A program made the translations under genes and the position numbers. A stretch of 64,000 nt of DNA from NCBI GenBank assembly GCA_025062325.1, contig JANXAL010000045.1:62001-126000 (forward strand), written 5' to 3'. Below the pieces are notes generated by a model. The model had not been told where the DNA came from. It ran no database searches and saw nothing but the letters and a program-made list of their open reading frames with translations. Shown in pieces: positions 1 through 64,000 of the stretch. Source of the stretch: Roseiflexus sp. (lineage in GTDB: Bacteria > Chloroflexota > Chloroflexia > Chloroflexales > Roseiflexaceae). Numbering within the stretch: position 1 is the first letter of the stretch; each line of letters opens with the position of its first letter.

Positions 1-2
1 GC

Positions 3-671
3 CCGATGAACGTGATGAATCTGACGGCCGTCATCGTTCACTATCTGACGTTCAAGCAACTGCCAGCAACCGACGAGCAGGGACGCCCCTTCTTCGCCTA
101 CGGGCAGCTCATCCATAACAACTGCGAGCGCCGGGGTCACTTCGACTCCGGTCGCTTTGTTGAACGCTGGGGTGATGAGGGCCATCGCCTGGGATGGTGT
201 CTGTACAAGATGGGATGCAAAGGACCGCAAACCCTCTCGAACTGTCCGGCTGTCGGATGGAACGGCACCTCCTACTGGCCCATCGGCGCCGGGCATGGGT
301 GCGTTGGCTGCATGTCGCCGCGTTTCTGGGACACGATGACGCCCTTCTACGAGCGCTTGCCGAACGTCGAGGGCTTCGGCGTCGAGGTGACCGCCGACAC
401 GCTGGGGGCGATCGCGGTTGGCGCGGTGGCGGCGGCTGGCGTTATCCACGGCGTCGCCAGCGCAGTTCGGGCGCGTATGCAGCCGATCGCAGCGCACGAT
501 GGCGGCGAGACGCTGGTGGAAGCCGCAGAGCGCGCCGTGCAGGTTGTGGAGCAGATTGCAGGACCGGTCAAACCAGCGGAGGCGCCGAAGGAAGCCACGG
601 GGAAAGCCATCGCCCTGGGCGAAAGCGAAGAGAGCATTCGTTCCGGGCAGGACGGACCGTCCGCGTCCTAA
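3..671 (+). CDS. hyaA: [NiFe] hydrogenase small subunit, C-terminal part (5' end outside window)
   Basis: Electron-transfer subunit of a membrane-bound uptake hydrogenase, carrying the Fe-S chain from the NiFe site. The reading frame is open to the window edge, so the N-terminal twin-arginine signal and proximal cluster are missing. Visible ligands for the outer clusters are the His and Cys residues in LIHNNCERRGHF, GWCLYKMGCKGP, NCPAVGWN and GAGHGCVGCMSP. After the cluster domain comes one hydrophobic helix (LGAIAVGAVAAAGVIHG), the usual membrane anchor of group 1 small subunits, then a longer hydrophilic Ala/Glu-rich tail than usual. The large subunit follows after 30 bp, so the genes are cotranscribed. 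The family call is firm. The symbol follows E. coli hya usage. Confidence 0.93.
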   Translation, partial: PMNVMNLTAVIVHYLTFKQLPATDEQGRPFFAYGQLIHNNCERRGHFDSGRFVERWGDEGHRLGWCLYKMGCKGPQTLSNCPAVGWNGTSYWPIGAGHGCVGCMSPRFWDTMTPFYERLPNVEGFGVEVTADTLGAIAVGAVAAAGVIHGVASAVRARMQPIAAHDGGETLVEAAERAVQVVEQIAGPVKPAEAPKEATGKAIALGESEESIRSGQDGPSAS

Positions 672-701
672 TGGGTTGAGCAGATCAGGGGAGGAAGCGC
701 C

Positions 702-2414
702 ATGGCAAAGATTGCGATTGATCCGATTACGCGCATCGAAGGGCACCTGCGCATCGAGGCGCAGATTGAGCGCGGGCGTGTCGTTGATGCCTGGAGCAGT
801 TCGACGATGTTCCGCGGCATGGAGATCGTCCTGCGCGGACGCGATCCGCGCGACGCCTGGGTGTTTGCCCAGCGCATCTGCGGCGTCTGCACGACCGTTC
901 ATGCCCTTGCGTCGGTGCGCGCTGTCGAAAATGCGCTTGATATTCAGATTCCCGATAATGCCCGGCTCATTCGCAACATCATCGCCGGGGCGCAATACGT
1001 GCAGGACCACGTCATCCATTTCTACCACCTGCACGCGCTGGACTGGGTGGACATCGTGAGCGCGCTCAAAGCCGATCCGGTCAAAACGTCGGAACTGGCG
1101 CAGAGCATCTCCGACTGGCCCAAATCGTCGCCAGCCTACTTCAAAGGCGTCCAGGAGCGATTGCAAAAGTTCGTGGACAGCGGGCAACTGGGGATCTTTG
1201 GCAACGCCTACTGGGGGCATCCGGCGTATGCCCTGCCGCCTGAAGCCAACCTGATGGCGGTCGCGCACTACCTAGAGGCGTTGGAGTGGCAGAAAGACGT
1301 TATCAGGATCCATGCCATTCTAGGCGGCAAGAATCCCCATCCGCAGACGTACCTCGTCGGCGGAATGGCAACGCCGCTTGATCCAAATGCACAGCAGGCC
1401 GTCAATACGATCCGTATCGCACAGTTGAAGACGCTGGCGGAACAGGCGCGAGTATTTGTGAATAAAGTCTACCTCCCTGACGTGATTGCTATCGCCTCTT
1501 TCTACAAAGACTGGGCAAAGCTCGGCGCTGGCGTGGGCAACTATCTGTCGTATGGCGACTTCCCCGCCGCAAAGGATGGAAATGTCGCCAGTTACTGGTT
1601 GCCGCGCGGCGTTATTGTGAACAAGAACATCGACCAGAAGCCGCTGCCGATGAACCACGAGCGCGTGACCGAATATGTCGCTCACTCTTGGTTCCGCTAC
1701 AGCGTGGGCGATCAGCAGGCGCTCCACCCCTGGAGAGGCGAGACGATCCCGAACTACACTGGTCCGCAACCACCCTACGACTGGCTCAACACCGACGGCA
1801 AATACTCCTGGCTCAAAACGCCGCGCTACGACGACATGCCGATGGAGGTCGGCCCGCTGGCGCGCATGCTCATCGGATACGCTGCCGGTCAGCAGCGCAT
1901 TCGGGAATTGGTCGACACGACGCTCAAGCAGTTGGGAGTAGGACCGGCGGCGCTCTTCTCGACGCTGGGACGCACCGCCGCACGCGCGATCGAAACAGCG
2001 CTGATCGCGGAACTGTTGCCGGGGTGGATCGATGAACTGGCGGCGAATATGGCGTCGGGCAACCTGGCGATTCACAACAGTACGAAGTGGAGTCCGGCGA
2101 ACTGGCCCAAGGAAGCCATCGGCTGGGGATCGATGGAGGCACCGCGCGGATCGCTCGGACACTGGGTGCGGATCAGGGACGGCAAGATCGTCAACTATCA
2201 GGCAGTTGTCCCGACGACATGGAACGGCTCGCCGCGAGATGCGCGCGGTGTGCGCGGACCCTACGAAGCCGCGCTGATCGACACGCCCGTCGCCGACCCA
2301 GAGCAACCAATCGAAATCCTGCGCACCATTCACTCATTCGACCCGTGCATGGCGTGCGCGGTTCACCTGGTGGACGCCCGTGGCGTTGAGATCACCCGCG
2401 TCAGAGTGCAGTGA
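702..2414 (+). CDS. hyaB: [NiFe] hydrogenase large subunit
   Basis: Catalytic subunit that oxidises H2 at a NiFe(CN)2CO centre. At 570 aa it has normal family length. The N-terminal metal motif RICGVC (about residues 58-63) and the C-terminal motif DPCMACAVH supply the four Cys ligands. The 15 residues after the terminal His of that motif match the peptide normally removed by a maturation protease after nickel insertion, and such a protease is encoded at 3573. The start ATG is preceded by a GGAGG-type site (GGGGAGGAAGCGCC). The stop lies next to the cytochrome b start. Together with its neighbours this is a respiratory, quinone-linked uptake hydrogenase facing outward from the membrane (inferred from family). 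Confidence 0.97.
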   Translation: MAKIAIDPITRIEGHLRIEAQIERGRVVDAWSSSTMFRGMEIVLRGRDPRDAWVFAQRICGVCTTVHALASVRAVENALDIQIPDNARLIRNIIAGAQYVQDHVIHFYHLHALDWVDIVSALKADPVKTSELAQSISDWPKSSPAYFKGVQERLQKFVDSGQLGIFGNAYWGHPAYALPPEANLMAVAHYLEALEWQKDVIRIHAILGGKNPHPQTYLVGGMATPLDPNAQQAVNTIRIAQLKTLAEQARVFVNKVYLPDVIAIASFYKDWAKLGAGVGNYLSYGDFPAAKDGNVASYWLPRGVIVNKNIDQKPLPMNHERVTEYVAHSWFRYSVGDQQALHPWRGETIPNYTGPQPPYDWLNTDGKYSWLKTPRYDDMPMEVGPLARMLIGYAAGQQRIRELVDTTLKQLGVGPAALFSTLGRTAARAIETALIAELLPGWIDELAANMASGNLAIHNSTKWSPANWPKEAIGWGSMEAPRGSLGHWVRIRDGKIVNYQAVVPTTWNGSPRDARGVRGPYEAALIDTPVADPEQPIEILRTIHSFDPCMACAVHLVDARGVEITRVRVQ

Positions 2415-2422
2415 GGTGTGCC

Positions 2423-3199
2423 ATGCGACGACGAGTCTACGTGTGGGAAGTCCCGGTTCGCCTAACGCACTGGGTCAATGTGCTGAGCATTACGATGCTC
2501 TCGTTCACCGGCTACTATATTGCCAACCCCTATATTTTCGTGAGTCCGCGCGAACCGTGGGGCATTTACTTCATGGGGACGATGCGGTTCCTCCACTTCG
2601 TGTTTGCCTACGTCTTTGTGGCGAGCCTGCTCCTGCGCACTTACTGGGCGTTCGTCGGCAATCAGTGGGCGAGCTGGCGCGGGTTGTTCCCCTTTCTGAC
2701 GAAGGAAGGGCGCACGAACATGTGGCATGCGATTCAGTACTACTTCTTCCTGCGCCGCAATCCACCGGAGGTCGCCGGGCACAATGCGCTGGCGGGAACA
2801 TCGTACATGATCATTGTCTTTCTGTACGGCTTGAGCGTATTCACCGGCTTTACGCTCTACGGTCAGTTGCACCCGGCGAGCATCTGGCATACTCTCACCG
2901 ACTGGGTGACGGCGCTGGTGTCGATCCAGACGCTGCGGCTCTGGCATCATATCATCATGTACCTGATTCTGGCGTTTGTCGTTCACCACGTGTATGCCGC
3001 CTGGCTGATCGATATGGAAGAGGGGAACGGTCTGATGTCGAGCATCTTCAGCGGCTATAAGTTCCTGCCCAAAGATCAGCAGCCGGACTGGATTGAGCAG
3101 GTGATCGCCCAGAACGGCAAGCAGAACGGCAAAGCGCTGCAGGCGGCGAAGGCGGAAACGCGGAAGGTGCAGGTTGCAGGCGGGAAGGTTGAGTCGTAG
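2423..3199 (+). CDS. hyaC: Hydrogenase b-type cytochrome subunit
   Basis: Membrane diheme cytochrome b that passes electrons from the hydrogenase small subunit to quinone. The 258-aa product has four hydrophobic helices and paired His residues (RLTHWVN, LHFVFAYVF, WHHIIMYLILAFVVHHVYAAW), as expected for the HyaC/HupC family. A GTG at 2411 would overlap the large subunit, but ATG 2423 has GAGGTG a few bases upstream and starts right at the conserved VYVWEVPVRLTHW segment, so 2423 was chosen. The final residues (about RKVQVAGGKVES) are encoded by a GTTCAAC/GGAAGGTTG-type dispersed repeat, which makes this tail longer than the family norm of about 235 aa. Confidence 0.93.
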   Translation: MRRRVYVWEVPVRLTHWVNVLSITMLSFTGYYIANPYIFVSPREPWGIYFMGTMRFLHFVFAYVFVASLLLRTYWAFVGNQWASWRGLFPFLTKEGRTNMWHAIQYYFFLRRNPPEVAGHNALAGTSYMIIVFLYGLSVFTGFTLYGQLHPASIWHTLTDWVTALVSIQTLRLWHHIIMYLILAFVVHHVYAAWLIDMEEGNGLMSSIFSGYKFLPKDQQPDWIEQVIAQNGKQNGKALQAAKAETRKVQVAGGKVES

Positions 3200-3572
3200 G
3201 GGCGCGCTGGCAGCGCGCCCATGCGCCGGTGGCGCATCCACGCATCGGGGACGCGCCCCCGCGCCATCGGCGCGTTGCAGGCGAAAAGGTTCATCGCCGG
3301 GGCGCGCCGATAGCGCGTCCGCGTGGGCGTTGTACGTTGACGGCGGCAGGTTCATCATCGGGGTGCGGCGCGGGCGCGCCCCCGCGCCGCTGGCGCGCTG
3401 CAGGGCAGAGACGTTGCATCGCAACGTCGTCGGGTCGCAGATGGGAATCTTGCCGACCCTTGAGGTCTTCGCCGAGGACCTCGCCTGGCGAAGGCGCCTC
3501 GGCAGCGGAACAGTCCTCGCCCGCTGCACAGACGTCGCCCGACTTCGAGAGTCTTGAGAGAGAACGGTCATT
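3200..3572. repeat. Repeat-rich gap with GC-rich palindromes and an ACCCTTGAGGTC element
   Basis: No gene was found here. The first half is a series of GGCGCGCC-like short inverted repeats (for example GGCGCGCTGGCAGCGCGCC near 3202 and similar units to about 3410). From about 3455 it carries the GACCCTTGAGGTCTTCGCC family also present near 13395, 54570 and 56070. Open frames crossing it have the composition of simple repeats and were not accepted. The gap separates the maturation protease from the structural hydrogenase genes. Confidence 0.6.
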
Positions 3573-4052
3573 ATGCCAGCTATCCTTGTTCTGGGTCTGG
3601 GCAACATTATCATGCGCGACGAAGGGTTGGGCGTGCGCGCCTGTGAACGCCTGATCCAACGCTATCGCCTGCCGGACGGGGTGACCGTGCTCGACGGCGG
3701 AACCCTGGGACTGGATCTGCTGCCGCATCTCGAAGGGGTCACCAATCTGATCATCCTCGATGCCATCAATGCCGGACTTCCGCCCGGCGCGATTGTTCGT
3801 CTGGAGAATGAACAGATCCCGCAAACCCTGGCGCTCAAAATGTCGATGCACCAGGTAGGTCTGCAGGAGCTCCTGGCGGTGCTGACGCTGCGCGGGCAGA
3901 TACCGCCGCACATCGTGTTGCTGGGAATGGAACCGCTCTTGATCGAACCGGGGCTGGATCTCTCGGAACCGGTGCAGGTGAACCTTGACGCGCTGGTGGA
4001 GGCAGTGGCTGCCGAGTTGCGATCCTGGGGCGTACCGGTGTCTCTGGCGTAA
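3573..4052 (+). CDS. hyaD: Hydrogenase maturation protease
   Basis: A 159-aa endopeptidase of the HyaD/HupD/HybD family, which cleaves the C-terminal extension of the NiFe large subunit once nickel is in place. The sequence shows the family start VLGLGNIIMRDEGLGVRA with the metal-binding acidic residue in the RDEG segment, an Asp in LDAINAG, and a His in SMHQVGLQELL, all at the expected places. The large subunit encoded at 702 keeps the His and short extension this enzyme recognises, so substrate and protease sit in one locus although a repeat-filled gap of about 370 bp separates them. Confidence 0.93.
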   Translation: MPAILVLGLGNIIMRDEGLGVRACERLIQRYRLPDGVTVLDGGTLGLDLLPHLEGVTNLIILDAINAGLPPGAIVRLENEQIPQTLALKMSMHQVGLQELLAVLTLRGQIPPHIVLLGMEPLLIEPGLDLSEPVQVNLDALVEAVAAELRSWGVPVSLA

Positions 4053-4055
4053 GGG

Positions 4056-4155
4056 GACACAGATTTGCACGGAGACGACGGACTCACGCGGATCTATGCG
4101 TTATGGGAGCAATCCATCCGAGCAAACCTGTCTCAATCCGCGCAAATCCGTGTGC
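4056..4155. repeat. CACGGAT-type imperfect palindrome, copy A
   Basis: The left arm contains CACAGATTTGCACGG and ACGCGGATC. The right arm contains the complementary CAATCCGCG and AAATCCGTGTG. The unit resembles other copies near 25717, 25837, 27751, 37340 and the tandem array at 51803. It lies just after the maturation protease stop and could act as a transcript-end hairpin. That role is inference. Confidence 0.65.
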
Positions 4156-4229
4156 TCTTATGCATCATACCAAATAGAGGGTTCTGACACCCCGTCAATT
4201 CACGACTGAGTCACGTATCCATATACTGC

Positions 4230-4258
4230 TTGCTTCACACAACGGCGCGTGCTAAAAT
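4230..4258 (+). promoter_or_regulatory. Probable sigma70-type promoter of hflX
   Basis: TTGCTT (4230-4235) and TAAAAT (4253-4258) are separated by 17 bp, with the hflX start codon 32 bp beyond the -10 hexamer. Identified by eye only. Confidence 0.5.
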
Positions 4259-4290
4259 AACTGCACGGATACAATCTACCTGTAAGGAGC

Positions 4291-5658
4291 ATGACGATCA
4301 GAGACGATCAGGCGACTCCAAACGGCGGGCGTCGCCTCTATGAAACCCGCCCGCCCCGCGAACGAGCATTCCTCGTCGGTGTGGAACTGACCGGCGGTCG
4401 CAGTGCGTGGAAAGCCGAAGACTCGCTCCAGGAACTTGCCCTGCTGGCTGACACTGCCGGTCTTGAGGTGGTAGGCAGTACGTATCAGCGCCTTAAACGT
4501 CCCTTCCCGCGTTTTTTCATCGGTCCTGGCAAAATTGAGGAGATTGCCGCACTTCGTGAGACGTTGCACTACGATCTCGTCGTTTTCGACGATGAGTTGA
4601 CGCCAGCGCAGGCGCGCAACGTCGAGGATGCTCTGCAGACGCGCGTGCTGGATCGCACTGGGCTGATCCTCGACATCTTCGCACGCCACGCACGAACCCA
4701 CGAAGGGCGCGTGCAGGTCGAACTAGCGCAGTACCGCTACCTGCTCCCCCGCCTGCGGCGGCAGTGGACGCACCTGGAGCGTCAGGCTGGCGGCGGCGGC
4801 GCTTCCGCTGGTGGCATTGTCGGCCTGCGCGGTCCGGGTGAAACGCAGCTCGAAGTCGACCGGCGCCTGATTGCACGCCGTATCCAGTGGCTTGAACAAC
4901 AGATTGAGGAAGTGCATCGTCACCGCGAGGTTTATCGCGAACGCCGTCGTCGGAGCGGCATCCCTGTAGTAGCGATTGTCGGATATACGAACGCCGGAAA
5001 ATCGACATTGCTCAACGCGCTTTCTGGGGCCAACGTGCGCGCCGAAGATCGGCTGTTCGCCACGCTCGATCCGACAACACGCCAGGTGACGTTGCCCGGC
5101 GGGCAGCAGATCTTGCTGACTGACACGGTCGGCTTCATTCAGAAACTGCCGACCCAACTGGTGGCGGCATTCCGTGCGACCCTCGAAGAGATCCGCGAGG
5201 CAAACGTGTTGCTGCACGTGCTCGACATTACCCATCCGAACGCGGCGCAGCAGACGCAGACAGTCCTCGATACGCTGCGCGATCTGCGTGTGGAGGATCG
5301 CCCGATTCTCACAGTGCTCAACAAAGTTGATCTCATCGCCGGAATGAACGAATCAGAGGTTAGCAAGATTGCAGAAACGCTGGGCATGCCAGACGACTAT
5401 GTGGCTGTGTCGGCGCGCAAAGGCTGGGGTCTCAATACGCTGTTGCAACGCATCGAGCAGACGCTGAGCGAGCGCATGACTCCGCTGACGGCGCTGATCC
5501 CCTACCGCCGCAACGATCTGGTGTCGCTCTGGCATACGCGCGGCGTGATCGACGAAGAACGGTACGAAGCGGAAGGGACGTTGATCGCCGGGCGTCTGCC
5601 GGTTGAGCTGGTGCACTGGTTCAAGCCGTTTTCGCGCCCCATTTTTGCCTATCGATGA
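4291..5658 (+). CDS. hflX: GTPase HflX
   Basis: Ribosome-associated GTPase of the HflX family, involved in rescue and splitting of stalled ribosomes under stress. The 455-aa protein has the N-terminal HflX domain (GVELTGGR, FFIGPGKIEEI, VFDDELTPAQARNVE), the glycine-rich linker GGGGASAGGIVGLRGPGE, and a G domain with GYTNAGKSTL (G1), DPTTRQ (G2), DTVGFI (G3) and NKVD (G4). An AAGGAG site lies immediately upstream of the chosen ATG. The last four bases overlap the start of the next gene (ATGA), so the two are probably translated from one message. Confidence 0.97.
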   Translation: MTIRDDQATPNGGRRLYETRPPRERAFLVGVELTGGRSAWKAEDSLQELALLADTAGLEVVGSTYQRLKRPFPRFFIGPGKIEEIAALRETLHYDLVVFDDELTPAQARNVEDALQTRVLDRTGLILDIFARHARTHEGRVQVELAQYRYLLPRLRRQWTHLERQAGGGGASAGGIVGLRGPGETQLEVDRRLIARRIQWLEQQIEEVHRHREVYRERRRRSGIPVVAIVGYTNAGKSTLLNALSGANVRAEDRLFATLDPTTRQVTLPGGQQILLTDTVGFIQKLPTQLVAAFRATLEEIREANVLLHVLDITHPNAAQQTQTVLDTLRDLRVEDRPILTVLNKVDLIAGMNESEVSKIAETLGMPDDYVAVSARKGWGLNTLLQRIEQTLSERMTPLTALIPYRRNDLVSLWHTRGVIDEERYEAEGTLIAGRLPVELVHWFKPFSRPIFAYR

Positions 5659-6632
5659 ATCCTCTGCCGCCATTCGCCGCTGTAAGCATGGCAGCGTTGC
5701 TTGCCCCGCTTGCGCTGACGCCGCTCCGCGAGCAGTTGAACCCGGCTGACCTGCCGGGGGTTCAACATTTTGTGCGGGTCGGCGAGTACGACCTGCACTA
5801 CACCGATGAAGGACCGCGCGATGCTCCGGTTGTGCTGCTCGTCCACGGGTTTGCGGCATGGGCATTCGCCTGGCGTTCGCAGCGCGCCGCGCTTGCCGCC
5901 GCCGGACGGCGGGTGGTGACGATTGATCTCATCGGCTTTGGCGCATCATCCCGCCCTGCAGCGCCGGTCTACTCGACGCACGATCAGGCGCAACTACTGT
6001 TGCAGGCGCTCGATGCGCTCGAGATCGGGACGTTCGATGTGGTCGGGCACTCGTATGGCGGGCGGGTGGCGTTTCAGATTGCGCTGCTTGCGCCGCAGCG
6101 GGTACGGCGCATCGTTGCGATCTGCCCAGAGGCGTTCACCGTCGGACGCCCGCCGATCGCGGCGCTCGCCCGCCTGCCGCTGATCGGTCAGGCGCTCGCG
6201 TACTACGTCCTGGCGCCGTCACTGGTCGGTGTCGGGCTGCGGTCGCTCTCGAAACGCTACGACTGGCTGACCGACGAGGTGATTGCCGGGTATGCCGCGC
6301 CGCTGTACGTACGCGGCACGGCGGCGGCGCAGGTCTGGCAGGCGCGCTCGCCGAAGGATGGACCCCTGCCCGTGCCGGAGAACCTGACGTCGATCCGTCC
6401 GCCAACGCTGCTGCTGTGGGGCGATAGCGATAGGGTTTTTCCATTGGACGAGGGGCGTCGCCTGGAACGCATCCTCCCCGACGCCCGCCTGATTGTCTAC
6501 GACCGCACTGGCCACCTGCTCTACGAAGAACGCGCGGCGGAGGTGAATCGGGCGATTGTTGGGTTTTTGGTCGGGGGTAATCGTTGGGCGTCGGGGCAGA
6601 GCGCGGGCGTTGAGTCCGGTCGTGACGAGTGA
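5655..6632 (+). CDS. Alpha/beta-fold hydrolase
   Basis: A 325-aa alpha/beta hydrolase. The nucleophile elbow is GHSYGG within VVGHSYGGRVAF, the acid is probably the Asp in LLWGDSDRVFP, and the catalytic His is in RTGHLLYEE. The oxyanion region is VLLVHGFAAWAFAW. The N-terminus (about 20 residues) is hydrophobic and may be an anchor or signal. The substrate cannot be told from sequence; esterase, epoxide hydrolase and haloalkane dehalogenase relatives share these motifs. It is coupled to hflX by a 4-bp overlap. The C-terminal few residues run into repeat-like sequence. Confidence 0.9.
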   Translation: MNPLPPFAAVSMAALLAPLALTPLREQLNPADLPGVQHFVRVGEYDLHYTDEGPRDAPVVLLVHGFAAWAFAWRSQRAALAAAGRRVVTIDLIGFGASSRPAAPVYSTHDQAQLLLQALDALEIGTFDVVGHSYGGRVAFQIALLAPQRVRRIVAICPEAFTVGRPPIAALARLPLIGQALAYYVLAPSLVGVGLRSLSKRYDWLTDEVIAGYAAPLYVRGTAAAQVWQARSPKDGPLPVPENLTSIRPPTLLLWGDSDRVFPLDEGRRLERILPDARLIVYDRTGHLLYEERAAEVNRAIVGFLVGGNRWASGQSAGVESGRDE

Positions 6633-7032
6633 TGAGTGACGAGTGACGAGCGCCTGCCTGTCACCATTCCCGCTGCTCATGGGAGCGCGGGCCTCTTGCA
6701 CGCCTGCGCTCTCCGTGGCCCGAGCTCGCCCAGCGCCTCAGTCGCGGGCTACGGTTGCGAAGCCCGCCTTCGCGGGCTAGATCCGGCGATACCGGACTAT
6801 TTTCTCAAACTCCACGAGACCTGCCCTTACGCTCCATCTCCACCGCACTGTCGCTCTACCGGGTCTATGCCGCATTCCCGGATGCGCGCGGCGTGGACGG
6901 CGTGCTCCGCCATGCCCGCCGGATGTCTGATAATTCATTGATCCGACTCTCTGTCGTCCCCGCCATTGCCGGTGCCAGATCGCTACGCTAGAATATTCGG
7001 CATAGACCCGTCCACATTCAGGAGCCAATCCA
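6633..7032. repeat. Non-coding gap with GAGTGACGAGTGATGAG run and a shared 30-bp module
   Basis: Starts with a direct-repeat run (GATGAGTGACGAGTGACGAG, about 6630-6650) also seen near 15510-15545 and 58918-58940. Around 6742-6780 it has GCGGGCTACGGTTGCGAAGCCCGC, nearly identical to 15101-15125 upstream of the PHP gene. The rest shows no convincing gene. The last 70 bp contain a promoter for the next gene. Confidence 0.55.
6966..6994 (+). promoter_or_regulatory. Probable promoter of the EACC1-like/caspase locus
   Basis: TTGCCG (6966-6971), a 17-bp spacer and TAGAAT (6989-6994), about 38 bp before ATG 7033. An AGGAG site lies shortly before the ATG. Confidence 0.45.
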
Positions 7033-7467
7033 ATGACCGACCGCATTCTCCTTCAGGTGCTGCCAGTGGAAGAAGAGAGCGAAGACCTCGAAACGACGGC
7101 GGCGGCAGTGGATCTGACCGATCAGGCGCAGCGGGCGCTGGCGGCGGAAGGGTACGCGGTGCGCCCCGTCAGCGACGGTATGCGCGGTGATCTACTCGAG
7201 ATCGTTACCGGGCTGGCGCAAGCGGCGGTAGATCATAAAGCGGAACTGGCGGCGCTGATCACAGCGGCGATCGCCACCCTCAGCAAACTGTCGGAGCATC
7301 GCCGCATCGGGAAACTGGAGATCAGTCGCGGGAATGAGAAGCTGGTCATCGAGAACGCCGACCGCGCCGTGGTCGAGCGGACGGTGCGCGAGTTCGTGGA
7401 TCGTCTGGCGCCGTCCGGGTCTGCGCCGATCCGGGTGACGCAGCGCATTTCAAAGCGAAAGAGGTGA
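7033..7467 (+). CDS. Small protein resembling effector-associated constant component (EACC1-like)
   Basis: A 144-aa protein of uncertain family. It has a short N-terminal beta-type segment (RILLQVLPV), a central helix-rich stretch (LLEIVTGLAQAAVDHKAELAALI), then KLEISRGNEKLVIENADRA and a final helix VERTVREFVDRL with a basic tail. This order matches what is described for EACC1 proteins, small constant partners encoded next to caspase, TIR or trypsin effectors in predicted bacterial conflict systems. Here it lies 254 bp before a caspase-NACHT gene on the same strand, which supports the assignment. The similarity was judged by eye and is inference. A profile search against the EACC1 models would settle it. 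Confidence 0.55.
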   Translation: MTDRILLQVLPVEEESEDLETTAAAVDLTDQAQRALAAEGYAVRPVSDGMRGDLLEIVTGLAQAAVDHKAELAALITAAIATLSKLSEHRRIGKLEISRGNEKLVIENADRAVVERTVREFVDRLAPSGSAPIRVTQRISKRKR

Positions 7468-7721
7468 GATGTTCCAAAAACACCCTTGCGCCTGGACATC
7501 TGATGCGTTTCGCAGACAGGCGGACGCAAAGGTGCACAGATGGGAAGGCATAGATTGCAAACCTTCGCACCCTTGCGTCTGGAAGTCATTATCAAGGGAG
7601 ATCAGGTACAGGTTCTTTGCGCCTTTGTGCCTTTGTGTGAGCTTACTTGATTGCAAACTCTGCGTCTCTGCGTCTCTCTTTCCGAAAAACGTTGCACGCC
7701 TGCGGCTTCTGATGTTGACGT
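7468..7721. repeat. Repeat-derived gap before the caspase gene
   Basis: Contains several copies of simple phrases such as TTTGCGCCTTTGTGCCTTTGTG and CTCTGCGTCTCTGCGTCTC, which recur near 13335-13355. It also has inverted pairs such as CAAACCTTCGCACCCTTGCG near 7557. No coding signal. It lies between the EACC1-like gene and the caspase gene, so the two may be expressed from one transcript or separately. Confidence 0.5.
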
Positions 7722-10700
7722 ATGGCCCGGCCGACCCTGACCGAACGCTGTTTCGCCGTTTGCGTCGGCGTGAATGAGTACCACCCCGACGCCGGGTTGA
7801 GCGCGCTCCGCTACGCCGAGAATGACGCAAAAGCGGTTGATGCGCTGCTCGGCGATCTGGGCGTGCCGCCGGAGCAGCGCCGCCTGCTCTGCGGCGCTGA
7901 GGCGACGCTGGAAAACATCAACGCCGCCCTCGATGATCTGTTCATCAACCGCCCCGGTCCCAATGACCTGCTAATCTTTTACTACGCCGGTCACGGTGTG
8001 CCGGTCAGTTTCGACGACGCTGACCCAGAGGTGTTCCTTGCCTCCTGGGATTTCAACCGCGATCAGCTTCAGACAAAGTCATTTCGGCGCAAGCAATCGC
8101 TGAGCCTCGCGCGCCTGCGCACAGACTACTTCGAGGGCGAGGGTTCGCGCAAGCGGCTGTTCATCTTCGACAGTTGCTACAGCGGCGATTTCCTCGGTCC
8201 TGGCTACCGTGACGATGGCGTGAGGCTGGTGCTCAACGAGGTGCGCCGCCTGCTGCCCGGCGATGCGACGGGTCGCGTGGCGCTTGCCAGTTGCCTGGCG
8301 ACCCAGCGGGCGCGCGAGGACGAGGCGCTGAACCACGGGCGGATGACGTACTATCTGCTGCGGGCGCTGCGCGGCGACGACCCGGACGCCCGTGAGTCCG
8401 ACGGTTGGGTGACGGTGCAGAGCCTGCACAGCTACCTGGCGCGCAAATTGGAGCCATCCCAGCACCCGGTGCTCAGCGGCCAGTTCACCCGCATGCCGCT
8501 GGTGCGCTTCGACCCGCCGGCGCAGCCGCCCCCGCCGCCGCCCCTTGACCCCGGCGCGTACCTGCAACGGGTGATCGACCTCAACCGGCAGATCGACCTG
8601 CGCGGGTTGGGGGGACCGGTGGAGAAACTGCCGCTCGAACGGGTCTATATTGCGCTGAAAGCCGATGCCGCGCCGCCTGCCGAACGCCGTGCCGCCGCCG
8701 GGTATGTGCAGCAACTCATGCAGACCCTGGCGCTCGATGCGATCGATCCGTACCAGAAGCAGACGCAGATCCGCCGCGCGCTGGCGCGCGGCGACCCGAT
8801 CGCGCTGAGCCTGCTGCGCCGATCCGACGAAGGCGATGACAGACTTCTGCCCGACGGACGCCCTGCCCGCCTCAACCTGGGCGAACTGCTGGCGCGCGAA
8901 CGGTGGGCTGTGCTGCTCGGCGATCCCGGCGCCGGCAAGACGACGCTGGTGCGCTGGGCGGCGCTCACGTTTGCGCAGGCGTTGCAGGCAGGGCGTGAGC
9001 GCGTGATTGTGCCGGCGGCGCAGGTGCACGCCGATGCCGATGACCCCGACCGGCTGCCGGATGTCGATCTCGGTCCTGCGCGCCTGCCGGTGCTGCTGCG
9101 CCTCGCCGACTACGAAGCTGCGCGCTGGCAAGACGGGCGCGACACCAGCCTGACGATTGCCGACTATCTCGGTCGCCAGCCGTGGCAGGGACAGCCGTTG
9201 TTCACCGACCCGGAGCGTGGTCGGAAGCTGCTGCACCAGGCGCTCAACGAGGGGCGGGCGCTCGTCCTGTGCGACGGTCTCGACGAGATTACCGATCAGA
9301 CCCGCCGCGGGCGGGTGGTGGATGCGCTGATTGCATTTATCCGCGAGTATGTGCGCGATCCGGAGAGCAACGCCTGCCCCGCTGATGAGGAGCGCGCTAT
9401 CGGCGGGATCGCTGCGACGCCACCGGTCGAGCGTGGCGGCAACCAGATCATCATCACCAGCCGGATCGTCGGCTACTATCTGGCGCCGCTGCCCGCCGCC
9501 ATGCCGCACTACACCGTCGCCGAGCTGAGCGACGCCGCCATTCGCCGTTTCTGCGCGGCGTAGGGCGCGGCAGTGGCGGAGCAGACCGGCGACGCGACTC
9601 TGCCGGAGCGCGTGGCGGCGCTGGCGCAGGCGCTGGTTGATCGGCAGCGCCCCGATCTGCGTGAGCTGGCTGGCAACCCGCTGCTGCTCACTGCGCTGGT
9701 GGCGCAGTACGGCGCAACGCCGGGCGAACTGCCCCGCCGCCGGATCGAAGTGTACGACCGGGTGGCTGACGCCTTTCTCAAGCAACGTCCCGATGCACTC
9801 AAAGCGGCTGGCATCAATCGCAGCGAATTGCGCTACGCGCTGGCGCAGGTCGCGCTGCGGCTGCACGCCGATCCCGGCCATCCCACCGGATTTATCGAAC
9901 AGGACGAGCTGCGCGAATGGCTGACCGACGCGCTGAAGGCGATTGCCGCCACGCCGGAAAAGCGGCGGCGGGCGCCGATTGACGCCGACAGTATTATCGC
10001 GTATGTGCGCGAATACGGCGGTCTGTTTATGGAGCGTGGCGAGGGCATTTACGCCTTCCTCCACCGCAGCTTCCAGGAGTACTTTGCTGCGCTGGCGCTG
10101 AGCTGGGACCCCGAAGAGGCGACGCCGGACATCATTGCCCGCCTCGACGACCCGGCATGGCACGAGGTGTTGATCCTCGCCGTCGCCGACATCAGCCGGA
10201 CGAAGCCGCCGCTGGTTGCGCTGATGCGGGCGCTGCTGGCCGCCCCCGAACCGGCGCCGGGTCCGCTGCCGCGCAATGCCCTGTTCATCGCCCGCTGTGC
10301 TGGCGAGCTGATCCACCCGCCGCCGGAGGATGTGGTGGAAGAAACGGTGGCGCAGCTTATCGCTGCCTGCGCCCCGCGCGCATGGCCCGCCAGCGAGTCC
10401 GATGATGCGCCTGAACCGCTGCGCGACGCGGCAGTGACGGCGCTGAAGCAACTCTGGTCGCTGCCTGGCGCAGCGCGCAGCATTGCCCGCATGCTCAGCG
10501 CCGCCAACCCGGCGCAGCGCTTTGCCGCCGCTGATCTGCTGCTGGCAGGCGAACTTACCCATCCTGACCTCGTACCGGCGCTGATCGCCGCTGCCCGCGA
10601 TTACCTCGAACCAGTGGCAGTCATTCTCGTTGCCATCGAACTGCACGCTGAGTCCCATCCAGACGCCTTCACGCCGGTGTTGCTGCCGCTGCGCGGCTGG

Positions 10701-13244
10701 CTGCGCTCCGGCAAGGATGAGATCGATCCGGCGTGGCGCCTGCTGATCCGCGCCGTCTACACCCCGGCGTGGCGCGCGCCGGATGTCCCGCTCAGCGCCG
10801 ATGAGATCCTGCTCGACTCGCCGCTCACGCCGCTGCTTGAACCGCTCTGGCGGCAGCGCGCGGACCGCGCTGCCCTGATTGCCGCGCTGAAGGCTCACCG
10901 CGCTGCAGCGACCGACCCGGCGCTGGCGCGCGACCTGGCGCTGGCGCTGAGTGTGCTGACGAATGACGACTGGAGCGATCTGCCAGCGCCAGAGCGGCAG
11001 GCTGTGGCAGTGCGCATCACCTGGCGCTGGCTGAGCACAACCGTGCATCTGGCGGAAAAGCTCGACCGCACCCTCGCCCGCGCCCGCGACTTCGACCGCA
11101 ACCGCGCCCTCAACCTTGCCAGCGACCGCGCCCTCGTCCGCGCCCTCGCCCGCTCTCGCGACTTCGACCGCGACCGCGCCCTCGTCCGCGCCCTCGCCCG
11201 CGCCCTCGTCCGTGACCGTACCCTCGCCCGCGCCCTCGCCCGCCCCTTCGCCCGCTTCCTTGACCGTGCCCGCGCCCGCGCCCTCGTCCGCGACTACGAC
11301 CACGACCGCGACCGCGACCACTGGAATGAGATCTGCGATGAGATTGCGCAAGTGCTGGATCAGGCTGAGTCAGCAGCCGATGCCGGCGACCGTCCTGCCA
11401 TTGCACAGGCGCGAGCGGCGCTGTACGATGTGCGGGCGCTGGCGACAGAGAGCGGGTTCAATGAGTGGTCAATGGCGACGAATACCCTGGCGGACGAGGT
11501 GGAGCGCCACGCTGCGGCGCCAGCAGCGCTTAGCGGACGCGGCCGGGTGAGGCTGACGGCGACGACGCCTGACCCTGCTGCCTCGCTGACACCAGCGCTG
11601 CGTGCGGCATTGCAGTTGCCCGATGACAATGATCCAGGGCGCAGCGCCGCGCTGGAGCGGGTGCGGGACTGGCTCACGTCTGATGATCCGGTCGCGCGTG
11701 CCAGCGCCGGGTTGCTGCTACTCGAAGCGGGTGAGCGCGCACCGAAACACGTCACCGCTGCGCTCGACCTGCTGACCAGCCCGCACGATCTCTTCCGCTA
11801 CCGCGCTTACCGGGCGCTGGTGCGTGACACTGATGCCGACGAATGGCCGCTTCCGGCGATCAAAACGCTGGCGCGGGTGGCTCTGGGGCAGCACGGACGC
11901 GCAGACGCCCCGGCTGGCGAGGCTTATCTGCGTGAGATGTATGCCGGTTGGGCGCTGGACCGAATCAGGCATACCCGCGCCGACTGGATTGTGGAGTGGA
12001 TCGCACGGTCTGACGCTGGCGATCCGGTCAGTCGCCGTATTCTCAGATCGATCCACCGCCTCGCCGACGAGTGCTGGTCCCCCTTGCTGGACGGCCTGCG
12101 CACCGCCGGTCCCGCTACACAGGACGCGATCCTCGACTCGCTCTCCTGGCTGTTGCAGAATACGCCGCCTGACCATCCACACCTGCCAGTGGCGGTCGAT
12201 GCGCTGCTCGACCTGAGCGCCGCGCCGGCGCCGGTCGGACCGGCGGCGCTGCGGGCGCTCGGATCTGCCCGCGCCCTCAGCGCAGAACAGGCGGCGCGGC
12301 TCTGCCGGCTGGCGGAACAGCCTGATCCGCCGGAGGCGCTATGGGCAACCCTGGCGCGCCTGAGCGCGCTGCCGGATGCTGATGCGATCAATGCCGCCCT
12401 CGCCGCCGCACCGGATACATCCGCTGTGCGCGCTGCGCGGGTGCGGCAGGTTGTGCAGCGGTACTCTATCGCGCCAGAAAAACTGGCGGGGATTGCGCCG
12501 GAACCACGCGACCGCCTCGCCGCGCTGCTGGCGGCGGGGACGGATAACGATGTGTGGGGTGATTACCACGAGCGGATTGCTGATGCCATCCGCGATCTGC
12601 TTACTGCACATGATGACCTGCTACCGGAGTTGCTCACACTGCTGCACGCACCGCTCACCGATGAGACCTGGCCCGCGCAGCGCATCGCGCTGGCGGCGCT
12701 GGCGCAATGCGCTGCGGCGATGCCGGAGCGCTTCAATGACCTCGCCGCCACATCTGATCTGGTCACGCTGCTGCTGGCAATCACCGCGCATCCGCACAGT
12801 TTCAGCGCCCGACGCTTTGCAATCATTGCCCTCGCCGCGCTGCGCGAGATCAACGCCGACGTGCTGGCGGCGCTCTTCCGGCTGGCTGGTGATACGGCAA
12901 CAGTGCAGGACGATGTAATCGCTGCGGCGCAGCGGCTCAACCGGCTGCACCCTGCGCTCGGCGAACGGTTGCCGGAGGAATTAGTGCAGGCGCTCACCGG
13001 CGAGAGCGCCATCCGCGCCTATGTCGCGGCGCAGGTGCTCGAGGCGCTCGGCGCCTCGGCGGCGACGATGATCACGCCCGGTCTGCGCCGTCAGATCGTG
13101 ACAGTGCTCGCCGACGCTCTCCGCGACCCGCGCAGCCGGCGCAGCGTCTGGCGCTGGGATGGCGACGACATCAAGGAAGACGGCACGCTCGACCAGCACT
13201 TCTACCGGGCGCTGCTGCGGGTGGCGGGGTTCCGGGTGGAGTGA
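7722..13244 (+). pseudogene. Caspase-NACHT-HEAT-like STAND protein interrupted by an in-frame TAG
   Basis: Two open segments (7722-9563 and 9564-13244) lie in the same frame, separated only by TAG at 9561-9563. Read through, the product would be 1840 aa. Residues 1-270 form a caspase-like peptidase (family C14) with catalytic His91 in YYAGHG and Cys152 in FDSCYSG. Next is a Pro-rich linker, then a NACHT NTPase with Walker A GDPGAGKTT (about 400-408) and Walker B LVLCDGLDEI (about 518). The stop falls inside the NACHT helical region at FCAA*GAAVAEQ, where relatives carry an aromatic residue, usually Trp; TGG to TAG is one base change. The second segment continues without loss (NPLLLTALV, FLHRSFQEYFAAL), then a low-complexity Arg/Ala/Asp/Leu region and HEAT-like repeats that would act as sensor. 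Alternative start for the second half: GTG 9573. Confidence 0.8.
11080..11330 (+). repeat. Internal hexamer-based tandem repeats in the STAND gene
   Basis: DNA built from recurrent CTCGCC/CGCGCC/CTCGTC/CGCGAC hexamers. It encodes alternating segments such as DRALVRALARALVRD and ARARDFDRNRAL. The period is a multiple of three, so copy-number changes keep the frame. Located between the NACHT module and the C-terminal HEAT-like region. Confidence 0.7.
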
Positions 13245-13490
13245 AGCGACGGTCACGTGGGAGGCGTGATAGGACACGGATTCACACGGATCGAGATGGA
13301 TGTGCACGGATTGGAGGTAAGAGCACAACCTCCGCGCCTTTGCGCCTTTGGGTGCGATCAACAGCCTTCAACCTTCCCACTCTCGCGCCGTCATCCCCCA
13401 AGACCCTTGAGGTCAGGCGCACCCCCGCCGCAGGCGCGGATCATTTCGCCGCTGACGTTCCATCGCAAAACAGGGTCACCGGCGAAGACC
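13245..13490. repeat. Mixed dispersed repeats between STAND gene and SPOUT gene
   Basis: At 13273-13313 there is a left half-copy of the CACGGAT palindrome. At 13330-13360 there is a CGCCTTTGCGCCTTTGGG phrase. At 13395-13490 there is an ACCCTTGAGGTC element with its inverted partner (ACCTCAAGGGTCGGG, about 13488-13502). No gene. Confidence 0.55.
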
Positions 13491-14819
13491 TCAAGGGTCG
13501 GGTACGTTCCCACCTTCAACGTTCAACGTTCCCACCTTCAACCTTCGCCGCACGATTTCATACAAAATCACCCCCGCCGCCACGCCAACGTTCAATGAGT
13601 CCTGACCGGGCGCCATGGGGATGCGCACGAGCGATGAGCAGGCTGCCATCGTTGCACCGGTCAGACCCTCGGTTTCGTTGCCGACGATGACCGCCAGCGG
13701 GAGGGGCAGCTCGGCGTCGTACAGGGTGCGCTCGACGTTGCCGGTCGCACCGACGACGTGGATGCCCTGCGCGCGCAGTTGCCCGATCCAGGCGGGCAGA
13801 TCGGCGCAGGCGTAGATCGGGATGCGCCCCACGGCACCGCGCGCAGCGCGCACGCATTCGCGGTGGAGCGGGTCGGCGCCGCTGCCTGCCACAACCACCG
13901 CCTCGACCCCGGCAGCATCGGCAGTGCGCAGCGTCATGCCCAGGTTTTCGGGGTTGTTAATCTGCTCCGTCACCAGAATGACGGCGCGCCTGCCGGGGCG
14001 GTAGTCGGCGACATCGCGCACCCGCCCCCAGATCGCGGTGATGACGGCGGGGATCGGGCGGGTGGGGGTGATCAGTCCCATCAGACCTTCGGAAATGCGG
14101 TAGGCGGGCACACCTAGGTCCGCCGCGCGCTGGAGCAGCGCCGCGCCCTCCGGGTCACGCAGCAATTCGCCGGTGTAGAACAGGTCCTCGACCGGCAGAT
14201 CGTCGAGGGCGCGGGAGGCGAGGAGGGTTCCTTCGGCGAGGAACTGGCCGCGCGCGCGCCGCCCTGCCGCGTTGCCCAGGTCGCGTAAGCGGGCGACAAT
14301 CGGATCCCTGGCGCTGCTGAGGGTCTGCCCGCCAGCCGGGGGCGGCAGGGCGGCGCGCGCCAGGGGCGGACCACGAAACAGGGCGTCGTCGTCGATGGCG
14401 GGGAGCGCCCCGCTGCCGCGACGCACGCCGAGAAACAGATGAATGCCGGGGTACCTCAACGGCGGACGCGGCACAACCTCGCGCCCGTCGAACAGTTCGG
14501 CGAGCGTTGGCAGCGTCCACGCGCCAGCCGCCAGGAACAGCAGCACATCGCCGCGCGGCGCAGCGAGCAGGAGATCGCGCAACGCGCGTTCGTGCACGGC
14601 AACGACCAGCGCGCGCGTTGTGGCGGCAACGTGCGTTTCTGGCCGGTACGCCAGCACGCCGTCGATAGTTCCCCACCCCGACGCGAGCACACGCACCGCC
14701 GCGCTGCCGGCATCGAAGACGCTGGCGACCAGGGCGTCGTGTTCAGCATAGTATTCCCGGCGCAGCAGGTCGATCAGCGCCGATCGGGCGGCGTCCAGGT
14801 TTTCGATGACGACAGCCAC
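13491..14819 (-). CDS. TrmH/SpoU-family RNA 2'-O-methyltransferase with extra N-terminal domain
   Basis: A 442-aa protein, GTG start. The C-terminal 260 residues are a SPOUT methyltransferase: a substrate-binding subdomain (GNAAGRRARGQFLAEGTLL), then the three knot motifs NNPENLGMTLRTADAAGV, VIVGNETEGL and IPMAPGQDSLNVGVAAGVIL. It would methylate ribose in rRNA or tRNA using SAM. About 160 N-terminal residues (from MAVVIENLDAARSALIDLL) are not part of the usual TrmH protein and were not recognised; an acetyltransferase-like fold is one possibility. The last codons (KVGTLNVEGGNVPDP) are read from the GTTCAACGTTCCC and CTCAAGGGTC repeats, so the natural C-terminus has been extended or replaced by repeat DNA. 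Confidence 0.88.
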   Translation of the reverse strand: MAVVIENLDAARSALIDLLRREYYAEHDALVASVFDAGSAAVRVLASGWGTIDGVLAYRPETHVAATTRALVVAVHERALRDLLLAAPRGDVLLFLAAGAWTLPTLAELFDGREVVPRPPLRYPGIHLFLGVRRGSGALPAIDDDALFRGPPLARAALPPPAGGQTLSSARDPIVARLRDLGNAAGRRARGQFLAEGTLLASRALDDLPVEDLFYTGELLRDPEGAALLQRAADLGVPAYRISEGLMGLITPTRPIPAVITAIWGRVRDVADYRPGRRAVILVTEQINNPENLGMTLRTADAAGVEAVVVAGSGADPLHRECVRAARGAVGRIPIYACADLPAWIGQLRAQGIHVVGATGNVERTLYDAELPLPLAVIVGNETEGLTGATMAACSSLVRIPMAPGQDSLNVGVAAGVILYEIVRRRLKVGTLNVEGGNVPDP

Positions 14820-15564
14820 ACGTTCTGTCCTTTTGTAACTGTTCGCGCTCTTCCTGGAAGCATGGGCGTTATGCGCGGCGTCTGGAGGCAGGGCGCCGCG
14901 CGTTGGCGCTTGCTGAGGCCATTCCGCCGCTTCTTCTTTTCGGGGGCTGCTCTCGAACCTCCGTTTTGGGCGACCAGGGGCATCGTTGACCCCAACTGTG
15001 ATGGATTCTGAACAAATATTCCGCTACCCGCTCACCGCCTGGCGCCTGATGGAGTTTGAACAAATATTCCGCGATCCACCTACCCGCCTGGCGCCTAAAG
15101 TCGCGGGCTACGGTTGCGAAGCCCGCCACTATAAGCGGATGAAGTTTCTCGAAGACCCTAACGGTTCTTCCTTCTGCACTCAACGGGCACAGACGATTGT
15201 CCAGCGCATTTGTCGTTGAGTATAGCACAATCGGTGGGTGATGACCGCAGTACAACTGACAGTCACGCGGGTGGTAGGGGGCAGCATCCCGGTCGGTTAG
15301 CGGCGCTCGAGGATTCGCAGGCGATCCAGGTCATGAGCACAGGTGACGGTCATCACCCAGGCGATAATGGGCGACATCCCGGTCGGTCGGCGAAACACAG
15401 GCATTCGCAGGCGATCCAGGTCAGTGAGCACAGGTGACGGTCATCACCGGGGCGGCATGCGGTTAGGAAGCAAAATGCCAGCATCAGCAGGCAACTTGCC
15501 CTCATCACTCATCACTCATCACTCGTCACTCATCACTCGTCACTGACAGCGGCAACGCTACGGG
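14820..15564. repeat. Long gap with two tandem duplications and shared repeats
   Basis: No supported gene in 745 bp. Contents: a duplicated 15-bp phrase GAACAAATATTCCGC at about 15009 and 15057 (period 48) followed by related CGCCTGGCGCCT text; the GCGGGCTACGGTTGCGAAGCCCGC module near 15101; a 90-bp tandem duplication beginning CATCCCGGTCGGT at 15285 and 15375; and a run of CATCACTCATCACTCGTCACT units at about 15500-15545. Confidence 0.6.
15285..15450. repeat. 90-bp tandem duplication
   Basis: CATCCCGGTCGGT begins at 15285 and again at 15375. Both copies continue with GGATTCGCAGGCGATCCAGG or GGCATTCGCAGGCGATCCAGG and then GAGCACAGGTGACGGTCATC. The second copy ends near 15450. A fragment of the opening phrase is seen near 59728. 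Confidence 0.75.
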
Positions 15565-16290
15565 TCACCGGCTGCCAATGGCGCGCACTGGGCGCGTGAC
15601 GGCGCGCGCGGCGCGGGCAAGCCCCCGGCGGGCGCGCAAGCTTGCGACGGCGGCATAGTGCCCGGCAGCCCATGAGCGTCCGCCTGCCTGCACGTCGCCG
15701 CGGATGATCGCCTGCCGGAGGTCGTCAGCGGTGGTGCCGGGGAAGAGGGTGTAGCCAAGCCCCACGGTCGAAAAGTGGTGCGCATCGCTTCCGCCGCAGG
15801 CAGGCAGACCGAGCATGGCGGCAACAGATGCAGCGCGCGCATTCATGCCTGGCAACGGCAGGCTGGCGTTGAACGCCTCGACGCCATCGACGGGCCACGC
15901 CGGGTTGTCGCCGCCGCAGTAGCGGAGCAGGTTGGCGCCGAACGATGAAACCAGCCAGTCGAACGGGTGCGCAACGATGCAAAGTGCGCCCTGCTCGTGG
16001 GCAGCAGCAATCGTTTCGGGCGCGGGGCGTCCTGGAGGGAGCGCGCGCTCGAGAAACAACACCAGCAGGTGACCGTCGGCAGTGGACACTTCCTCGCCGA
16101 CAATGACCTCAACATCAAAGCCGCGCGCCATGCGCCGCGCCTCGAGCGCACCAGCGATCGTGTCGTGATCGGTAATGGCAATCACGCGCAACCCGATATG
16201 TTCGGCATATTCGAGCACCTGCGCGACCGAACTGTGCCCGTCGCTATAGCGGGTGTGAACGTGAATGTCTGCCCTGCTCCAGATTGTCAT
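15565..16290 (-). CDS. PHP-domain metal-dependent phosphoesterase
   Basis: A 241-aa PHP-superfamily hydrolase with all expected metal-binding motifs in order: DIHVHTRYSDG, ITDHDT, the Glu of VGEEVST, AHPFDW and GSDAHHF. Relatives act on nucleotide or sugar phosphates such as 3',5'-nucleoside bisphosphate (RNase AM/TrpH type), but the substrate is not decided by the sequence. Its start overlaps the stop of the upstream glycosyltransferase by 4 bp (ATGA), so it is the second gene of a two-gene operon. The basic C-terminal tail (RARRGLARAARAVTRPVRA) has no recognised function. Confidence 0.9.
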   Translation of the reverse strand: MTIWSRADIHVHTRYSDGHSSVAQVLEYAEHIGLRVIAITDHDTIAGALEARRMARGFDVEVIVGEEVSTADGHLLVLFLERALPPGRPAPETIAAAHEQGALCIVAHPFDWLVSSFGANLLRYCGGDNPAWPVDGVEAFNASLPLPGMNARAASVAAMLGLPACGGSDAHHFSTVGLGYTLFPGTTADDLRQAIIRGDVQAGGRSWAAGHYAAVASLRARRGLARAARAVTRPVRAIGSR

Positions 16291-17432
16291 GACCAGGCTC
16301 TCCTGAGCGCCAGCAGGCGCGGGCGCCAGCGCAATGCACGTCGATAATATCCCATCAGTTCGTCAAGCACCCGGGGCCAGGACCGCTGTTCAGCAGCGGC
16401 GCGACCCGCCTGCCCATACGCGCTGCTCAGCCCAGGGTTGGCGATCAGCCTGTTGACCGCTGTGCGCAAACTGTACGCCGACCCAGGTGCGAAGAAGACG
16501 CCGGTTTCTTCGTCCCGCACCAGGTCGATGACGCCGCCAGCGCGTGCGGCGACAACCGGAAGACCCGACGCCATCGCCTCCTGCACCACCTGTCCGAAGG
16601 TTTCGGTATCAGACGGGAAGACGAACACATCCGAACTGGCATACGCGACTGCCAGATCGTGCCCACTAAGAAAGCCAGTGAAAGTCACTGGCATGCCTGC
16701 AAACCGGCGTTCAAGCTGCGGTCGCGCTGGTCCATCGCCGACCAGTACCAACCGGACGCCCTCCATGCCGCGCAACGCTTCCGCCAGCAGATCGAGCCGT
16801 TTTTCGGCTGCCAGGCGTCCGACGTAGAGTAACACACGCTCGTCGGGGCGCGCTCCGATGGCGGTGCGCCAGTCGTCGCGCCGGTGCGCCGGGTGGAATC
16901 GGACGGTATCGACGCCACGACCCCAGAGGCGGAGACGCCGAAATCCGCGTTTGCGCAAATCTGCCAGAACAGCCGAGGAAGGGCACAGGGTGAGTGCACA
17001 GGCATTGTGGATCCAGCGCAGGTATGAATACGCCGCCTGGCGTAACGCTCCCAGCCCATAGTGGACACTGTACGCAGGCAGATCGGTGTGATACGTCGCG
17101 ATCGCGGGGATACGCAACTGTCGCGCAGCAAAACGCGCTGCCGGACCAAGAACCATTAATCCAGCAAGGTGAATGAGATCGGGGCGAAACTTTCGGAGCG
17201 CAGGTACGATGCCCGGTTGCGGCGGTGTAAAGCGGATGTCAGGGTAGAGCGGGAACGGAATGCCGCGCAATGGAATGATCTGTGCGCCTGCATAGCTTGC
17301 GGGAGCGCCCTGCGGCGCAAATAGCAGCGCTTCGTGCCCTTCGTTGTGCAGGTGTTCCAACAAGCGACACAGGGTCGTGACAATCCCGTTGACATTGGGC
17401 AGAAACGTCTCAGTAATCAGTGCTATCCGCAT
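16287..17432 (-). CDS. Glycosyltransferase family 4
   Basis: A 381-aa GT-B retaining glycosyltransferase. The N-terminal acceptor domain starts MRIALITETFLPNVNG and includes ATYHTDLPAYSVHYG. The C-terminal nucleotide-sugar domain has LYVGRLAAEKRLD and the EX7E-type motif in SDTETFGQVVQEAMASGLPVV. An in-frame upstream ATG at 17483 would add 17 Cys/Gly-rich residues, but ATG 17432 begins exactly at the conserved strand and has a GGAG-like site, so it was chosen. The overall pattern resembles the SqdX/MgtA/PimB group that glycosylates lipids. The acceptor is not established. Confidence 0.92.
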   Translation of the reverse strand: MRIALITETFLPNVNGIVTTLCRLLEHLHNEGHEALLFAPQGAPASYAGAQIIPLRGIPFPLYPDIRFTPPQPGIVPALRKFRPDLIHLAGLMVLGPAARFAARQLRIPAIATYHTDLPAYSVHYGLGALRQAAYSYLRWIHNACALTLCPSSAVLADLRKRGFRRLRLWGRGVDTVRFHPAHRRDDWRTAIGARPDERVLLYVGRLAAEKRLDLLAEALRGMEGVRLVLVGDGPARPQLERRFAGMPVTFTGFLSGHDLAVAYASSDVFVFPSDTETFGQVVQEAMASGLPVVAARAGGVIDLVRDEETGVFFAPGSAYSLRTAVNRLIANPGLSSAYGQAGRAAAEQRSWPRVLDELMGYYRRALRWRPRLLALRRAWS

Positions 17433-17586
17433 TCCTGCACTCCCACCTGACTGCTTGCCGCACCATCCACAACCATAGCACATCTGGATTGCGCTTTGAC
17501 TATGAGGGTGTTAACAGGAGGATAAGGGGAGGAAAAGAATGGGTTAGGGGTTACCCTGCCCACGCGGAACGTTCAACATTCAACGT

Positions 17587-18303
17587 TCAACGCTCGCCCT
17601 CCACCCCTCTCGCCCCTTGTCTCTCGCCTCTTGCCTCAGCCCGCAACCATCGTCGTCCGACGACGAAGAGCACAACGAGCAGGATCAGCGCTAGGGCGAT
17701 CTGCCAGGATATGGCGCGTCCCTGGATCAGTTCGCTGCCGATCAGAGTGTACGCCAGCATGCCCGGAATGATGCCAAGAGCATTAGCGAGCGCATACGAG
17801 GGAAGCGGCATACGAGCGACGCCTGCCAGATACCCGATGAAATCAAGCGACACGATTGGCGTCATTCTGGCAATCAGGACGATCCAGAAACCGCGTGACG
17901 CACCGACGCTGGTCAATCGCCGCCAGAGAGGGGTATCCTTCCAGTGCTGCGGCAGCATTTCGCTAGCCCAGTGTCCGAGCGCGTAGGTCACCAGCCCCCC
18001 TGCCATGCCGCCAACCCAGGAGAGCAGCGTTCCCTGCCAGACGCCGTAGATCGCACCGTTGGCAGCGGCGATCAGGGAGCCGGGCAGCGGCGCCAGCACC
18101 GATTGCAGGACCATCAGCGCCACGCTGACCAGTGGCGTCCACAGCCCGAAGCCGCGCAGCACGGCGGCTGCCTCATCGGGTGATGCTGCGCTGAAGACAC
18201 GGTGGGTTGCGCCGCTCCATCCGATGAAGATGATCAGAAGGACAAGGGAAAGCGCACCAGCGAGGAACAGCGCCCGGCGCGTCAAAACAGGCACGGGACT
18301 CAT
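17587..18303 (-). CDS. VTT-domain (TVP38/TMEM64, DedA-like) membrane protein
   Basis: A 238-aa integral membrane protein of the SNARE-associated/VTT family. Visible: an N-terminal helix (ALFLAGALSLVLLIIFIGW), the family motif region LAPLPGSLIAAANGAIYGVWQGTLL (quoted in part), a GGMAGGLVTYALGHWA segment, and the IARMTPIVSLDFIGYLAG loop typical of the domain. Family members act in lipid scrambling or envelope homeostasis. ATG 18303 overlaps the upstream GT2 stop (ATGA). The longer frame from 18390 lies inside the GT2 gene and was not used. The C-terminus runs into polypyrimidine repeat DNA. Confidence 0.9.
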   Translation of the reverse strand: MSPVPVLTRRALFLAGALSLVLLIIFIGWSGATHRVFSAASPDEAAAVLRGFGLWTPLVSVALMVLQSVLAPLPGSLIAAANGAIYGVWQGTLLSWVGGMAGGLVTYALGHWASEMLPQHWKDTPLWRRLTSVGASRGFWIVLIARMTPIVSLDFIGYLAGVARMPLPSYALANALGIIPGMLAYTLIGSELIQGRAISWQIALALILLVVLFVVGRRWLRAEARGERQGARGVEGER

Positions 18304-19008
18304 CGGCGCACTGCGCTCCAGTACCCCCAGTCGTGCTGCAGGAGGCGTTGCGGGAGCGGCACGTGCATCCCCAGCGCGATCAGTGCGCACCGCGCCGTGC
18401 TGTGCACTAGTTTGCGCACCGCACCGCGTCGCAGCCGGCGGTCGTCGAGTGAATAGACGGCAAGATCGGGCGCGAACCGGACGCGATAGCCACGATGAGC
18501 AAGACGTAGAAAGAGTTCACTATCCTCGTTAACCGGCAGATCGCAGCGAAAGCCGCCCACTGCCGCCAATACCTCGCGCCTGACCGCCATGTTCGAGCCG
18601 GATGCCGCCGGAAAGCCAAGAGTGTGCGCCATTCGCTGCCCGCCAGTGAAGACTGTGCTGTACCAGCGGTACGCCGTGGTTGCGTATTTGGGACCATAGA
18701 CAGCGTCGGCGCTGGCGTAGCGCGCAAAGCGGTCGAAGTAGCCGGGCGCGAAACGCACGTCGGCATCACTGAAGATCAACCAGTCACCACGCGCCGCCGC
18801 AGCGCCGATCTCACGCGCTTCTGCAATACCGGCAGGCGAACGAATAATCCGGGTATTGCGCGGTCGCGTGCGCTCGATGATCGCAGGGGTTTCGTCATCG
18901 CTGGCATCGACGACGACCAGTTCCACGGACGCGGGAAGAGCGGCAAGAAACCTGCCGATCAATGCCGCTTCGTTGCGGGTTGGAATAACAACACTCAGGG
19001 TATCGAGC
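18300..19008 (-). CDS. Glycosyltransferase family 2
   Basis: A GT-A inverting glycosyltransferase of about 235 aa. Start region LSVVIPTRNEAALIG, UDP-binding VVVDASDDET, the DXD-like SDADVRF, and GGFRCDLPVNEDSELFLRL with the catalytic-base region ED. The start is GTG at about 19008-19010 with GAGGTG upstream. It is followed with a 4-bp overlap by the VTT membrane protein, which suggests a shared role in envelope lipid or polysaccharide assembly. The length suggests a soluble enzyme with no transmembrane tail. The donor and acceptor cannot be named. Confidence 0.9.
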
Positions 19009-19094
19009 ACTGCACACCTCGTATTTTAGCGGCGAACGTTCGTTCACCGGTGATATCTATCTTTCAACCCTACAGGAAGTTTATCAAGGGTGCA

Positions 19095-19478
19095 TTAAGA
19101 CCGGGTTAGGTTTTGTTGCAGCAGATCGCGAATTTCGGTCAGGAGTTTCTCCTCTGCTGATGGTTCGGGTGAGGCAGACGGCTCGGGCTTGCCGATCAGA
19201 CTGTTTAGCTTATTGATAGGAACAACCACAAAGAAGTAAATGGCGGCAGCGATGATCAAGAAGTTGATCACAGCAGTGAGAAACGCGCCGAGTCGCACTG
19301 CTCCGAACACCAGAACTCCTGAAAAATCTGGTTTTCCTACCAGTGTAGCAATGATGGCCATCAACACGTCTTTTACCAGCGAGTCGACTACAGCCCCGAA
19401 CGCGGTGCCAACGACTACACCGACGGCCAGATCGACCACATTGCTGCGCATAATGAACGTCTTGAAGCCTTCAAGCAT
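19095..19478 (-). CDS. mscL: Large-conductance mechanosensitive channel MscL
   Basis: A 127-aa homopentameric channel that opens under membrane tension and releases solutes during osmotic downshock. N-terminal MLEGFKTFIMRSNVVDLAVGVVVGTAFG forms the amphipathic helix and TM1 (given in part here: VVDLAVGVVVGTAFG). The second helix is LTAVINFLIIAAAIYFFVVV, then the cytoplasmic EEKLLTEIRDLL bundle. An AAGGAG site lies just before ATG 19478; the much longer frame continuing upstream is antisense to mutS and is not real. The gene is divergent from mutS with a 234-bp shared upstream region. Confidence 0.96.
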   Translation of the reverse strand: MLEGFKTFIMRSNVVDLAVGVVVGTAFGAVVDSLVKDVLMAIIATLVGKPDFSGVLVFGAVRLGAFLTAVINFLIIAAAIYFFVVVPINKLNSLIGKPEPSASPEPSAEEKLLTEIRDLLQQNLTRS

Positions 19479-19642
19479 ACCGGGTCTCCTTCTTGCTTGT
19501 TGGACGTTTGCCGCACAGAGACGGATAGCAGCACGGGACGGACCTGCTGTGGGCACACCAGATTTCCGTAGACAAAATGATACATGCTCCGGACATTGCG
19601 AATTGTACGCGAATCGCCGGGCGCATGCGAGTCCATTCATTC

Positions 19643-19670
19643 TAGACAGATCGCCAGGCGATGCTATAAT
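19643..19670 (+). promoter_or_regulatory. Probable promoter of mutS
   Basis: TAGACA (19643-19648), a 16-bp spacer and a consensus TATAAT (19665-19670), 42 bp before the mutS ATG. Confidence 0.6.
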
Positions 19671-19712
19671 AGAACATCGGTACGAGAAACGACGTGTAGA
19701 CGGAGCAGTGTC

Positions 19713-22700
19713 ATGACCCCAGCCGAGCGCCGTGCTTTCGAGCGACAGTTGCAACAGGAGTTCCCCGATCTCGAACTGCACGCCTGGTATCGCCAGTACC
19801 GCAGCCTTAAAGCAGCCTACCCCGATGCCATCCTGCTCTATCGCCTGGGCGACTTCTACGAAACATTCGATGATGACGCCAAACTGGTTGCCGATCTGCT
19901 GGAAGTGACGCTCACCTACAAAGAGTTTGCCAGCCGCAAAGGGAGTGATCAGAAGCAGCGCTGTCCGATGGCAGGCATGCCGTACCACGCCATTGAAGGG
20001 TACGTCGCGCGGCTCGTTGGCGCTGGCTACCGCGTCGCCATCGCTGAACAAATGACCGAAACCCCCTCCAGCCGCACCGATACCCGCCCGCGTTCGATCT
20101 TTGCCGCTGGCATCGAGCAGACGGCAATTACTGGCAGCAATAAAATGGTCGAGCGCAAAGTAGTGCGCGTTATCACTCCCGGTACAATCATCGAGAGCGG
20201 GATGCTTCCCGCTGAACGCAACAACTACCTTGCCGCCCTGATCGTTGATCGTGGCCGGATCGGGCTGGCATACGCCGACCTGAGCACCGGCGAGTTTGCC
20301 GCCGCCGAATTCAGCGGCGAACGCGCCGCGCAACAGGCGCAGGGCGAACTGGCGCGCATCAACGCAGCAGAGATCCTGGTTCCCGACCGCGCTGAATTGC
20401 GGTTGCCCGGTCTGGAACCCTCTAGCGCCCGCCTCGAACACGACCTGGAGTTCCTCACCCGCGAGGAGCGCGAACGGCTCCTTCCTGGCGAACGGGTCGC
20501 TCGGCGCGTTGAGCGTGAGAACAAAGCGCGCTGGGCGCATGGGCGCGTCACTGCATGGCCCGAACGACGCTGGGACCTGCGCAATGCCCACGATATACTG
20601 CTCCATCAGTTCGGCGTCCGCTCGCTCGCTGGCTTCGGATTGGCGGATCGTCCGCTGGCGATCCGCGCCGCTGGCGCTATTGTGCAATACGCGCGTGAAA
20701 CGCAGCAGGGCACCGTCGCCAACCTGCGCTCAATCCGCGTCTACACCCCTGGGGACGCTATGTTCCTCGATCCGCAAACGCAGCGGAACCTGGAACTGCT
20801 GGAAGGGCACGGCGGCACAACCCGCGGTTCATTGATCGGTGTGCTTGACCAGACGCGCACGCCGATGGGGGCGCGCCTGCTACGCCGCTGGATTTCGCAG
20901 CCGCTCTGCGACATTGCGCGATTGCGTGCGCGCCATGACGCTGTGGAACACTTCGTCAACGACGCTATCCTGCGCGCCTCAGTGCGTGAGACGCTGCGGC
21001 GCATCGGCGATATGGAGCGAGTAGTCAACCGGGTGATTCAGGGGAGCGGCGTGGCGACGCCGCGCGACATGGCGCGGCTGCGCGAGGCGCTGCGTGCGCT
21101 TCCCGACTTGGTCGCCGCACTGGGAGACTGGACTCCGCCGCTGGAGGATGTCGATCTGACCGGAGTTCGCGCCCTCCAGGAAACCGCAACCGTTGATGCC
21201 GCACCGCTCGACAGCGCCTTACCCTCGGAAAATAACTTCGTTGAGCAAGAACCGGCGACTCCAGTGGTGAGCCTGCGGGCACAGCGCGAAGCGCGTCGGC
21301 GGGTGTCGGCGCGCTATACCGGAGATGATCTCTTCGATGATGAAGAGGATGACGCCTGCGAAGCAGCTCCATCACCGCCGCCCGTGGCAGCGGGGTCGTC
21401 CATTGCACCTGTCGAAGCATCGTCTGCACCGCTGCTGTCGGCTGGGCATGCCGATACCCTGGCGCTCGATGCATGCGCCGATGTTCTGGCATTCTTGGAG
21501 ACGGCTATCGATGACGATCCGCCAGCATTGCTTGGTGCATCCAACTACCTGCGCGCTGGCGAGAACGGCGAGCCGCCGCGCCGCGTCATTCGCCCTGGCT
21601 TCGAGCCGGAGATTGACCAGGTGGTGGCAGCCAGCCGCGACGCACAGCGCTGGATCAGCGAACTCGAACCGAAAGAGCGCGAGCGCACTGGCATCAAATC
21701 GCTGCGCGTTGATTACAACCGCGTCTTCGGCTACTACATCGAAGTTCCCAAAACTTATGCCAATCAGGTGCCGAAGCATTACATCCGCAAGCAGACGCTG
21801 ACGACCGGCGAACGCTATTTCACCGACGAACTCAAGCGCTATGAAGAGATCGTCGAACAGGCGCAACAACGCCTGATCGATCTTGAACGCCGGGCGTTCG
21901 CCCGTATTTGCGATACAGTGGCCGGCGCAGGAGCGCGGTTGTTGCGCACAGCGCGCATGATCGCCACTATCGATGTCTTCGCAGCACTGGCGGAAGCTGC
22001 GGTGCGTGGACGCTACGTGCGCCCGGAACTGTACGACGACACCCGCCTCCGCATCATCGGCGGGCGCCACCCGGTGGTTGAGCAGACCCTTGATGAAACC
22101 TTCATTCCCAACGACATCGAAATGGACACTGAGACGCGCCAGATCTGCCTGATCACCGGTCCCAACATGAGCGGCAAGAGCACCGTCCTGCGCCAGGTGG
22201 CGCTGATCACACTCATGGCGCAGATCGGCTCATTCGTACCCGCCGATGTTGCTGAGATCGGGCTGGTAGACCGCATTTTTACGCGCATTGGCGCGCAGGA
22301 CGATATTGCCACCGGGCGTAGCACGTTCATGGTCGAAATGACCGAGACGGCGGCATTGCTGGCGCAGAGCACGCGCCGCAGCCTGATCATTCTGGACGAG
22401 GTCGGGCGCGGCACCAGCACCTACGACGGTATGGCAATTGCGCAAGCGGTCATCGAGTACATCCACAACGAACCGCGACTCGGCTGTCGCACCCTTTTTG
22501 CGACCCACTACCATGAATTGACTGACCTGGAGCGCACCCTGCCGCGCTTGAAAAACTACCACATGGCAGCGATCGAGCAGGACGGACGAGTGGTCTTCCT
22601 GCACGAGTTGCGTCCCGGCGGCGCTGACCGGTCATATGGCATTCACGTAGCGGAACTGGCAGGCATTCCGCAACCGGTCATCCGCCGCGCTTCGGAGCTG

Positions 22701-22979
22701 CTGGCAGAACTCGAGCGCCGCGCGCCGCGCAGTGCGCCGTCGCCAGCGACCGCATCCGCTGATGACCATCCGTCAGCAGGGCGAACTACGTCGCGCAGCC
22801 ACGGCGCGGCGCGCAGCGACCAGCCGCAGGCGCCGGATGGTCAACTGTCGCTCTTCGATCTGACGCCAGGACCAGTGCTGGAGATGCTGCGAAGACTCGA
22901 CATTAATCAGTTGACGCCGCTGGAGGCGTTGAACAAGCTGTACGAACTGCAAAAGCTGGCGCGTGCAGGCGGAAGGTAG
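19713..22979 (+). CDS. mutS: DNA mismatch repair protein MutS with acidic/Pro-rich insertion
   Basis: Mismatch-recognition ATPase. At 1088 aa it is about 200 residues longer than typical MutS1 (about 850-880). The mismatch-reading Phe and Glu are present in GDFYETF (F48, E50). The ATPase has GPNMSGKST (about 816), the LIILDEVGRGTSTYDG Walker B/D-loop and ATHYHELT. Roughly residues 485-585 (DNA 21165-21465) are a non-conserved acidic and Pro/Ala/Ser-rich stretch (for example LFDDEEDDACEAAPSPPP) placed in the lever/core region before DACADVLAFLETAIDDDPP, where other MutS proteins have a short connector. A second Pro/Ala/Ser linker comes before the C-terminal QLSLFDL beta-clamp-like motif. ATG 19713 has a GGAG site; the frame extends upstream without support. 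Confidence 0.96.
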   Translation: MTPAERRAFERQLQQEFPDLELHAWYRQYRSLKAAYPDAILLYRLGDFYETFDDDAKLVADLLEVTLTYKEFASRKGSDQKQRCPMAGMPYHAIEGYVARLVGAGYRVAIAEQMTETPSSRTDTRPRSIFAAGIEQTAITGSNKMVERKVVRVITPGTIIESGMLPAERNNYLAALIVDRGRIGLAYADLSTGEFAAAEFSGERAAQQAQGELARINAAEILVPDRAELRLPGLEPSSARLEHDLEFLTREERERLLPGERVARRVERENKARWAHGRVTAWPERRWDLRNAHDILLHQFGVRSLAGFGLADRPLAIRAAGAIVQYARETQQGTVANLRSIRVYTPGDAMFLDPQTQRNLELLEGHGGTTRGSLIGVLDQTRTPMGARLLRRWISQPLCDIARLRARHDAVEHFVNDAILRASVRETLRRIGDMERVVNRVIQGSGVATPRDMARLREALRALPDLVAALGDWTPPLEDVDLTGVRALQETATVDAAPLDSALPSENNFVEQEPATPVVSLRAQREARRRVSARYTGDDLFDDEEDDACEAAPSPPPVAAGSSIAPVEASSAPLLSAGHADTLALDACADVLAFLETAIDDDPPALLGASNYLRAGENGEPPRRVIRPGFEPEIDQVVAASRDAQRWISELEPKERERTGIKSLRVDYNRVFGYYIEVPKTYANQVPKHYIRKQTLTTGERYFTDELKRYEEIVEQAQQRLIDLERRAFARICDTVAGAGARLLRTARMIATIDVFAALAEAAVRGRYVRPELYDDTRLRIIGGRHPVVEQTLDETFIPNDIEMDTETRQICLITGPNMSGKSTVLRQVALITLMAQIGSFVPADVAEIGLVDRIFTRIGAQDDIATGRSTFMVEMTETAALLAQSTRRSLIILDEVGRGTSTYDGMAIAQAVIEYIHNEPRLGCRTLFATHYHELTDLERTLPRLKNYHMAAIEQDGRVVFLHELRPGGADRSYGIHVAELAGIPQPVIRRASELLAELERRAPRSAPSPATASADDHPSAGRTTSRSHGAARSDQPQAPDGQLSLFDLTPGPVLEMLRRLDINQLTPLEALNKLYELQKLARAGGR

Positions 22980-22981
22980 CG

Positions 22982-23482
22982 TCACCAGATGAAAGGAATG
23001 AGCTTCTTCACGCGCTTCTGGTAGTCGGCATACTCCGGGTAGCGCTCGATAAGCCAGCGTTCTTCGCGGCGCGATTTGAAGTGGAAGAAGACCAGCAGCA
23101 CAACGCTCAACGCCAGTGCGATGCCGCTGCCACGCACCAGCGACCAACCAAAGGCGCCAAGGACGATTCCGCTGTAGATCGGGTGCCGCACGATGGCATA
23201 AACGCCATGCTGGATGAGTGTGCCATCGTCACGAGGGCGCGGGAAAGGGGTCAGGTTTGCACCGAGATGCAACAGCCCTATGCCCGCCAGTGCGATGCCG
23301 CATCCGCCCAGGACAAATCCAGCGATCAGTGCGCCCTGTTCACGCAGAAACGGTAGCGCTGGCAGCCCTGACAGTTCCGATGGCGCCAGTGCGAGCGCAA
23401 ACAGTAGCACGAATTGTATGACTACCCACCATCCGCCACGCTCGGTAAATGTTTGGATGATCGACTGCACTTTCTGTACCAT
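22982..23482 (-). CDS. Isoprenylcysteine/phospholipid methyltransferase-like membrane protein
   Basis: A 166-aa integral membrane protein of the ICMT/PEMT-like family. Three or four hydrophobic helices precede the SAM-binding signature YAIVRHPIYSGIVLG and the C-terminal EERWLIERYPEYADYQKRV, which is strongly conserved in this family. It probably methylates a lipid or an isoprenoid-linked substrate; bacterial members are poorly characterised. ATG 23482 was preferred over an upstream start at 23557 because the added N-terminus is not hydrophobic or conserved. It is convergent with mutS, with 2 bp between stops. Confidence 0.85.
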   Translation of the reverse strand: MVQKVQSIIQTFTERGGWWVVIQFVLLFALALAPSELSGLPALPFLREQGALIAGFVLGGCGIALAGIGLLHLGANLTPFPRPRDDGTLIQHGVYAIVRHPIYSGIVLGAFGWSLVRGSGIALALSVVLLVFFHFKSRREERWLIERYPEYADYQKRVKKLIPFIW

Positions 23483-23584
23483 GATTGCTGTGTGTAAGTC
23501 TACACTGCTGCGCAATGCCATCGCAAGCGGAGAGTCGCGGTACGGAGGGAATGCCAACGAACAACCGAATAGGACGACGAATAA

Positions 23585-23770
23585 ATAATCCTGCTTATTT
23601 ATTCGTTTCCATTATTCGCTCATCTGCGGCAACCATTCATTGACGCCGGTTCGTCTATTCGTTCTTATTCTTCACTATTCGCCATCAACACTTTTTCGTC
23701 AATTCGTTTATTCGTTCCCTTTATTCGTTTATTCGTTTCCATCATTCGTTGACAATTATTCGTTAACACT
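23585..23770. repeat. AT-rich gap with about eight ATTCGTT heptamers
   Basis: ATTCGTT occurs near 23601, 23657, 23702, 23709, 23723, 23731, 23744 and 23757, with degenerate copies (ATTCGCT, TTTCGTC) between. Local base composition is clearly more AT-rich than the surroundings. It fills the gap between the divergent ICMT-like gene and ygfZ. No gene was found. Confidence 0.7.
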
Positions 23771-23809
23771 GCGCCTGACGCCATAAAACTGGCTTTTCTG
23801 GAGATATCT

Positions 23810-24772
23810 ATGCACACGAACGAATACGCTAGCGCACTGGAACGTGTCGCCATCGCCGACGAACGCGCCGCCGGGCGCATCTTTATGCGCGGACGCGACC
23901 GCGCCGCATTGCTGCACCGCCTCTCCACCAACGATATTCAGCGCTTGAAGCCGGGCGAAGGCGCGCTCACCGTCCTCACCACCCCGATCGGGCGCATCAT
24001 CGACCTGCTGACCGTTCACGCACTCGACGATGCGCTGCTTGTTGTGACCAGCCCCGACCAGGGACCGCCAGTGTTCAGACATCTACGCCAGAATATCTTT
24101 TTCAACGACCAGGTGACCCTGGAACCCGCCGGACGCACCCACGCGCAAATTGCAGTGTATGGTCCGCAGGCGGCGCGCATGCTCACAGAACTGACCGGTG
24201 CGGAGATCCGCCTGCCGTTGCATGGTATCACACCTGCAACGCTCGCGGGGGTGAGTCTGCTGATCGCGCGCCGCAAGCCAATCGGCGGCGACAGTTTCAC
24301 GCTCTACATCCCATCCGACGGTTACGATGCCGTTCAAGCTGCACTCCTCGCCGCTGGCGCAGCAACCCTGGACGCCGCAACGCTCGACGTGCTGCGGGTC
24401 GAACGGGGATATGGCGCATTTGGGCGCGAACTGAGCCAGGAGTACATCCCGCTGGAAACAGGGCTGCTGGATGCTGTGAGTTTTACCAAGGGGTGTTACG
24501 TCGGGCAGGAAATCATTGCCCGCATGGAGAGTCGCGGTCGCCTGGCAAAGCGGTTGTGCGGTCTCCAGTTGAGCCAGCCGATCATGGCGCCGGCAAAACT
24601 CCAGGTCGACGGCAAGGATGCTGGCGATCTGACCAGCGCCGTCATTTCGCCGCGGTTTGGACCGATTGCGCTAGCGTATGTGCGCACCGCGTATGCCGAA
24701 CCAGGGACACTTGTCGGGATCGAGGGGTCCACAGCGACGGGGAGGGTAGTCGAACTGCCGTTTACGAGATAA
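23810..24772 (+). CDS. ygfZ: YgfZ/GcvT-like folate-binding protein
   Basis: A 320-aa protein of the GcvT-related YgfZ (COG0354) family, which supports assembly or repair of certain Fe-S enzymes using a folate. The diagnostic motif KGCYVGQEIIARMESRG is present with the conserved Cys. The N-terminal half carries HRLSTNDIQRLKPGEG and VLTTPIGRIIDLLTV, as in other YgfZ proteins. The full glycine-cleavage T protein would be longer and lack KGCYxGQE, so GcvT itself is unlikely. It stands alone, with the ATTCGTT repeat region directly upstream and a convergent Uma2 gene after 11 bp. Confidence 0.92.
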   Translation: MHTNEYASALERVAIADERAAGRIFMRGRDRAALLHRLSTNDIQRLKPGEGALTVLTTPIGRIIDLLTVHALDDALLVVTSPDQGPPVFRHLRQNIFFNDQVTLEPAGRTHAQIAVYGPQAARMLTELTGAEIRLPLHGITPATLAGVSLLIARRKPIGGDSFTLYIPSDGYDAVQAALLAAGAATLDAATLDVLRVERGYGAFGRELSQEYIPLETGLLDAVSFTKGCYVGQEIIARMESRGRLAKRLCGLQLSQPIMAPAKLQVDGKDAGDLTSAVISPRFGPIALAYVRTAYAEPGTLVGIEGSTATGRVVELPFTR

Positions 24773-24783
24773 GACGCGCAGCT

Positions 24784-25677
24784 CTATCCTTCGCCGCGCA
24801 ACCGGCGCAGCTCGGCTTCCAGCGCACGCAGACGCGCCTCAGCTTCGGCGCGGGCTCGGGCTTCGGCTTCGCGGGCTTCGGCTTCGGCCGCCGCGCGCGC
24901 CTCCGCCTCCATCCGCGCGCGCGCCTGTGCTTTGGCTTCCGCCAGCGCCTCAGCCACTCGCTCCTCCGATTCGATCACCATTTCAACGAGATCGGCGTAG
25001 TCGCCCATCCGCCGCCCCTGCTCGTCGAAACAGTATACCTCGTTCCCCTGCACCCCGATCCAGACCCGCAGCGGTTCCAGCCAGAGCCAGCCGCGACTAT
25101 CGGGCTTCATCGTCTGGTACGCCATTCCCGCTCGCTCGTAGCCGATCACGCGCACCACTGGCTGGCCACGCCGCTCGAAGGCATCCACGATGACATAGAA
25201 TGGCACACCCGCCAGATCGTAGTGATCCACCTTCTCGTACAGGTCGAACCGGCGCGTCTCCGGCGAAGTCACCTCGACGATCAGCGTCGGGCGCACTCCT
25301 TCCTGCGCCACGTCAAAGGTGCTCCAGTTGCGGATTGTCCGCACGCCGAAGATCACCATAATATCGGGACCGTGCGGGCGAAGATCGGGAACGTCCCACG
25401 CAATGCGTACATCGCTGAGAACGACCGCGTCGGGGCGATCCGCCGTGCGCGCGAGGAAGACATTCGTCAGGTAGCGAACGCGCCGCTGATGGTCGTAATT
25501 GCATAGCACCTGGTCGCCCTCCTCGGGGTGCAGCAGGTCGATGAGGCGCAACGGAACCAGTTCCTCGTCGAAATAGCCATCGCCGAGGTCGCGGCGCACG
25601 ATGCGCCACCCATAGCGGAACGGATCCTCAGCAGGCGCGTCAGCGGAAGGCGTTGGTTGGGGGAGTGTTGTCGTCAT
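24784..25677 (-). CDS. Uma2-family putative restriction endonuclease (DUF820) with coiled-coil tail
   Basis: A 297-aa protein with the PD-(D/E)XK-like DUF820/Uma2 core: GPDIMVIFGV, then PTLIVEVTSPETRRFD, KVDHYDLAGVPFYVIVDAF. The Asp of the first and the Glu-Val-x-Ser of the second are the usual metal-binding residues. About 60 C-terminal residues are a highly charged Ala/Glu/Arg coiled coil (REAEARARAEAEARLRALEA), common in the Chloroflexi and cyanobacterial members. The family is abundant and paralogous in these phyla. Its biological role is unknown, although a nuclease fold is well supported. Confidence 0.88.
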   Translation of the reverse strand: MTTTLPQPTPSADAPAEDPFRYGWRIVRRDLGDGYFDEELVPLRLIDLLHPEEGDQVLCNYDHQRRVRYLTNVFLARTADRPDAVVLSDVRIAWDVPDLRPHGPDIMVIFGVRTIRNWSTFDVAQEGVRPTLIVEVTSPETRRFDLYEKVDHYDLAGVPFYVIVDAFERRGQPVVRVIGYERAGMAYQTMKPDSRGWLWLEPLRVWIGVQGNEVYCFDEQGRRMGDYADLVEMVIESEERVAEALAEAKAQARARMEAEARAAAEAEAREAEARARAEAEARLRALEAELRRLRGEG

Positions 25678-25716
25678 AGCCTCAGTATACCATCAATGGA
25701 AGGAAAGTGCGTGAGA

Positions 25717-25808
25717 GCACACGGACTCACGCGGAATCAGGACGGATGGGCACGGATCATTATCTCACATCCGTGCATATCCGTCGCATCCGTGTGAATC
25801 CGTGTTCC
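25717..25808. repeat. CACGGAT palindrome, copy C
   Basis: Left arm with CACACGGACTCACGCGG and GGACGGATGGGCACGGATC; right arm with CATCCGTGCATATCCGTCG and GAATCCGTGTTCC. Followed at once by a second copy, with a GAGTGCGTAGGAGC/AAAGTGCGTGAGAGC lead-in common to both. Confidence 0.75.
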
Positions 25809-25836
25809 ATTCACACACCCAGGCGAGTGCGTAGGA

Positions 25837-25923
25837 GCACACGGATTTGCGCGGATCAGGACGGATGGGCGCGGATCAAACACATCCGCGCCCATCCGTC
25901 GCATCCGTGTGAATCCGTGTCCC
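25837..25923. repeat. CACGGAT palindrome, copy D (tandem with C)
   Basis: Same architecture as the copy at 25717, period about 119. The arms pair closely: GGATGGGCGCGGAT against ATCCGCGCCCATCC. Together the pair fills the gap between convergent stretches at the 3' end of the glycosidase gene and the start of the Uma2 gene. Confidence 0.75.
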
Positions 25924-25949
25924 ATTCGCACCATCCCGCTGACAGTGAT

Positions 25950-27737
25950 TTACTTCGGCATCGCCTTAAGCGCCAGATACGCCGGGCGCGGACTCCAGTC
26001 GCCGTTGATCACGCCGTAGCTCGCCTGTTCGTGCAACTCGTTCCCTTGGGCGCGCCAGGGAACGGCAAAGTTGAGCTGCCACAGGAACATGCCGGTCATC
26101 CAGGGCGCATACTTGGTGCGCGCCATCTGGTACGCGCGCACGATATATTGCGCCTGCTCCTCAAACGAGGTCTGATTGCCAAAGCCGTACCCTGGCGTGT
26201 TGTTGCGCGTCGCCCAGCCGAATTCCGTCACCCACATCGGCATATCGCCCAGCCCGGATCGCACCATGAGCGCGCGCACATCTTCAACGCGGCGGAAGTA
26301 AAACTCGCGGCTGTTGGTCCATCCCGGTCCCGGTCCCGGATTGTCGGGCCAGAAGGTGTCGGGCGGGTTGGCGGCGCCGCCAGGGTGCACGCCGACGATA
26401 TCGACGTTCGCGCGGAAACGCGGATCGGCGAACATCTGTTGCAGGAAGACCAGGTCGCTGACGGCGATGGTCGGCGCATTCGTCTCAGTGCTCGACGGCG
26501 CGCCGGACACGACGAGCGCCGCCGGGTCGTTCGCCTTGATCGCCTGCGACGCCTGCACCAGCAGGTCCATGTAGAACGACGCATTCGGCACGCGCCCGCC
26601 GTTCTCGACCGCTAGGTTCTGTTCGTTCCAGATTTCGTATGCCTGGACCTTGCCGCGGTAACGTTTCGCCATTTCGCCCATGAAATAAGCGAATGTGCCG
26701 AAGTGTTCACGGGACGGCAGACCATTTCTGCCATTGGGCGTCGCCCATGATGGCGCGGCGACGACGCTCAACAACACCTTGATCCCTTCGCGGTGACAGT
26801 CTTCGACGATGTTATCAAGTTCGCCCCAGTAGATCGCGCCAGAACGGTCGTGCAGGTCCATCCAGCGCACCTGCTGGCGCACCCAGCCGAAGCCGCTCTC
26901 CTTGACCAGGCGCAGCACGCGCGGGCGATCCTGCCATGGGGTCGATCCGTGGCCATACAGAATGACGTTGTATCCATAGGCGAAATTGCTCGCAGGCGGC
27001 TGCGGTTGATCGGGCGCAGTTGCGCCGGGAGTAAACGCCGGGTTGCCCTGATGGTGCGCATCGCGGTACTCATTGCCGAGCAGACCGAGCAGAATACGGT
27101 AGCGCGGATCAGGCTCATCGGGATGCCATTCCATGCGCTGTCGCTCGAAGTATTGCACCCAGTACACTTTGCCGTCAGCTCGATTGACTTCCTGGAACTG
27201 CTCGGAGATCGGGCGCCCAAAGACCGCCAGCCCGCCATTGTTGAGCCAGAAGCTGCGGAACGGCGCTGGCGAATCGCGCAGTGTGTGGCGGGTGAACTCG
27301 TCCCACGTACCGTCGCGCGGATCGGGAACCGGCTGGAATGGCGGCTCATTCTCGCGTCCCTTGACAATCTCTGTACCTAGCAGACGACCGAGAATGTAAT
27401 AGGGAGTGCCGTAGTTCTCCGGGTGCTCTTCGAGAACAGCGCGCTCGAAGTATTGCACGCGGTAATACTCGCCGGGATTAGTGAAGCTTTCTTCGATAAA
27501 CGGCGCTGAAATCGGGTAACCGAGCACAAAGAGCGCATTAGGCGTCCGCTCCCAGAAGGAGAGAAACGAGTTTACCGCCGTGTGCCCGGTTTCCGGGAAG
27601 AAGCGCGCTCGAAACGGCGGCTGAGTCGGCGGCACTTCCTCTGGGCTGCGCGCCGCTGCCTGCGCGCGCAGCGGCAGCGCCAGCGTCCCTGCCAGCGCAA
27701 CCAGGAGGAGCAGTGATAGGTATCTTGGGGCGCCCAT
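25950..27737 (-). CDS. Secreted clan-A glycosidase with N-terminal repeated surface domain (paralog 1)
   Basis: A 595-aa exported protein. Signal peptide MGAPRYLSLLLLVALAGTLA... cut near AQAAA. Residues about 35-215 hold two copies of a domain marked by ALFVLGYPIS...YYRVQYFERAVLEEHPE and LAVFGRPISEQF...VYWVQYFERQRMEWHPD. Residues about 245-595 are a TIM-barrel glycosidase-like region: WVRQQVRWMDLHD, YEIWNEQNLAVENGG (acid/base Glu after Asn) and PMWVTEFGWATRNNTPG (nucleophile Glu), as in clan A families such as GH5 or GH39. It is likely to act on an extracellular polysaccharide. GGAGG precedes the ATG. It is closely similar in all parts to the next gene upstream. Confidence 0.85.
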   Translation of the reverse strand: MGAPRYLSLLLLVALAGTLALPLRAQAAARSPEEVPPTQPPFRARFFPETGHTAVNSFLSFWERTPNALFVLGYPISAPFIEESFTNPGEYYRVQYFERAVLEEHPENYGTPYYILGRLLGTEIVKGRENEPPFQPVPDPRDGTWDEFTRHTLRDSPAPFRSFWLNNGGLAVFGRPISEQFQEVNRADGKVYWVQYFERQRMEWHPDEPDPRYRILLGLLGNEYRDAHHQGNPAFTPGATAPDQPQPPASNFAYGYNVILYGHGSTPWQDRPRVLRLVKESGFGWVRQQVRWMDLHDRSGAIYWGELDNIVEDCHREGIKVLLSVVAAPSWATPNGRNGLPSREHFGTFAYFMGEMAKRYRGKVQAYEIWNEQNLAVENGGRVPNASFYMDLLVQASQAIKANDPAALVVSGAPSSTETNAPTIAVSDLVFLQQMFADPRFRANVDIVGVHPGGAANPPDTFWPDNPGPGPGWTNSREFYFRRVEDVRALMVRSGLGDMPMWVTEFGWATRNNTPGYGFGNQTSFEEQAQYIVRAYQMARTKYAPWMTGMFLWQLNFAVPWRAQGNELHEQASYGVINGDWSPRPAYLALKAMPK

Positions 27738-27750
27738 AGCGAGCCTCCGC

Positions 27751-27830
27751 TATCGAGACGGATTCGCACGGATGCTGTCGCCACCAGCAGATCCGTGAGA
27801 ATCCGTCGCATCTGTGTGCATCCGTGTCCC
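27751..27830. repeat. CACGGAT palindrome, copy E
   Basis: Arms GAGACGGATTCGCACGGATG and GCATCTGTGTGCATCCGTG. Lies between the two paralogous glycosidase genes. Confidence 0.7.
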
Positions 27831-27873
27831 GTTCGTTCATGCCGCCAGGGCGACGGTCATTTGCGCCGGGAAC

Positions 27874-29679
27874 CTAATCCTTCGGCATGCGTTGCAGCGC
27901 CAGATACGCCGGGCGCGGGCTCCAGTCGCCGTTGAGAATGCCAAACGACGCCTGTTCGTGGAGCGGGTTTCCGTTGCGCTGCGTCCAGGGTATGGCAAAG
28001 TTCAAATTCCACAGGAACATTGCCCCTACCCATGGCGCATACTCGCGTCGCCCGATCTGGAAAGCGCGCACGATCCACTCTGCCTGCTGCTCGAACGAAA
28101 TCTGGTTGCCGAATTCATAGCCCGGCGTGTTGTTGCGCGTCGCCCAGCCAAACTCGGTGATCCACATCTGGCGGTCGCCAAGCCCATACTGCAACGCGAG
28201 CGCGCGGTAATCCTCGACGCGGCGGAAGTAGAACTCGCGGCTGGTCACAAAGTTCGGTCCCGGTCCGGGACGGTCGGGCCACATGCTGTCTGGCGGGTTC
28301 GATGTGCCGCCAGCGTGGACGCCGATGGCATCGACTACCTCGCGGAAGCGCGGATCGGCGAACATCTGTCGGAAGAACGCTAGGTCACTCATCGCAATGT
28401 TGGGATTGTTCGTCTCGGTAGCGGCAGGCGGACCTGACACCACGATGGCATAGGGGTCGTTCGCCTTGATCGCCCGCGCCCCTGCGACCAGCACGTCCAT
28501 ATAGAGCGCTGCCGATGCGACCCGTCCGCCATTTTCGACCGCCAGGTTCTGTTCGTTCCAGATCTGATAGGCGCCGACTCTGCCGCGGTACCGTTTTGCC
28601 ATCTCGCCCATGAAATAGGCGAACTGACCAATATTGGCGCGGTTGGGCAACCCGTTGCGGCCATTGTCCGTCGCCCAACTTGGGGCGGCGACAACGCTAA
28701 TCAACAGCTTCACTCCCATGTCGTTAGCGTCGCGCACGATGTCATCAAGTTCTTCCCAGTAGATCGCGCCAGAACGGTCGTGCAGATCCATCCAGCGCAC
28801 CTGCTGGCGCACCCAACCAAAGCCGCTGTTCTTCACCAGTTGCAGCACGCGTTTGCGGTCCTGCCAGGGTTCGCGATCTTGGTAAAGGTGCGCGTTGAAG
28901 CCATAGATGAACGGGCGCGGCAATGAACGCGCGTCATCGCGGGGAGCAGGAGTGAACGCCGGGTTGTTGCGATGGTTGGCATCGCGGTACTCATTGCCAA
29001 GCAGACCGAGCAGAATGCGATAGCGCGGGTCGGGTTCATCAGGATGCCACTCCATGCGCTGCCGCTCGAAGTACTGCACCCAGTAGGTTTTGCCGTCCGC
29101 CTTGTTCACCTCCTGAAACTGCTCGGAGATCGGGCGACCGAAGACCGCCAGACCGCCGTTGTTGAGCCAGAAAGTGCGGAACGGCGCTGGCGAGTTGCGC
29201 AGGGTATGGCGCGTTACGCTATCCCACGTGCCGTCACGCGGATCGGGAACCGGCTGGAATGGCGGTTCGTTTTCGCGCCCCTTTGCCAGTTGCGTCCCGA
29301 GCAGGCGCCCAAGGATGTAGTAGGGGGTGCCGTAATTTTGCGGATGCTCTTCAAGAACGGCGCGCTCGAAATACTGGACGCGGTAATATTCGCCAGGGTT
29401 GGTGAAACTTTCCTCGATGAACGGGCGCGAAATCGGGTAGCCAAGGACGAAGAGAGCATTCGGCGTATTGCGCCAGAAGCGCGCGAACGAATTGACGGCG
29501 GAATGACCGGTTTGCGGATAGTATTCGACAAGATACGGCGGATAGGTGTCGGGCACTTCGTCGGGGCTGCGCGCCGCTGCACGACCTTGGCGGGGCCACG
29601 CGACCATGCCGATGATAATGGCTGTCAGGGTCGCCAGTGACAAAAGGCGGAGCATGACGGTCTTCGATTGCTGGGACAT
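27874..29679 (-). CDS. Secreted clan-A glycosidase with N-terminal repeated surface domain (paralog 2)
   Basis: A 601-aa exported paralog of the downstream 595-aa gene, in the same order: signal peptide (LLSLATLTAIIIGMVAW), two VQYFER-type surface domains, a short linker, and a TIM-barrel catalytic region with YQIWNEQNLAVENGG and MWITEFGWATRNNTPG. Both catalytic Glu residues are kept. The ATG follows a GAGGAGAGT site. The pair probably arose by tandem duplication, and the gap now holds a CACGGAT palindrome. Divergence is greatest in the linker (FTPAPRDDARSLPRPFIYG here). Substrate unknown. Confidence 0.85.
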   Translation of the reverse strand: MSQQSKTVMLRLLSLATLTAIIIGMVAWPRQGRAAARSPDEVPDTYPPYLVEYYPQTGHSAVNSFARFWRNTPNALFVLGYPISRPFIEESFTNPGEYYRVQYFERAVLEEHPQNYGTPYYILGRLLGTQLAKGRENEPPFQPVPDPRDGTWDSVTRHTLRNSPAPFRTFWLNNGGLAVFGRPISEQFQEVNKADGKTYWVQYFERQRMEWHPDEPDPRYRILLGLLGNEYRDANHRNNPAFTPAPRDDARSLPRPFIYGFNAHLYQDREPWQDRKRVLQLVKNSGFGWVRQQVRWMDLHDRSGAIYWEELDDIVRDANDMGVKLLISVVAAPSWATDNGRNGLPNRANIGQFAYFMGEMAKRYRGRVGAYQIWNEQNLAVENGGRVASAALYMDVLVAGARAIKANDPYAIVVSGPPAATETNNPNIAMSDLAFFRQMFADPRFREVVDAIGVHAGGTSNPPDSMWPDRPGPGPNFVTSREFYFRRVEDYRALALQYGLGDRQMWITEFGWATRNNTPGYEFGNQISFEQQAEWIVRAFQIGRREYAPWVGAMFLWNLNFAIPWTQRNGNPLHEQASFGILNGDWSPRPAYLALQRMPKD

Positions 29680-29877
29680 ACTCTCCTCGCAGTTGTCAGA
29701 TCACACGATTTCAACCGGTCGTCAGACGCAAGTATAGTCCCGACGACTGATGGGTTCCTGATACGCACCTGATGGGGATGTTACTGATCCGTGACTCTTT
29801 ATCAGTCCGCCGGTGTATGTTGGCGGATCTCAATGAAGCAGCGCCTGGGACGTGGAAGCCTGCGCCAGAGTGCGCCG

Positions 29878-31047
29878 CTATCGCGGCAGTTCCTCTAAGG
29901 TGACGCGCAGGGTCTGGACGCCATTATCGCGCCAGATCTCGATCTCGACCTCTTCACCAACCTGATGCCGCGCTAAAATGCGCAGCAATGGATGTTCTTC
30001 GTCAATACGCTGACCGCCGAGCGACAGCAGAATGTCGCCCGCGCGCACGCCTGCCCGCTCCAACGCTGATCCGCGCCCGACCGCCTGGATGAACAGTCCA
30101 TAATCGACCGGCAGATTGTACCAGGCTGCCAGACGCGGCGTAATCGGCACGAACTCAATCGGCAGGTAGGGACGCGCCACCCTGCCGCGAGTGATCAGTT
30201 GATCGGCGACGTACCGCACTGTGTTGCTCGGAATTGCAAAGCCGATCCCCTCGGCCTGCTCCGCTCCGCCGCGAATAATGGCAGTGTTGATTCCGATGAC
30301 CTCGCCATCGAGATTGACCAGTGGACCGCCGGAGTTCCCGCGGTTGATCGTGGCGTCGGTCTGGATCAGGTCATCCAGCACGACGTCGCGGGTCTGAAGC
30401 GATCGACCGAGCCCACTGACCACGCCAATCGTCACCGAATTGCGCAGGTCCCCCAGCGCACTGCCAATGGCGATCACCCATTCCCCTGGTTGTACGACGT
30501 CAGAGTTACCCAAGCGCGCCGCCGGGTAGCCGTCGCCCTCTATTTTGACCAGCGCCAAGTCGCTGAACGGATAATCGCTCCCGACCAACTGCGCGGGCCG
30601 TTGCCGGCCATCGGCGAGAATGACGTACAACTGACGCGCGCCTTCAATCACATGGTGATTGGTAATGACGTACCCGCGCGGATCGATAATGACGCCGGAG
30701 CCGCGCGCAGGCGGCGGCTGAAATGTTCCGAAGAAGCCAAACTCTGACGGCAATTGCGACACCACCGTCACCACCGATGGACCGACCTCGCGCGCAACTC
30801 GCGCTGGCGCCGTGCGCACCGGGTCGCCAGCAACCGTCGTTGGTGGTGAGAGCGGAGGCAGGGTAGGCGCAGGAGACGAGGCGGATGGAGCCGGAACCGC
30901 CTGATCCGTCAGCGGCCGCGCAACGAAGAACCAGATCAGCGCACCGCCGATAATGACGCCGATAATGCCGCTCGTCAGGCTCAGCGCACCCAGGAGGGCG
31001 TATGTCAGACAGGGGGAACGCTTCTCAGCGGCAGTGCGGTTCTCCAT
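29878..31047 (-). CDS. HtrA/DegP-like serine protease with PDZ domain
   Basis: A membrane-anchored periplasmic-type protease. One N-terminal helix (LLGALSLTSGIIGVIIGGALIWFF in part), a Pro/Ser-rich linker, then a trypsin-like domain with the His in VITNHHVIEGA, Asp in YPFSDLALVKIEG and Ser in NRGNSGGPLVNLDG. A single PDZ domain follows (ERAGVRAGDILLSLGGQRID). The role is degradation or sensing of misfolded envelope proteins. ATG 31047 and GTG 31062 are both possible starts and neither has a clear ribosome site; the choice changes only five residues. The gene is transcribed in the same direction as the AI-2E family gene before it, with a gap of about 65 bp. Confidence 0.93.
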   Translation of the reverse strand: MENRTAAEKRSPCLTYALLGALSLTSGIIGVIIGGALIWFFVARPLTDQAVPAPSASSPAPTLPPLSPPTTVAGDPVRTAPARVAREVGPSVVTVVSQLPSEFGFFGTFQPPPARGSGVIIDPRGYVITNHHVIEGARQLYVILADGRQRPAQLVGSDYPFSDLALVKIEGDGYPAARLGNSDVVQPGEWVIAIGSALGDLRNSVTIGVVSGLGRSLQTRDVVLDDLIQTDATINRGNSGGPLVNLDGEVIGINTAIIRGGAEQAEGIGFAIPSNTVRYVADQLITRGRVARPYLPIEFVPITPRLAAWYNLPVDYGLFIQAVGRGSALERAGVRAGDILLSLGGQRIDEEHPLLRILARHQVGEEVEIEIWRDNGVQTLRVTLEELPR

Positions 31048-31126
31048 AACGCGGCATGGCACTCAGCCCGAGTCGCATTTGAGGAGCGACGTTGTCTCGT
31101 GTCAGCGGTATTGTAGAGGAGAGCGA

Positions 31127-32386
31127 CTATTGCGTCAAGCGCGATGATTGCGGATTGCCCGTCGCGTGATCGGCGACCGACGCTGAAACAGGAGCGGCGG
31201 ATGCGGGATCGGCGACGGATAATGGCGTGACGGCGGAAGCGGACGGCAGGGTTTCATCTGCCGGGGAAGGCATGGCGATCATCGTGCGGCGGGCGCGCTC
31301 GTAGAAGAACTGCGCAATCGACGCAATGACGCCAGCGACCGGTATGCCAAAGAGCACGCCCCATCCGCCAGCGACAGTCCCGCCGAGGAGCAATGCAGCG
31401 AAGACTAGCAGCGGGTGCAAACCAATCGCCTGACCCACCAGGCGCGGCATGATGACGTTGAACTGCACCTGTTGCACTGCCAGCAACGCCAGCAGCAGCC
31501 ACCCCACCCGATCCGGCGCAAATAGGATGGCGATCAACGCTGGCGGGATCAGGGCAAAGAACCCTCCCACAAGCGGGATGAACACCAGCATGGCCGCGAC
31601 AACGCTGGCAAGAGCGATGTCGCTCAACCCGAACAGCGCCATCACAATTGCATTGGCGATGCCATACAGCAATGAGTTGACGAACTGGGCGCGCATAAAG
31701 CCGCCAAACACACGATCAATGACGGCAAACAGGTTGTCCACCTCGTCGCGCCAGGATTGAGGCAGGAGCGTGACGAAGCTCCTGCCGATGCGCGGACCGT
31801 CGAGGGTGATGTAGAAACTGAGGATCAGCACCAAAAAGATGTTGAACAGCACCGTGGCGATACTGCCAGCAATGCCAAGCGATTGCTGCAACATGGCGCT
31901 GCCAATGCCGGTGAGTTGCTGCGTAATGGCCTCAGGCTGCACCATCGCCGTCAGATCACCACGGAAGCCAAAGCGCCCCAGAGTCTCTTCGAGCTGCGCG
32001 ATCCAGCGAACGACCAACTCAACCGTTGCTGGCGCCGAGTTGGTCAACGTCGCCAGTTGCTGGGTGACAGTCGGTACGAACGACAGAATGACCACCAGAA
32101 GAACGGCGAACAGCGCTAGGTAGATCAGCGCTACGGAAAGCGCGCGCGAAAGATGACGCGGCGGGACCGGAACACTATGTGCACGAATAGTAATGGCTGG
32201 CAAGTTGAGCGCCGTCAACTTCGATACCAGCGGTTGCAGCACAACGGCGATCAACCAGGCGAGGGCGAAAAGCAGGAGCGGCGTGGCAAAAAAACTGACC
32301 ACAACCACCGCGCGCTCGAAGAGAAAAACAGCAGCGCAGATGATAAGCAGCCACAGCGCCACGCTTCCGAGTCGTCCAGACAACAT
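31127..32386 (-). CDS. AI-2E family transporter (PF01594)
   Basis: A 419-aa polytopic membrane protein with about eight hydrophobic helices. Family features are ALIYLALFAVLLVVILSFVP, FNIFLVLILSFYITLDGPRI, the FMRAQFVNSLLYGIANAIV segment and AMLVFIPLVGGFFALIPPALI. Members export small molecules (TqsA, AI-2) or act as Na+/H+ antiporters, so the transported compound here is undefined. The C-terminal 50 residues are a Pro/Ala/Ser-rich cytoplasmic tail. The upstream phosphodiesterase gene ends 7 bp before its start, suggesting an operon with it. Confidence 0.9.
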   Translation of the reverse strand: MLSGRLGSVALWLLIICAAVFLFERAVVVVSFFATPLLLFALAWLIAVVLQPLVSKLTALNLPAITIRAHSVPVPPRHLSRALSVALIYLALFAVLLVVILSFVPTVTQQLATLTNSAPATVELVVRWIAQLEETLGRFGFRGDLTAMVQPEAITQQLTGIGSAMLQQSLGIAGSIATVLFNIFLVLILSFYITLDGPRIGRSFVTLLPQSWRDEVDNLFAVIDRVFGGFMRAQFVNSLLYGIANAIVMALFGLSDIALASVVAAMLVFIPLVGGFFALIPPALIAILFAPDRVGWLLLALLAVQQVQFNVIMPRLVGQAIGLHPLLVFAALLLGGTVAGGWGVLFGIPVAGVIASIAQFFYERARRTMIAMPSPADETLPSASAVTPLSVADPASAAPVSASVADHATGNPQSSRLTQ

Positions 32387-32393
32387 AGCGTCA

Positions 32394-32987
32394 TTATACC
32401 ACTACCCCCTGCAGATCCACCTCTGCCAGCGCCGTGTAGCGCGGGCCTTCGGGGCGAAGATCGCTGCGGAACAGCACCACCCGCTGCAGGTCCCACACTC
32501 GGTCGGCAGGAGGCGTCAGGGCGCGCAGAGCGGCGCCGAGCCGTTGTTGTTGTTCCGCCGACGCTTCGCGTCGCACTCGCCCCAGGGTCAGATGCGGTCG
32601 AAACGGTCGAGGGTCAGGCTGAAACCCGAGGGACGGCAGACGACATGCTAGTGCATCGTACCACGAGCGCAGGTGTGTCTCGCCCTCCGATAGCCCGACC
32701 CAGATAACCTGAGGACGCTGCAGGTTGGGAAACGCGCCGGGAGCGCCAAGTTGCACGCGCACTGCTTGTTGCCCGGCGAACGACAGCATCATTGCCATCT
32801 TCAAATGCGCAACCTGATCGCCTGGAACGTCCCCCAGAAACCAGAGTGTCAGGTGCATCGCCTCCGGCTCAACCCAGCGCACTGGCGGTTGATCACGCTT
32901 GAGTCGCTGTTGCAGAACTGCCAGTTCTTCGCGGAGGGCGTTGGGCAGTTCGACGGCGATAAATAGACGGTATGTCTCTGCATTCAT
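32394..32987 (-). CDS. thpR: RNA 2',3'-cyclic phosphodiesterase (ThpR/LigT)
   Basis: A 197-aa 2H phosphoesterase. Both HxTx motifs are present and spaced as in the family: HLTLWFLGDV and HLTLGRVRR. Members hydrolyse 2',3'-cyclic phosphate at RNA ends and can ligate tRNA halves in vitro. The start MNAETYRLFIAVELP matches the typical beginning (RLFIAVELP), so ATG 32987 was used rather than an upstream in-frame start at 33038. It ends 7 bp before the AI-2E family gene. Confidence 0.93.
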   Translation of the reverse strand: MNAETYRLFIAVELPNALREELAVLQQRLKRDQPPVRWVEPEAMHLTLWFLGDVPGDQVAHLKMAMMLSFAGQQAVRVQLGAPGAFPNLQRPQVIWVGLSEGETHLRSWYDALACRLPSLGFQPDPRPFRPHLTLGRVRREASAEQQQRLGAALRALTPPADRVWDLQRVVLFRSDLRPEGPRYTALAEVDLQGVVV

Positions 32988-33074
32988 GGTTTTCCACCGA
33001 GAGATATGGAGAGATTGGGTACAGACATTCCAATGCAACGTCTATACCCAATCTCCCCGTTAATCGCTTGTTGA

Positions 33075-33200
33075 TCGCTTGCCCCTTCGCCTCTCCTCTC
33101 TTGCCTCTCACCTCTCTCCTCGCGCCTCTCACCTCTCCCCTCTCGCCTCTCCCCGCTCCCCCCCTGCCTCTCACCTCGCGCCTCTCCCCTCGCGCTTCTC
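33075..33200. repeat. Polypyrimidine tract of CTCTCGCCTCTCACC units
   Basis: About 125 bp almost free of purines on the + strand, made of repeated CTCTCACCTCTC and CCTCTCGCCTCTCC phrases. Similar tracts lie near 17590-17640, 52445-52490 and 54770-54865. Mirror symmetry in such a tract could favour triplex DNA; that is inference. It lies between the ppk and thpR genes. Confidence 0.7.
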
Positions 33201-33203
33201 CAC

Positions 33204-35327
33204 CTACCGCGGCATCATATTCTCACGGCTGAGGAATGCCTGACTATCAAACGGCTCCTCGCCATCACGCGGACGAGCGCGCACGTATGAGCCATCAGGC
33301 ATGAGGATGCGCGCACGCGACGTATCGCGCAGGTACACGCCTAGCAAGTGACGGATCTCTTCCTTCAAGGCGGGCGTTTCGATTGGGAACAGCGTTTCGA
33401 CGCGACGATCAAGGTTGCGCTCCATCAGATCGGCGCTGCCGAGATAAATATCCGGGTTTCCATCATTCTCAAAGTAATAGATGCGACTGTGTTCCAGAAA
33501 TCGCCCAACGATGCTGCGTACAGTGATGCGCTCGCTCATGCCGGGCGCCCCAGGGCGCAGACAGCAAATCCCACGCACAATCAAGTCGATCGTCACGCCT
33601 GCCTGCGAAGCGCGATAGAGCAGGTCGATCATTTTCTTGTCGACGAGCGAATTGCACTTGAATATGAGGCGCGCCGGTCGTCCCGCCTGTGCGTGGCCAA
33701 TCTCGCGCTCGATCAACCGTTCAAGACACTCGCGCATACTCACTGGTGCGACGAGCAGTTTGCGGTAGTGGCGCTGGCGCGAATAGCCCGTGAGATGATT
33801 GAATAATTCTGACACATCGGCAGCAATGTCAGGACGCGCCGTTAGCAGACCGAGATCGGTGTAGATGCGCGCCGTAGTCGCATTGTAGTTGCCGGTGCCA
33901 AGATGCACGTAGCGACGCAATCCGTCATGTTCACGGCGGACGATTAATGCCAGTTTGGCGTGTGTCTTCAGCCCGACTAGGCCATAAACCACGTGAACGC
34001 CTGACCGTTCAAGTTGTTTTGCCCAGATGATATTGTTTTCCTCATCGAAGCGCGCTTTCAACTCGACCAGCACTGTGACCTGCTTATCCTGCTCGCGCGC
34101 ATGCATGAGCGCCTTGACGATCGGCGAATTCGAGCCAACACGGTAGAGCGTCTGCTTGATCGCCAGCACATTCGGGTCTTCGGCAGCCGCCTCAATCAGC
34201 GTCACTAGCGGCTGGAACGAGTGAAACGGATGGTGCAGCAGAATGTCGTGCTGGCGAATGGCGGCGAATATTTCTTCACTGCTGCGCGCATGCTGCAATG
34301 GCGCCGGCAGAACAGGATAGAACGGCGGGTCCTTCAAGTCGGGACGGTCGATCTTCGTCAACTGCATAAGATCCGACAGGCCGAGCGGACCACGCATTTC
34401 ATACACATCGTCGGGCGTCAGTTTGAGGTGATGGAGCAGCAGACTGCGCACCCGCTCGGGCATGTTGGGCTGCACCTGCAGGCGCACAACCGCACCAAAG
34501 CGTCGCTGACGCACCCCTTCCTCGATCACGCGCAGCAGATCATCGGCTTCCTCTTCTTCTATCTCCATATCAGCGTTGCGCGTGATGCGGAACAGGTAAC
34601 ACTCGACAACATCTTCGCCAGGGAAGAGGGATGAGACGTTGGCAGTAATAACCTGTTCGAGCCAGGTAAAGCAGTGGCGTCGCTCCGGTGGAATGTCTTC
34701 CGGCGAGTCGCAGTGACCGCCTTCGATCGGCACAAAGCGGGGCAGAACCGCTGGCACCTTGACGCGCGCAAAGAGTTCGCCCTCTTCCGGATCGTTGATC
34801 ACGACCGCCAGGTTCAGGCTTAGATTCGAAATATGCGGAAACGGATGCGCCGGATCAATCGCCAGCGGCGTCAGCACCGGGAAGACCTCGCGCTCGAAGT
34901 ACTCGGTGCATTGTGCGCGCTGCTCCGGCGTCAGTTCGTGATAATCAAGCACATGGATGCCTTGCTGGCACAGTTTAGGTCTGATGTCATCAAGCCAGCA
35001 GGCGCGGTGCTGTTCTATGAGCGGAATGACAGCGCGGCGAATCGCTGCGAGTTGCTCGGCTGGGGTCATCCCGTCTGGCGAGCGCGTGACAACGCCAGCG
35101 GCGACCTGCTGTTTCAGACCCGCCACGCGGATCATGAAGAACTCGTCAAGATTGGTGCTGAAGATCGACAGAAACTTCACCCGCTCTAGCAGCGGATGGC
35201 GCTCGTCCATCGCCTCTTCCAGCACCCGTCGGTTGAATTCGAGCCAACTGAGTTCTCGGTTGAAATACGGCGAAGCAGTGGCCTTCGTCATATCACTCTC
35301 AATCGTTTCAACCTCAACGCTCGTCAT
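33204..35327 (-). CDS. ppk1: Polyphosphate kinase 1
   Basis: A 707-aa enzyme making inorganic polyphosphate reversibly from ATP. It has the N-terminal PPK domain (YFNRELSWLEFNRRVLEEA), the head domain (FSTNLDEFFMIRVAGLKQQ), and catalytic segments with the two conserved His residues, GLKTHAKLALIVRRE and RYVHLGTGNYNATTARIYTD. The C-terminal KCNSLVDKKMIDLLYRASQAGV and RSIVGRFLEHSRIYYFEN complete the fold. Length is normal. AAGGATG precedes the ATG at 35327. No phosphate-regulon genes are adjacent. Confidence 0.97.
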   Translation of the reverse strand: MTSVEVETIESDMTKATASPYFNRELSWLEFNRRVLEEAMDERHPLLERVKFLSIFSTNLDEFFMIRVAGLKQQVAAGVVTRSPDGMTPAEQLAAIRRAVIPLIEQHRACWLDDIRPKLCQQGIHVLDYHELTPEQRAQCTEYFEREVFPVLTPLAIDPAHPFPHISNLSLNLAVVINDPEEGELFARVKVPAVLPRFVPIEGGHCDSPEDIPPERRHCFTWLEQVITANVSSLFPGEDVVECYLFRITRNADMEIEEEEADDLLRVIEEGVRQRRFGAVVRLQVQPNMPERVRSLLLHHLKLTPDDVYEMRGPLGLSDLMQLTKIDRPDLKDPPFYPVLPAPLQHARSSEEIFAAIRQHDILLHHPFHSFQPLVTLIEAAAEDPNVLAIKQTLYRVGSNSPIVKALMHAREQDKQVTVLVELKARFDEENNIIWAKQLERSGVHVVYGLVGLKTHAKLALIVRREHDGLRRYVHLGTGNYNATTARIYTDLGLLTARPDIAADVSELFNHLTGYSRQRHYRKLLVAPVSMRECLERLIEREIGHAQAGRPARLIFKCNSLVDKKMIDLLYRASQAGVTIDLIVRGICCLRPGAPGMSERITVRSIVGRFLEHSRIYYFENDGNPDIYLGSADLMERNLDRRVETLFPIETPALKEEIRHLLGVYLRDTSRARILMPDGSYVRARPRDGEEPFDSQAFLSRENMMPR

Positions 35328-35915
35328 TGCAACATCCTTGTTGCATTAGTCACATTTGGATACTCAAACCCCTTGCGCACTACACTCGACGCCTCTCAAC
35401 GAATGCGCCTTCCTCGTCTCTGCTTCCCCTCCTCTACATCCCGCACTTCTCGCCTTTCTACACTGCCATTCTAGACTCAATAGCCGCCATCTCCGCACGT
35501 TTGCGTACAACGTGCGATGTCCCGCGCTCTATCGCCAGAAAAGAAAGACAGTATGGTCAGTATACCATCGTGAGTAGCAAAAGCGCAACCGTCAGATGAA
35601 AAAACTGTATACAAACAAGACCTCAATCGTCATTGACACGTCCTCGTGTACTTATGATAGCGGTAGGCACTGAGTTTTGACTGACTGTTTCATCCTAGCG
35701 TTGGTGTGTGAGCCAGCGCTTTGGGATCTGCTTTTCCCACGCTGCAGAATGGTGGCGCACTTTCCACAGCGCGGATTTCGTTGTGGTTGTGGCAGTGGTC
35801 AAGCAAAGGAGGTGCAGCGCGCCAGACGGCGGATCACGGTGATTACTAAGTGGACGAACGATGCCACGCGGCTACACTACGATGACGTAAAACCAGCACC
35901 ACGAAGGTGAGACCC
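35328..35915. other. 588-bp gap without a supported gene
   Basis: Lower GC than the neighbours. On the minus strand near 35553-35572 there is GGTATACTGACCATACTG, which includes a possible -10 TATACT about 230 bp before ppk1. On the plus strand TTGACA (near 35633) has no well-spaced -10. AAAGGAGGTG near 35808 looks like a ribosome site, but the frame that follows (about 20-75 codons) has no recognisable product. Nothing else was recognised. Confidence 0.4.
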
Positions 35916-37265
35916 ATGAAACAGCTATCGCTTTTTATGAAAGCGCTTCTTGTCCTGAGCGCTGCCGTCATCGCGTTCGGCTTCGTCGCACCGGCAGCGG
36001 CAGTAGTCGTCACTCCATCAACCCCTGATAGTTGGGCGCCTGCCAATGTGCGCGCCAATGCCACTGTCGCCATTACTACGGCGCAACCCCGCTCGGGCGC
36101 CGGTTCGCTCGAATTCACGACGAATACTCTGACGCCAGGGCAGGATAAGGCGGACTACGAGAAGAAGTGGAATCCAGCCGACTTCCCGACGCGCACGCTG
36201 TCCGGTCTGACGGCGCTCAGCTACGAGTATTACCGCGATAGCAGCAGCACAACCCTTGCCCATCTAGCGCCGGTGTTGCGGTTGTATGTAGCGGATGTCA
36301 CTCCCGGTTCATCAACCTTTGGCAAGTATGCGCTGCTGATCTAGGAGCCTGCGTACAACGGGACGACGCCGACTCCGCCGGTTCCCACGGATCAATGGAT
36401 CACCCGGGATATTCTGCACGGCAAATTCTGGATGTTCGTACCGTCGGGTCAATCGATCCCCAGCGGCGTGGTGCAGAACTTCAATGCGACGCTCAACGAC
36501 TGGATCGTCGGTTCGCCGGTCGGGCAGCCGGGCGATCCGACGCCGATCAACATTGATGCCAATACGCTCGTGTTCGGTATTAATGTCGGCGTTGGATCAG
36601 GTTGGGGTGCGACGTTCCGCGGTTTCGTCGATAATGTGACGGCGCGCTGGGGCAATGATGAGGTTCACGCCAACTTTGAGCCTGATCCTCCGGCGTTTAT
36701 GTGTGCAAACGTCCTGCTCGACAACTTCAACCGCGCTGATACGACCAGAGGATTGGGCAGGAACTGGACCGGCGCTACCAATACGTACCGCATCGCCAGC
36801 AACCGGGTGCAACCGTTCACAACTGCGGACACAATCTTCTGGAATGCGCAGCCGCGTGTCTTTGGCGCTGATCAGGCCGCCTGCGTCACGCTGGCGCAGA
36901 TCGATCCGAACGGGAAGCACCACACCCTCATCCTGAAGGCGCAGTCGGTCACCAATTACGCGCGCGGCATGATCCTGGTCAGCTACGATGCGCCAGCGCG
37001 GCAAGTCATCGTTGAGACCGTCGAGCCGGGGCAATCGGGATGGATCACGCGCCTGACCGTTCCGGTCGCATTCAACAATGGCGACGTGCTCGGCGCGCGG
37101 GCGCTGGCGGACGGATCGGTGCGGGTGTACCGAAACGGCGTGCAGATCGGAACGGCGACGACCTCGCCATTCTTCGTCAATCGCGGCGGACGGATCGGCG
37201 TGTGGTTCCATCAGACCTCTGGGGCGCTCTTTGACGACTTCGGCGGCGGGAACACCACGCCGTAG
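35916..37265 (+). pseudogene. Secreted LamG/concanavalin-like protein interrupted by an in-frame TAG
   Basis: Two open segments (35916-36344 and 36345-37265) share one frame and are separated only by TAG at 36342-36344 (LLI*EPAYNG). Read through, the product would be 449 aa: a signal peptide ([20 protein letters not shown]), a beta-rich domain ([12 protein letters not shown]... [18 protein letters not shown]) and a second lectin-like domain ([22 protein letters not shown]... [10 protein letters not shown]). Extracellular or surface carbohydrate-binding function is inferred from the fold type. The residue at the stop is probably aromatic in relatives, reachable by one base change (TGG or TAT/TAC). 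Start ATG 35916 follows AAGGTGAG. Alternatively the first segment could be expressed as a 142-aa truncated protein. Confidence 0.65.
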
Positions 37266-37339
37266 GCAGTCTTCAGGGCGGGCAAAGGCGGCGCGTTTCG
37301 TGCGTCAGCTCTTTTCCTACACGATTTGTCGGGAATAGT

Positions 37340-37436
37340 ACACGGACTCACGCGGATGCGACGGATTGGCGCGGATCTGCATGATGGCAGGCGATCAACC
37401 TGTGTGAGTCCGTCTCGATCCGTGCTAATCCGTGTG
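37340..37436. repeat. CACGGAT palindrome, copy F
   Basis: Arms ACACGGACTCACGCGGATG and GTGTGAGTCCGTC with GCTAATCCGTGTGC. Lies between the interrupted secreted gene and the tRNA pair. The remainder of the 37266-37566 gap shows no gene. Confidence 0.7.
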
Positions 37437-37566
37437 CTTCCTCTGCACAGCCTCGCGTGCGGTGAGTGCGTCGAACCGCCAGCGCGTCCTATCTGCTCTT
37501 CGCTCGCCCCCTCATTCCCGGTTGCGCAAGACGACGATTCGTGGTATAGTAGCAGAGGAATATTTT

Positions 37567-37643
37567 GACTCTGTAGCTCAGTGGATTAGAGCGCTTCCCT
37601 GCGGAGGAAGAGGTCGGGCGTTCGAATCGCCCCAGAGTCGCCA
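37567..37643 (+). tRNA. tRNA-Arg (anticodon GCG)
   Basis: A 77-nt cloverleaf including an encoded CCA. The acceptor arms GACTCTG (37567) and CAGAGTC pair fully; discriminator G. The anticodon stem CTTCC/GGAAG encloses loop CTGCGGA, with anticodon GCG reading CGC. The T arm contains GTTCGAATC. No tRNA scan was run, but the pairing is complete. Confidence 0.95.
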
Positions 37644-37652
37644 GCACAGAGG

Positions 37653-37680
37653 GGGCGGCTGCCAACAGGTGAGCCGCCCT
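37653..37680 (+). terminator. Hairpin between the two tRNA genes
   Basis: GGGCGGCT and AGCCGCCC pair around an 11-nt loop and are followed by TTCATAT. This may be a processing or termination signal after tRNA-Arg; the U-run is weak. Confidence 0.35.
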
Positions 37681-37698
37681 TCATATAGCCTTCGAGAC

Positions 37699-37788
37699 GG
37701 GGAGGTGACGGAGTGGTTGAACGTGCTCGTCTCGAAAACGAGTTGGGCCTGAAAGCCCACGTGGGTTCGAATCCCACCCTCCCCGCCA
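37699..37788 (+). tRNA. tRNA-Ser (anticodon CGA)
   Basis: A 90-nt class II tRNA with encoded CCA. The acceptor arm GGGGAGG/CCTCCCC is complete. The anticodon stem CTCGT/ACGAG has loop CTCGAAA, anticodon CGA reading TCG. The long variable arm (GGGCCTGAAAGCCC) is typical of Ser. It follows tRNA-Arg by 55 bp. Confidence 0.95.
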
Positions 37789-37793
37789 GTGAT

Positions 37794-37821
37794 GCGCCCC
37801 GGTTCAGGGGCGCCTTTTTTT
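37794..37821 (+). terminator. Rho-independent terminator after tRNA-Ser
   Basis: GCGCCCC and GGGGCGC pair around GGTTCA and are followed by CTTTTTTT. Lies 6 bp after the tRNA-Ser CCA. Confidence 0.85.
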
Positions 37822-37839
37822 GGCGGTATTCGCGGGTCA

Positions 37840-38029
37840 GGGGGTGAGAACCGAGAACCTAGAACCAAGAACTGAGAACTAAGAACCAAGCATTGAGAAC
37901 TAGGGGTTCGCCTACTAACCTGCCGCCTTCCCATTGGTCACCTTCCCACTGGTCGCCTCTAACCTTCCTACCTGCCGCCTGAAACCCGCGTCAGCGCCGC
38001 GCACATGGGCGCGCCCCTACGTTCAACGT
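37840..38029. repeat. GAACC(T)AAGAAC short repeats and CACCTTCCC decamers
   Basis: At 37840-37905 a run of AGAACCTAGAACCAAGAACTG-type units of 7-10 bp. From 37915 CCTTCCCATTGGTCACC and CCTTCCCACTGGTCGCC repeat in tandem. It ends with TTCAACGTTCAACCTTCAA, which overlaps the stop of the next minus-strand gene. No gene. Confidence 0.6.
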
Positions 38030-38656
38030 TCAACCTTCAATCGCCGTCGCCGTCACGGGCGCTGCTCGCGCGGCTGTGCGCGGCAACGTCAGCAACGCGA
38101 CGCTCAACCCGCTGGTCAGCACAATCGTCAGCCACATGATGAAGCCAAAGGTGACATGGCTCGCCAGCGGCGGATGATACCCCAACCCGTAATCAACGCC
38201 GAACGCCAGCACAAACCACCCGATGACTGCAAAACGCTGCGGAATGGTTACATCACCCAGGCAGGCAGCGAACAGGATCCCCTCGCAGAGCAACCCGATG
38301 TGCGTGACGAACAGGACGACCTCGAACGGATCGATGACGCCCGACCCCGTCCACTGGCGCAACCAGAACGCCAGCGTCCAGATGCCGTAGTGAATGCAGG
38401 CAAACGCTGTCAACGCATAAAAGAAGGACCAGCGCCTCCCGGCGCGCATACCGAAGAGCGCAATCGTGCCAAGAAACGCCGCTAGCGGGCAGTCGGGAAT
38501 GAAGGGCCATGCCCAGAGCGGCGATGCCGCCAGCATTGGACCATACCAGACCGCCGCGCCCCAGACCGCGCCGATCAGGTTGGCGACCACGCAACTCCAG
38601 AAGACGACTGGAGTGCGCAGGATAAACTCGAAGAGCCAGTACAGAAAACGGAGCAT
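38030..38656 (-). CDS. DUF1405 membrane protein
   Basis: A 208-aa protein with five or six predicted membrane helices. NLIGAVWGAAVWYG followed by PLWAWPFIPDCPLAAF is the mark of the DUF1405 (YpjA-like) family, whose function is unknown. The final codons (IEG) and stop lie inside a TTCAACCTTCAA repeat. It follows the acyltransferase gene by 3 bp and is therefore the third gene of a compact operon with the cyclophilin and acyltransferase. Confidence 0.85.
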   Translation of the reverse strand: MLRFLYWLFEFILRTPVVFWSCVVANLIGAVWGAAVWYGPMLAASPLWAWPFIPDCPLAAFLGTIALFGMRAGRRWSFFYALTAFACIHYGIWTLAFWLRQWTGSGVIDPFEVVLFVTHIGLLCEGILFAACLGDVTIPQRFAVIGWFVLAFGVDYGLGYHPPLASHVTFGFIMWLTIVLTSGLSVALLTLPRTAARAAPVTATAIEG

Positions 38657-38659
38657 AGG

Positions 38660-39271
38660 TCATAACATCCGCACCGGCACCCCGCCGACAAAGGCGCCCG
38701 GCGGTATGTCGCGGTTCACTAGGCTCATCGCCGAAACCGTCGCCCCATCGCCGATGACCACGCCGGGCAGGATGGTCGTGTTGGCGCCAATTGTGACATC
38801 ATGGCCGATCCAGACCGGTCCGCGCCGCCATTCGTGGCGGGTAAACTCGTGGCAGAGCACCGTCGAATTGTAGCCGATGATGCAGTTATCGCCAAGCGTA
38901 ATATCCTGGGGAAAGAAAATATCGAACATAACCATCAGCCCGACCGACGCATGCCTGCCGACTCGCATGCCGATGAGGCGGTACAGAACGTTCTTGAGCG
39001 CCAGCGAGGGCGTGTAGCGCGCCAGTTGAATGATGACCGCATTGCGCGCAACCCGCAGATGACCGCCAGTGACCTGCGGAAAGTACCAGAGCGCATTGTG
39101 TGGACCCGGCGAGGGAAATATCTGCAACCGCGATTTCCGGGTGGCGGACGTTCCCAGCCCATCAGGCCCAGGTTCAGCCAGAAGAGGGGCGCTCACCCCG
39201 GCAACCGGCGCCAGGCGCTGCCCGCGCGATGGCGCCGACAGGTGCGCAGCGCTCCTGAGCGAGTCGTCCAT
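38660..39271 (-). CDS. Left-handed beta-helix acyltransferase
   Basis: A 203-aa hexapeptide-repeat transferase similar to the WbbJ/CysE/LacA class. Hexad-type turns are seen in LGDNCIIGYNSTVLCHEF, VWIGHDVTIGANTTILPGVVIG (in part) and GDGATVSAMSLVNRDIPPG, with the catalytic His likely in LCHEFTRHEW. About 55 N-terminal residues (MDDSLRSAAHLSAPSRGQ...) are not typical and may be a linker; a later start is possible. Probably acetylates a sugar or envelope precursor. Starts 6 bp after the cyclophilin gene stop. Confidence 0.85.
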   Translation of the reverse strand: MDDSLRSAAHLSAPSRGQRLAPVAGVSAPLLAEPGPDGLGTSATRKSRLQIFPSPGPHNALWYFPQVTGGHLRVARNAVIIQLARYTPSLALKNVLYRLIGMRVGRHASVGLMVMFDIFFPQDITLGDNCIIGYNSTVLCHEFTRHEWRRGPVWIGHDVTIGANTTILPGVVIGDGATVSAMSLVNRDIPPGAFVGGVPVRML

Positions 39272-39277
39272 GCGTTG

Positions 39278-39769
39278 CTACAGGACCTCAATTATCACGT
39301 TTAAGATTTTATCGCCCTGGCGAATGGCGTTGACCACGTCCATCCCACTGACCACTTTGCCGAAGACGGTGTGCTTCCCGTCGAGGTGCGGCTGCGGCGA
39401 ATGGGTGATGAAAAACTGGCTGCCGTTCGTGTTCGGTCCGGCATTCGCCATCGACAGCACGCCGGTCTCGTGTTTGAGCGGATTCTTCTTCGGGTCAACC
39501 TCGTCTTCGAACTTATAGCCGGGACCGCCGCGCCCGGTGCCGGTCGGGTCGCCGCCCTGAATGACGAAGTTGCTGATCACACGGTGAAACGTGACGCCAT
39601 TGTAGAACCCTTCGTTCGCCAGGAAAACGAAGTTATTGACCGTTTTCGGCGCATAGGCGGCCGCCAGGTCAATGACAATCTCACCTTTGGAGGTCATCAT
39701 CCGCGCGCGGTACTGGCGCTGCGGATCGATCTGCATCGGCGGCGGGGACGACCATTGTTTGTGGGGCAT
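39278..39769 (-). CDS. Peptidyl-prolyl cis-trans isomerase, cyclophilin type
   Basis: A 163-aa cytoplasmic cyclophilin. Active-site features are [42 protein letters not shown] (20 residues) and [21 protein letters not shown] 39769 follows GAGGAACG; the frame extending to 39943 includes repeat DNA and was rejected. First gene of a three-gene cluster with the acyltransferase and DUF1405 gene (gaps of 6 and 3 bp). Confidence 0.95.
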
Positions 39770-39910
39770 AGCGCGTTCCTCGTTCACATACAAAGGGGCG
39801 GCGGTTAGTTGCCGCCCCGATATGCGCGAATCAATACGGAGTAGCAGAATTATAGCACAGGTTCGGCGATGGCGACTGCCGGGGTGCGAGTACGACCTGG
39901 CAAAAGGGGA

Positions 39911-39947
39911 ACACGGATTCACACGGATGCAACGGATTTCCACAGGT
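39911..39947. repeat. Half CACGGAT element, copy G
   Basis: AACACGGATTCACACGGATGCAACGG only; the right arm is missing. It lies just before a possible -10 TATAAT (39963-39968) that would serve the cas operon 52 bp further on. Confidence 0.6.
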
Positions 39948-40019
39948 CTCCCGGCAATAACGTATAATGGTCAACTAACGCGCTTCCTTCGCTTCTGTTT
40001 TTGTTCTCGTGACTGGACA

Positions 40020-41033
40020 ATGGCAGACATCCGCCTCAAAACCCTGACCCCGCTCTGGACCGGCGGCGTGGACGGCAGGGCGGACCGCGTCCACGAAACC
40101 GGCCTGCTCGGCAGCCTGCGCTGGTGGTATGAAGCGATTGTGCGCGGTCTGGGCGGAACGGCGTGCGATCCGAGCAGGGGTGAATGTCAGCTTGGCACTC
40201 AAATGTGCGATGTCTGCCAGCTCTTCGGCGCCACCGGCTGGCGACGGCGGTTTCGGCTTGCCGTGATCAATGATCAGACCGCTCCGCTCTGGCAGGGCGA
40301 TCAACTCCTGAACATCCGCCCGCCGGGGCGTAACCGGGGGTGGTTCCTGCCGCCGGGACGAATGGGCGAGTTCACCCTGCGGCTTGATAGCGACCAGGAG
40401 AGCATTGCGCGCGTGCTCGCGCTGCTGCGCTTCGTTGAGCGCTGGGGCAGCCTCGGCGCAAAGCCGCAACTGGGGTATGGGGTGGTGGAAATTCAGAATT
40501 GGGACGAGCTCAGGAGTCAACTGAACGGCTTCTCCTGGAAACAGGCAGCACAACAGCTGGCGCCCAACAAACAGACAAGCAATCCTGGTTTGCCCAACCT
40601 GTGCGACTTCGGCTTCTTCCGTTACCGCTTCCAACCGCCCGACCCGGCGTGGTGGAGTCGGATCGGCGGCTTCGAGCGCGTGACGATACAGGTGCGCCCA
40701 TTTGCCACCCAGACTGTGCCGGTCGCTCCGGCGCTCAAGAACGCCTGGCGTTTCCAGCACTGGCAGCGCGCATGGGGGGATGACCAGCGCTTCTGGGGGC
40801 GCGTCGCTGCTGATCGCATACGCGGCAGGGTTGCCGTAAGCTGGGCATATCCGCACGACAGCGGCTGGGAGATCCGCGGCTCGGCATGGCTGGCAGATGT
40901 GCGAGATGACCTCGTGTGGCAAATGTTGATCGACGCCAGGATCTGGAATACGACGCTGGGCGTGAGCGGGAAGCTGGAGACCGAGGGGCCGCAGAAGAAA
41001 GACGCCCTCCTGACATTTCTGGAGCGCATATGA
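40020..41033 (+). CDS. cmr1: Type III CRISPR RAMP protein Cmr1
   Basis: A 337-aa RAMP of the Cmr1 family, the subunit that caps the 3' end of a type III effector filament. It begins MADIRLKTLTPLWTGGVDG, followed by ETGLLGSLRWWYEAIVRGLGG and a Cys-containing CQLGTQMCDVCQLFGATGWRR (given here in part), the standard Cmr1 order. The conserved G-rich segment appears as WGSLGAKPQLGYG. ATG 40020 was chosen at the conserved start; a longer upstream frame crosses repeat DNA. The stop overlaps the next ATG (ATGA). First gene of an operon that runs to 50640. Confidence 0.92.
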   Translation: MADIRLKTLTPLWTGGVDGRADRVHETGLLGSLRWWYEAIVRGLGGTACDPSRGECQLGTQMCDVCQLFGATGWRRRFRLAVINDQTAPLWQGDQLLNIRPPGRNRGWFLPPGRMGEFTLRLDSDQESIARVLALLRFVERWGSLGAKPQLGYGVVEIQNWDELRSQLNGFSWKQAAQQLAPNKQTSNPGLPNLCDFGFFRYRFQPPDPAWWSRIGGFERVTIQVRPFATQTVPVAPALKNAWRFQHWQRAWGDDQRFWGRVAADRIRGRVAVSWAYPHDSGWEIRGSAWLADVRDDLVWQMLIDARIWNTTLGVSGKLETEGPQKKDALLTFLERI

Positions 41034-42508
41034 TCGAACGTATCCTGATCCACCGCTTCCGCGGCATCCGGCAGGGCGATCTGAAGGATCTGCGAAAGTT
41101 CAATGTCTTCATCGGACCGAACAACAGCGGCAAGACGGCGTTGCTCGAGTTGCTGTACCTCAGCGCCACCAGCGGCCGGCCCGTGCAGTTCATCCGCGAT
41201 GATTTGCTGCCCGCCGAAACCGGCGCCCTCAGAGCCGCCACGTCGGTGCGCACCGATCTGCTGGGGTGCGAGCCGTTGCCCTACCTGCGCCAGCGCCACG
41301 GCAAACGCGGCGAATGGTTGGACAATCCGGCAGTCGTGACGGCGGAAGGCGGACTGGAGATCGATCTGCGCCGCCTTCCGATAGATAAGGTCGCACCGCC
41401 GTGGTCAACCTTCCGCCTTGGCGCGCCGCTGCCGGAGTGGGGAGCAGAAGACCGCTTCACCCAGGACGACATCGCCCGGATTGCCATGGTGACGCTGGTG
41501 CATCCGCAGGTGCTCGACGACAGCATGATCCCGCCATGGATTGCGGGAGCAGTTAGACCTGTTGCGCCAGCCAGTGCGGAGTCCGTACCACAGACTGCAG
41601 GCGCCATGATTGCCGAACAGAGCCAATCGTATACCGCAACGGGCGAAGCGACTGCCGCCCAAAGAGCGACGCTTCAACAGGCTCACCGCGAGGCAGGCGA
41701 GCAGGAAGCAGAACGTGATAGCGCTGCTCTGGACTGGCACTACCTCTGGGAACCCGACTGGGTCTACCGCTGGGATCAGCGCCACCCGCTTGATCGCCTG
41801 GCGGTGTGGGTGACGCAGGGACAGCGCCCGCATCCTGAACGGGTTCTGTTCTACAACTTCACGACCGCTGGCGCCCATTTCACCGGCCAGTTTGCCAGAT
41901 GGGCATACCGCACCGTGACCGACTGGCACGAAAAGATAGCTGCCCGCATGGCGGACGTGTTTCCGGCGCTCAAAGATGCGAAAATCGAAGTGCTGGACGC
42001 ACCCGATAATCAAACGGGGCGCACCGGCTATGTGCGCTTCCCCGGTCGCACCCCGCTTTCCATCGACCACTTTGGCGACGGCGCGCGCCACGCCTTCAAA
42101 CTGCTCGCGCCGCTGATCGCCCTGGCTGAGACAGTGGACGATGCGAATCCGGGGTTGGTGTTGTGGGAGGAGCCGGAGGCATTCATGCACGCGGCGACCC
42201 TGGGACGCCTGCTGAATGTCGTGATCGACATCGTTGCCAGTAAGCCAATGCAGGTGTGCCTGACAACCCAGAGTCTGGAGGTTCTGGCCTGGCTGGCCCT
42301 CTATCTCGACGAACAGTCAGCTATCCAACCAGAGCAGGTCGGTACGTTCCATCTCAACCTGGAAGACGGAGAGTTGCGCGTGCGGCCATTCATCGGAAAA
42401 GCGCTGGGCGGATGGCTGCGCTTCTTTGGTGATCCGCGCCTGATCGAAGAGGAGGAACTGGCGTCACCGCTGACTCGCCTGCTGAGCGTTCGGGAGGAGC
42501 GCGAATGA
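41030..42508 (+). CDS. ABC/OLD-type AAA ATPase embedded in the cas operon
   Basis: A 492-aa SMC/ABC-like ATPase of the AAA_15/OLD type. Walker A GPNNSGKT (residues 29-36) follows the typical opening HRFRGIRQGDLKDLRKFNVFIG (in part). A large middle domain comes before a signature-like FGDGARHAFKLLAPLIA and Walker B VLWEEPEAFMHAAT. The usual TTHSxE His switch reads TTQSLE, with Gln in place of His. It has no TOPRIM domain of its own; the next gene supplies a TOPRIM-like protein with a 4-bp overlap. OLD, Gabija and PARIS use ATPase plus TOPRIM pairs in phage defence. Here ATPase and partner sit between two RAMP genes. Function is inferred. Confidence 0.88.
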   Translation: MIERILIHRFRGIRQGDLKDLRKFNVFIGPNNSGKTALLELLYLSATSGRPVQFIRDDLLPAETGALRAATSVRTDLLGCEPLPYLRQRHGKRGEWLDNPAVVTAEGGLEIDLRRLPIDKVAPPWSTFRLGAPLPEWGAEDRFTQDDIARIAMVTLVHPQVLDDSMIPPWIAGAVRPVAPASAESVPQTAGAMIAEQSQSYTATGEATAAQRATLQQAHREAGEQEAERDSAALDWHYLWEPDWVYRWDQRHPLDRLAVWVTQGQRPHPERVLFYNFTTAGAHFTGQFARWAYRTVTDWHEKIAARMADVFPALKDAKIEVLDAPDNQTGRTGYVRFPGRTPLSIDHFGDGARHAFKLLAPLIALAETVDDANPGLVLWEEPEAFMHAATLGRLLNVVIDIVASKPMQVCLTTQSLEVLAWLALYLDEQSAIQPEQVGTFHLNLEDGELRVRPFIGKALGGWLRFFGDPRLIEEEELASPLTRLLSVREERE

Positions 42509-43221
42509 CCGAGATTCTCGTCGTCACCGAAGGAGCAACCGAACGAGAAGTGGGCAGGGTTTTATATGAGCGACGCATACTTTCAAACCAGGCAGCGCCG
42601 AAACCACCCCAGTGGCGGAGCAATTTCGGCAGTCGTGAAGGATTCGATAACGTCGTGAAGGCGCTTAAAGACAGCGGTACGATCCTGAGCCTTCGCACAT
42701 CGAGCAACAAGGAGCGCCTGTTGCTCGTTTTCGACCAGGAGGACGCAGCCACGCCTCAGGATCGGGCCGTCCTGATTGGTCAGGAGCTCGGTCTTCAGTT
42801 CAGCCCGTATCAACCGCAGCACTACGATAACCTGTTCGAGTGTAACGAACCCAACCTCCACGTGGTGCTGCATGTGTCAAGCGCTGAAATACCAGGCATC
42901 AACCGCAGAGACTTCGACGGGTACATCCTTCAACTATTGCAGGGACAAAACAAAACGAGCTTAGCGAGCCGTCTGTCCAGTGTACAGGCGACTGCAATAA
43001 ACAATGTGCTGGCGAAAGCTGAACGGGAGATTCCTGATCTGATGCAACGCAATGGATTTCCATTGACCCACGCCAAATCACGGCTCTATGCCTATATCAC
43101 TGCGTTTCAGTTCTGTCAATCACACGTCTGGTTTGCCAGAGATGTCGTTCAATACGCCGATGAACAGGCATTGCGTCATGTGTTTGCGTCGCTCATTGCT
43201 GCATGGGATGCACTGATATGA
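42505..43221 (+). CDS. TOPRIM-like partner of the ATPase
   Basis: A 238-aa protein. ILVVTEGATERE at residues 4-15 has the Glu of the TOPRIM first motif (as in DUF4276/DUF4435 and OLD nucleases: EGxTE). RLLLVFDQEDAA near 71-82 has the acidic second motif (Asp77, Glu79/Asp80). The remainder (RDFDGYILQLLQ, SRLYAYITAFQF) resembles C-terminal parts of DUF4276-type proteins but was not assigned with certainty. Starts within the ATPase stop (ATGA) and ends within the next RAMP start (ATGA), so all are translationally coupled. A metal-dependent nuclease role is inferred from the fold. Confidence 0.65.
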   Translation: MTEILVVTEGATEREVGRVLYERRILSNQAAPKPPQWRSNFGSREGFDNVVKALKDSGTILSLRTSSNKERLLLVFDQEDAATPQDRAVLIGQELGLQFSPYQPQHYDNLFECNEPNLHVVLHVSSAEIPGINRRDFDGYILQLLQGQNKTSLASRLSSVQATAINNVLAKAEREIPDLMQRNGFPLTHAKSRLYAYITAFQFCQSHVWFARDVVQYADEQALRHVFASLIAAWDALI

Positions 43222-44234
43222 CCCACGACTTCCATGCCCGCTTTCCCTTCGTCCTGCAGGACGGCATCACCCAGTCGCTCGCTGTGCCCTGGCTGGCTGG
43301 CGAGACCAATCGCCTGCCGCCCGGCTGGCCCGACCTTGTGCAGATCGAAGATCCTGTTGCGCGGTTCGACGTTCTGGCGCAGGCGATCCTCACACCGCAC
43401 CGCGAGCGCGCCCGCAGCGGCACACGCGCCCAGAGCGGCGGCTACCGGCGCTGGATCGAGCAGGACGCGCAGGCGTTCATTGCGCAGCGACGGGCGTGGA
43501 TGCGACTGCTTGGGCTGGAACCGGCGCTGCCCGATCTGACCCGGCTCCCGCGCAGCGCGTGGGCGATCCAGTTTCCTTTCACCCTGCGCACGCCATATAT
43601 CAGCCGCGACGATCAGTCCTTTCACCTGCTCGACAATCCGCTCAAGAAGGAATGGGTCTTTAAGGTTCCCTACGTGGCTGCGCCGGGCTGGAAAGGCGCG
43701 CTGCGCGCAGCGATGCGCCGGATGCGCGGCTACACCGAGCTGGAACAGGAGGCGCAAGACCAGCAGATGGTGCGTCTGTTCGGCAACGTGAGGGGAGAAG
43801 AAGTCACATTTGCTGCCGGATTCCTGCATTTCTTCCCCACATTCTTCGACCGGCTCGGTCTGGAGGTGATCAACCCGCACGACCGCGTGAAGGGCGTCGG
43901 CGAGCGGGGACCGATCCTGTTTGAGTGCGCGCCAGCCGGAGCGCAGGGGACCTTTACGCTCCTGTACGTTCCCCTCGGTGCGCAGGTTGACGATGCGGAG
44001 ATTGCCAGCGACCTCGCAGCCGTCGCCGGCGGCATCCGCCGCATGCTCGTCGATGACGGCTTTGGCGCAAAGACCAGCAGCGGATTCGGCACGGCGGAGG
44101 AAACGTTGCCGGGTGAAGGTCAACTTGCCGTCGCGACTGCCCCGCTGCACCCGCCCGAACGGAGAATGTTCCGCTCCCTGACTGAACTGCTTGAACGGGC
44201 AACAGCAGCAGCGCAGGCGCTGCGCGGAACGTAG
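43218..44234 (+). CDS. RAMP-superfamily type III effector subunit (Cmr6/Cas7-like)
   Basis: A 338-aa RAMP. TPYISRDDQSFHLLDNPL is followed by VPYVAAPGWKGALRAAMRRM, matching the PGSSLKGALR helix of Cas7/Cmr6. PHDRVKGVGERGPILFE and the C-terminal Gly-rich GFGAKTSSGFG complete the family pattern. The N-terminal 100 residues are unusual, and it could also be grouped as an uncharacterised DUF324 member. It is coupled by ATGA to the TOPRIM-like gene. The operon then carries a 260-bp gap and the MNT insertion before Csx11. Confidence 0.8.
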   Translation: MTHDFHARFPFVLQDGITQSLAVPWLAGETNRLPPGWPDLVQIEDPVARFDVLAQAILTPHRERARSGTRAQSGGYRRWIEQDAQAFIAQRRAWMRLLGLEPALPDLTRLPRSAWAIQFPFTLRTPYISRDDQSFHLLDNPLKKEWVFKVPYVAAPGWKGALRAAMRRMRGYTELEQEAQDQQMVRLFGNVRGEEVTFAAGFLHFFPTFFDRLGLEVINPHDRVKGVGERGPILFECAPAGAQGTFTLLYVPLGAQVDDAEIASDLAAVAGGIRRMLVDDGFGAKTSSGFGTAEETLPGEGQLAVATAPLHPPERRMFRSLTELLERATAAAQALRGT

Positions 44235-44303
44235 GATACGCTCTGCATGGCTTCGCCAACAGGCTGACGCACAGGCGCAAAGCATATGATGGCGCGCTTC
44301 GCC

Positions 44304-44345
44304 TGATCCGCGAAAATCCGTCTCAATCCGTGCAGATCCGTGTGC
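44304..44345. repeat. Right half of a CACGGAT element, copy H
   Basis: CGCGAAAATCCGTCTCAATCC then GTGCAGATCCGTGTGCC. It directly abuts the truncated HEPN fragment that begins at 44346. Confidence 0.7.
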
Positions 44346-44945
<600 letters not shown>

Positions 44946-44953
44946 GGGCAATC

Positions 44954-47782
44954 ATGTATCAACTCGACATTCTCGCGCAACACCGCGATGCGCTGCTGCT
45001 AGCGGAGGTGGCGGGGTGGGTGCATGACTGGCAGAAGTGCATTGATATGAAGGCGGCGTCCGATTGGGAGAAAGGTTCTAAAGTAGATAAAAGTAAGATA
45101 CATCAATGGAAGAAAAGAGGTAGCATCTTCAATCCAGGAGACTTCTCTTCCTGTCTCCAAAATCTGACTCTTAATCTTTGTGCGAGCCATGGCGATCTCA
45201 AAACAATAGTTGAGATAGGGAGTAAGCCTTCAAGAGCGAGACAATCCAACAATCTTCTCGAACAGGTTTTGGGAAAATCACACGACGCCGCCCATGTAGA
45301 AAAAGAACTTGGAGACCGCGAAAATGTACACCTCGCTACGGATTGGCTCTCATCACCATTTGGAATGGAAGATGTACAGCCTGATAACCTCCTCGCACGT
45401 CTCCTGGGCAAACCAAAAAGTTTTCTTCAGGGACTCACATCTCAGTCCAGGAGCGATTTTCTCGCCGCACTGAGAGAAGTCTTTTCCGAAGCGTGGGGCG
45501 ACACACGCCGTCCAATCAACGAAGTCACGCTCTGGGACTGGTCTTCGATTGTTGCGCCACTGTACAAAGCGGAACTGGCTCGTTGCGTTCTCACCAGCAC
45601 TAGCCGTCAATATAGCGATATTGCCTGGCGCCTCCTCAGCGTCCGCATCAATGGACTGGACTATCTGCTTGCTGTCTCCAGCATTCCCGACCTGCTAGCG
45701 CGCAGGGAATTGTTGAAGGATGCCTGGGATCGGGTGCAACGCCTGCTAGAAGAGACCTACCCTATGGGGCTTGAGGTCTATCGGGATGAAAACGGACCGG
45801 TCTTCGTCGTGCCGGATATTGATAATCTTCTTCAAAATGCACAGGTCAAAGGCGCTCCTTTGGAAAAGCTCATTCTGTCGGAGTTTGCTCAAGGTACTGT
45901 GCGAGGAAATGCTGCTCTCGCCATTTCTGGAGAAATCATTCCTGAACCATTCGCCGATCCGAAACCCTGGAAAGGTCAGCCAGCGTCGCAGGAACTGCCG
46001 CCAATTGCAGACCATCTGAAGCGCCAGCCCGCAACTGCCGCCGATCCGGTCTGGCTCGATAGTATCTGGCAGAACCACTACGATGAGATCTGCACCGTCT
46101 GCGGTCTGCGCCCGCAGGGACCAGGCGCAAAAGCCAAAGGGCGCAATCTGTGCGATGTGTGCGAGCAACGTCGCGCCGATCGCGCCAGAGACTGGCGGAC
46201 TCAGTGGCTGTCTACCACCATCTGGCTCGATGAGGTCGCTGATGACAATGGCCGCCTTGCGCTGATCGTCGGTTCGTTCGACCTGACGCACTGGCTGTCC
46301 GGCGATTGCGTGCGTTCGCTGCTGGTTCGCGAACCGAACGATCAGAATGGCCGTCACGCTGATAAAGTCGCCAAAAACCCATCCTTCGCCCGTTTGCGTC
46401 GCATCTGGGAAACCACCCGCGCCTTCTGGCAGGAAGTCGGTCCGACCGACGACACGCGACGGTTGCAGGACTCGGTCATCGGGCAGCATACCGGACCTGC
46501 CGGATCCCGTCTGGAGATATCGGGCCGGTTGCAGCCCGCAACGCCAGGCGCCCGTCTTGAACCATATCACGCTTATGAGCTTGTCCTTCCTGGCGACGTC
46601 AGCCTCAGCGCGCTCTGGGATGGGCAACAATTCATCACGTGTGATCATCTGCCCTATTTCAGCAAGCGAATGCGATCAGATATCCAAGAGGCGCTGCGAT
46701 CTGGTCTCGAAATCAAAATCGAAGTTCCTGGCGGTTACGGCACGACCAGAACGTATTGGGGGACCGTTACCGTCGCTTCAACGTCGAGATCAAGCAGCCC
46801 CTTCATTCGCGCCGTCCCCCTCCTCGCCGAGCCGCGCGTCTTTCTGGCGCTTGTTCCCGCCGACCGGGCGCTCGAGGTCGTCGGCGCGATCAAGACGAAG
46901 TACGAGCGCGAGATGGGCAAGGTGCGCAACCGGTTGCCACTGCACCTCGGCGTGGTCTTTGCGCCATGGCGCGCGCCGCTGCGCGCCGTGCTCGACGCCG
47001 GTCGGCAGATGCTGCGCCAGCGCGCCAGTGCACAGGGATGGGAAGTCGTCTGTTGCGCGCGCAAGACCGTGAACAAGGGCGACCCGCTCCCTTCGCGCTT
47101 TCATCCCGACCAGCAGGGGCAATTCGCCGAATGGTTCGAGGTGACGCTCAAAAACGCCGATCACCGGGTGACGTGGCATGTTCCCGCCCTCATGGGCGAT
47201 GGGCAGACCGAAGACCTGTGGTATCCGTATGTGTTCCTCGACGTGAGCGCCGAACCGACCGACCGCACCCGTCGTTTCCAGGCGCGCAATCCGTGGAGCG
47301 GGCAGGACGGCTGGCTGATCCATGCCTCCGAACTGCAACCAGGCGACCGGGTCTTTTTCACCCCGTCCACCTTTGACTTTGAGTTCCTCGATACGACGGC
47401 GCGCCGCTTCGATGTGCACTACGACGATCAGGGTCGCCGTCCGCGCCGCACGCGCCCGTTCTATCTGGAAGACCTGGAACGGCTTGAGGAGTTGTGGGGC
47501 GTGATGAAGCGCCTGTCGCGCACCCAGCGCCATCAGGTCGTCCGCACCATCGAGGAGACGCGCGAACTCTGGTTTGGCGCGGATCATGAATGTCGCTCAC
47601 CGTCCGATCCAACCTTCAGGCAATTCGTCGCCGATACGCTGGCGGGCGCGGAATGGCCGAAGGAGAAGCCGTGGAAAGCGCTGCCTGATCGACAGCGCGA
47701 GCAACTGATCGAGTCCGGCGTGCGCGGCGAGTTGACCGACTGGTTTGAACTGCACGAGCAGATTCTCAAGGAGGAGGAATGA
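44954..47782 (+). CDS. csx11: Csx11-family (Cas10-like) type III large subunit
   Basis: A 942-aa protein in the position of Cas10/Cmr2. The N-terminal LAEVAGWVHDWQKCID has an HD-like dyad (His-Asp). A zinc-ribbon pair CTVCGL...LCDVCEQ lies near 375-400 (the two CxxC). Next is the palm-like RLALIVGSFDLTHWLSGD, typical of Csx11 in place of the Cas10 GDVSGIQ. No GGDD cyclase motif was found, so cyclic oligoadenylate synthesis is doubtful. The C-terminal half has VPLLAEPRVFLALVPADRAL and many basic residues. ATG 44954 follows GAGGG; a TTG at 44942 is possible. The stop overlaps the cmr4 start (ATGA). Confidence 0.82.
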   Translation: MYQLDILAQHRDALLLAEVAGWVHDWQKCIDMKAASDWEKGSKVDKSKIHQWKKRGSIFNPGDFSSCLQNLTLNLCASHGDLKTIVEIGSKPSRARQSNNLLEQVLGKSHDAAHVEKELGDRENVHLATDWLSSPFGMEDVQPDNLLARLLGKPKSFLQGLTSQSRSDFLAALREVFSEAWGDTRRPINEVTLWDWSSIVAPLYKAELARCVLTSTSRQYSDIAWRLLSVRINGLDYLLAVSSIPDLLARRELLKDAWDRVQRLLEETYPMGLEVYRDENGPVFVVPDIDNLLQNAQVKGAPLEKLILSEFAQGTVRGNAALAISGEIIPEPFADPKPWKGQPASQELPPIADHLKRQPATAADPVWLDSIWQNHYDEICTVCGLRPQGPGAKAKGRNLCDVCEQRRADRARDWRTQWLSTTIWLDEVADDNGRLALIVGSFDLTHWLSGDCVRSLLVREPNDQNGRHADKVAKNPSFARLRRIWETTRAFWQEVGPTDDTRRLQDSVIGQHTGPAGSRLEISGRLQPATPGARLEPYHAYELVLPGDVSLSALWDGQQFITCDHLPYFSKRMRSDIQEALRSGLEIKIEVPGGYGTTRTYWGTVTVASTSRSSSPFIRAVPLLAEPRVFLALVPADRALEVVGAIKTKYEREMGKVRNRLPLHLGVVFAPWRAPLRAVLDAGRQMLRQRASAQGWEVVCCARKTVNKGDPLPSRFHPDQQGQFAEWFEVTLKNADHRVTWHVPALMGDGQTEDLWYPYVFLDVSAEPTDRTRRFQARNPWSGQDGWLIHASELQPGDRVFFTPSTFDFEFLDTTARRFDVHYDDQGRRPRRTRPFYLEDLERLEELWGVMKRLSRTQRHQVVRTIEETRELWFGADHECRSPSDPTFRQFVADTLAGAEWPKEKPWKALPDRQREQLIESGVRGELTDWFELHEQILKEEE

Positions 47783-48765
47783 CCGTCTGGAAGCGTCAGC
47801 GTTACCTCTTCATCACTCTCGATCCGGTGCACGTGGGAACCGGCGGCTACCGGTTGGGACGGGTGGACAACAGCATTGCCCGCGAACCGGGGACGCGCGT
47901 GCCCAAGATCCCCGGCACGAGTCTCCACGGCGCCGCCCGCGCCTATGCCGCGTACCTCTACGAAACGCCCGAAGCCGCCGGGCAAAACCACGATCAGGTC
48001 AAGGAGCCAGACAAAAATCCGGTGTGCTACACCTTCGGCTCTATCAGTCAGGGCAAAGCATACTCCGGCGTGGTCAGCATCTTTGACGCACACATCATCC
48101 TCTTCCCGGTCTATTCGATGGTGGGACCGGTGTGGGTCAGCACGGTGGAGCGGCTGGCGGAAGCCGGGTTTATCGTCACAAAAGACGGGCAGGAACAGAA
48201 GCAGACGCCGCCTGACCTTGAGCTGAATACTGCGCTGCTCACATGGCAACGCAAAACCTCGCTTACGCTTAACCTGGGCTGGCTGATGGTCGCCTTTGGC
48301 GGGCAGGCGACCGTGGAAGCGCCGTCTGCGTGGCAGGGCGACCGCTGGAATGCAGTGAAGGGGCACATCGCCCTCGTCCAGGAGGCGCTCTTCAGCCATA
48401 TCGTCAACAGCAATCTCGAAGTGCGCACTTCGGTGAGCATTGATCCGCAGACCGGCGCGGCTCAGGAAGGTTTGCTGTTCACCTACGAAGCCATCCCCCG
48501 CGCAACGTTCCTCACTGTCGATGTGGTGCTTGACGATTATCGCGCAAATGAACAGGGATGGTTGCCGGGAACCGTGAGTAAGACCGGCAAGGGCAACAAT
48601 CTCCCCGGCGATCCCTGGTCTGGTCCGCTCGATGTCGTGCGGGCCGGTTTCGGTTTGATCGAATGGCTCGGCATCGGCGGCATGGGCACGCGCGGCTTCG
48701 GGCGGATGGCAGTTGTGGGACAGCCGCGCGAGGAGACGTATGGTGACGGAAGGACTTCTTTGTGA
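47779..48765 (+). CDS. cmr4: Type III RAMP Cmr4 (Cas7 backbone subunit)
   Basis: A 328-aa Cas7-type backbone subunit. TLDPVHVGTGGYRLGRVDNS includes the loop Asp (D30) equivalent to the target-RNA cleaving residue in Cmr4 proteins; IAREPGTRVPKIPGTSLHG follows, then the AARAYAAYLY helix. The C-terminal G-rich motif is WLGIGGMGTRGFGRM. The insertion of KPDKNPVCYTFG-like residues is normal for the family. It overlaps the csx11 stop by 4 bp. Confidence 0.92.
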   Translation: MTVWKRQRYLFITLDPVHVGTGGYRLGRVDNSIAREPGTRVPKIPGTSLHGAARAYAAYLYETPEAAGQNHDQVKEPDKNPVCYTFGSISQGKAYSGVVSIFDAHIILFPVYSMVGPVWVSTVERLAEAGFIVTKDGQEQKQTPPDLELNTALLTWQRKTSLTLNLGWLMVAFGGQATVEAPSAWQGDRWNAVKGHIALVQEALFSHIVNSNLEVRTSVSIDPQTGAAQEGLLFTYEAIPRATFLTVDVVLDDYRANEQGWLPGTVSKTGKGNNLPGDPWSGPLDVVRAGFGLIEWLGIGGMGTRGFGRMAVVGQPREETYGDGRTSL

Positions 48766-48789
48766 GGCTGACGCAAAGGCTCATAATGG

Positions 48790-48831
48790 GACACGGATAT
48801 GGACGGATCGGGACGGATGCTCACGGATTGG
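48790..48831. repeat. Half CACGGAT element, copy I
   Basis: ACACGGATATGGACGGATCGG and GGACGGATGCTCACGGATTGG between cmr4 and the Cmr5-like gene; left-type arm only. Confidence 0.65.
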
Positions 48832-48844
48832 GTGAGGGGCAACA

Positions 48845-49333
48845 ATGGCAAATCAGCATGTGCTCAATCTCGACTATCTGGCGGCGAGTCGAGCGCAGGC
48901 GATCATTCGTCGGATAGTCAAAAACAAGGAAACAGAGCGCGGCAAGCCTGAAGATGAACGTAAATCCGAACCGCAACTGGCTCGTGAAACTGATAACGCC
49001 GTCACCAAAGCGCTCGGCGTGCTGCAGGAGCACGGGGTGTACGCCTGTTTTCTCTACCTCCTGGCGAAAGAAAAAGACCTCGGAGGGATCATCGTCGATG
49101 AAATGCTCACTGCCTTGCAGGAGTTGAAATTTGACTGGAACAAGCCAATGAAACAAGGTCAAACCGACCTGACGCCAGAAGTTGTATTGAAGCACATAAG
49201 CGATAATGTCACCCGTGATCTTGAGCGTCTGTTGCTGGCGAAAGAGGTGCTGGAGCAGACGCTGATCTACGCCCGTTATGGCGCGAAGGCGTGCGATGTG
49301 AGTGAGTCCCAAGGGTTTGCACAAAAAGGCTGA
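48845..49333 (+). CDS. cmr5: Cmr5-like small subunit (Cas11)
   Basis: A 162-aa, mostly helical protein. SRAQAIIRRIVKN, ALGVLQEHGVYACFLYLLAK and LAKEVLEQTLIYARYGAKA match the Cmr5 layout, including the final helix. The small subunit binds along the crRNA-target filament. Length is slightly above the typical 125-150. The last residues (SESQGFAQKG) are weakly conserved. It lies 79 bp after cmr4 with a repeat half-element between. Confidence 0.8.
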   Translation: MANQHVLNLDYLAASRAQAIIRRIVKNKETERGKPEDERKSEPQLARETDNAVTKALGVLQEHGVYACFLYLLAKEKDLGGIIVDEMLTALQELKFDWNKPMKQGQTDLTPEVVLKHISDNVTRDLERLLLAKEVLEQTLIYARYGAKACDVSESQGFAQKG

Positions 49334-49812
49334 CGCCAGGATGCGAAGCTTTCAGGGGTAGGTTCGTTGGACATGTGCATGTGTTTTGTGCAGTGCGAGG
49401 CGTTGTTTCACCTCATCCCCCCAACCTCCTTCTCCCATGCTCTCAAGGGTAGAGTTGTTCAGGTGCAAAGGGCGTTTTCAGCGTCCCGACGCCTGTCTTT
49501 CCCTCATCCCCCCTCCCCCTTCTCCCACAGGGGGAGAAGGGGGAGGGTACGCATCCTAACGCCCAAAACAGGCGATGCAACAGAAGGGCTTGCCAAAAAA
49601 TCGACACTTGTGAGCTTCTCCTGCCCTCCTTCGCCCTCCGCGTGCGGAGGGCTGGGAGGAGAAGGGGGCATGTGGTTGTCCTGATGCCCGAAACGGAGAT
49701 ACCACGCAGAAGCGCGCCGGAAAATCCGCCCCCGTAGGGGGGTGCGAAGACACAGAGTGTGGAGTATTCGAGGTTTTGCGTTCTTGTGTCACATGTTCCA
49801 AGGACTACTGCA
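49334..49812. repeat. Repeat-filled gap inside the cas operon
   Basis: A 479-bp gap. At 49511-49548 CCCTCCCCCTTCTCCC pairs with GGGAGAAGGGGGAGGG around ACAGG. At about 49615-49665 there is a second CTTCTCCTGCCCTCC/GGAGGAGAAGG inverted repeat. Related CCTCATCCCCCC phrases occur near 49410. Such hairpins might weaken expression of the last gene. No coding signal. Confidence 0.65.
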
Positions 49813-50640
49813 ATGACCTGGCAGGCATACGAGGTGATTTTCCGCTTGCGCACGCCGCTCCACGTCGGCTGGCGCAAGGTGAGCAACCTGCAGATGACGC
49901 AGCATTACCTTACCGGGCGCAACATCTGGGGCGCGCTCACCATGCGCCTGACCCGTGATGCTGCGCCGGGACCGGCGACCAACCCCGGGGCGTACCGGCA
50001 GATCGGCGATCAGGTTCACCAACAGCTTGCGTTGACCTACTTCTACGCGGCGCTCCAGGAAGGCAACCGCTACGATGTCGTCTTGCCCTGGGAAAACGAG
50101 AGCGCCTTCCGCCGCCGCTTTCTCTCCAGTTACGCCAGCGCAGCGTTGACCTACCCGCAACACTCGGCGGATGAGGGGTTGCTGCACGAGGTGGAGTTCA
50201 TTACGCCTGCGACCAGGGATGACGGGAAGCCGGTGTTCCTCAAGGGGTACATCTTCGAGCGGCAGGAGTGCGACCTGGCGTGGCGTCAGGCGCTCGTACG
50301 GCTGCAGATCGGCGGCGAGCGCGGCTACGGTTGGGGTGACCTCGCACTGATCGGCATCACGCCGGTCGACGACGGCAGACTGTTTGATCGCGTGACGTTC
50401 GATGGAAGCGGCGCGCGCCCGGTCATTCACGTGCAGCCACCTGCGCGCCTGCTGGCGCACACCTTCGCCGATGGCGTGGACGCCTCCGGCGCCGTCGAGC
50501 CGCTCGTTGGACGGGAGTGGCAGTCGTATGCCGGGCAGCGCGTGGCATACACCGGCGTCGCCTTCGCTCCCGGCGCTGTCGTGGAACGGGCACAGCGTTT
50601 CATAGTGGAACAGTTCGGCATCTGGGTGTGCCAGGAGTAG
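49813..50640 (+). CDS. RAMP-superfamily Cas5-like type III subunit
   Basis: A 275-aa RAMP. It opens WQAYEVIFRLRTPLHVGWRK, then the HYLTGRNIWGALTMRLTR segment that is the RAMP substrate helix. The Gly-rich loop is RLQIGGERGYGWGDLAL. Position and motifs fit the Cas5-like (Cmr3-type) subunit that binds the crRNA 5' tag; the family name is inferred. ATG 49813 follows AAGGA. The longer frame from 49759 is not supported by homology. Last gene of the operon. Confidence 0.78.
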   Translation: MTWQAYEVIFRLRTPLHVGWRKVSNLQMTQHYLTGRNIWGALTMRLTRDAAPGPATNPGAYRQIGDQVHQQLALTYFYAALQEGNRYDVVLPWENESAFRRRFLSSYASAALTYPQHSADEGLLHEVEFITPATRDDGKPVFLKGYIFERQECDLAWRQALVRLQIGGERGYGWGDLALIGITPVDDGRLFDRVTFDGSGARPVIHVQPPARLLAHTFADGVDASGAVEPLVGREWQSYAGQRVAYTGVAFAPGAVVERAQRFIVEQFGIWVCQE

Positions 50641-50715
50641 GACGGACCGTTCCTGACAGGAAGCGCGTTGAGCTACGCGCCTGGTCCACAGGGCTAGTCA
50701 TACTGGACTGAGCAG

Positions 50716-50746
50716 CGTAAGGGCGGGTCTCAGACCCGCCCTTACG
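50716..50746. terminator. Perfect 15-bp inverted repeat after the cas operon
   Basis: CGTAAGGGCGGGTCT pairs base for base with AGACCCGCCCTTACG around a single C. It lies 75 bp after the Cas5-like stop. The right arm continues as GCTTCGTCGATC, which is repeated at about 50810-50833 at the end of the pseudogene. The function may be transcript-end formation in both directions, although there is no U-run. Confidence 0.55.
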
Positions 50747-50815
50747 CTTCGTCGATCCACCTGCAATGAGCGCGTCCCAGAGCGGGAGCGCTTTGTGAGA
50801 ATCCGAGACCCGCCC

Positions 50816-51721
50816 TTACGCTTCGTCGATCAACCTCCTCAACTCCTTCTTACTCAGCCCGGCGAGGAAGTCGCGCAGTTGCAGGTGCCAGAAGGCGAAG
50901 CCGCCGCCGACGCGCCGCATCAGCAGGAGGTCGCTGGCGTCGTTGAGCAACGCGGCGTAATTCCAGGGAGCGACGCCCGCATCCCAGAGCGCGACGCGCA
51001 GGGCAACGTGGCGGATGCAGGCCATGCCGCCGTGGTACAGGGCAGTAATCGTAAAGGACAACAGCAGCAAAGATACGGCGACCTCAATTCCGGCACGAAA
51101 CAAGTCCGCAGAGAGCAACGAGACGATGACAACGAGCAGCAATGGGACTGCTGCCCCCACGACGCCAGCCCGCATGGCATGCCACGCTGATCGGTAGACG
51201 CCTTCGTTTGGTCGCCGCCGGTCGCGATCGTCAATCTGATCACTGACCCACCCGCCCGCCCGCCCGCCAGCCCGCCCGCCAGCCCGGAGAGCGCTCGATA
51301 CGTTCGCTTCGCGCGATTATCAGGCAGCCAGTCAGGTTGCAGCCGTTCGATGTAAAACACTGGGCGTGTCGGGGGGTATCGGACGGGAACGGTGCGGCTG
51401 TTCGAGGCGGAGACCCGGTCTCGGCAGCACAGCCTGCGGCTGGCTCTTGAGGCTGAGCGGAATCCGTTGACGGCGTTCGGGGAGCCGGTTATCGAGCTGT
51501 CTTTTGATCTCCGCCTGAACGTTCCTGAGCAGCAGCGCGCGCTGGCGCGCCAGATCGGGTCCCTCGCGTTGCGCCAGGGCGGTCAACGCCAGGGCGAGCA
51601 GAAGGAGGATGCCAGTGATGGACCATGCCAGCCAGGGGTGGGGCCGCAACCACTCAGGGAGCGAGTCGGTGGCAATGTTGACGACAATACTCCCCACAAA
51701 TGAAACGATGGTCAGAAGCAA
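50816..51721 (-). pseudogene. Decayed membrane-anchored NACHT STAND protein
   Basis: Three fragments of one gene. The 5' part (51332-51721, TTG start) has helices IVSFVGSIVVNIAT and LAWSITGILLLLALALTALA, then LRNVQAEIKRQLDNRL. The middle (about 51360-51180) reads FYIERLQPDWLPDNRAKRTY and GLAGGLAGG repeats in another frame. The 3' part (50816-51175) holds two helices, NYAALLNDASDLLLMRRVGG and FAFWHLQLRDFLAGL, typical of the end of the transmembrane NACHT proteins seen in cyanobacteria and Chloroflexi. The P-loop NTPase core is absent, so the gene suffered a large deletion plus frameshifts. Confidence 0.65.
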
Positions 51722-51802
51722 CGCGATCTACCTGGCATTCAGCGCTGGCAAGCGCATCGTGCTGCCCCCTTCTCACCAGCCTCTGCGATGATCTGGTCTA
51801 TA

Positions 51803-52373
51803 ATAGCACACGGATGCGCACGGATCGCGACGGATGCGCACGGGTTGAGCATCTTCCATCGCACAGGTCTGCGTCAATCCATCGCATCCGCGCGCAATAG
51901 CACACGGATGCGCACGGATCGCGACGGATGCGCACGGATTGCCTCCTAGCACCCCGATCCGTATCAATCCGTCATATCCGCGCGCAATAGCACACGGATA
52001 TGCACGGATCGTGACGGATGCGCACGGATGGATCGCCTTCCATCACACAGATCTGCGTCAATCCGTCGTATCCGCGTGCGCGATAGCACACGGATGCGCA
52101 CGGATCGCGACGGATGCGCACGGATGGATCGTTTTCTCCTACACATATCCGCGTTAATCCGTCGTATCCGCGTGCGCAATAGCACACGGATATGCACGGA
52201 TTGCGACGGATGTGCACGGATGGATCGCCTTCCATTACACAGATCTGCGTCAATCCGTCGTATTCGCGCGCAATAGCACACGGATGCGCACGGATTGCGA
52301 CGGATGTGCACGGGTTGCCTCTCAGCACCCCGATCCGTGTCAATCCGTCGTATCCGCGTGCATCCGTGTCCCC
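51803..52373. repeat. Tandem array of six CACGGAT palindrome units
   Basis: Units start at ATAGCACACGGA: 51803, 51897, 51987, 52083, 52179 and 52273 (periods 94, 90, 96, 96, 94). Each has a left arm (CACACGGATGCGCACGGATC and ACGGATGCGCACGG), a variable centre of about 25 bp, then a right arm (CGTCAATCCGTCGTATCCGC). Left and right arms are complementary, so each unit can form a hairpin. The last right arm ends CATCCGTGTCCC, as the single copies do. The rest of the 51722-52487 gap holds GTTCAACCTTCCCACCTGCAAC decamers and a polypyrimidine tract. Confidence 0.85.
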
Positions 52374-52487
52374 TATGACAAATCGTGCGTGACTCCCTGC
52401 TGTCCACACTGGAACGGGACGTTCAACCTTCCCACCTGCAACCTGCAACCCTTCACACCTCTTGCCCCTCGCCTCTTGCCTCCCGCG

Positions 52488-54428
52488 TTACGGTCGATTG
52501 GTCAGCACCAGCGTTTCGGCTGGCGGCAGGTTGCGGATCTCCACATACGACGCGCCATTGCGCTCCCGAACCGGCAGGCGCTGCCCGACCGGGTGCGGTC
52601 CGGCGTAGCCCAGCGGGTCGGCGGATTGCGCCGTGTTCAGGATGACGGTCAGCGTGTCGCCGGGACGGTTCAGCGCCGCATCGACCACAACATCGCCGCC
52701 GCGCGCAGCGACGCCGTTTGGGTTGATCACGCACAGCGCCTCTTCGTCGTCGAGGATGCGCGACCAGGCGATGATTTCTCCGGCTGGCGGAAAGGCGAAC
52801 GGCTGGTTGAAATTCGAGATCGGACGCAGGTACTGGCGTCCGTGGCGCAGCACCGGGTAGGCGGCGCGCAGCGCGGTCAGCGCCGCAATCCGCACGTAGA
52901 CCGGGAAGCGCTCATCGAAACAGTGGCGTCCGGCAGTGCCAAAGGGACCGAACCCCGGCAGCGACGTATCGCGCGCCTGCGGGTCGAGTCCGGCGCGCCC
53001 CGAGGCGCGCGGGTGAAGCGGACCAAACATCGCCTCGCGCAGGTAGCGGTCGGCGCGCCCCCACTCCGGCAGCCACCGCCGCTCCGACGGCTCAGGACCG
53101 CCGAGCGCCTGTTCGGTGCCGTAGTAGATGCACGGAATGCCGAGCGTGAAGAGTTGCAGCGCCGTCGCCACCGCCGCCTGATGCTGCGACATCACATCGG
53201 TCGAGAAGCGGAGTTTCGCGCCGAAGACGTGATCGTGGTCATCGAGGATCGAGACGTGCCGGCTGCCGAGGTTGCGGTGCGAACCCATCACTGCCGATCC
53301 GGGCGCGAACCCGTCGAAATAGGCGCGCGCTGGCGCCAGACCCTTCGCCACATTCCCCAGCGCCAACCGCATCTCGCCGATGTCCAGCGCAGCATTCAGG
53401 TTGCGCTCCAGCGCATCCAGGTAGCGCGTCGCCGCAAAATCGCCGCCTGCCACCTCGCCAACTAGGAAGAAGTTGGTCTTCCCCAGGTTGGCGGCGAACT
53501 CCTTGATCGTGCCGCAGAAGTTGCGCGCCTGCTCGAACGAGACATGTTTGAGCGTGTCGAGGCGGAACCCGTCGCAGTCGGTGAGCGCAATCCAGTATTT
53601 GTAACAGAGCGCCAGGTCGGTCAGCGCACCCGGCGCGTCGAGATCGATGTCGCGCAGCGTGAAGAAATCGGAGCGCTTGTGCTCCGCCGCCGGATCATTG
53701 AGGTCGCCAGCCCCCAGGTCGCCGGCGCCAGCCCGCGTGTAGTACTCGATGTTGCGCACCTCATCGGGCCAGGCGGCATCATCGACATCGGGAACGCCAA
53801 GGAGCGGCGCGCCGGTCGCGTCCACCCAACTGCCGAATGGATAGCGTCCGGTGGTGTAGCGCGGCATCTCCGCGCCGCCGGGAACATCAGGCGGGTAGCG
53901 CCAGTTGGGACCGGAGTGCTGGAAGACAATGTCGAGCAGCACGCGCATCCCGCGTTCGTGCGCGGCGCTCACGAGATCGACCAGGTCCTGGCGCGTGCCG
54001 AAGCGCGGATCGACATCGAGAAAATCCTGGATCGCGTAGCCGTGATACGTGTTCAGATGACCGCGCTGCTTGCAGACCGGGCTGAGCCACAGGGTGGTGA
54101 CGCCCAGCCGTTGCAGGTAGCCGAGTTTCGAGATGACGCCGCGCAGGGTGCCGCCCTGAAACCGTTCGCCGCCCGACTCAGCCCAGCGGTCCCAGCGCCA
54201 CGGCTCACCGCTGGGCAGCGCCGGTCGCGCCGCCGCCAGGTAGCGCCGGTCGAGCAATGGGCGAGTGTCTTCCTGACCGTCGCTGAACCGGTCGACGAGG
54301 AGAAAATAGATCACCTCATCGCGCCAGTCGACCGGCGAGGGGTAGTATGCCACGCGACGCGGGAGTTGCAGCGAGCGCCGGACGCTCGGCGGGCGCGGCC
54401 GGCTCAGGGTATCACGGATGAAGTCCAT
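52488..54428 (-). CDS. Alpha-amylase family glycosyl hydrolase (GH13)
   Basis: A 646-aa GH13 enzyme with no clear signal peptide. Conserved regions: DIVFQHS (region I), GFRLDTLKHV (II, nucleophile Asp), FFLVGEVAGG (III, Glu) and SILDDHDHV (IV, transition-state Asp). The start of the barrel is VIYFLLVDRFSDG with GGTLRGVISKLGYLQRLGV. The C-terminal beta domain (EALCVINPNG, DTLTVILNTAQSADP) is normal. It probably hydrolyses or transglycosylates alpha-1,4-glucans or trehalose-like sugars; exact specificity is not clear. Start ATG 54428. Confidence 0.92.
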   Translation of the reverse strand: MDFIRDTLSRPRPPSVRRSLQLPRRVAYYPSPVDWRDEVIYFLLVDRFSDGQEDTRPLLDRRYLAAARPALPSGEPWRWDRWAESGGERFQGGTLRGVISKLGYLQRLGVTTLWLSPVCKQRGHLNTYHGYAIQDFLDVDPRFGTRQDLVDLVSAAHERGMRVLLDIVFQHSGPNWRYPPDVPGGAEMPRYTTGRYPFGSWVDATGAPLLGVPDVDDAAWPDEVRNIEYYTRAGAGDLGAGDLNDPAAEHKRSDFFTLRDIDLDAPGALTDLALCYKYWIALTDCDGFRLDTLKHVSFEQARNFCGTIKEFAANLGKTNFFLVGEVAGGDFAATRYLDALERNLNAALDIGEMRLALGNVAKGLAPARAYFDGFAPGSAVMGSHRNLGSRHVSILDDHDHVFGAKLRFSTDVMSQHQAAVATALQLFTLGIPCIYYGTEQALGGPEPSERRWLPEWGRADRYLREAMFGPLHPRASGRAGLDPQARDTSLPGFGPFGTAGRHCFDERFPVYVRIAALTALRAAYPVLRHGRQYLRPISNFNQPFAFPPAGEIIAWSRILDDEEALCVINPNGVAARGGDVVVDAALNRPGDTLTVILNTAQSADPLGYAGPHPVGQRLPVRERNGASYVEIRNLPPAETLVLTNRP

Positions 54429-55140
54429 AGCACGTGTCCTTGAATTACCGTCAAGACCCCGAGGTCACACAGCGTGCCTGCCGCACGCGAGAAACGTTCC
54501 CCCAGCATCGCTTCCTCGCAGCGCTAGGTCGTCGGCAGAGACTCCAAGAGTCGGAGATGTTTCTTCCGTCAAGACCCTTGAGGCTGAGACAGGCGCCCCC
54601 CTGCGCCAGGAGCGTTCTGTCGATAAGGTTCCATCACAGAACGAGGTCTGTAACAAAGACCTCAAAGGGTCAGCCGGGTTTTCCACCAAAATATACGCTC
54701 GTCAAGCTCGCTAGGGTCAGCCGGGTTTTCCACCTTCAACCTTCCAACCTGCAACGTTCAACCTTCAACCCTCTTGCCTCTCGCCTCGTCCCTGCCCCTC
54801 GCACCTTGCGCTCCCCGCACCCCGCGCCTCTCACCTCTCGCCTCTCACCTCTTGCCTCTTGCTCCCATCACATCCCTATGGTACCACGCGCGGCAACTCT
54901 CTCTGCACGTCGGAGTCGGTTCGTTCCCCTGGTGTGACGACTTCTTCCCTTCCTGCGACAGGCGAATGCGCTATACTGGAAGAGCGGATGGGGGGATTTC
55001 GCCCCCTCTGCGGTACGGCTGGCAATCCTCCTCGTGCCAGCCTGGAGATAGCGGCGCCGGTTTGAGCAACGCTTGGCTGCACCCCCCACCCCCTCAAAAA
55101 ACCGGCGCCTGGCGCGATGATGCGCAGAAAGGACGCTACG
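54429..55140. repeat. 712-bp gap with ACCCTTGAGGTC elements, decamers and a polypyrimidine tract
   Basis: At 54570-54590 GTCAAGACCCTTGAGGCTGAG. At 54655-54736 the phrase GGGTCAGCCGGGTTTTCCACC occurs twice (period about 50). At 54731-54775 TTCAACCTTCCAACCTGC and related decamers, and at 54770-54865 a CTCTTGCCTCTCGCC tract. Near 54968 GCGCTATACTGG has a possible -10. No gene was supported. Confidence 0.55.
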
Positions 55141-56010
55141 ATGCGACGCATGGTCTTTCTCGTCCCCCTCCTGATCATCACAATGCTGGCAGTGGCAATG
55201 CCTGCTTCCGCTGCGGCGCCTCCCTTCGGCAATGATGCCTTCCGCCGCGTCTGGGAGCGCCAGGATCGTCCCGTCGCCGAACAGATCAGCGGACGATCAT
55301 GGACGTGGGGACCCACGCCGAATACCCCGGCGATGCGGGAACCGCTGGTTGAAGGTTTCGAGGGTATGCGCGTGGTGCAGTACTTCGACAAGAGCCGCAT
55401 GGAGATCAACGACCCGACTGCCAACCCCTTCTCGCCCTGGTATGTCACAAACGGGTTACTGCCGATTGAGATGATGACCGGGCGGATGCAGATCGGGTAC
55501 AACCTGTTCGAATGGCGCCTGCCCGCGCGGATCGCAGCGATCGGCGACCCGGATCAATTCCCGACCTACGCCGACCTCATTCGCTTCTACCAGAACCCTG
55601 GCGCCGTCAATCCGAACGACCTGTATCGTCCGGCGACCGGGTTCATCAACCCGGATGGCAGCATTACCGGGTTCAACGACTATGTCAATGACCCGGCGAC
55701 CGTGCTGCTGCCCGGACCCAACAACCATGGCGTTGCCCGCGCATTCATGGACTTCATGAACCAGCGCGGCCTGGTGTACGAGAACGGACGCTATGTCGTC
55801 GCCCAGGTGTACGATCCGCTCTACGTCTTCGGGTTGCCGGTGACGGGAGCATACTGGGTGAAGGTGAAGGTTGGCGGCGTTGAGCGACCGATCCTGTTCC
55901 AGGTCTTCGAGCGGCGCGTGCTGACCTACAACCCGGCCAACCCGCCCGCCTTCCGCGTCGAGATGGGGAACGTCGGGCAGCATTACTACTGGTGGCGGTA
56001 TGGACGTTGA
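55141..56010 (+). CDS. Secreted protein with VQYFDKSRMEI-type surface repeat
   Basis: A 289-aa exported protein. Signal peptide from MRRMVFLVPLLIITMLAVA, cut near SAAAP. The segment FRRVWERQDRPVAEQISGRS followed by MRVVQYFDKSRMEIND echoes the surface domain of the two glycosidases at 25950 and 27874. A second related unit FMDFMNQRGLVYENG... YVFGLPVTGAYWVKVKVGG follows, with FQVFERRVLTYNPANPPAF near the end. No catalytic motif. Likely an extracellular domain protein of the same Chloroflexi family. ATG 55141 was preferred over 55117 because it begins the signal peptide and has AAAGGA upstream. Confidence 0.75.
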   Translation: MRRMVFLVPLLIITMLAVAMPASAAAPPFGNDAFRRVWERQDRPVAEQISGRSWTWGPTPNTPAMREPLVEGFEGMRVVQYFDKSRMEINDPTANPFSPWYVTNGLLPIEMMTGRMQIGYNLFEWRLPARIAAIGDPDQFPTYADLIRFYQNPGAVNPNDLYRPATGFINPDGSITGFNDYVNDPATVLLPGPNNHGVARAFMDFMNQRGLVYENGRYVVAQVYDPLYVFGLPVTGAYWVKVKVGGVERPILFQVFERRVLTYNPANPPAFRVEMGNVGQHYYWWRYGR

Positions 56011-56047
56011 CGGTTGCAGGTGGGAAGGTTGAAGGTTGAAAACACGA

Positions 56048-56215
56048 CGTCTGCAGCGGGAATGTTGTGCGACCTCAAGGGTCTTGGCGGAAGAATTCCG
56101 ACCGACCCTTGAGGTCTTTGCACTGACATCGAGCTGCAATTAAACCATCGCGGGCAGAATGTTCCCCGTCTGCGGCGGGAACGTTGCGCGACCTCAAGGG
56201 TCTTAGGGAAGGTGT
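56048..56215. repeat. Direct copies of an ACCCTTGAGGTC/GACCTCAAGGGTC element
   Basis: GTCTGCAGCGGGAATGTTGTG with GCGACCTCAAGGGTCTTGG near 56048-56090 recurs as GTCTGCGGCGGGAACGTTGC and GCGACCTCAAGGGTCTTAGG at 56169-56210 (period about 121). Between them the inverse CGACCCTTGAGGTCTTTGC occurs. These form strong potential stems. Confidence 0.7.
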
Positions 56216-56290
56216 TCGTTCAGGTGCGAACGTCGATGCGAGCCATTCCTGGACGAGCGTGGTATACTACCAGTATCACGAGATCATCCA

Positions 56291-56914
56291 GTGATCGCAG
56301 CGTATATGCCATACCAGCGCAATTGGATTGCAGGCGTCGTTCTTCTGGGGCTGCTGGCCAGGTGCGGGCAGGCTACGCCGCTCAGTGTTCCGCCAACGAA
56401 CACGCCTGTCTCACCAGCGCACGAAACGGCAGCAGCAGTGCTAACAGCAGTTGCAGAAGGCAGCGAAGTGCGTGTTGAACCGGCAACTGCTGCTCAATTG
56501 CCAAGCCCGACTGCGACCCCTGAACCGGCCACAGAAGCGCTTCCTGCGCCTGGCGCGCCTTTGGCGGCCAATGTGACTGCTGCCGAACAGACGATGCGCT
56601 CCTATTTTGCAGCATTTGGCGAACGCCGTGCAGCAGACGCATGGGCGCTGCTTGCGCCAGCAATGCAGGCAAACACAACTTTCGAGATGTTCGAAAGCAC
56701 AACACTGGCAGTGCAATCGCTCAGCATCACGCGCATTGACTCGGTAATCGCTGCCGACGATCGCCTGATCTATGGCATTACCGTCGAGGCCGTACCGGTT
56801 CCCGGTCTTCCCACGCGCTGGAACCCTGGTCCCAATAAGCTCTACGTTGTTGTCATCAACACTCCCGAGGGGTGGCGTATTGCCGCGATCACCGACGAAC
56901 CGCCGTCGTACTAG
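56291..56914 (+). CDS. Exported or lipoprotein-like hypothetical protein with NTF2-like domain
   Basis: A 207-aa protein of unknown family. An N-terminal hydrophobic helix (WIAGVVLLGLLARCGQ) ends at a Cys that could be a lipobox, though the Arg before it is unusual. Next is a Pro/Thr/Ala-rich linker of about 60 residues, then AAEQTMRSYFAAFGERRAADAWALLAP, as seen in NTF2/DUF4878-like domains, and a beta-rich end (IYGITVEAVPVPG, YVVVINTPEGWRIAAITDE). GTG 56291 or ATG 56306 are possible starts. A TATACT -10 is seen at 56263-56268. Confidence 0.6.
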   Translation: MIAAYMPYQRNWIAGVVLLGLLARCGQATPLSVPPTNTPVSPAHETAAAVLTAVAEGSEVRVEPATAAQLPSPTATPEPATEALPAPGAPLAANVTAAEQTMRSYFAAFGERRAADAWALLAPAMQANTTFEMFESTTLAVQSLSITRIDSVIAADDRLIYGITVEAVPVPGLPTRWNPGPNKLYVVVINTPEGWRIAAITDEPPSY

Positions 56915-56922
56915 AGCGTTTC

Positions 56923-57501
56923 CTATGACGTTACGGCTTCGTCGGTTTCGTGCTCCTCGTAGTAGCGTGCCAGGCCGCTGACGAGCATCTGCACCAGCAG
57001 CGGCGTTGCAGCGTTGCTCATGACTGTCATGTAGCAGTTGTGCTCGATCGCCAGCGCCTCTTTGTACTGCCCGGCGTCCACATATTGCGGCAGGAAGCGA
57101 CGCGCCTGTTCCGCCATGACACGGCGCACGCGTGAGGAGGCAACCACGCCCAATGCGCGCAGCAGATAATTGGTGAATGACGGGTCATTTTCATCTTCAA
57201 CAACCGGCGGCTCGCCAATCTCGTCGAGGATCATCTCAATCAGGTCATCGCTGAAATGCAGCGGTTTGAAACGCTCATCGCGGAAGATTTCGAGACTGAA
57301 TCGGTTAAACGCATCCTGATCGGCGCCGAGTTGCAGCGCCTCTAGGCGAAAGCGGCGCAGGACTCTGCCTGCTGCGTCGATCTTCGCCTGCTCCTCGGCA
57401 TCCGGCGGACGTTCGAGCCACGTCCCTTCGCAGTTGCTGACTGTCGCCAGGTAGGTTGCGCGTTCGCGACGCTCGCGTCTGGCGCGTGATTGTTCGCCCA
57501 T
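56923..57501 (-). CDS. Hypothetical protein
   Basis: A 192-aa protein, not recognised. It begins MGEQSRARRERRERATYLA with a basic helix. Predicted alpha-helical segments follow, including DAAGRVLRRFRLEALQLGAD and LLVQMLVSGLARYYEEHETD. There is no signal peptide or membrane helix, so it is probably cytoplasmic. Start ATG 57501 was chosen; a longer frame to 57768 lies within the divergent promoter region and the next gene. It is divergent from the cNMP-domain gene, with 102 bp between starts. Confidence 0.55.
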   Translation of the reverse strand: MGEQSRARRERRERATYLATVSNCEGTWLERPPDAEEQAKIDAAGRVLRRFRLEALQLGADQDAFNRFSLEIFRDERFKPLHFSDDLIEMILDEIGEPPVVEDENDPSFTNYLLRALGVVASSRVRRVMAEQARRFLPQYVDAGQYKEALAIEHNCYMTVMSNAATPLLVQMLVSGLARYYEEHETDEAVTS

Positions 57502-57603
57502 ATGTGCGATACCCCCTGCGTTTCTGAACGGGATTACTCTCGTGCTATACTTCCATTGTACCCGAAACGTGAATGCTGGCAGCATCGATGCCGGGAGACG
57601 CAG

Positions 57604-58107
57604 ATGAGCGCGCGCGTGATCGACAATTTGCGCAGAGCCGAACTCTTTGCCGGGTTGAGCGACGAAGAGCTGATGCAGGTCGCCGGGTTGTGTAAGGCGC
57701 TCCGCACGCCTGCAGGGCAGACGATTTTCAACGAAGGCGATACTGGCGATGAACTGTATATTGTCCACGAAGGGACGGTACGGGTGATGATCACTACCCG
57801 CCTGTCGGATGGGACCACCGCGCCATCAACGATTAATACGCTCTACCCTGGTCAGTGTTTCGGCGAGCAGGCATTACTCGGCGGCGCAGCGCGCACCGCA
57901 ACAATCATGACAAATGAGCCGACCGTACTGATCGTCATCCGGGCGCTGGATTTCGACGCGCTGGCGGAACGCAACCCGCGGATTGGGTTTGTGGTGATGC
58001 GCAACCTGGCGCGTGATCTAGCGTATAAACTCAACGCTTCCAACCTCCTGTTGCGCGGCAATATTCGCTGGCGCGGCGATGAACTGGGGAAACGAACGGG
58101 AGGGTGA
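57604..58107 (+). CDS. Cyclic nucleotide-binding domain protein
   Basis: A 167-aa protein that is mainly one cNMP-binding domain (residues about 15-135): LFAGLSDEELMQVAGLC, FNEGDTGDELYIVHEGTVRV and GQCFGEQALLGGAARTATIM with the phosphate-binding Arg. There is no C-terminal HTH, unlike Crp, so it is a stand-alone domain or regulatory subunit. The residues after 135 form a helix (FVVMRNLARDLAYKLNAS). The ligand is not known. Start ATG 57604; the longer frame from 57490 is not used. Confidence 0.82.
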   Translation: MSARVIDNLRRAELFAGLSDEELMQVAGLCKALRTPAGQTIFNEGDTGDELYIVHEGTVRVMITTRLSDGTTAPSTINTLYPGQCFGEQALLGGAARTATIMTNEPTVLIVIRALDFDALAERNPRIGFVVMRNLARDLAYKLNASNLLLRGNIRWRGDELGKRTGG

Positions 58108-58118
58108 GGCGAGACGTC

Positions 58119-58155
58119 GCCCGCAGAGACGTTGCGGTGCAACATCTCTGCGGGC
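58119..58155. terminator. Strong hairpin between convergent genes
   Basis: GCCCGCAGAGACGTTGC pairs with GCAACATCTCTGCGGGC around GGT: 17 bp with one wobble. It sits between the cNMP-domain gene and the convergent sortase gene and could end both transcripts. No U-run. Confidence 0.6.
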
Positions 58156-58175
58156 AATGTCTCTCTCGGCAACGC

Positions 58176-58895
58176 TTAACGTGCAACGTTCTCCGGCTCC
58201 GCAATTGTGATCAGCCGATGGGTCATTTCAACCGCGCCATTAACGATAACTTTGTCGCCAATGCACGCGATCATCGTCACCATTTCGCGTCCCTGCGGCA
58301 GCATGTAGTGCACTTCGTCCGGTTTTGCCCAGACCTGCCGGGTAACGACGTAGTGATGTTCGGCGCCATTGGCATCGATCAGCACCACTTTCGCGCCGGG
58401 TTTCAACTCCTTTAAGCGCGCGAATGGCGCAGGAATATGTGGCGCTTTGCGGAAGCGCAACACATGCCCCCAGAGCACAATGTTGTCTCCCTGCCCCGGC
58501 ATTGCGCCCAGTTTGTACCAGCCAACATCGTGATCCAGCACAATCGGCATGCGATTGGCGTCGAGACCGACCGGGACCAGGACGCGATCCAGGTCGATGT
58601 CTGCGATGATCAGGCGGACCGGCGGCGCAGCCGGTTGCGCCGTCGGGACGGGGGAAGGAACTGCGGTTGGCGGAAGCGTCGGCGCAGGGATGGCGGTTAG
58701 AACTACGGTTGGCATAGGAGTTGCGGTCAGCGCCATGGTCGGCGCGGGTGTTGCCGCTGGCAGCGCTGACGCGACGGGCAACGTTGCTGCGAGCTGCATA
58801 TTGGGAGCGGACGACATCTGCGCCGGCGCGGCGCCGCAACCGACGATCAGCGACCCTGTGACAATCACTGCTATCCGCCAGAAGAACAGCTTCAT
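58176..58895 (-). CDS. Sortase-family lipoprotein
   Basis: A 239-aa sortase (class D/E/F type). Lipobox-like TGSLIVGCGAAP gives a lipoprotein signal, followed by a Pro/Thr/Ala-rich linker of about 70 residues. The catalytic fold has NIVLWGHVLR (His), VTMIACIGD (Cys in the LxTC position) and VEMTHRLITIAE (Arg). In Gram-positive bacteria sortases join surface proteins to the wall; in Chloroflexota the role is unclear. A GGAGGAAGG site precedes ATG 58895. Confidence 0.85.
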   Translation of the reverse strand: MKLFFWRIAVIVTGSLIVGCGAAPAQMSSAPNMQLAATLPVASALPAATPAPTMALTATPMPTVVLTAIPAPTLPPTAVPSPVPTAQPAAPPVRLIIADIDLDRVLVPVGLDANRMPIVLDHDVGWYKLGAMPGQGDNIVLWGHVLRFRKAPHIPAPFARLKELKPGAKVVLIDANGAEHHYVVTRQVWAKPDEVHYMLPQGREMVTMIACIGDKVIVNGAVEMTHRLITIAEPENVAR

Positions 58896-59109
58896 GCCTT
58901 CCTCCTGACTCAGTGACAAGTGATGAGTGACGAGTGACGGTCGTCCGCTCGTCCTTCTCGCGCTGCTCCGGGATGCGCAGACGTATCGCCCGCACGCGGG
59001 TTCTTCACCCTGGAGACTCGTCCGAGCCCCTATTCTGGACGTCTGGCGGACTCGTCGCCCCAGGGATGAACGTTCTCTGTGGTTGGCCTGGCAAGGAAAC
59101 GTTCAACGT

Positions 59110-59640
59110 TCAATCCGCTATGACCACTGTCTCTGTCGTGGTTTTGTAGGGACGAAACCCGCGCGCCTGGTAATTCGCCAGTGCGTATGGTCCGTCAAGG
59201 GTGCAGGTATGCACCCAGACGCGCCGGGCGCCATCGTCAAACGCGCGCTGCACGCCGGTCGAGAGCAAATGCTTTCCCAACCCGCGCCCATGGAACATTG
59301 GCGCCAGCCCGAAGTAGGCAATTTCGACATCCGGTTCTTCCGACTCGGCGTTCAGTTCAATGTATCCGGCTGGCGTACCCTGCACATAGAGCACCAGCAA
59401 CGTCACGCTCGGACGCGATAGATACTCCAGCAAGCGCTCATCGCTCCAGTCGAGGCGCATGGTCCAGTGATACATCTCGCCGACTGCGCGGTACAGGAAG
59501 CGGTAGAACGCCGGAAACGGAATACGCGCCTCTACCACCGTCACATCGGGGTCGGTTGTAAACCAGGGTCGAAACGCTTTCCGATCCGGCAGTTCAAGGT
59601 AGGTGGTGACAACGGTCACCCGACGACTGGTTGTTGCCAT
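59110..59640 (-). CDS. GNAT-family N-acetyltransferase
   Basis: A 176-aa GNAT. The acetyl-CoA binding motif is FHGRGLGKHLLSTGVQRAFD, preceded by VEIAYFGLAPMF and followed by VWVHTCTLDGPYALANYQARG. The N-terminal half (LPDRKAFRPWFTTD) is typical of the group that acts on amino acids or small amines, but the substrate is unknown. ATG 59640 has GAGGCAG upstream. Divergent from the Crp gene. Confidence 0.9.
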   Translation of the reverse strand: MATTSRRVTVVTTYLELPDRKAFRPWFTTDPDVTVVEARIPFPAFYRFLYRAVGEMYHWTMRLDWSDERLLEYLSRPSVTLLVLYVQGTPAGYIELNAESEEPDVEIAYFGLAPMFHGRGLGKHLLSTGVQRAFDDGARRVWVHTCTLDGPYALANYQARGFRPYKTTTETVVIAD

Positions 59641-59866
59641 GATCTGCCTCTGCAAACCCCAGACCATACAGAGTTTCAGGAAGAGTAATCAATGTTGACT
59701 ATACCATACAGCGGCATAGTTCGTAGCATCCCGGTACGTTAGCGAAACCAGATGTGGTACAATGCACATGTCGTTCCGGTACACTCGCTGTCCGCCCGCG
59801 TCTGCTGCCAGCCGCCGGTCGCTGATCTACGCGTCCAGGACGCCCCTCTCGTTCAAGGGAGTGACA

Positions 59867-60517
59867 ATGAGCAATGCACTACGCCATAATCCCGCTACTG
59901 CGTGGTCCAGCCTGATTGCTGGTCGCGCCAGCGAGCATGCAGAACGCGGGACCCTCATCTACACACCGGACTCTGCTGCTCACGATTTGTTTGTTCTGCA
60001 CTCGGGAACGGTACGTCTGCACCTTCGATCAAGTGAAGGGCGAACGCTGACGCTACGCATCATTGAAGCCGGTCAACTGTTCGGGCATGTCGGCGCTGGT
60101 GACGAAACGCACTATGATACGTTCGCCGAGGCAATTTCGGCAGTACAGTATGTGCGCATTCCGCGCAGCGAACTTGCCGATCTGCTTGCGGGCGCGCCAG
60201 AACTAGGCATTGCGCTGGTCGAGGATATGGCGCAGCATCGCGCTGTGATCAGCCGGCGCCTCGACGAGGTGGCGTTCAAGTCGGTGCCTGCGCGCCTGGC
60301 GTCGCTGCTTCTCGATCTTGCACGCCGTCACGGAGGACCGCACGCTGCCAGCGTGCCGCGTCACAGCCATCGTCAACTCGCGGACATGATCAATGCCTAC
60401 CGTGAAACGGTGACAAAGGTGATCAATCAATTCCGCGATGCACACCTGCTTGAAATCGACCGCTCAAGCATTACGCTGGTGAATGTGCGCCGCCTTGAGG
60501 AACTGGCGCAAAGCTGA
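59867..60517 (+). CDS. Crp/Fnr-family transcriptional regulator
   Basis: A 216-aa regulator. Residues about 20-130 form a cNMP-like sensor domain (LFVLHSGTVRLHLRSSEGRT, IIEAGQLFGHVGAG). Residues about 150-215 are a winged HTH: RHSHRQLADMINAYRETVTK and VINQFRDAHLLEIDRSS. No Cys cluster for Fe-S binding is seen, so it is not a typical Fnr. The effector is unknown. ATG 59867 follows GGGAG; a TACAAT -10 lies near 59758. The 3' end overlaps the convergent SDR gene by 47 bp. Confidence 0.9.
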   Translation: MSNALRHNPATAWSSLIAGRASEHAERGTLIYTPDSAAHDLFVLHSGTVRLHLRSSEGRTLTLRIIEAGQLFGHVGAGDETHYDTFAEAISAVQYVRIPRSELADLLAGAPELGIALVEDMAQHRAVISRRLDEVAFKSVPARLASLLLDLARRHGGPHAASVPRHSHRQLADMINAYRETVTKVINQFRDAHLLEIDRSSITLVNVRRLEELAQS

Positions 60518-61349
60518 CCAGCATGCGTTCGCTGATTGCCCACAGGCGTGCGGCTGCGTTCACATCCTGCGCCTGCGGCGCTGGCGTCGTCTCGCGCGAC
60601 TTCACAAAGTACTTGCCGCTGACGGTCGCCACTTCCGGCGCCGTCGCCAGATAAATCGACGTCTGCGCGCCTTCTTCCGGGCTGATCCCCCACAAGCGCT
60701 GCATTAACGCCATCATCCCGCTCCAGAATGGACCGTTGTTATGCGCGAACCGCGTGGCGACAAACCCCGGATGCAGCGCATTCGACGTCACGCCCGAGCC
60801 TGCCAGGCGGCGCGCCAATTCGTTCGAGAACAAAATGTTCGCCAGTTTCGACTGCGCATACGCTGCCCAACCGTTGTAGCCGCGCGTGAACTGGAGATCG
60901 TCCCAGCGCATCTGACCGCCGCGGTGCGCATCCGACGAGACGTTGACGACCCGCGCTGGCGCACTAGCGCGGAGAACGTCGAGGAGCAGGTTGGTCAGCA
61001 GGAAGTAACTCATATGGTTCAGCGCCCAGGTCATTTCAATGCCATCGACGGTGACCTGGCGCGACGCGAAAAAGCCGCCAGCGTTGTTGACCAACACATC
61101 GAGCCGCGTGTGGCGCTGCAGAAATGTTTCGGCAACCGAACGGACGCCTGCTTGCGACGACAGATCGGCGATCAGCGGCTCGACTTCGACCCCGGTCGCC
61201 TGTTTGATGCGCGCCACCGTCGCCGCTGTGCGCTCCCGGCTGCGCCCAACGATGACTACATGCATCCCGCGACGCGCCAGTTCGCGCGCTGTGACTTCGC
61301 CAATGCCCGACGTTGCGCCAGTAATGAGACAGACGGGTTTGTGTTCCAT
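60471..61349 (-). CDS. Short-chain dehydrogenase/reductase (SDR)
   Basis: A 292-aa SDR oxidoreductase. NAD(P)-binding TGATSGIGEVTARELARRG, the LVNNAGG strand, the catalytic YAQSKLAN (Tyr and Lys) and the Ser before it in NVSSDAHRGG are intact. Layout and length match the retinol dehydrogenase-like/protochlorophyllide reductase-like group, but substrate assignment is not possible. The last 47 bp are antisense to the end of the Crp/Fnr-type gene. ATG 61349. Confidence 0.92.
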   Translation of the reverse strand: MEHKPVCLITGATSGIGEVTARELARRGMHVVIVGRSRERTAATVARIKQATGVEVEPLIADLSSQAGVRSVAETFLQRHTRLDVLVNNAGGFFASRQVTVDGIEMTWALNHMSYFLLTNLLLDVLRASAPARVVNVSSDAHRGGQMRWDDLQFTRGYNGWAAYAQSKLANILFSNELARRLAGSGVTSNALHPGFVATRFAHNNGPFWSGMMALMQRLWGISPEEGAQTSIYLATAPEVATVSGKYFVKSRETTPAPQAQDVNAAARLWAISERMLVSFAPVPQGGAHSPA

Positions 61350-61543
61350 CGATTATCCTGTAGGCAAGAGGGTATGTAACCATGATACGTCAGGAACGCT
61401 TTATACGTCCATCGGTGGATACGCGGTCAGGCGATCATCGGATGAGGGAACACTTACAAGGGTCGAGCTTTTTGGGGGTCCGACAGATGTGTCTCACATC
61501 CTAACGCCTTTGTCGTTCTTGTCCTCATTTCTCTGAGGACGCT

Positions 61544-61574
61544 AAAAAAACCGCCTTTGTAGGTGGTCTTTCTT
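61544..61574. terminator. Terminator-like hairpin in the gap before the MerR-GAF gene
   Basis: A-run, ACCGCCT, TTGT, AGGTGGT, then CTTTCTT. The A-run on one side and T-rich on the other could end transcription from either strand. No gene clearly ends here, so an unlisted short RNA nearby is possible. Confidence 0.4.
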
Positions 61575-61665
61575 GATCTTCTCCATTACGGACCCGCGTT
61601 GTGAGCTTTTTATTATCATGTGTCGAAGATATTCGTGCGCAAGGTCAAAATTTCTCGAGAAGACG

Positions 61666-61694
61666 TTGACACATGCATGCTAAGGGTGTATACT
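61666..61694 (+). promoter_or_regulatory. Near-consensus sigma70 promoter
   Basis: TTGACA (61666-61671), exactly 17 bp, TATACT (61689-61694). This is the best promoter match seen in the window. It directs transcription into the leader of the MerR-GAF gene. Confidence 0.75.
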
Positions 61695-61699
61695 ATGCG

Positions 61700-62061
61700 C
61701 AGATCGAATAAAGAAGAGATGCGACCGGTTGCGCTTAAGCGGCTCTTTGGAAATGTTCGGGAAGGTCGCTTTTAAGCGAGTCGAAGCGCATCATCCCAGC
61801 AAAAAGGGCGTGAGCGTGCTTCAGCGACTTCGGGAGGGTGCGAACCGAAGGCCCAGCGTGTCTGGGATCTCGCCACAATGCCTGTCAGGGAACACCTGTT
61901 CACAGGGTGAACTTGACTGTTGCGTGCGTTAGGCGTTTCGAGTGAGCACAGCGCCCGCTGTGTTGTGTAAGCGGGGTGGTGCTGCAGCTTGTGGTCAACC
62001 CGTCCCGGCGTGGTCACTGACCGTGTCCGGACGGGTTCCTTGCCTTAGAGAGGAGGAGCCA
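61700..62061 (+). other. Long structured leader or candidate ncRNA
   Basis: About 360 nt between the promoter and GTG 62062. Inverted pairs include CTTCGG/CCGAAG, CCCAG/CTGGG, GTTCAC/GTGAAC and a final AACCCGTCC/GGACGGGTT (61999-62039), which ends just before the AGGAGG site. A short frame of 18 codons (ATG 61719, MRPVALKRLFGNVREGRF) with a purine-rich lead is possible as a leader peptide. No known riboswitch class was recognised. Confidence 0.45.
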
Positions 62062-64000
62062 GTGACCACGAAAATGAGCGCAGATCGTTCTCTCCATGGA
62101 CTTTCAAATGGCCTGGCGCTGCAGAATAACGGCGCCAAGCCATCGTCGCCGGCAACGGTTTGCAGTGACTCGATCCGAGCGCTTATCAACCGTGTGCTGC
62201 CAAAGGTTAATGAATGGCGTGAGCATCTGACGGTCAGCATCGGGCGAGCGACAGAACTGACCGGTCTCAAGGATACTCAGATTCGCTATTTTGAAGAACT
62301 CTACCGCCAGGATCGCGCTGCTGCCGCTCATCCCGGCACGACCCGCTCCTATTCGCTGGCCGATCTCCGCCGGCTCGCAGTGTTCGCCGAGCTGCTGAAG
62401 GAGGGGTACCGGCCGGCGCAGGCAACGGAGATTGTTCGTTCATTTGCAGACATTATCGACCAGAGTGCGGCGTATACCATTGTCGATGCATTGCATCGGG
62501 AAGGTGACGCAATCACCGACGGCTTCCTGCTTTCGCGTCTGGCGAGCCAGATTATTTTTGCAGCCCAGCGCGAACTCCGCGAACGCCTGCCGGATGCTCA
62601 GATCATTACCATGTTCCTCGTCGAGCGACATATCGATGCATCCTCGACAGCGGAGCTTGAGCGTATTGGAAAAGATCTCGCCGCTCACCCGCAGGATGTG
62701 CTTGTCGCCGTCGACCGCGCTGCTGTTGTGGGGGAGACGCTCGATAGCAGCGAGAGCGTATGGAATGATGATGAGAGCAGCATTGTGCTCTTCTACAGCC
62801 GCGATCCATGGATCGTGCCCGTGCCGAATGATGCGCAGTTCTGTTGTTACCGTCCGCCGTCGGCGCCGGATGCGACGGTCGTTTTTATGGTGCAGTCCGC
62901 CGCCCAGGGCGCTCTGCCAGCGAATCTCACCGTGACTACACCTGCGCGCGATCATCTCCTCGACTGGATGGTACGCATGTGTCGCGCGATTTTCCCAGAG
63001 TTCCGTCAGGCGACACGCACGCACAACTATCGGTATCGCTCCGACGGCTATCGCCTGGCGCACACGCGCGAAACGCTGAACCGCCTGATGTATCGCGTGC
63101 GTGATTTGATTTTCGGCGATGACGCAGACGCAAGCATGGCATGTTTGCTTCTGCCAGATGATCTTTACAAACCGGCGTATCTGTCGATCCTGGCGCACGC
63201 CGGGTATCCTGACGAGGTGGCGCGTCGCGCTAGGCTGAGCCTCTACGGTGAAGGCGATGGGTTGAGCGGTCGTGCGTTCAATGAGCGTGAGCCGTTTCTG
63301 ACCCGTGATGCCGCCCATGATATGCGCGTCTTCGGTGCGCAAGACGAGCGCTGCCAGGTGGCGCTTGCCGTTCCGCTCCTTTCTCATTGGGATACGCATC
63401 CGTTTGGAGTGCTCTATCTGGCGTCGCAACGGCCCGCTTCCACGCTTTTGAGCGAGACCGCCTTCGTGGCTTTGGTGTTTGGCAATATTCTCAGCGAACT
63501 GCTGGGACGCTGGTGGCTGACGCGCCTGCGCCGTAAGCATGATGATCTGCTGCACACCTATGTGGCAGAATATGTGCGCTGGTTCGACGGAATGGACATG
63601 CATGGACCTGAGTTTCACAAGGGTCTGCAGCAGATCGAGCAGATCTGGGATCGGATTACAGCAACGATCAGCAACGCAGGAAATGCGCGAGCAGTTATTG
63701 AACGTCTGTCGCGTCAGTATGTGACCCTGGCAGTGCTCGACATTGATCGCAGCCGCCGTCGGCATCGCGGCGATGAGCCGTTCCTGCTTGCTGCGCAGCG
63801 CCACGTCCATCAGGCAATTACGCAGATCTTGCCTGGTGTTCAGGGATACTGGTTCAAGAACGACCATACTTTGCTGGTGCTCGATGGCTGTACACTTGAA
63901 GAAGCAATTGTCCTGGTTCGACGGATCGCTAGCCGAGTGCAGATGGTGCCGGTCGTCGTCGCTGGCAGAACTGAACGTACTACGATCACGATCAGCGCCG
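62062..64000 (+). CDS. MerR-like HTH / GAF / degenerate GGDEF-like regulator (3' end outside window)
   Basis: Frame open from GTG 62062 to the window end (646 codons). A MerR-like DNA-binding domain occupies about residues 50-120: SIGRATELTGLKDTQIRYFE and TTRSYSLADLRRLAVFAELL. A GAF-type sensor follows near 350-475: YRVRDLIFGDD, GEGDGLSGRAFNEREPFLTR and ALAVPLLSHWDTHPFGVLYL. The last part, VTLAVLDIDRSRRRHRGDEP, resembles a GGDEF domain but lacks the GG(D/E)EF signature. It probably is a signal-sensing transcription regulator. AGAGGAGGAGCC precedes GTG; an ATG at 62074 is a later alternative. Confidence 0.8.
   Translation, partial: MTTKMSADRSLHGLSNGLALQNNGAKPSSPATVCSDSIRALINRVLPKVNEWREHLTVSIGRATELTGLKDTQIRYFEELYRQDRAAAAHPGTTRSYSLADLRRLAVFAELLKEGYRPAQATEIVRSFADIIDQSAAYTIVDALHREGDAITDGFLLSRLASQIIFAAQRELRERLPDAQIITMFLVERHIDASSTAELERIGKDLAAHPQDVLVAVDRAAVVGETLDSSESVWNDDESSIVLFYSRDPWIVPVPNDAQFCCYRPPSAPDATVVFMVQSAAQGALPANLTVTTPARDHLLDWMVRMCRAIFPEFRQATRTHNYRYRSDGYRLAHTRETLNRLMYRVRDLIFGDDADASMACLLLPDDLYKPAYLSILAHAGYPDEVARRARLSLYGEGDGLSGRAFNEREPFLTRDAAHDMRVFGAQDERCQVALAVPLLSHWDTHPFGVLYLASQRPASTLLSETAFVALVFGNILSELLGRWWLTRLRRKHDDLLHTYVAEYVRWFDGMDMHGPEFHKGLQQIEQIWDRITATISNAGNARAVIERLSRQYVTLAVLDIDRSRRRHRGDEPFLLAAQRHVHQAITQILPGVQGYWFKNDHTLLVLDGCTLEEAIVLVRRIASRVQMVPVVVAGRTERTTITISA

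What the first reader, a model, noticed from the sequence alone, without database searches (positions are those of the whole stretch)
9561..9563. One amber codon splits a caspase-NACHT STAND gene
The two halves are in the same frame, the NACHT domain is continuous across the TAG, and relatives carry an aromatic residue here, so TGG to TAG is the simplest history. Everything after the stop remains open for 1226 codons with clear coding features, which suggests a very recent mutation, a sequencing error, or a tolerated stop (readthrough or separate synthesis of a caspase-containing half and a sensor half).
Basis: partly seen in the sequence, partly recalled or inferred. Interest (0 to 1): 0.6.

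Follow-up and report, generated by a model that had tools for sequence, protein, structure and literature searches.

The report
Amber stop shared by two Roseiflexus
A bacterial immune-receptor-like gene (caspase plus NACHT switch plus sensor) carries a stop codon in its middle that is real, because a second Roseiflexus species has the same stop, and the gene still shows signs of selection, so the cell probably tolerates the stop rather than having just lost the gene.

Summary
TAG 9561-9563 is codon 614 of one 1840-codon frame (7722-13244) encoding a caspase-NACHT protein with a long C-terminal region. Trp occupies this position in all seven relatives without the stop, and the NACHT fold runs across it. 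Sequencing error is ruled out in practice: a second Roseiflexus species (MAG SKYG45) has the same TAG in a gap-free 97%-identical copy differing at 94 of 3049 sites, at the same chromosomal site. Flanking genes differ far more (dS 0.28-0.36 versus 0.07), so the island was exchanged between species. dN/dS between the copies is 0.30, like an intact homologous pair (0.33); but in the block sharing the TAG's history, significant constraint is shown only before the stop (8 changes after it, too few). No amber-suppressor tRNA, special RNA structure or strong restart site was found. Best reading: a tolerated nonsense allele making mostly a truncated caspase-nucleotide-binding protein, perhaps with a little full-length product by leakage. 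Slow decay is the main rival. In-frame stops with dN/dS below 1 are documented in bacteria, so this is a member of a known kind.

The parts
7033..7467 (+). Small gene (144 aa) upstream of the caspase gene; a related small gene precedes a caspase gene in two other genera
   Evidence: 98% identical in G002 with dN/dS 0.13; pair conserved in G059 and G086; no Pfam family, EACC1 not matched
7722..9563 (+). First half: caspase (Peptidase_C14) plus NACHT nucleotide-binding domain, 613 aa, ending at the TAG
   Evidence: Pfam PF00656 E 2.8e-12, NACHT below cut-off; catalytic His91 and Cys152, Walker A 400-407, Walker B region 514-522, ITSR 578-581
9561..9563 (+). In-frame amber codon (codon 614) where relatives have Trp
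9564..13244 (+). Second half: rest of the NACHT module (HD1, winged helix, HD2-like helices) and long C-terminal region; open for 1226 codons
   Evidence: intact single frame in the Chloroflexus orthologue
9573..9575 (+). First in-frame start-like codon after the stop (GTG), possible reinitiation site; weak, unremarkable Shine-Dalgarno pairing

Best explanation
Shown: a caspase-NACHT receptor gene acquired one TGG-to-TAG change, and the TAG allele is present in two Roseiflexus species at the same chromosomal site. Inferred: the allele is tolerated and still expressed. Ribosomes mostly stop at the TAG and release a 613-residue caspase plus nucleotide-binding-domain protein, while occasional UAG readthrough by near-cognate tRNAs yields a little full-length receptor, which could suffice for a self-activating death or defence protein that is dangerous at high dose.
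For: Same TAG in a copy with no gap and no other stop in 2738 coding bases and 94 differences over 3049 bases; linkage to the same site by contig C477, which carries the flanking genes and overlaps C18 by an exact 122 nt. dN/dS 0.30 between the copies, no higher than 0.33 for the intact G001/G047 homologue pair. Pre-TAG constraint p 0.0055 against a mutation-spectrum null; codons 745-912 dN/dS 0.19. No second stop or visible frameshift in 1226 codons after the TAG. Conserved in-frame stops with dN/dS below 1 are known in bacteria (PMC7918605).
Against: Only 8 substitutions lie after the TAG within the block that shares its history, too few to test; the older block beyond 9954 may have been constrained mostly before the TAG arose. 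G002 covers only to codon 912. The invariant Trp was lost. No suppressor tRNA, no unusual RNA fold. No expression data.
Confidence: 0.4

Rival explanations
1. Decaying allele: the TAG inactivates the receptor, the gene is no longer useful, and it persists because decay is slow and the island moves by recombination.
For: Trp lost at an invariant position in mid-helix; four other Roseiflexus species lack the island and G005 keeps only edge remnants, so the gene is dispensable; post-TAG constraint in the linked block is untested. Most conserved in-frame stops are short-lived (PMC7918605).
Against: dN/dS 0.38 before the TAG, p 0.0055; no indel or further stop in either copy; ratio equal to an intact homologue pair.
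Confidence: 0.3
2. Two-protein receptor: ribosomes terminate at the TAG and restart at GTG 9573, so caspase-NBD and the HD1/winged-helix/sensor half are made separately and reassemble.
For: An in-frame GTG lies 9 bases after the stop; the cut is next to the NBD/HD1 boundary.
Against: Shine-Dalgarno pairing at GTG 9573 is ordinary (26th of 89 in-frame start-like codons) and slightly weaker with TAG than with TGG; the cut is inside a helix, not in a linker; no relative has two genes here.
Confidence: 0.15
3. The truncated caspase-NBD protein alone is the selected product and the second half is a relic.
For: Significant constraint in the TAG-linked block is demonstrated only for the first half; caspase His and Cys intact.
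Against: The second half has no second stop over 1226 codons.
Confidence: 0.13
4. Sequencing or assembly error.
For: The second copy is from a metagenome assembly, and the window's genome is in 143 contigs.
Against: Same TAG in two assemblies that differ at 94 of 3049 positions.
Confidence: 0.02

Closest known systems
Conserved in-frame stop codons in bacterial genes (Belinky et al. 2021, PMC7918605)
   Same: Same stop at the same position in orthologues of two species, dN/dS below 1
   Different: Carried here by a horizontally exchanged caspase-NACHT island; only two alleles available, and the post-stop constraint is not cleanly dated
EACC1-caspase two-gene conflict system (Kaur et al. 2020, PMC7159879)
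   Same: Small 5' gene followed by a gene with N-terminal caspase fused to a STAND NTPase
   Different: The small gene does not match the EACC1 model PF19953
Metacaspase-NACHT proteins of bacteria (Asplund-Samuelsson et al. 2012, PMC3501461)
   Same: Caspase plus NACHT in one protein, known from Chloroflexi among others
   Different: Interrupted by an amber codon; C-terminal region without WD40 or other Pfam match
Animal NLRs and bacterial bNACHT/Avs proteins
   Same: NACHT NBD-HD1-winged helix module; best structural matches NLRP3, NLRC4, NOD2
   Different: Caspase in the same chain as effector; TAG within the module; antiphage role not tested

Membership tests
Caspase-NACHT STAND (NLR-like) protein | Caspase domain with catalytic His and Cys | tested here: met
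   PF00656 E 2.8e-12; GHG and DSCYSG motifs
Caspase-NACHT STAND (NLR-like) protein | NACHT NTPase with Walker A and B, NLR-type fold | tested here: met
   Motifs; Foldseek to NLRP3 E 2.1e-9; Pfam NACHT itself below cut-off
Conserved in-frame stop in a selected gene | Same stop in orthologues of two or more species | tested here: met
Conserved in-frame stop in a selected gene | dN/dS below 1 downstream of the stop since it arose | tested here: inconclusive
   0.23 overall after the stop, but only 8 changes in the TAG-linked block
Amber recoding by suppressor tRNA | tRNA with CUA anticodon | tested here: not met
   46 tRNAs, none with CUA; genome 97% complete
EACC1-caspase two-gene system | 5' gene of the EACC1 family | tested here: not met
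   No PF19953 match at this gene
Antiphage defence system | Protects against phage | not testable with these tools
   No experiment; the PADLOC caspase model matches only the caspase part

The most novel reading that the evidence does not exclude
The amber codon is a selected dosage or assembly control of an NLR-like death receptor: it sets the ratio of free caspase-NBD to full-length receptor, or splits the receptor in two, and has been spread between species in that form.
Probability: 0.12. Interest if true: 0.7.

Novelty: new member of a known kind. Interest (0 to 1): 0.37.

Why it matters
It is a clean natural case of a stop codon in a bacterial NLR-like gene shared across species, so it can test whether immune-type genes tolerate or use nonsense codons, and it warns that automatic pseudogene calls on such genes may be wrong.

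Tried and rejected
Sequencing error (rejected). Misbinned contig in G002 (rejected: C477 carries 88%-identical flanking genes plus the 98% small gene and has an exact 122-nt overlap with C18). Idea that the G-to-A change created a Shine-Dalgarno site (rejected: -3.9 versus -4.8 kcal/mol for TGG). Amber suppressor tRNA (none; the one ARAGORN missed reads as anticodon GAC by eye). Stimulatory RNA structure (z 0.53). Genome-wide TAG recoding (rejected: TAG ends several window ORFs, among them one with a Pfam cytochrome b561 match). EACC1 identity of the small gene (no match). Relatives in viral contigs (none). Close solved relatives by sequence (only one weak match).

Full report
Observation. The ORF from ATG 7722 ends at TAG 9561-9563 after 613 codons, and the same frame continues without a stop for 1226 codons to TGA 13242-13244. 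Pfam finds a caspase domain (residues 10-253, E 2.8e-12 on the first half) and a sub-threshold NACHT match. Catalytic His91 and Cys152, Walker A (400-407), the Walker B region (514-522) and ITSR (578-581) are intact. The second half has no Pfam match on its own.

What stands at codon 614 elsewhere. The orthologue in an uncultured Chloroflexus MAG (G040, locus L025) is one intact frame of 1936 codons with Trp here. Homologues in another Roseiflexus (G001) and in G047, and four Streptomyces STAND proteins, also have Trp; it is an invariant column. AlphaFold2 on the read-through NACHT segment (residues 270-912; pLDDT 73.6, pTM 0.70, nine sequences) places it in the helix of residues 604-622, which follows the last strand of the nucleotide-binding domain. 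Foldseek's best matches are NLRP3, NLRC4 and NOD2. So one NACHT module is cut inside a helix next to the NBD/HD1 boundary; that this helix marks the boundary is my reading of the NLR fold.

The stop is real and shared. Among 158 genomes of the class, strong relatives occur in only five others. One, Roseiflexus sp. SKYG45 (G002), has the same GCG TAG GGC in a 3049-base contig 97% identical to the window without a gap, with no other stop in the 912 codons it covers. Ninety-four differences separate the two copies, so they are different molecules and an error at the same base in both is very unlikely. Misbinning was tested: contig C477 of G002 carries hflX and the hydrolase gene at 88% identity, then the small gene 7033-7467 at 98%, and overlaps the caspase contig by an exact 122 bases. 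The island therefore sits at the same place in both species. Flanking genes have dS 0.28-0.36 against 0.07 in the caspase gene and small gene, so the island was exchanged between the lineages or came from a common donor. Four other Roseiflexus species have no island between the hydrolase and the SpoU-type methyltransferase gene; in G005, where the two flanks lie on different contigs, 55 bases of its left edge stand next to its right edge.

Selection. Between the two TAG copies dN/dS is 0.38 before the stop and 0.23 after it. An intact homologous pair (G001/G047) has 0.33 overall and 0.41 in the region after the Trp, so the TAG copies show no relaxation. Two cautions. First, divergence jumps at about position 9954 (2.3% to 6.9%; none of 300 permutations as strong), so the region beyond has an older history and part of its constraint may predate the TAG. 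In the block linked to the TAG (codons 1-744) constraint is significant before the stop (p 0.0055), but only 8 changes lie after it (p 0.26). Second, the TAG lies in a 155-base identical stretch; stretches as long occur elsewhere (largest spacing 213 bases), so this is not unusual, but later transfer of the TAG by a short tract cannot be excluded.

How it might be decoded. No tRNA with a CUA anticodon is among 46 tRNA genes of the 97%-complete genome (the gene missed by ARAGORN reads as anticodon GAC by eye). TAG is an ordinary stop for several window ORFs. RNA around the stop folds no better than shuffles. The first restart codon, GTG 9573, has ordinary Shine-Dalgarno pairing that the mutation did not improve. 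So there is no positive sign of a programmed device. Low-level UAG leakage by near-cognate tRNAs, known in bacteria generally, needs no such device; this step is inference.

Comparison with what is known. Conserved in-frame stops under dN/dS below 1 have been surveyed across bacteria, with the caution that most are short-lived (PMC7918605). Caspase-NACHT proteins in Chloroflexi are described (PMC3501461). The layout of a small 5' gene followed by a caspase-STAND gene resembles the EACC1-caspase two-gene systems (PMC7159879), and a related small gene precedes a caspase gene in G059 and G086, but the EACC1 model does not match, so membership is not claimed.

Verdict. A genuine, shared amber allele of a bacterial NLR-like gene, most likely tolerated (0.4), with slow decay as the chief rival (0.3), then reinitiation (0.15) and function of the first half alone (0.13). 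Modest interest: a good test case rather than a new mechanism.

Noticed in passing
11061-11316: Degenerate 12-base-unit tract encoding an Arg/Leu/Ala/Asp-rich stretch (ALARALVRD...); strongly variable between homologues of the same gene (also visible in L025 and L042).
   Followed up: partly
7033-7467: Small gene without a Pfam family that precedes caspase genes in at least three lineages; looks like an uncatalogued partner of caspase effectors.
   Followed up: partly
about 6570-13490: Caspase island present in two Roseiflexus species and apparently exchanged between them, absent in four; G005 keeps only its edges.
   Followed up: yes
8079-11351 (- strand): Antisense frame open for 1090 codons across most of the gene and its stop; probably a by-product of high G+C coding sequence.
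   Followed up: no
6724-6814, about 14999-15127 and 33087-33200: Short interspersed sequences with many roughly 80-93% identical copies in other Roseiflexus genomes.
   Followed up: no
39672-42508: By eye, a Cmr1-like CRISPR type III gene next to an ATPase gene that looks like an OLD-type nuclease or AAA protein.
   Followed up: no

Follow-up and report, generated by a model that had tools for sequence, protein, structure and literature searches.

How can a type III CRISPR complex that has lost its cyclase protect the cell beyond the cleavage performed by its HD domain and Cmr4? The question is raised by a type III-C operon in a 64,000-nucleotide stretch of Roseiflexus sp. DNA (the window from this point on), in which genes for an OLD-type ATPase and a Toprim protein are embedded among the cmr genes (Table 1). 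The gene order is cmr1, ATPase, Toprim, cmr6, nucleotidyltransferase, csx11, cmr4, cmr5 and cmr3. As in other type III-C systems, a Csx11 (Cas10c) protein that scores above its cut-off and has an inactive cyclase site is accompanied by matches to Cmr1, Cmr3, Cmr4, Cmr5 and Cmr6; the window operon differs in adding the ATPase-Toprim pair. Cyclase loss of Csx11 is ordinary in that it has already been published for III-C, and it is the neighbouring pair that makes this locus a new III-C variant.

Table 1. Features of the III-C operon (positions are those of the window).
Feature	Position	Strand	Evidence
Cmr1 (RAMP)	40020..41033	+	TIGR01894, 58.6 bits vs cut-off 28.65, window 40044-41030
OLD/AbiEii-type ATPase, 492 aa	41030..42508	+	AAA_21, AAA_15; motifs; alignment of 9
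Apparent swapped cassette: ATPase last fifth (~100 residues) + Toprim	42190..43217	+	blastn gap, 60-base bins
Toprim protein (predicted), 238 aa	42505..43221	+	AF2 model, structural matches, acidic motifs
Cmr6 (RAMP)	43218..44234	+	PADLOC Cmr6, 2.1e-68
MNT-type nucleotidyltransferase (MntA antitoxin-like)	44495..44848	+	NTP_transf_2, 1.3e-11
Csx11 / Cas10c, III-C large subunit	44954..47782	+	TIGR02682; AF2 model; Csm1 9g9e match
HD dyad VHDWQK, Csx11 residues 23-28	45020..45037	+	motif located in sequence
Zinc pairs CTVC (380-383) + CDVC (400-403) of Csx11	46091..46162	+	sequence/alignment
palm2 first strand, LIVGSFDLTHWLSGD, from residue 437	46262..46306	+	AF2 model, alignment
AEPRV turn replacing GGDD (palm2), residues 625-629	46826..46840	+	alignments, hhalign
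Cmr4 backbone subunit	47779..48765	+	TIGR02580, 92.9 bits vs cut-off 87
Cmr5 small subunit	48845..49333	+	PADLOC Cmr5, 8.2e-42; CAS-III-C model, 2.3e-33
Cmr3	49813..50640	+	PADLOC Cmr3, 8.8e-82, on longer ORF from 49759

The large subunit had originally been predicted to be Csx11, and this identification is borne out by a TIGR02682 match of 441.5 bits (cut-off 248.95) and by a PADLOC match to Cas10c / CAS-III-C (E 1.1e-231). Its 942-residue reading frame runs from ATG 44954, with TTG 44942 as an alternative start, to a stop at 47782, and the HD-like dyad and zinc CxxC pairs that had been noticed in it were both located. The AF2 model (pLDDT 87.3, pTM 0.91) matches Csm1 (9g9e) with Z 19.4 over 574 aligned residues, spanning residues 12-942 at 4.4 A and 12% identity. 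This near-full-length match, together with AEPRV at the GGDD register, indicates a complete Cas10 fold minus the cyclase motif.

Profile alignment against Csx11 and Cas10 and structure prediction, the checks proposed with the original prediction, together give a Cas10 fold in which the palm2 turn reads AEPRV, with no GGDD. GGDD, already noted as missing, does not occur in the window Csx11, nor does any searched variant, and palm2 carries none of the motifs listed for the signalling Cas10s of types III-A and III-B. The palm stretch cited along with the missing motif, LIVGSFDL, is indeed present, but it forms the first strand of palm2 rather than the GGDD position. In the AF2 model the AEPRV turn lies between strands 621-625 and 629-635, and the GGDD register falls on EPR plus the next residue (EPRV), both by alignment to solved Cmr2 and by hhalign. 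The hhalign comparison used 23 GGDD-bearing Cas10s of the phylum (probability 82, E 1.1e-5, GGDD opposite EPRV); having been chosen for containing GGDD, these fix the register and are uninformative on GGDD frequency. A profile of 25 Csx11 sequences matched solved Cas10 chains weakly (E 0.025-0.035; five distinct sequences, of which four bear the name Cmr2), with two GGDEF-domain proteins at E ~0.5, and its alignment to solved Cmr2 places the family sequence LAEPRTFMALVPADKALEV opposite YAGGDDVLAILPVDKALEV. GGDD is found at the palm2 turn of none of the 25 aligned Csx11 proteins, which instead carry AEPR or variants such as ASPD, TEPK and ISPL around an invariant Pro; the Asp in the first strand of palm2 varies among them. 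GGDD-like strings in two loci (GGED and DGDD in L065, KGDD in L039) were left uncounted because they lie outside the palm2 turn in the alignment.

Published work points the same way: III-C stands among the subtypes with an inactivated polymerase/cyclase domain in the text of Makarova 2025 (PMC12669027), and the III-C account printed in Hoikkala 2024 agrees with an absent cyclic oligoadenylate (cOA) signal. With the register alignments, these data lend good support to the original prediction that the Csx11 complex would make no cOA. That Csx11 might signal through another site is very improbable. The best candidate, the turn YRDENG (residues 276-281, window 45779-45796), sits at the palm1 hairpin of the AF2 model and keeps Tyr276 in 25/25 and Asp278 in 24/25 sequences; nothing links it to catalysis, and the loss of palm2 GGDD in every aligned member, the unconserved first-strand Asp and an operon free of matched cOA-sensing domains all speak against it, so that we retain it as a minor rival. 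Searches of NCBIfam, Pfam and PADLOC matched no cOA-binding or cOA-sensing domain in the ATPase, the Toprim protein or the operon. On other contigs of the same genome there are three further Cas10s with GGDD, which could conceivably signal to the pair; a fourth other PF22335 match, on contig C70, proved to be a GGEEF protein rather than a GGDD Cas10.

The RVD motif of Cmr4 (D30) aligns with VVD of solved Cmr4, and RVD is also found in all five pair-bearing loci that were looked at out of the eight others. Among 36 Csx11 rows, comprising whole and partial sequences, 34 span the HD stretch, which reads HD in 22, HM in 9 and HN in 3. The HD Asp is missing in two of the nine loci with the pair (L031, HM; L053, HN), both of which keep the Cmr4 RVD, so that the pair and Cmr4 remain the evident effectors there. 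A divergent Csx11 branch (L039, L040, L045, L047 and L054) reads HM instead of HD and has a palm2 Pro turn without Glu-Pro-Arg; genomes G238, G395 and G193 each hold a member of this branch plus a second Csx11 locus. As for the guide, a search for runs of at least four exact 20-base repeats at a spacing of 50-85 found none, either in the window or across another 85,912 bases of the contig that holds it (C97, covered from base 2,001 onward), and neither Cas1 nor Cas6 (PF01867, PF10040) has a match on C97. Three Cas1 and two Cas6 places occur on other contigs of the genome, which suggests that crRNA is supplied in trans. An Rfam scan of window positions 36000-56000 returned two tRNAs only.

The two added genes are tightly built into the operon. 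The cmr1 start at 40020 is in frame, and three 4-base ATGA overlaps join cmr1, ATPase, Toprim and cmr6: the ATPase start overlaps the cmr1 stop, and Toprim shares 4 nt with ATPase and another 4 nt with cmr6. With longest-ORF starts, the Toprim-cmr6 overlap in the eight other loci is 4 bases in six, and 1 and 19 in the rest. The ATPase matches AAA_21 (1.6e-14) and AAA_15 (6.8e-11) on a longer ORF from 40916, and carries Walker A GPNNSGKT at residue 29, FGDGARH at 348 and LWEEPE at 378. It matches 89 PADLOC families, with AriA as the best model (8.5e-19).

At E <= 1 the window Toprim protein matches nothing in Pfam, NCBIfam or PADLOC, and it has no match to DUF3226 or OLD-like_TOPRIM even at E up to 5. 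Matches to these two families were obtained at that threshold for three of the nine aligned Toprims each (best 1.9e-5 and 0.002, respectively). The acidic motif E...DxD/DxE is present, with EGATE at residue 9 and FDQED at residue 76; E9, E13 and D77 are invariant in 9/9, and the second acidic residue is D in six and E in three. The best AF2 model reached pLDDT 89.5 in a set of five ranging from 55.8 to 89.5, two being poorer (74 and 56). Foldseek returned one confident match, 2p62, a protein of unknown function. By VIA the model scores Z 13.1 to 2p62, 9.0 to BpOLD (6nk8), 9.0 and 8.0 to PARIS (8ux9 and 8v46), 8.4 to XccOLD, 7.5 to retron Eco2 and 6.8-6.9 to GajA, where the OLD/AriB scores of 8-9 barely exceed the tool's stated background of 7-8. 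The solved protein, PH0156, presumably belongs to DUF3226; its EGKTDE and RDVDE align to EGATE and FDQED, at E 0.28 by sequence. All eleven top structural rows belong to 2p62 or OLD-type Toprims, and with E9 and D77 unchanged in all nine sequences the case for an OLD/AriB-like Toprim fold that keeps the acidic motif is convincing; nuclease activity is predicted.

To see how the pair is distributed, 44 neighbourhood loci (L031-L074) were collected by likeness to Csx11. The pair is present in 8, cmr1 precedes cmr6 without it in 28, and the slot is not visible in the other 8. The 28 pair-less loci represent 27 distinct ones (L072 repeats L044; L070 and L071 come from one MAG). Counting the window, the pair therefore occurs in 9 of 36 distinct III-C loci, one of them archaeal, and its absence from 27/36 means that it is not essential to III-C. 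It fills the slot between cmr1 and cmr6 in the window and seven others, that is, in all eight loci with both flanks visible. In the archaeal locus (L069, a Methanosarcinales archaeon) the pair precedes cmr6, and cmr1 is not visible because the contig begins at the ATPase; this locus shows that the pair has spread beyond one phylum. On the Csx11 tree the pair occupies 9 of 14 rows in a single group with weak support, and it requires three to four changes.

A sample of 400 genomes of the phylum was also searched, scoring up to seven Toprim or three ATPase candidates per genome among the matches listed. The csx11 gene was found in 22/400. Among the matches listed, the Toprim profile hits eight genomes, always in III-C operons: seven of the eight coordinates fall inside csx11 operons examined, and the eighth (G335:C25) is L073 by coordinates and contig number, a locus that holds cmr1, ATPase, Toprim, cmr6 and the csx11 start. 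The Toprim-csx11 association over the 400 genomes (Fisher p 2e-11) ignores relatedness and owes much to shared descent, since all eight Toprim genomes belong to one order. At E <= 1e-30 the ATPase profile hits nine genomes among the matches listed, the same eight and G274, in which the ATPase follows, at a contig edge, a cmr1 that is 59% identical by the Cmr1 search (E 4e-118); no csx11 was found in G274. No pair outside cmr operons was seen in the 400 genomes, again among the matches listed. Searches of mobile elements returned no Toprim match in plasmids, nothing better than E 0.097 in PHROGs for three Toprims, and, in viral contigs, no Csx11 pattern match and two short ATPase matches only. 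In L073, from a Roseiflexus MAG, the csx11 frame is interrupted by a stop after roughly residue 107 (L073:10001-10507), so the gene may be broken or misassembled.

These distributions bear on a rather unlikely account, in which the pair would be no more than a common defence or toxin module riding in the operon without contacting the III-C complex. III-C loci do collect defence genes, for they also contain HEPN and MNT genes and some adjoin restriction or type I genes. Such a rider would hardly be expected to occupy an identical slot wherever both flanks are seen, to lack any other context in the sampled phylum, or to have an ATPase body that co-varies with Cmr6, as described below.

Comparison of close relatives divides the pair at a different place from its gene boundary. 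Against L043 and L073, residues 1-375 of the window ATPase are 85-86% identical and residues 381-492 only 36-37%, while the Toprim proteins are 23-25% identical. Against L037, from another family, identity is 68% over the ATPase body, 80% over its C-terminus and 67% over the Toprim. At the DNA level, blastn aligns the window with L073 at 83.5% up to 42211 and at 88.6% from 43214, with no match over 42212-43213. In 60-base bins against L073 and L043 the interior is 28-58% and the flanks 73-95% identical; identity jumps from 52-53% to 90-93% at the cmr6 start, giving a sharp downstream edge, and the upstream edge is gradual (93, 73-75, 57-58 and 50%). Pairwise identities over nine loci correlate at r 0.86 between ATPase body and Cmr6 and at r 0.94 between ATPase C-terminus and Toprim; the cross correlations of 0.46-0.54 likewise exceed chance (p 0.004-0.015), and the nine loci cannot be treated as independent. 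Because the inner block differs between conserved flanking DNA, Toprim and the last fifth of the ATPase can be regarded as one unit, which sequence comparison indicates is exchanged as a cassette between close relatives, with the ATPase body staying with the cmr genes. The cassette swap and the limitation of the pair to cmr operons in the sampled phylum make the effector question testable.

The account that we favour, at even confidence, is that of a cyclase-dead III-C operon whose ATPase and Toprim form a split effector of OLD type, docked and triggered without a messenger. Its docking on the complex, its trigger and its substrate are matters that we infer. According to the original prediction, activation of the two proteins would require direct contact. 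This is reasonable and gains support from the operon embedding and the cassette swap. Cmr1 and Cmr6 form the end of Cmr complexes far from Cas10, and the pair, being coded between their genes and overlapping both, could dock at that end. In the proposed sequence of events, crRNA provided in trans would guide the Cmr complex to a phage transcript, which Cmr4 would cut, and in the window locus DNA may be cut by the HD domain. With its body anchored at the Cmr1-Cmr6 end, the ATPase would sense target binding and release or activate the Toprim nuclease held by its C-terminal part, and the freed nuclease would damage nucleic acid or tRNA. Target binding as the trigger is proposed by analogy with PARIS, in which, according to the account in PMC12409363, AriA holds AriB and frees it upon phage-protein binding, whereupon AriB cuts tRNA.

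The same precedent suggests a PARIS-like guard, which would stay silent as long as III-C is intact and fire in response to a phage inhibitor of the complex or to a phage protein bound by the ATPase. We judge this unlikely, yet it fits the data nearly as well as triggering by target binding: release of AriB is set off by a phage protein in the PARIS account (PMC12409363), ATPase and Toprim are split genes here as in PARIS, and a nuclease swapped without its ATPase body is equally compatible. A guard could act elsewhere, however, and among the matches listed for the 400 genomes every pair lies in a cmr operon; the 4-base overlaps on both sides also suggest coordinated dosage. Returning to the docked, target-triggered effector, a broader and more tentative idea, held at somewhat less than even confidence, is that III-C may have swapped its second messenger for a hard-wired relay, with a docked ATPase body and a nuclease that serves as a plug-in cassette between lineages. 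The pair would also tie type III CRISPR systems to the defence family of OLD and PARIS.

The pair resembles several known systems without coinciding with any. Like PARIS, it encodes an OLD-type ATPase and, directly after it, a Toprim in separate genes, with AriA as the best ATPase model and the PARIS fold scores given above; unlike PARIS it sits inside a cmr operon, and its Toprim, with no PADLOC hit at E <= 1, is like AriB by fold only. An OLD-type ATPase and a Toprim are shared with the OLD family and Gabija GajA. Here, in contrast to OLD class 1, they are two genes in the window and the eight further loci rather than one fused protein, and the UvrD-like helicase gene of Gabija is absent beside the window pair, whose neighbours are cmr1 and cmr6. 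PH0156, structurally the closest to the window Toprim, differs in being a solved protein of unknown function. The gene sets of types III-G, III-H and III-I differ from that of the window operon. Loss of Cas10 signalling is shared by these three types in the text of Makarova 2025 (PMC12669027), whose main text lacks the word Toprim, and III-C loci appear in the account of Hoikkala 2024 as having no known effectors. In Altae-Tran 2023, Toprim is explained in the legend of a figure with a panel B on new CRISPR adaptation-module associations. Full-text searches of the open-access literature found no printed account of an ATPase-Toprim pair in III-C. Work by Shah in 2019 and by Shmakov in 2018 reportedly covers type III accessory genes and may list those of the pair.

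Other genes vary within and around these operons. Between cmr6 and csx11, five loci (L038, L043, L048, L063 and L073) have a HEPN gene or a HEPN-nucleotidyltransferase fusion (Pfam HEPN). The corresponding interval of the window (44235-44953) has an intact MNT gene, which scores 1.9e-10 against NF047752, under the cut-off, and at the HEPN spot only two short ORFs (44340-44498 and 44802-44945); neither has a HEPN match, and they are possibly HEPN remnants. Just downstream of the window operon, positions 51795-52362 contain five imperfect tandem copies of about 95 bases, four of them 61-93% identical to the reference, with a spacing that is not CRISPR-like. Genome G238 carries tandem III-C operons (L037 and L045) with csx11 genes about 11 kb apart and an extra AAA_21 ATPase gene (L037:4593-5702) between them. 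In other cases III-C operons adjoin type I-D genes (L042, L068) or I-A-like genes (L044, L074), and L042 also has an array of about 53 repeats.
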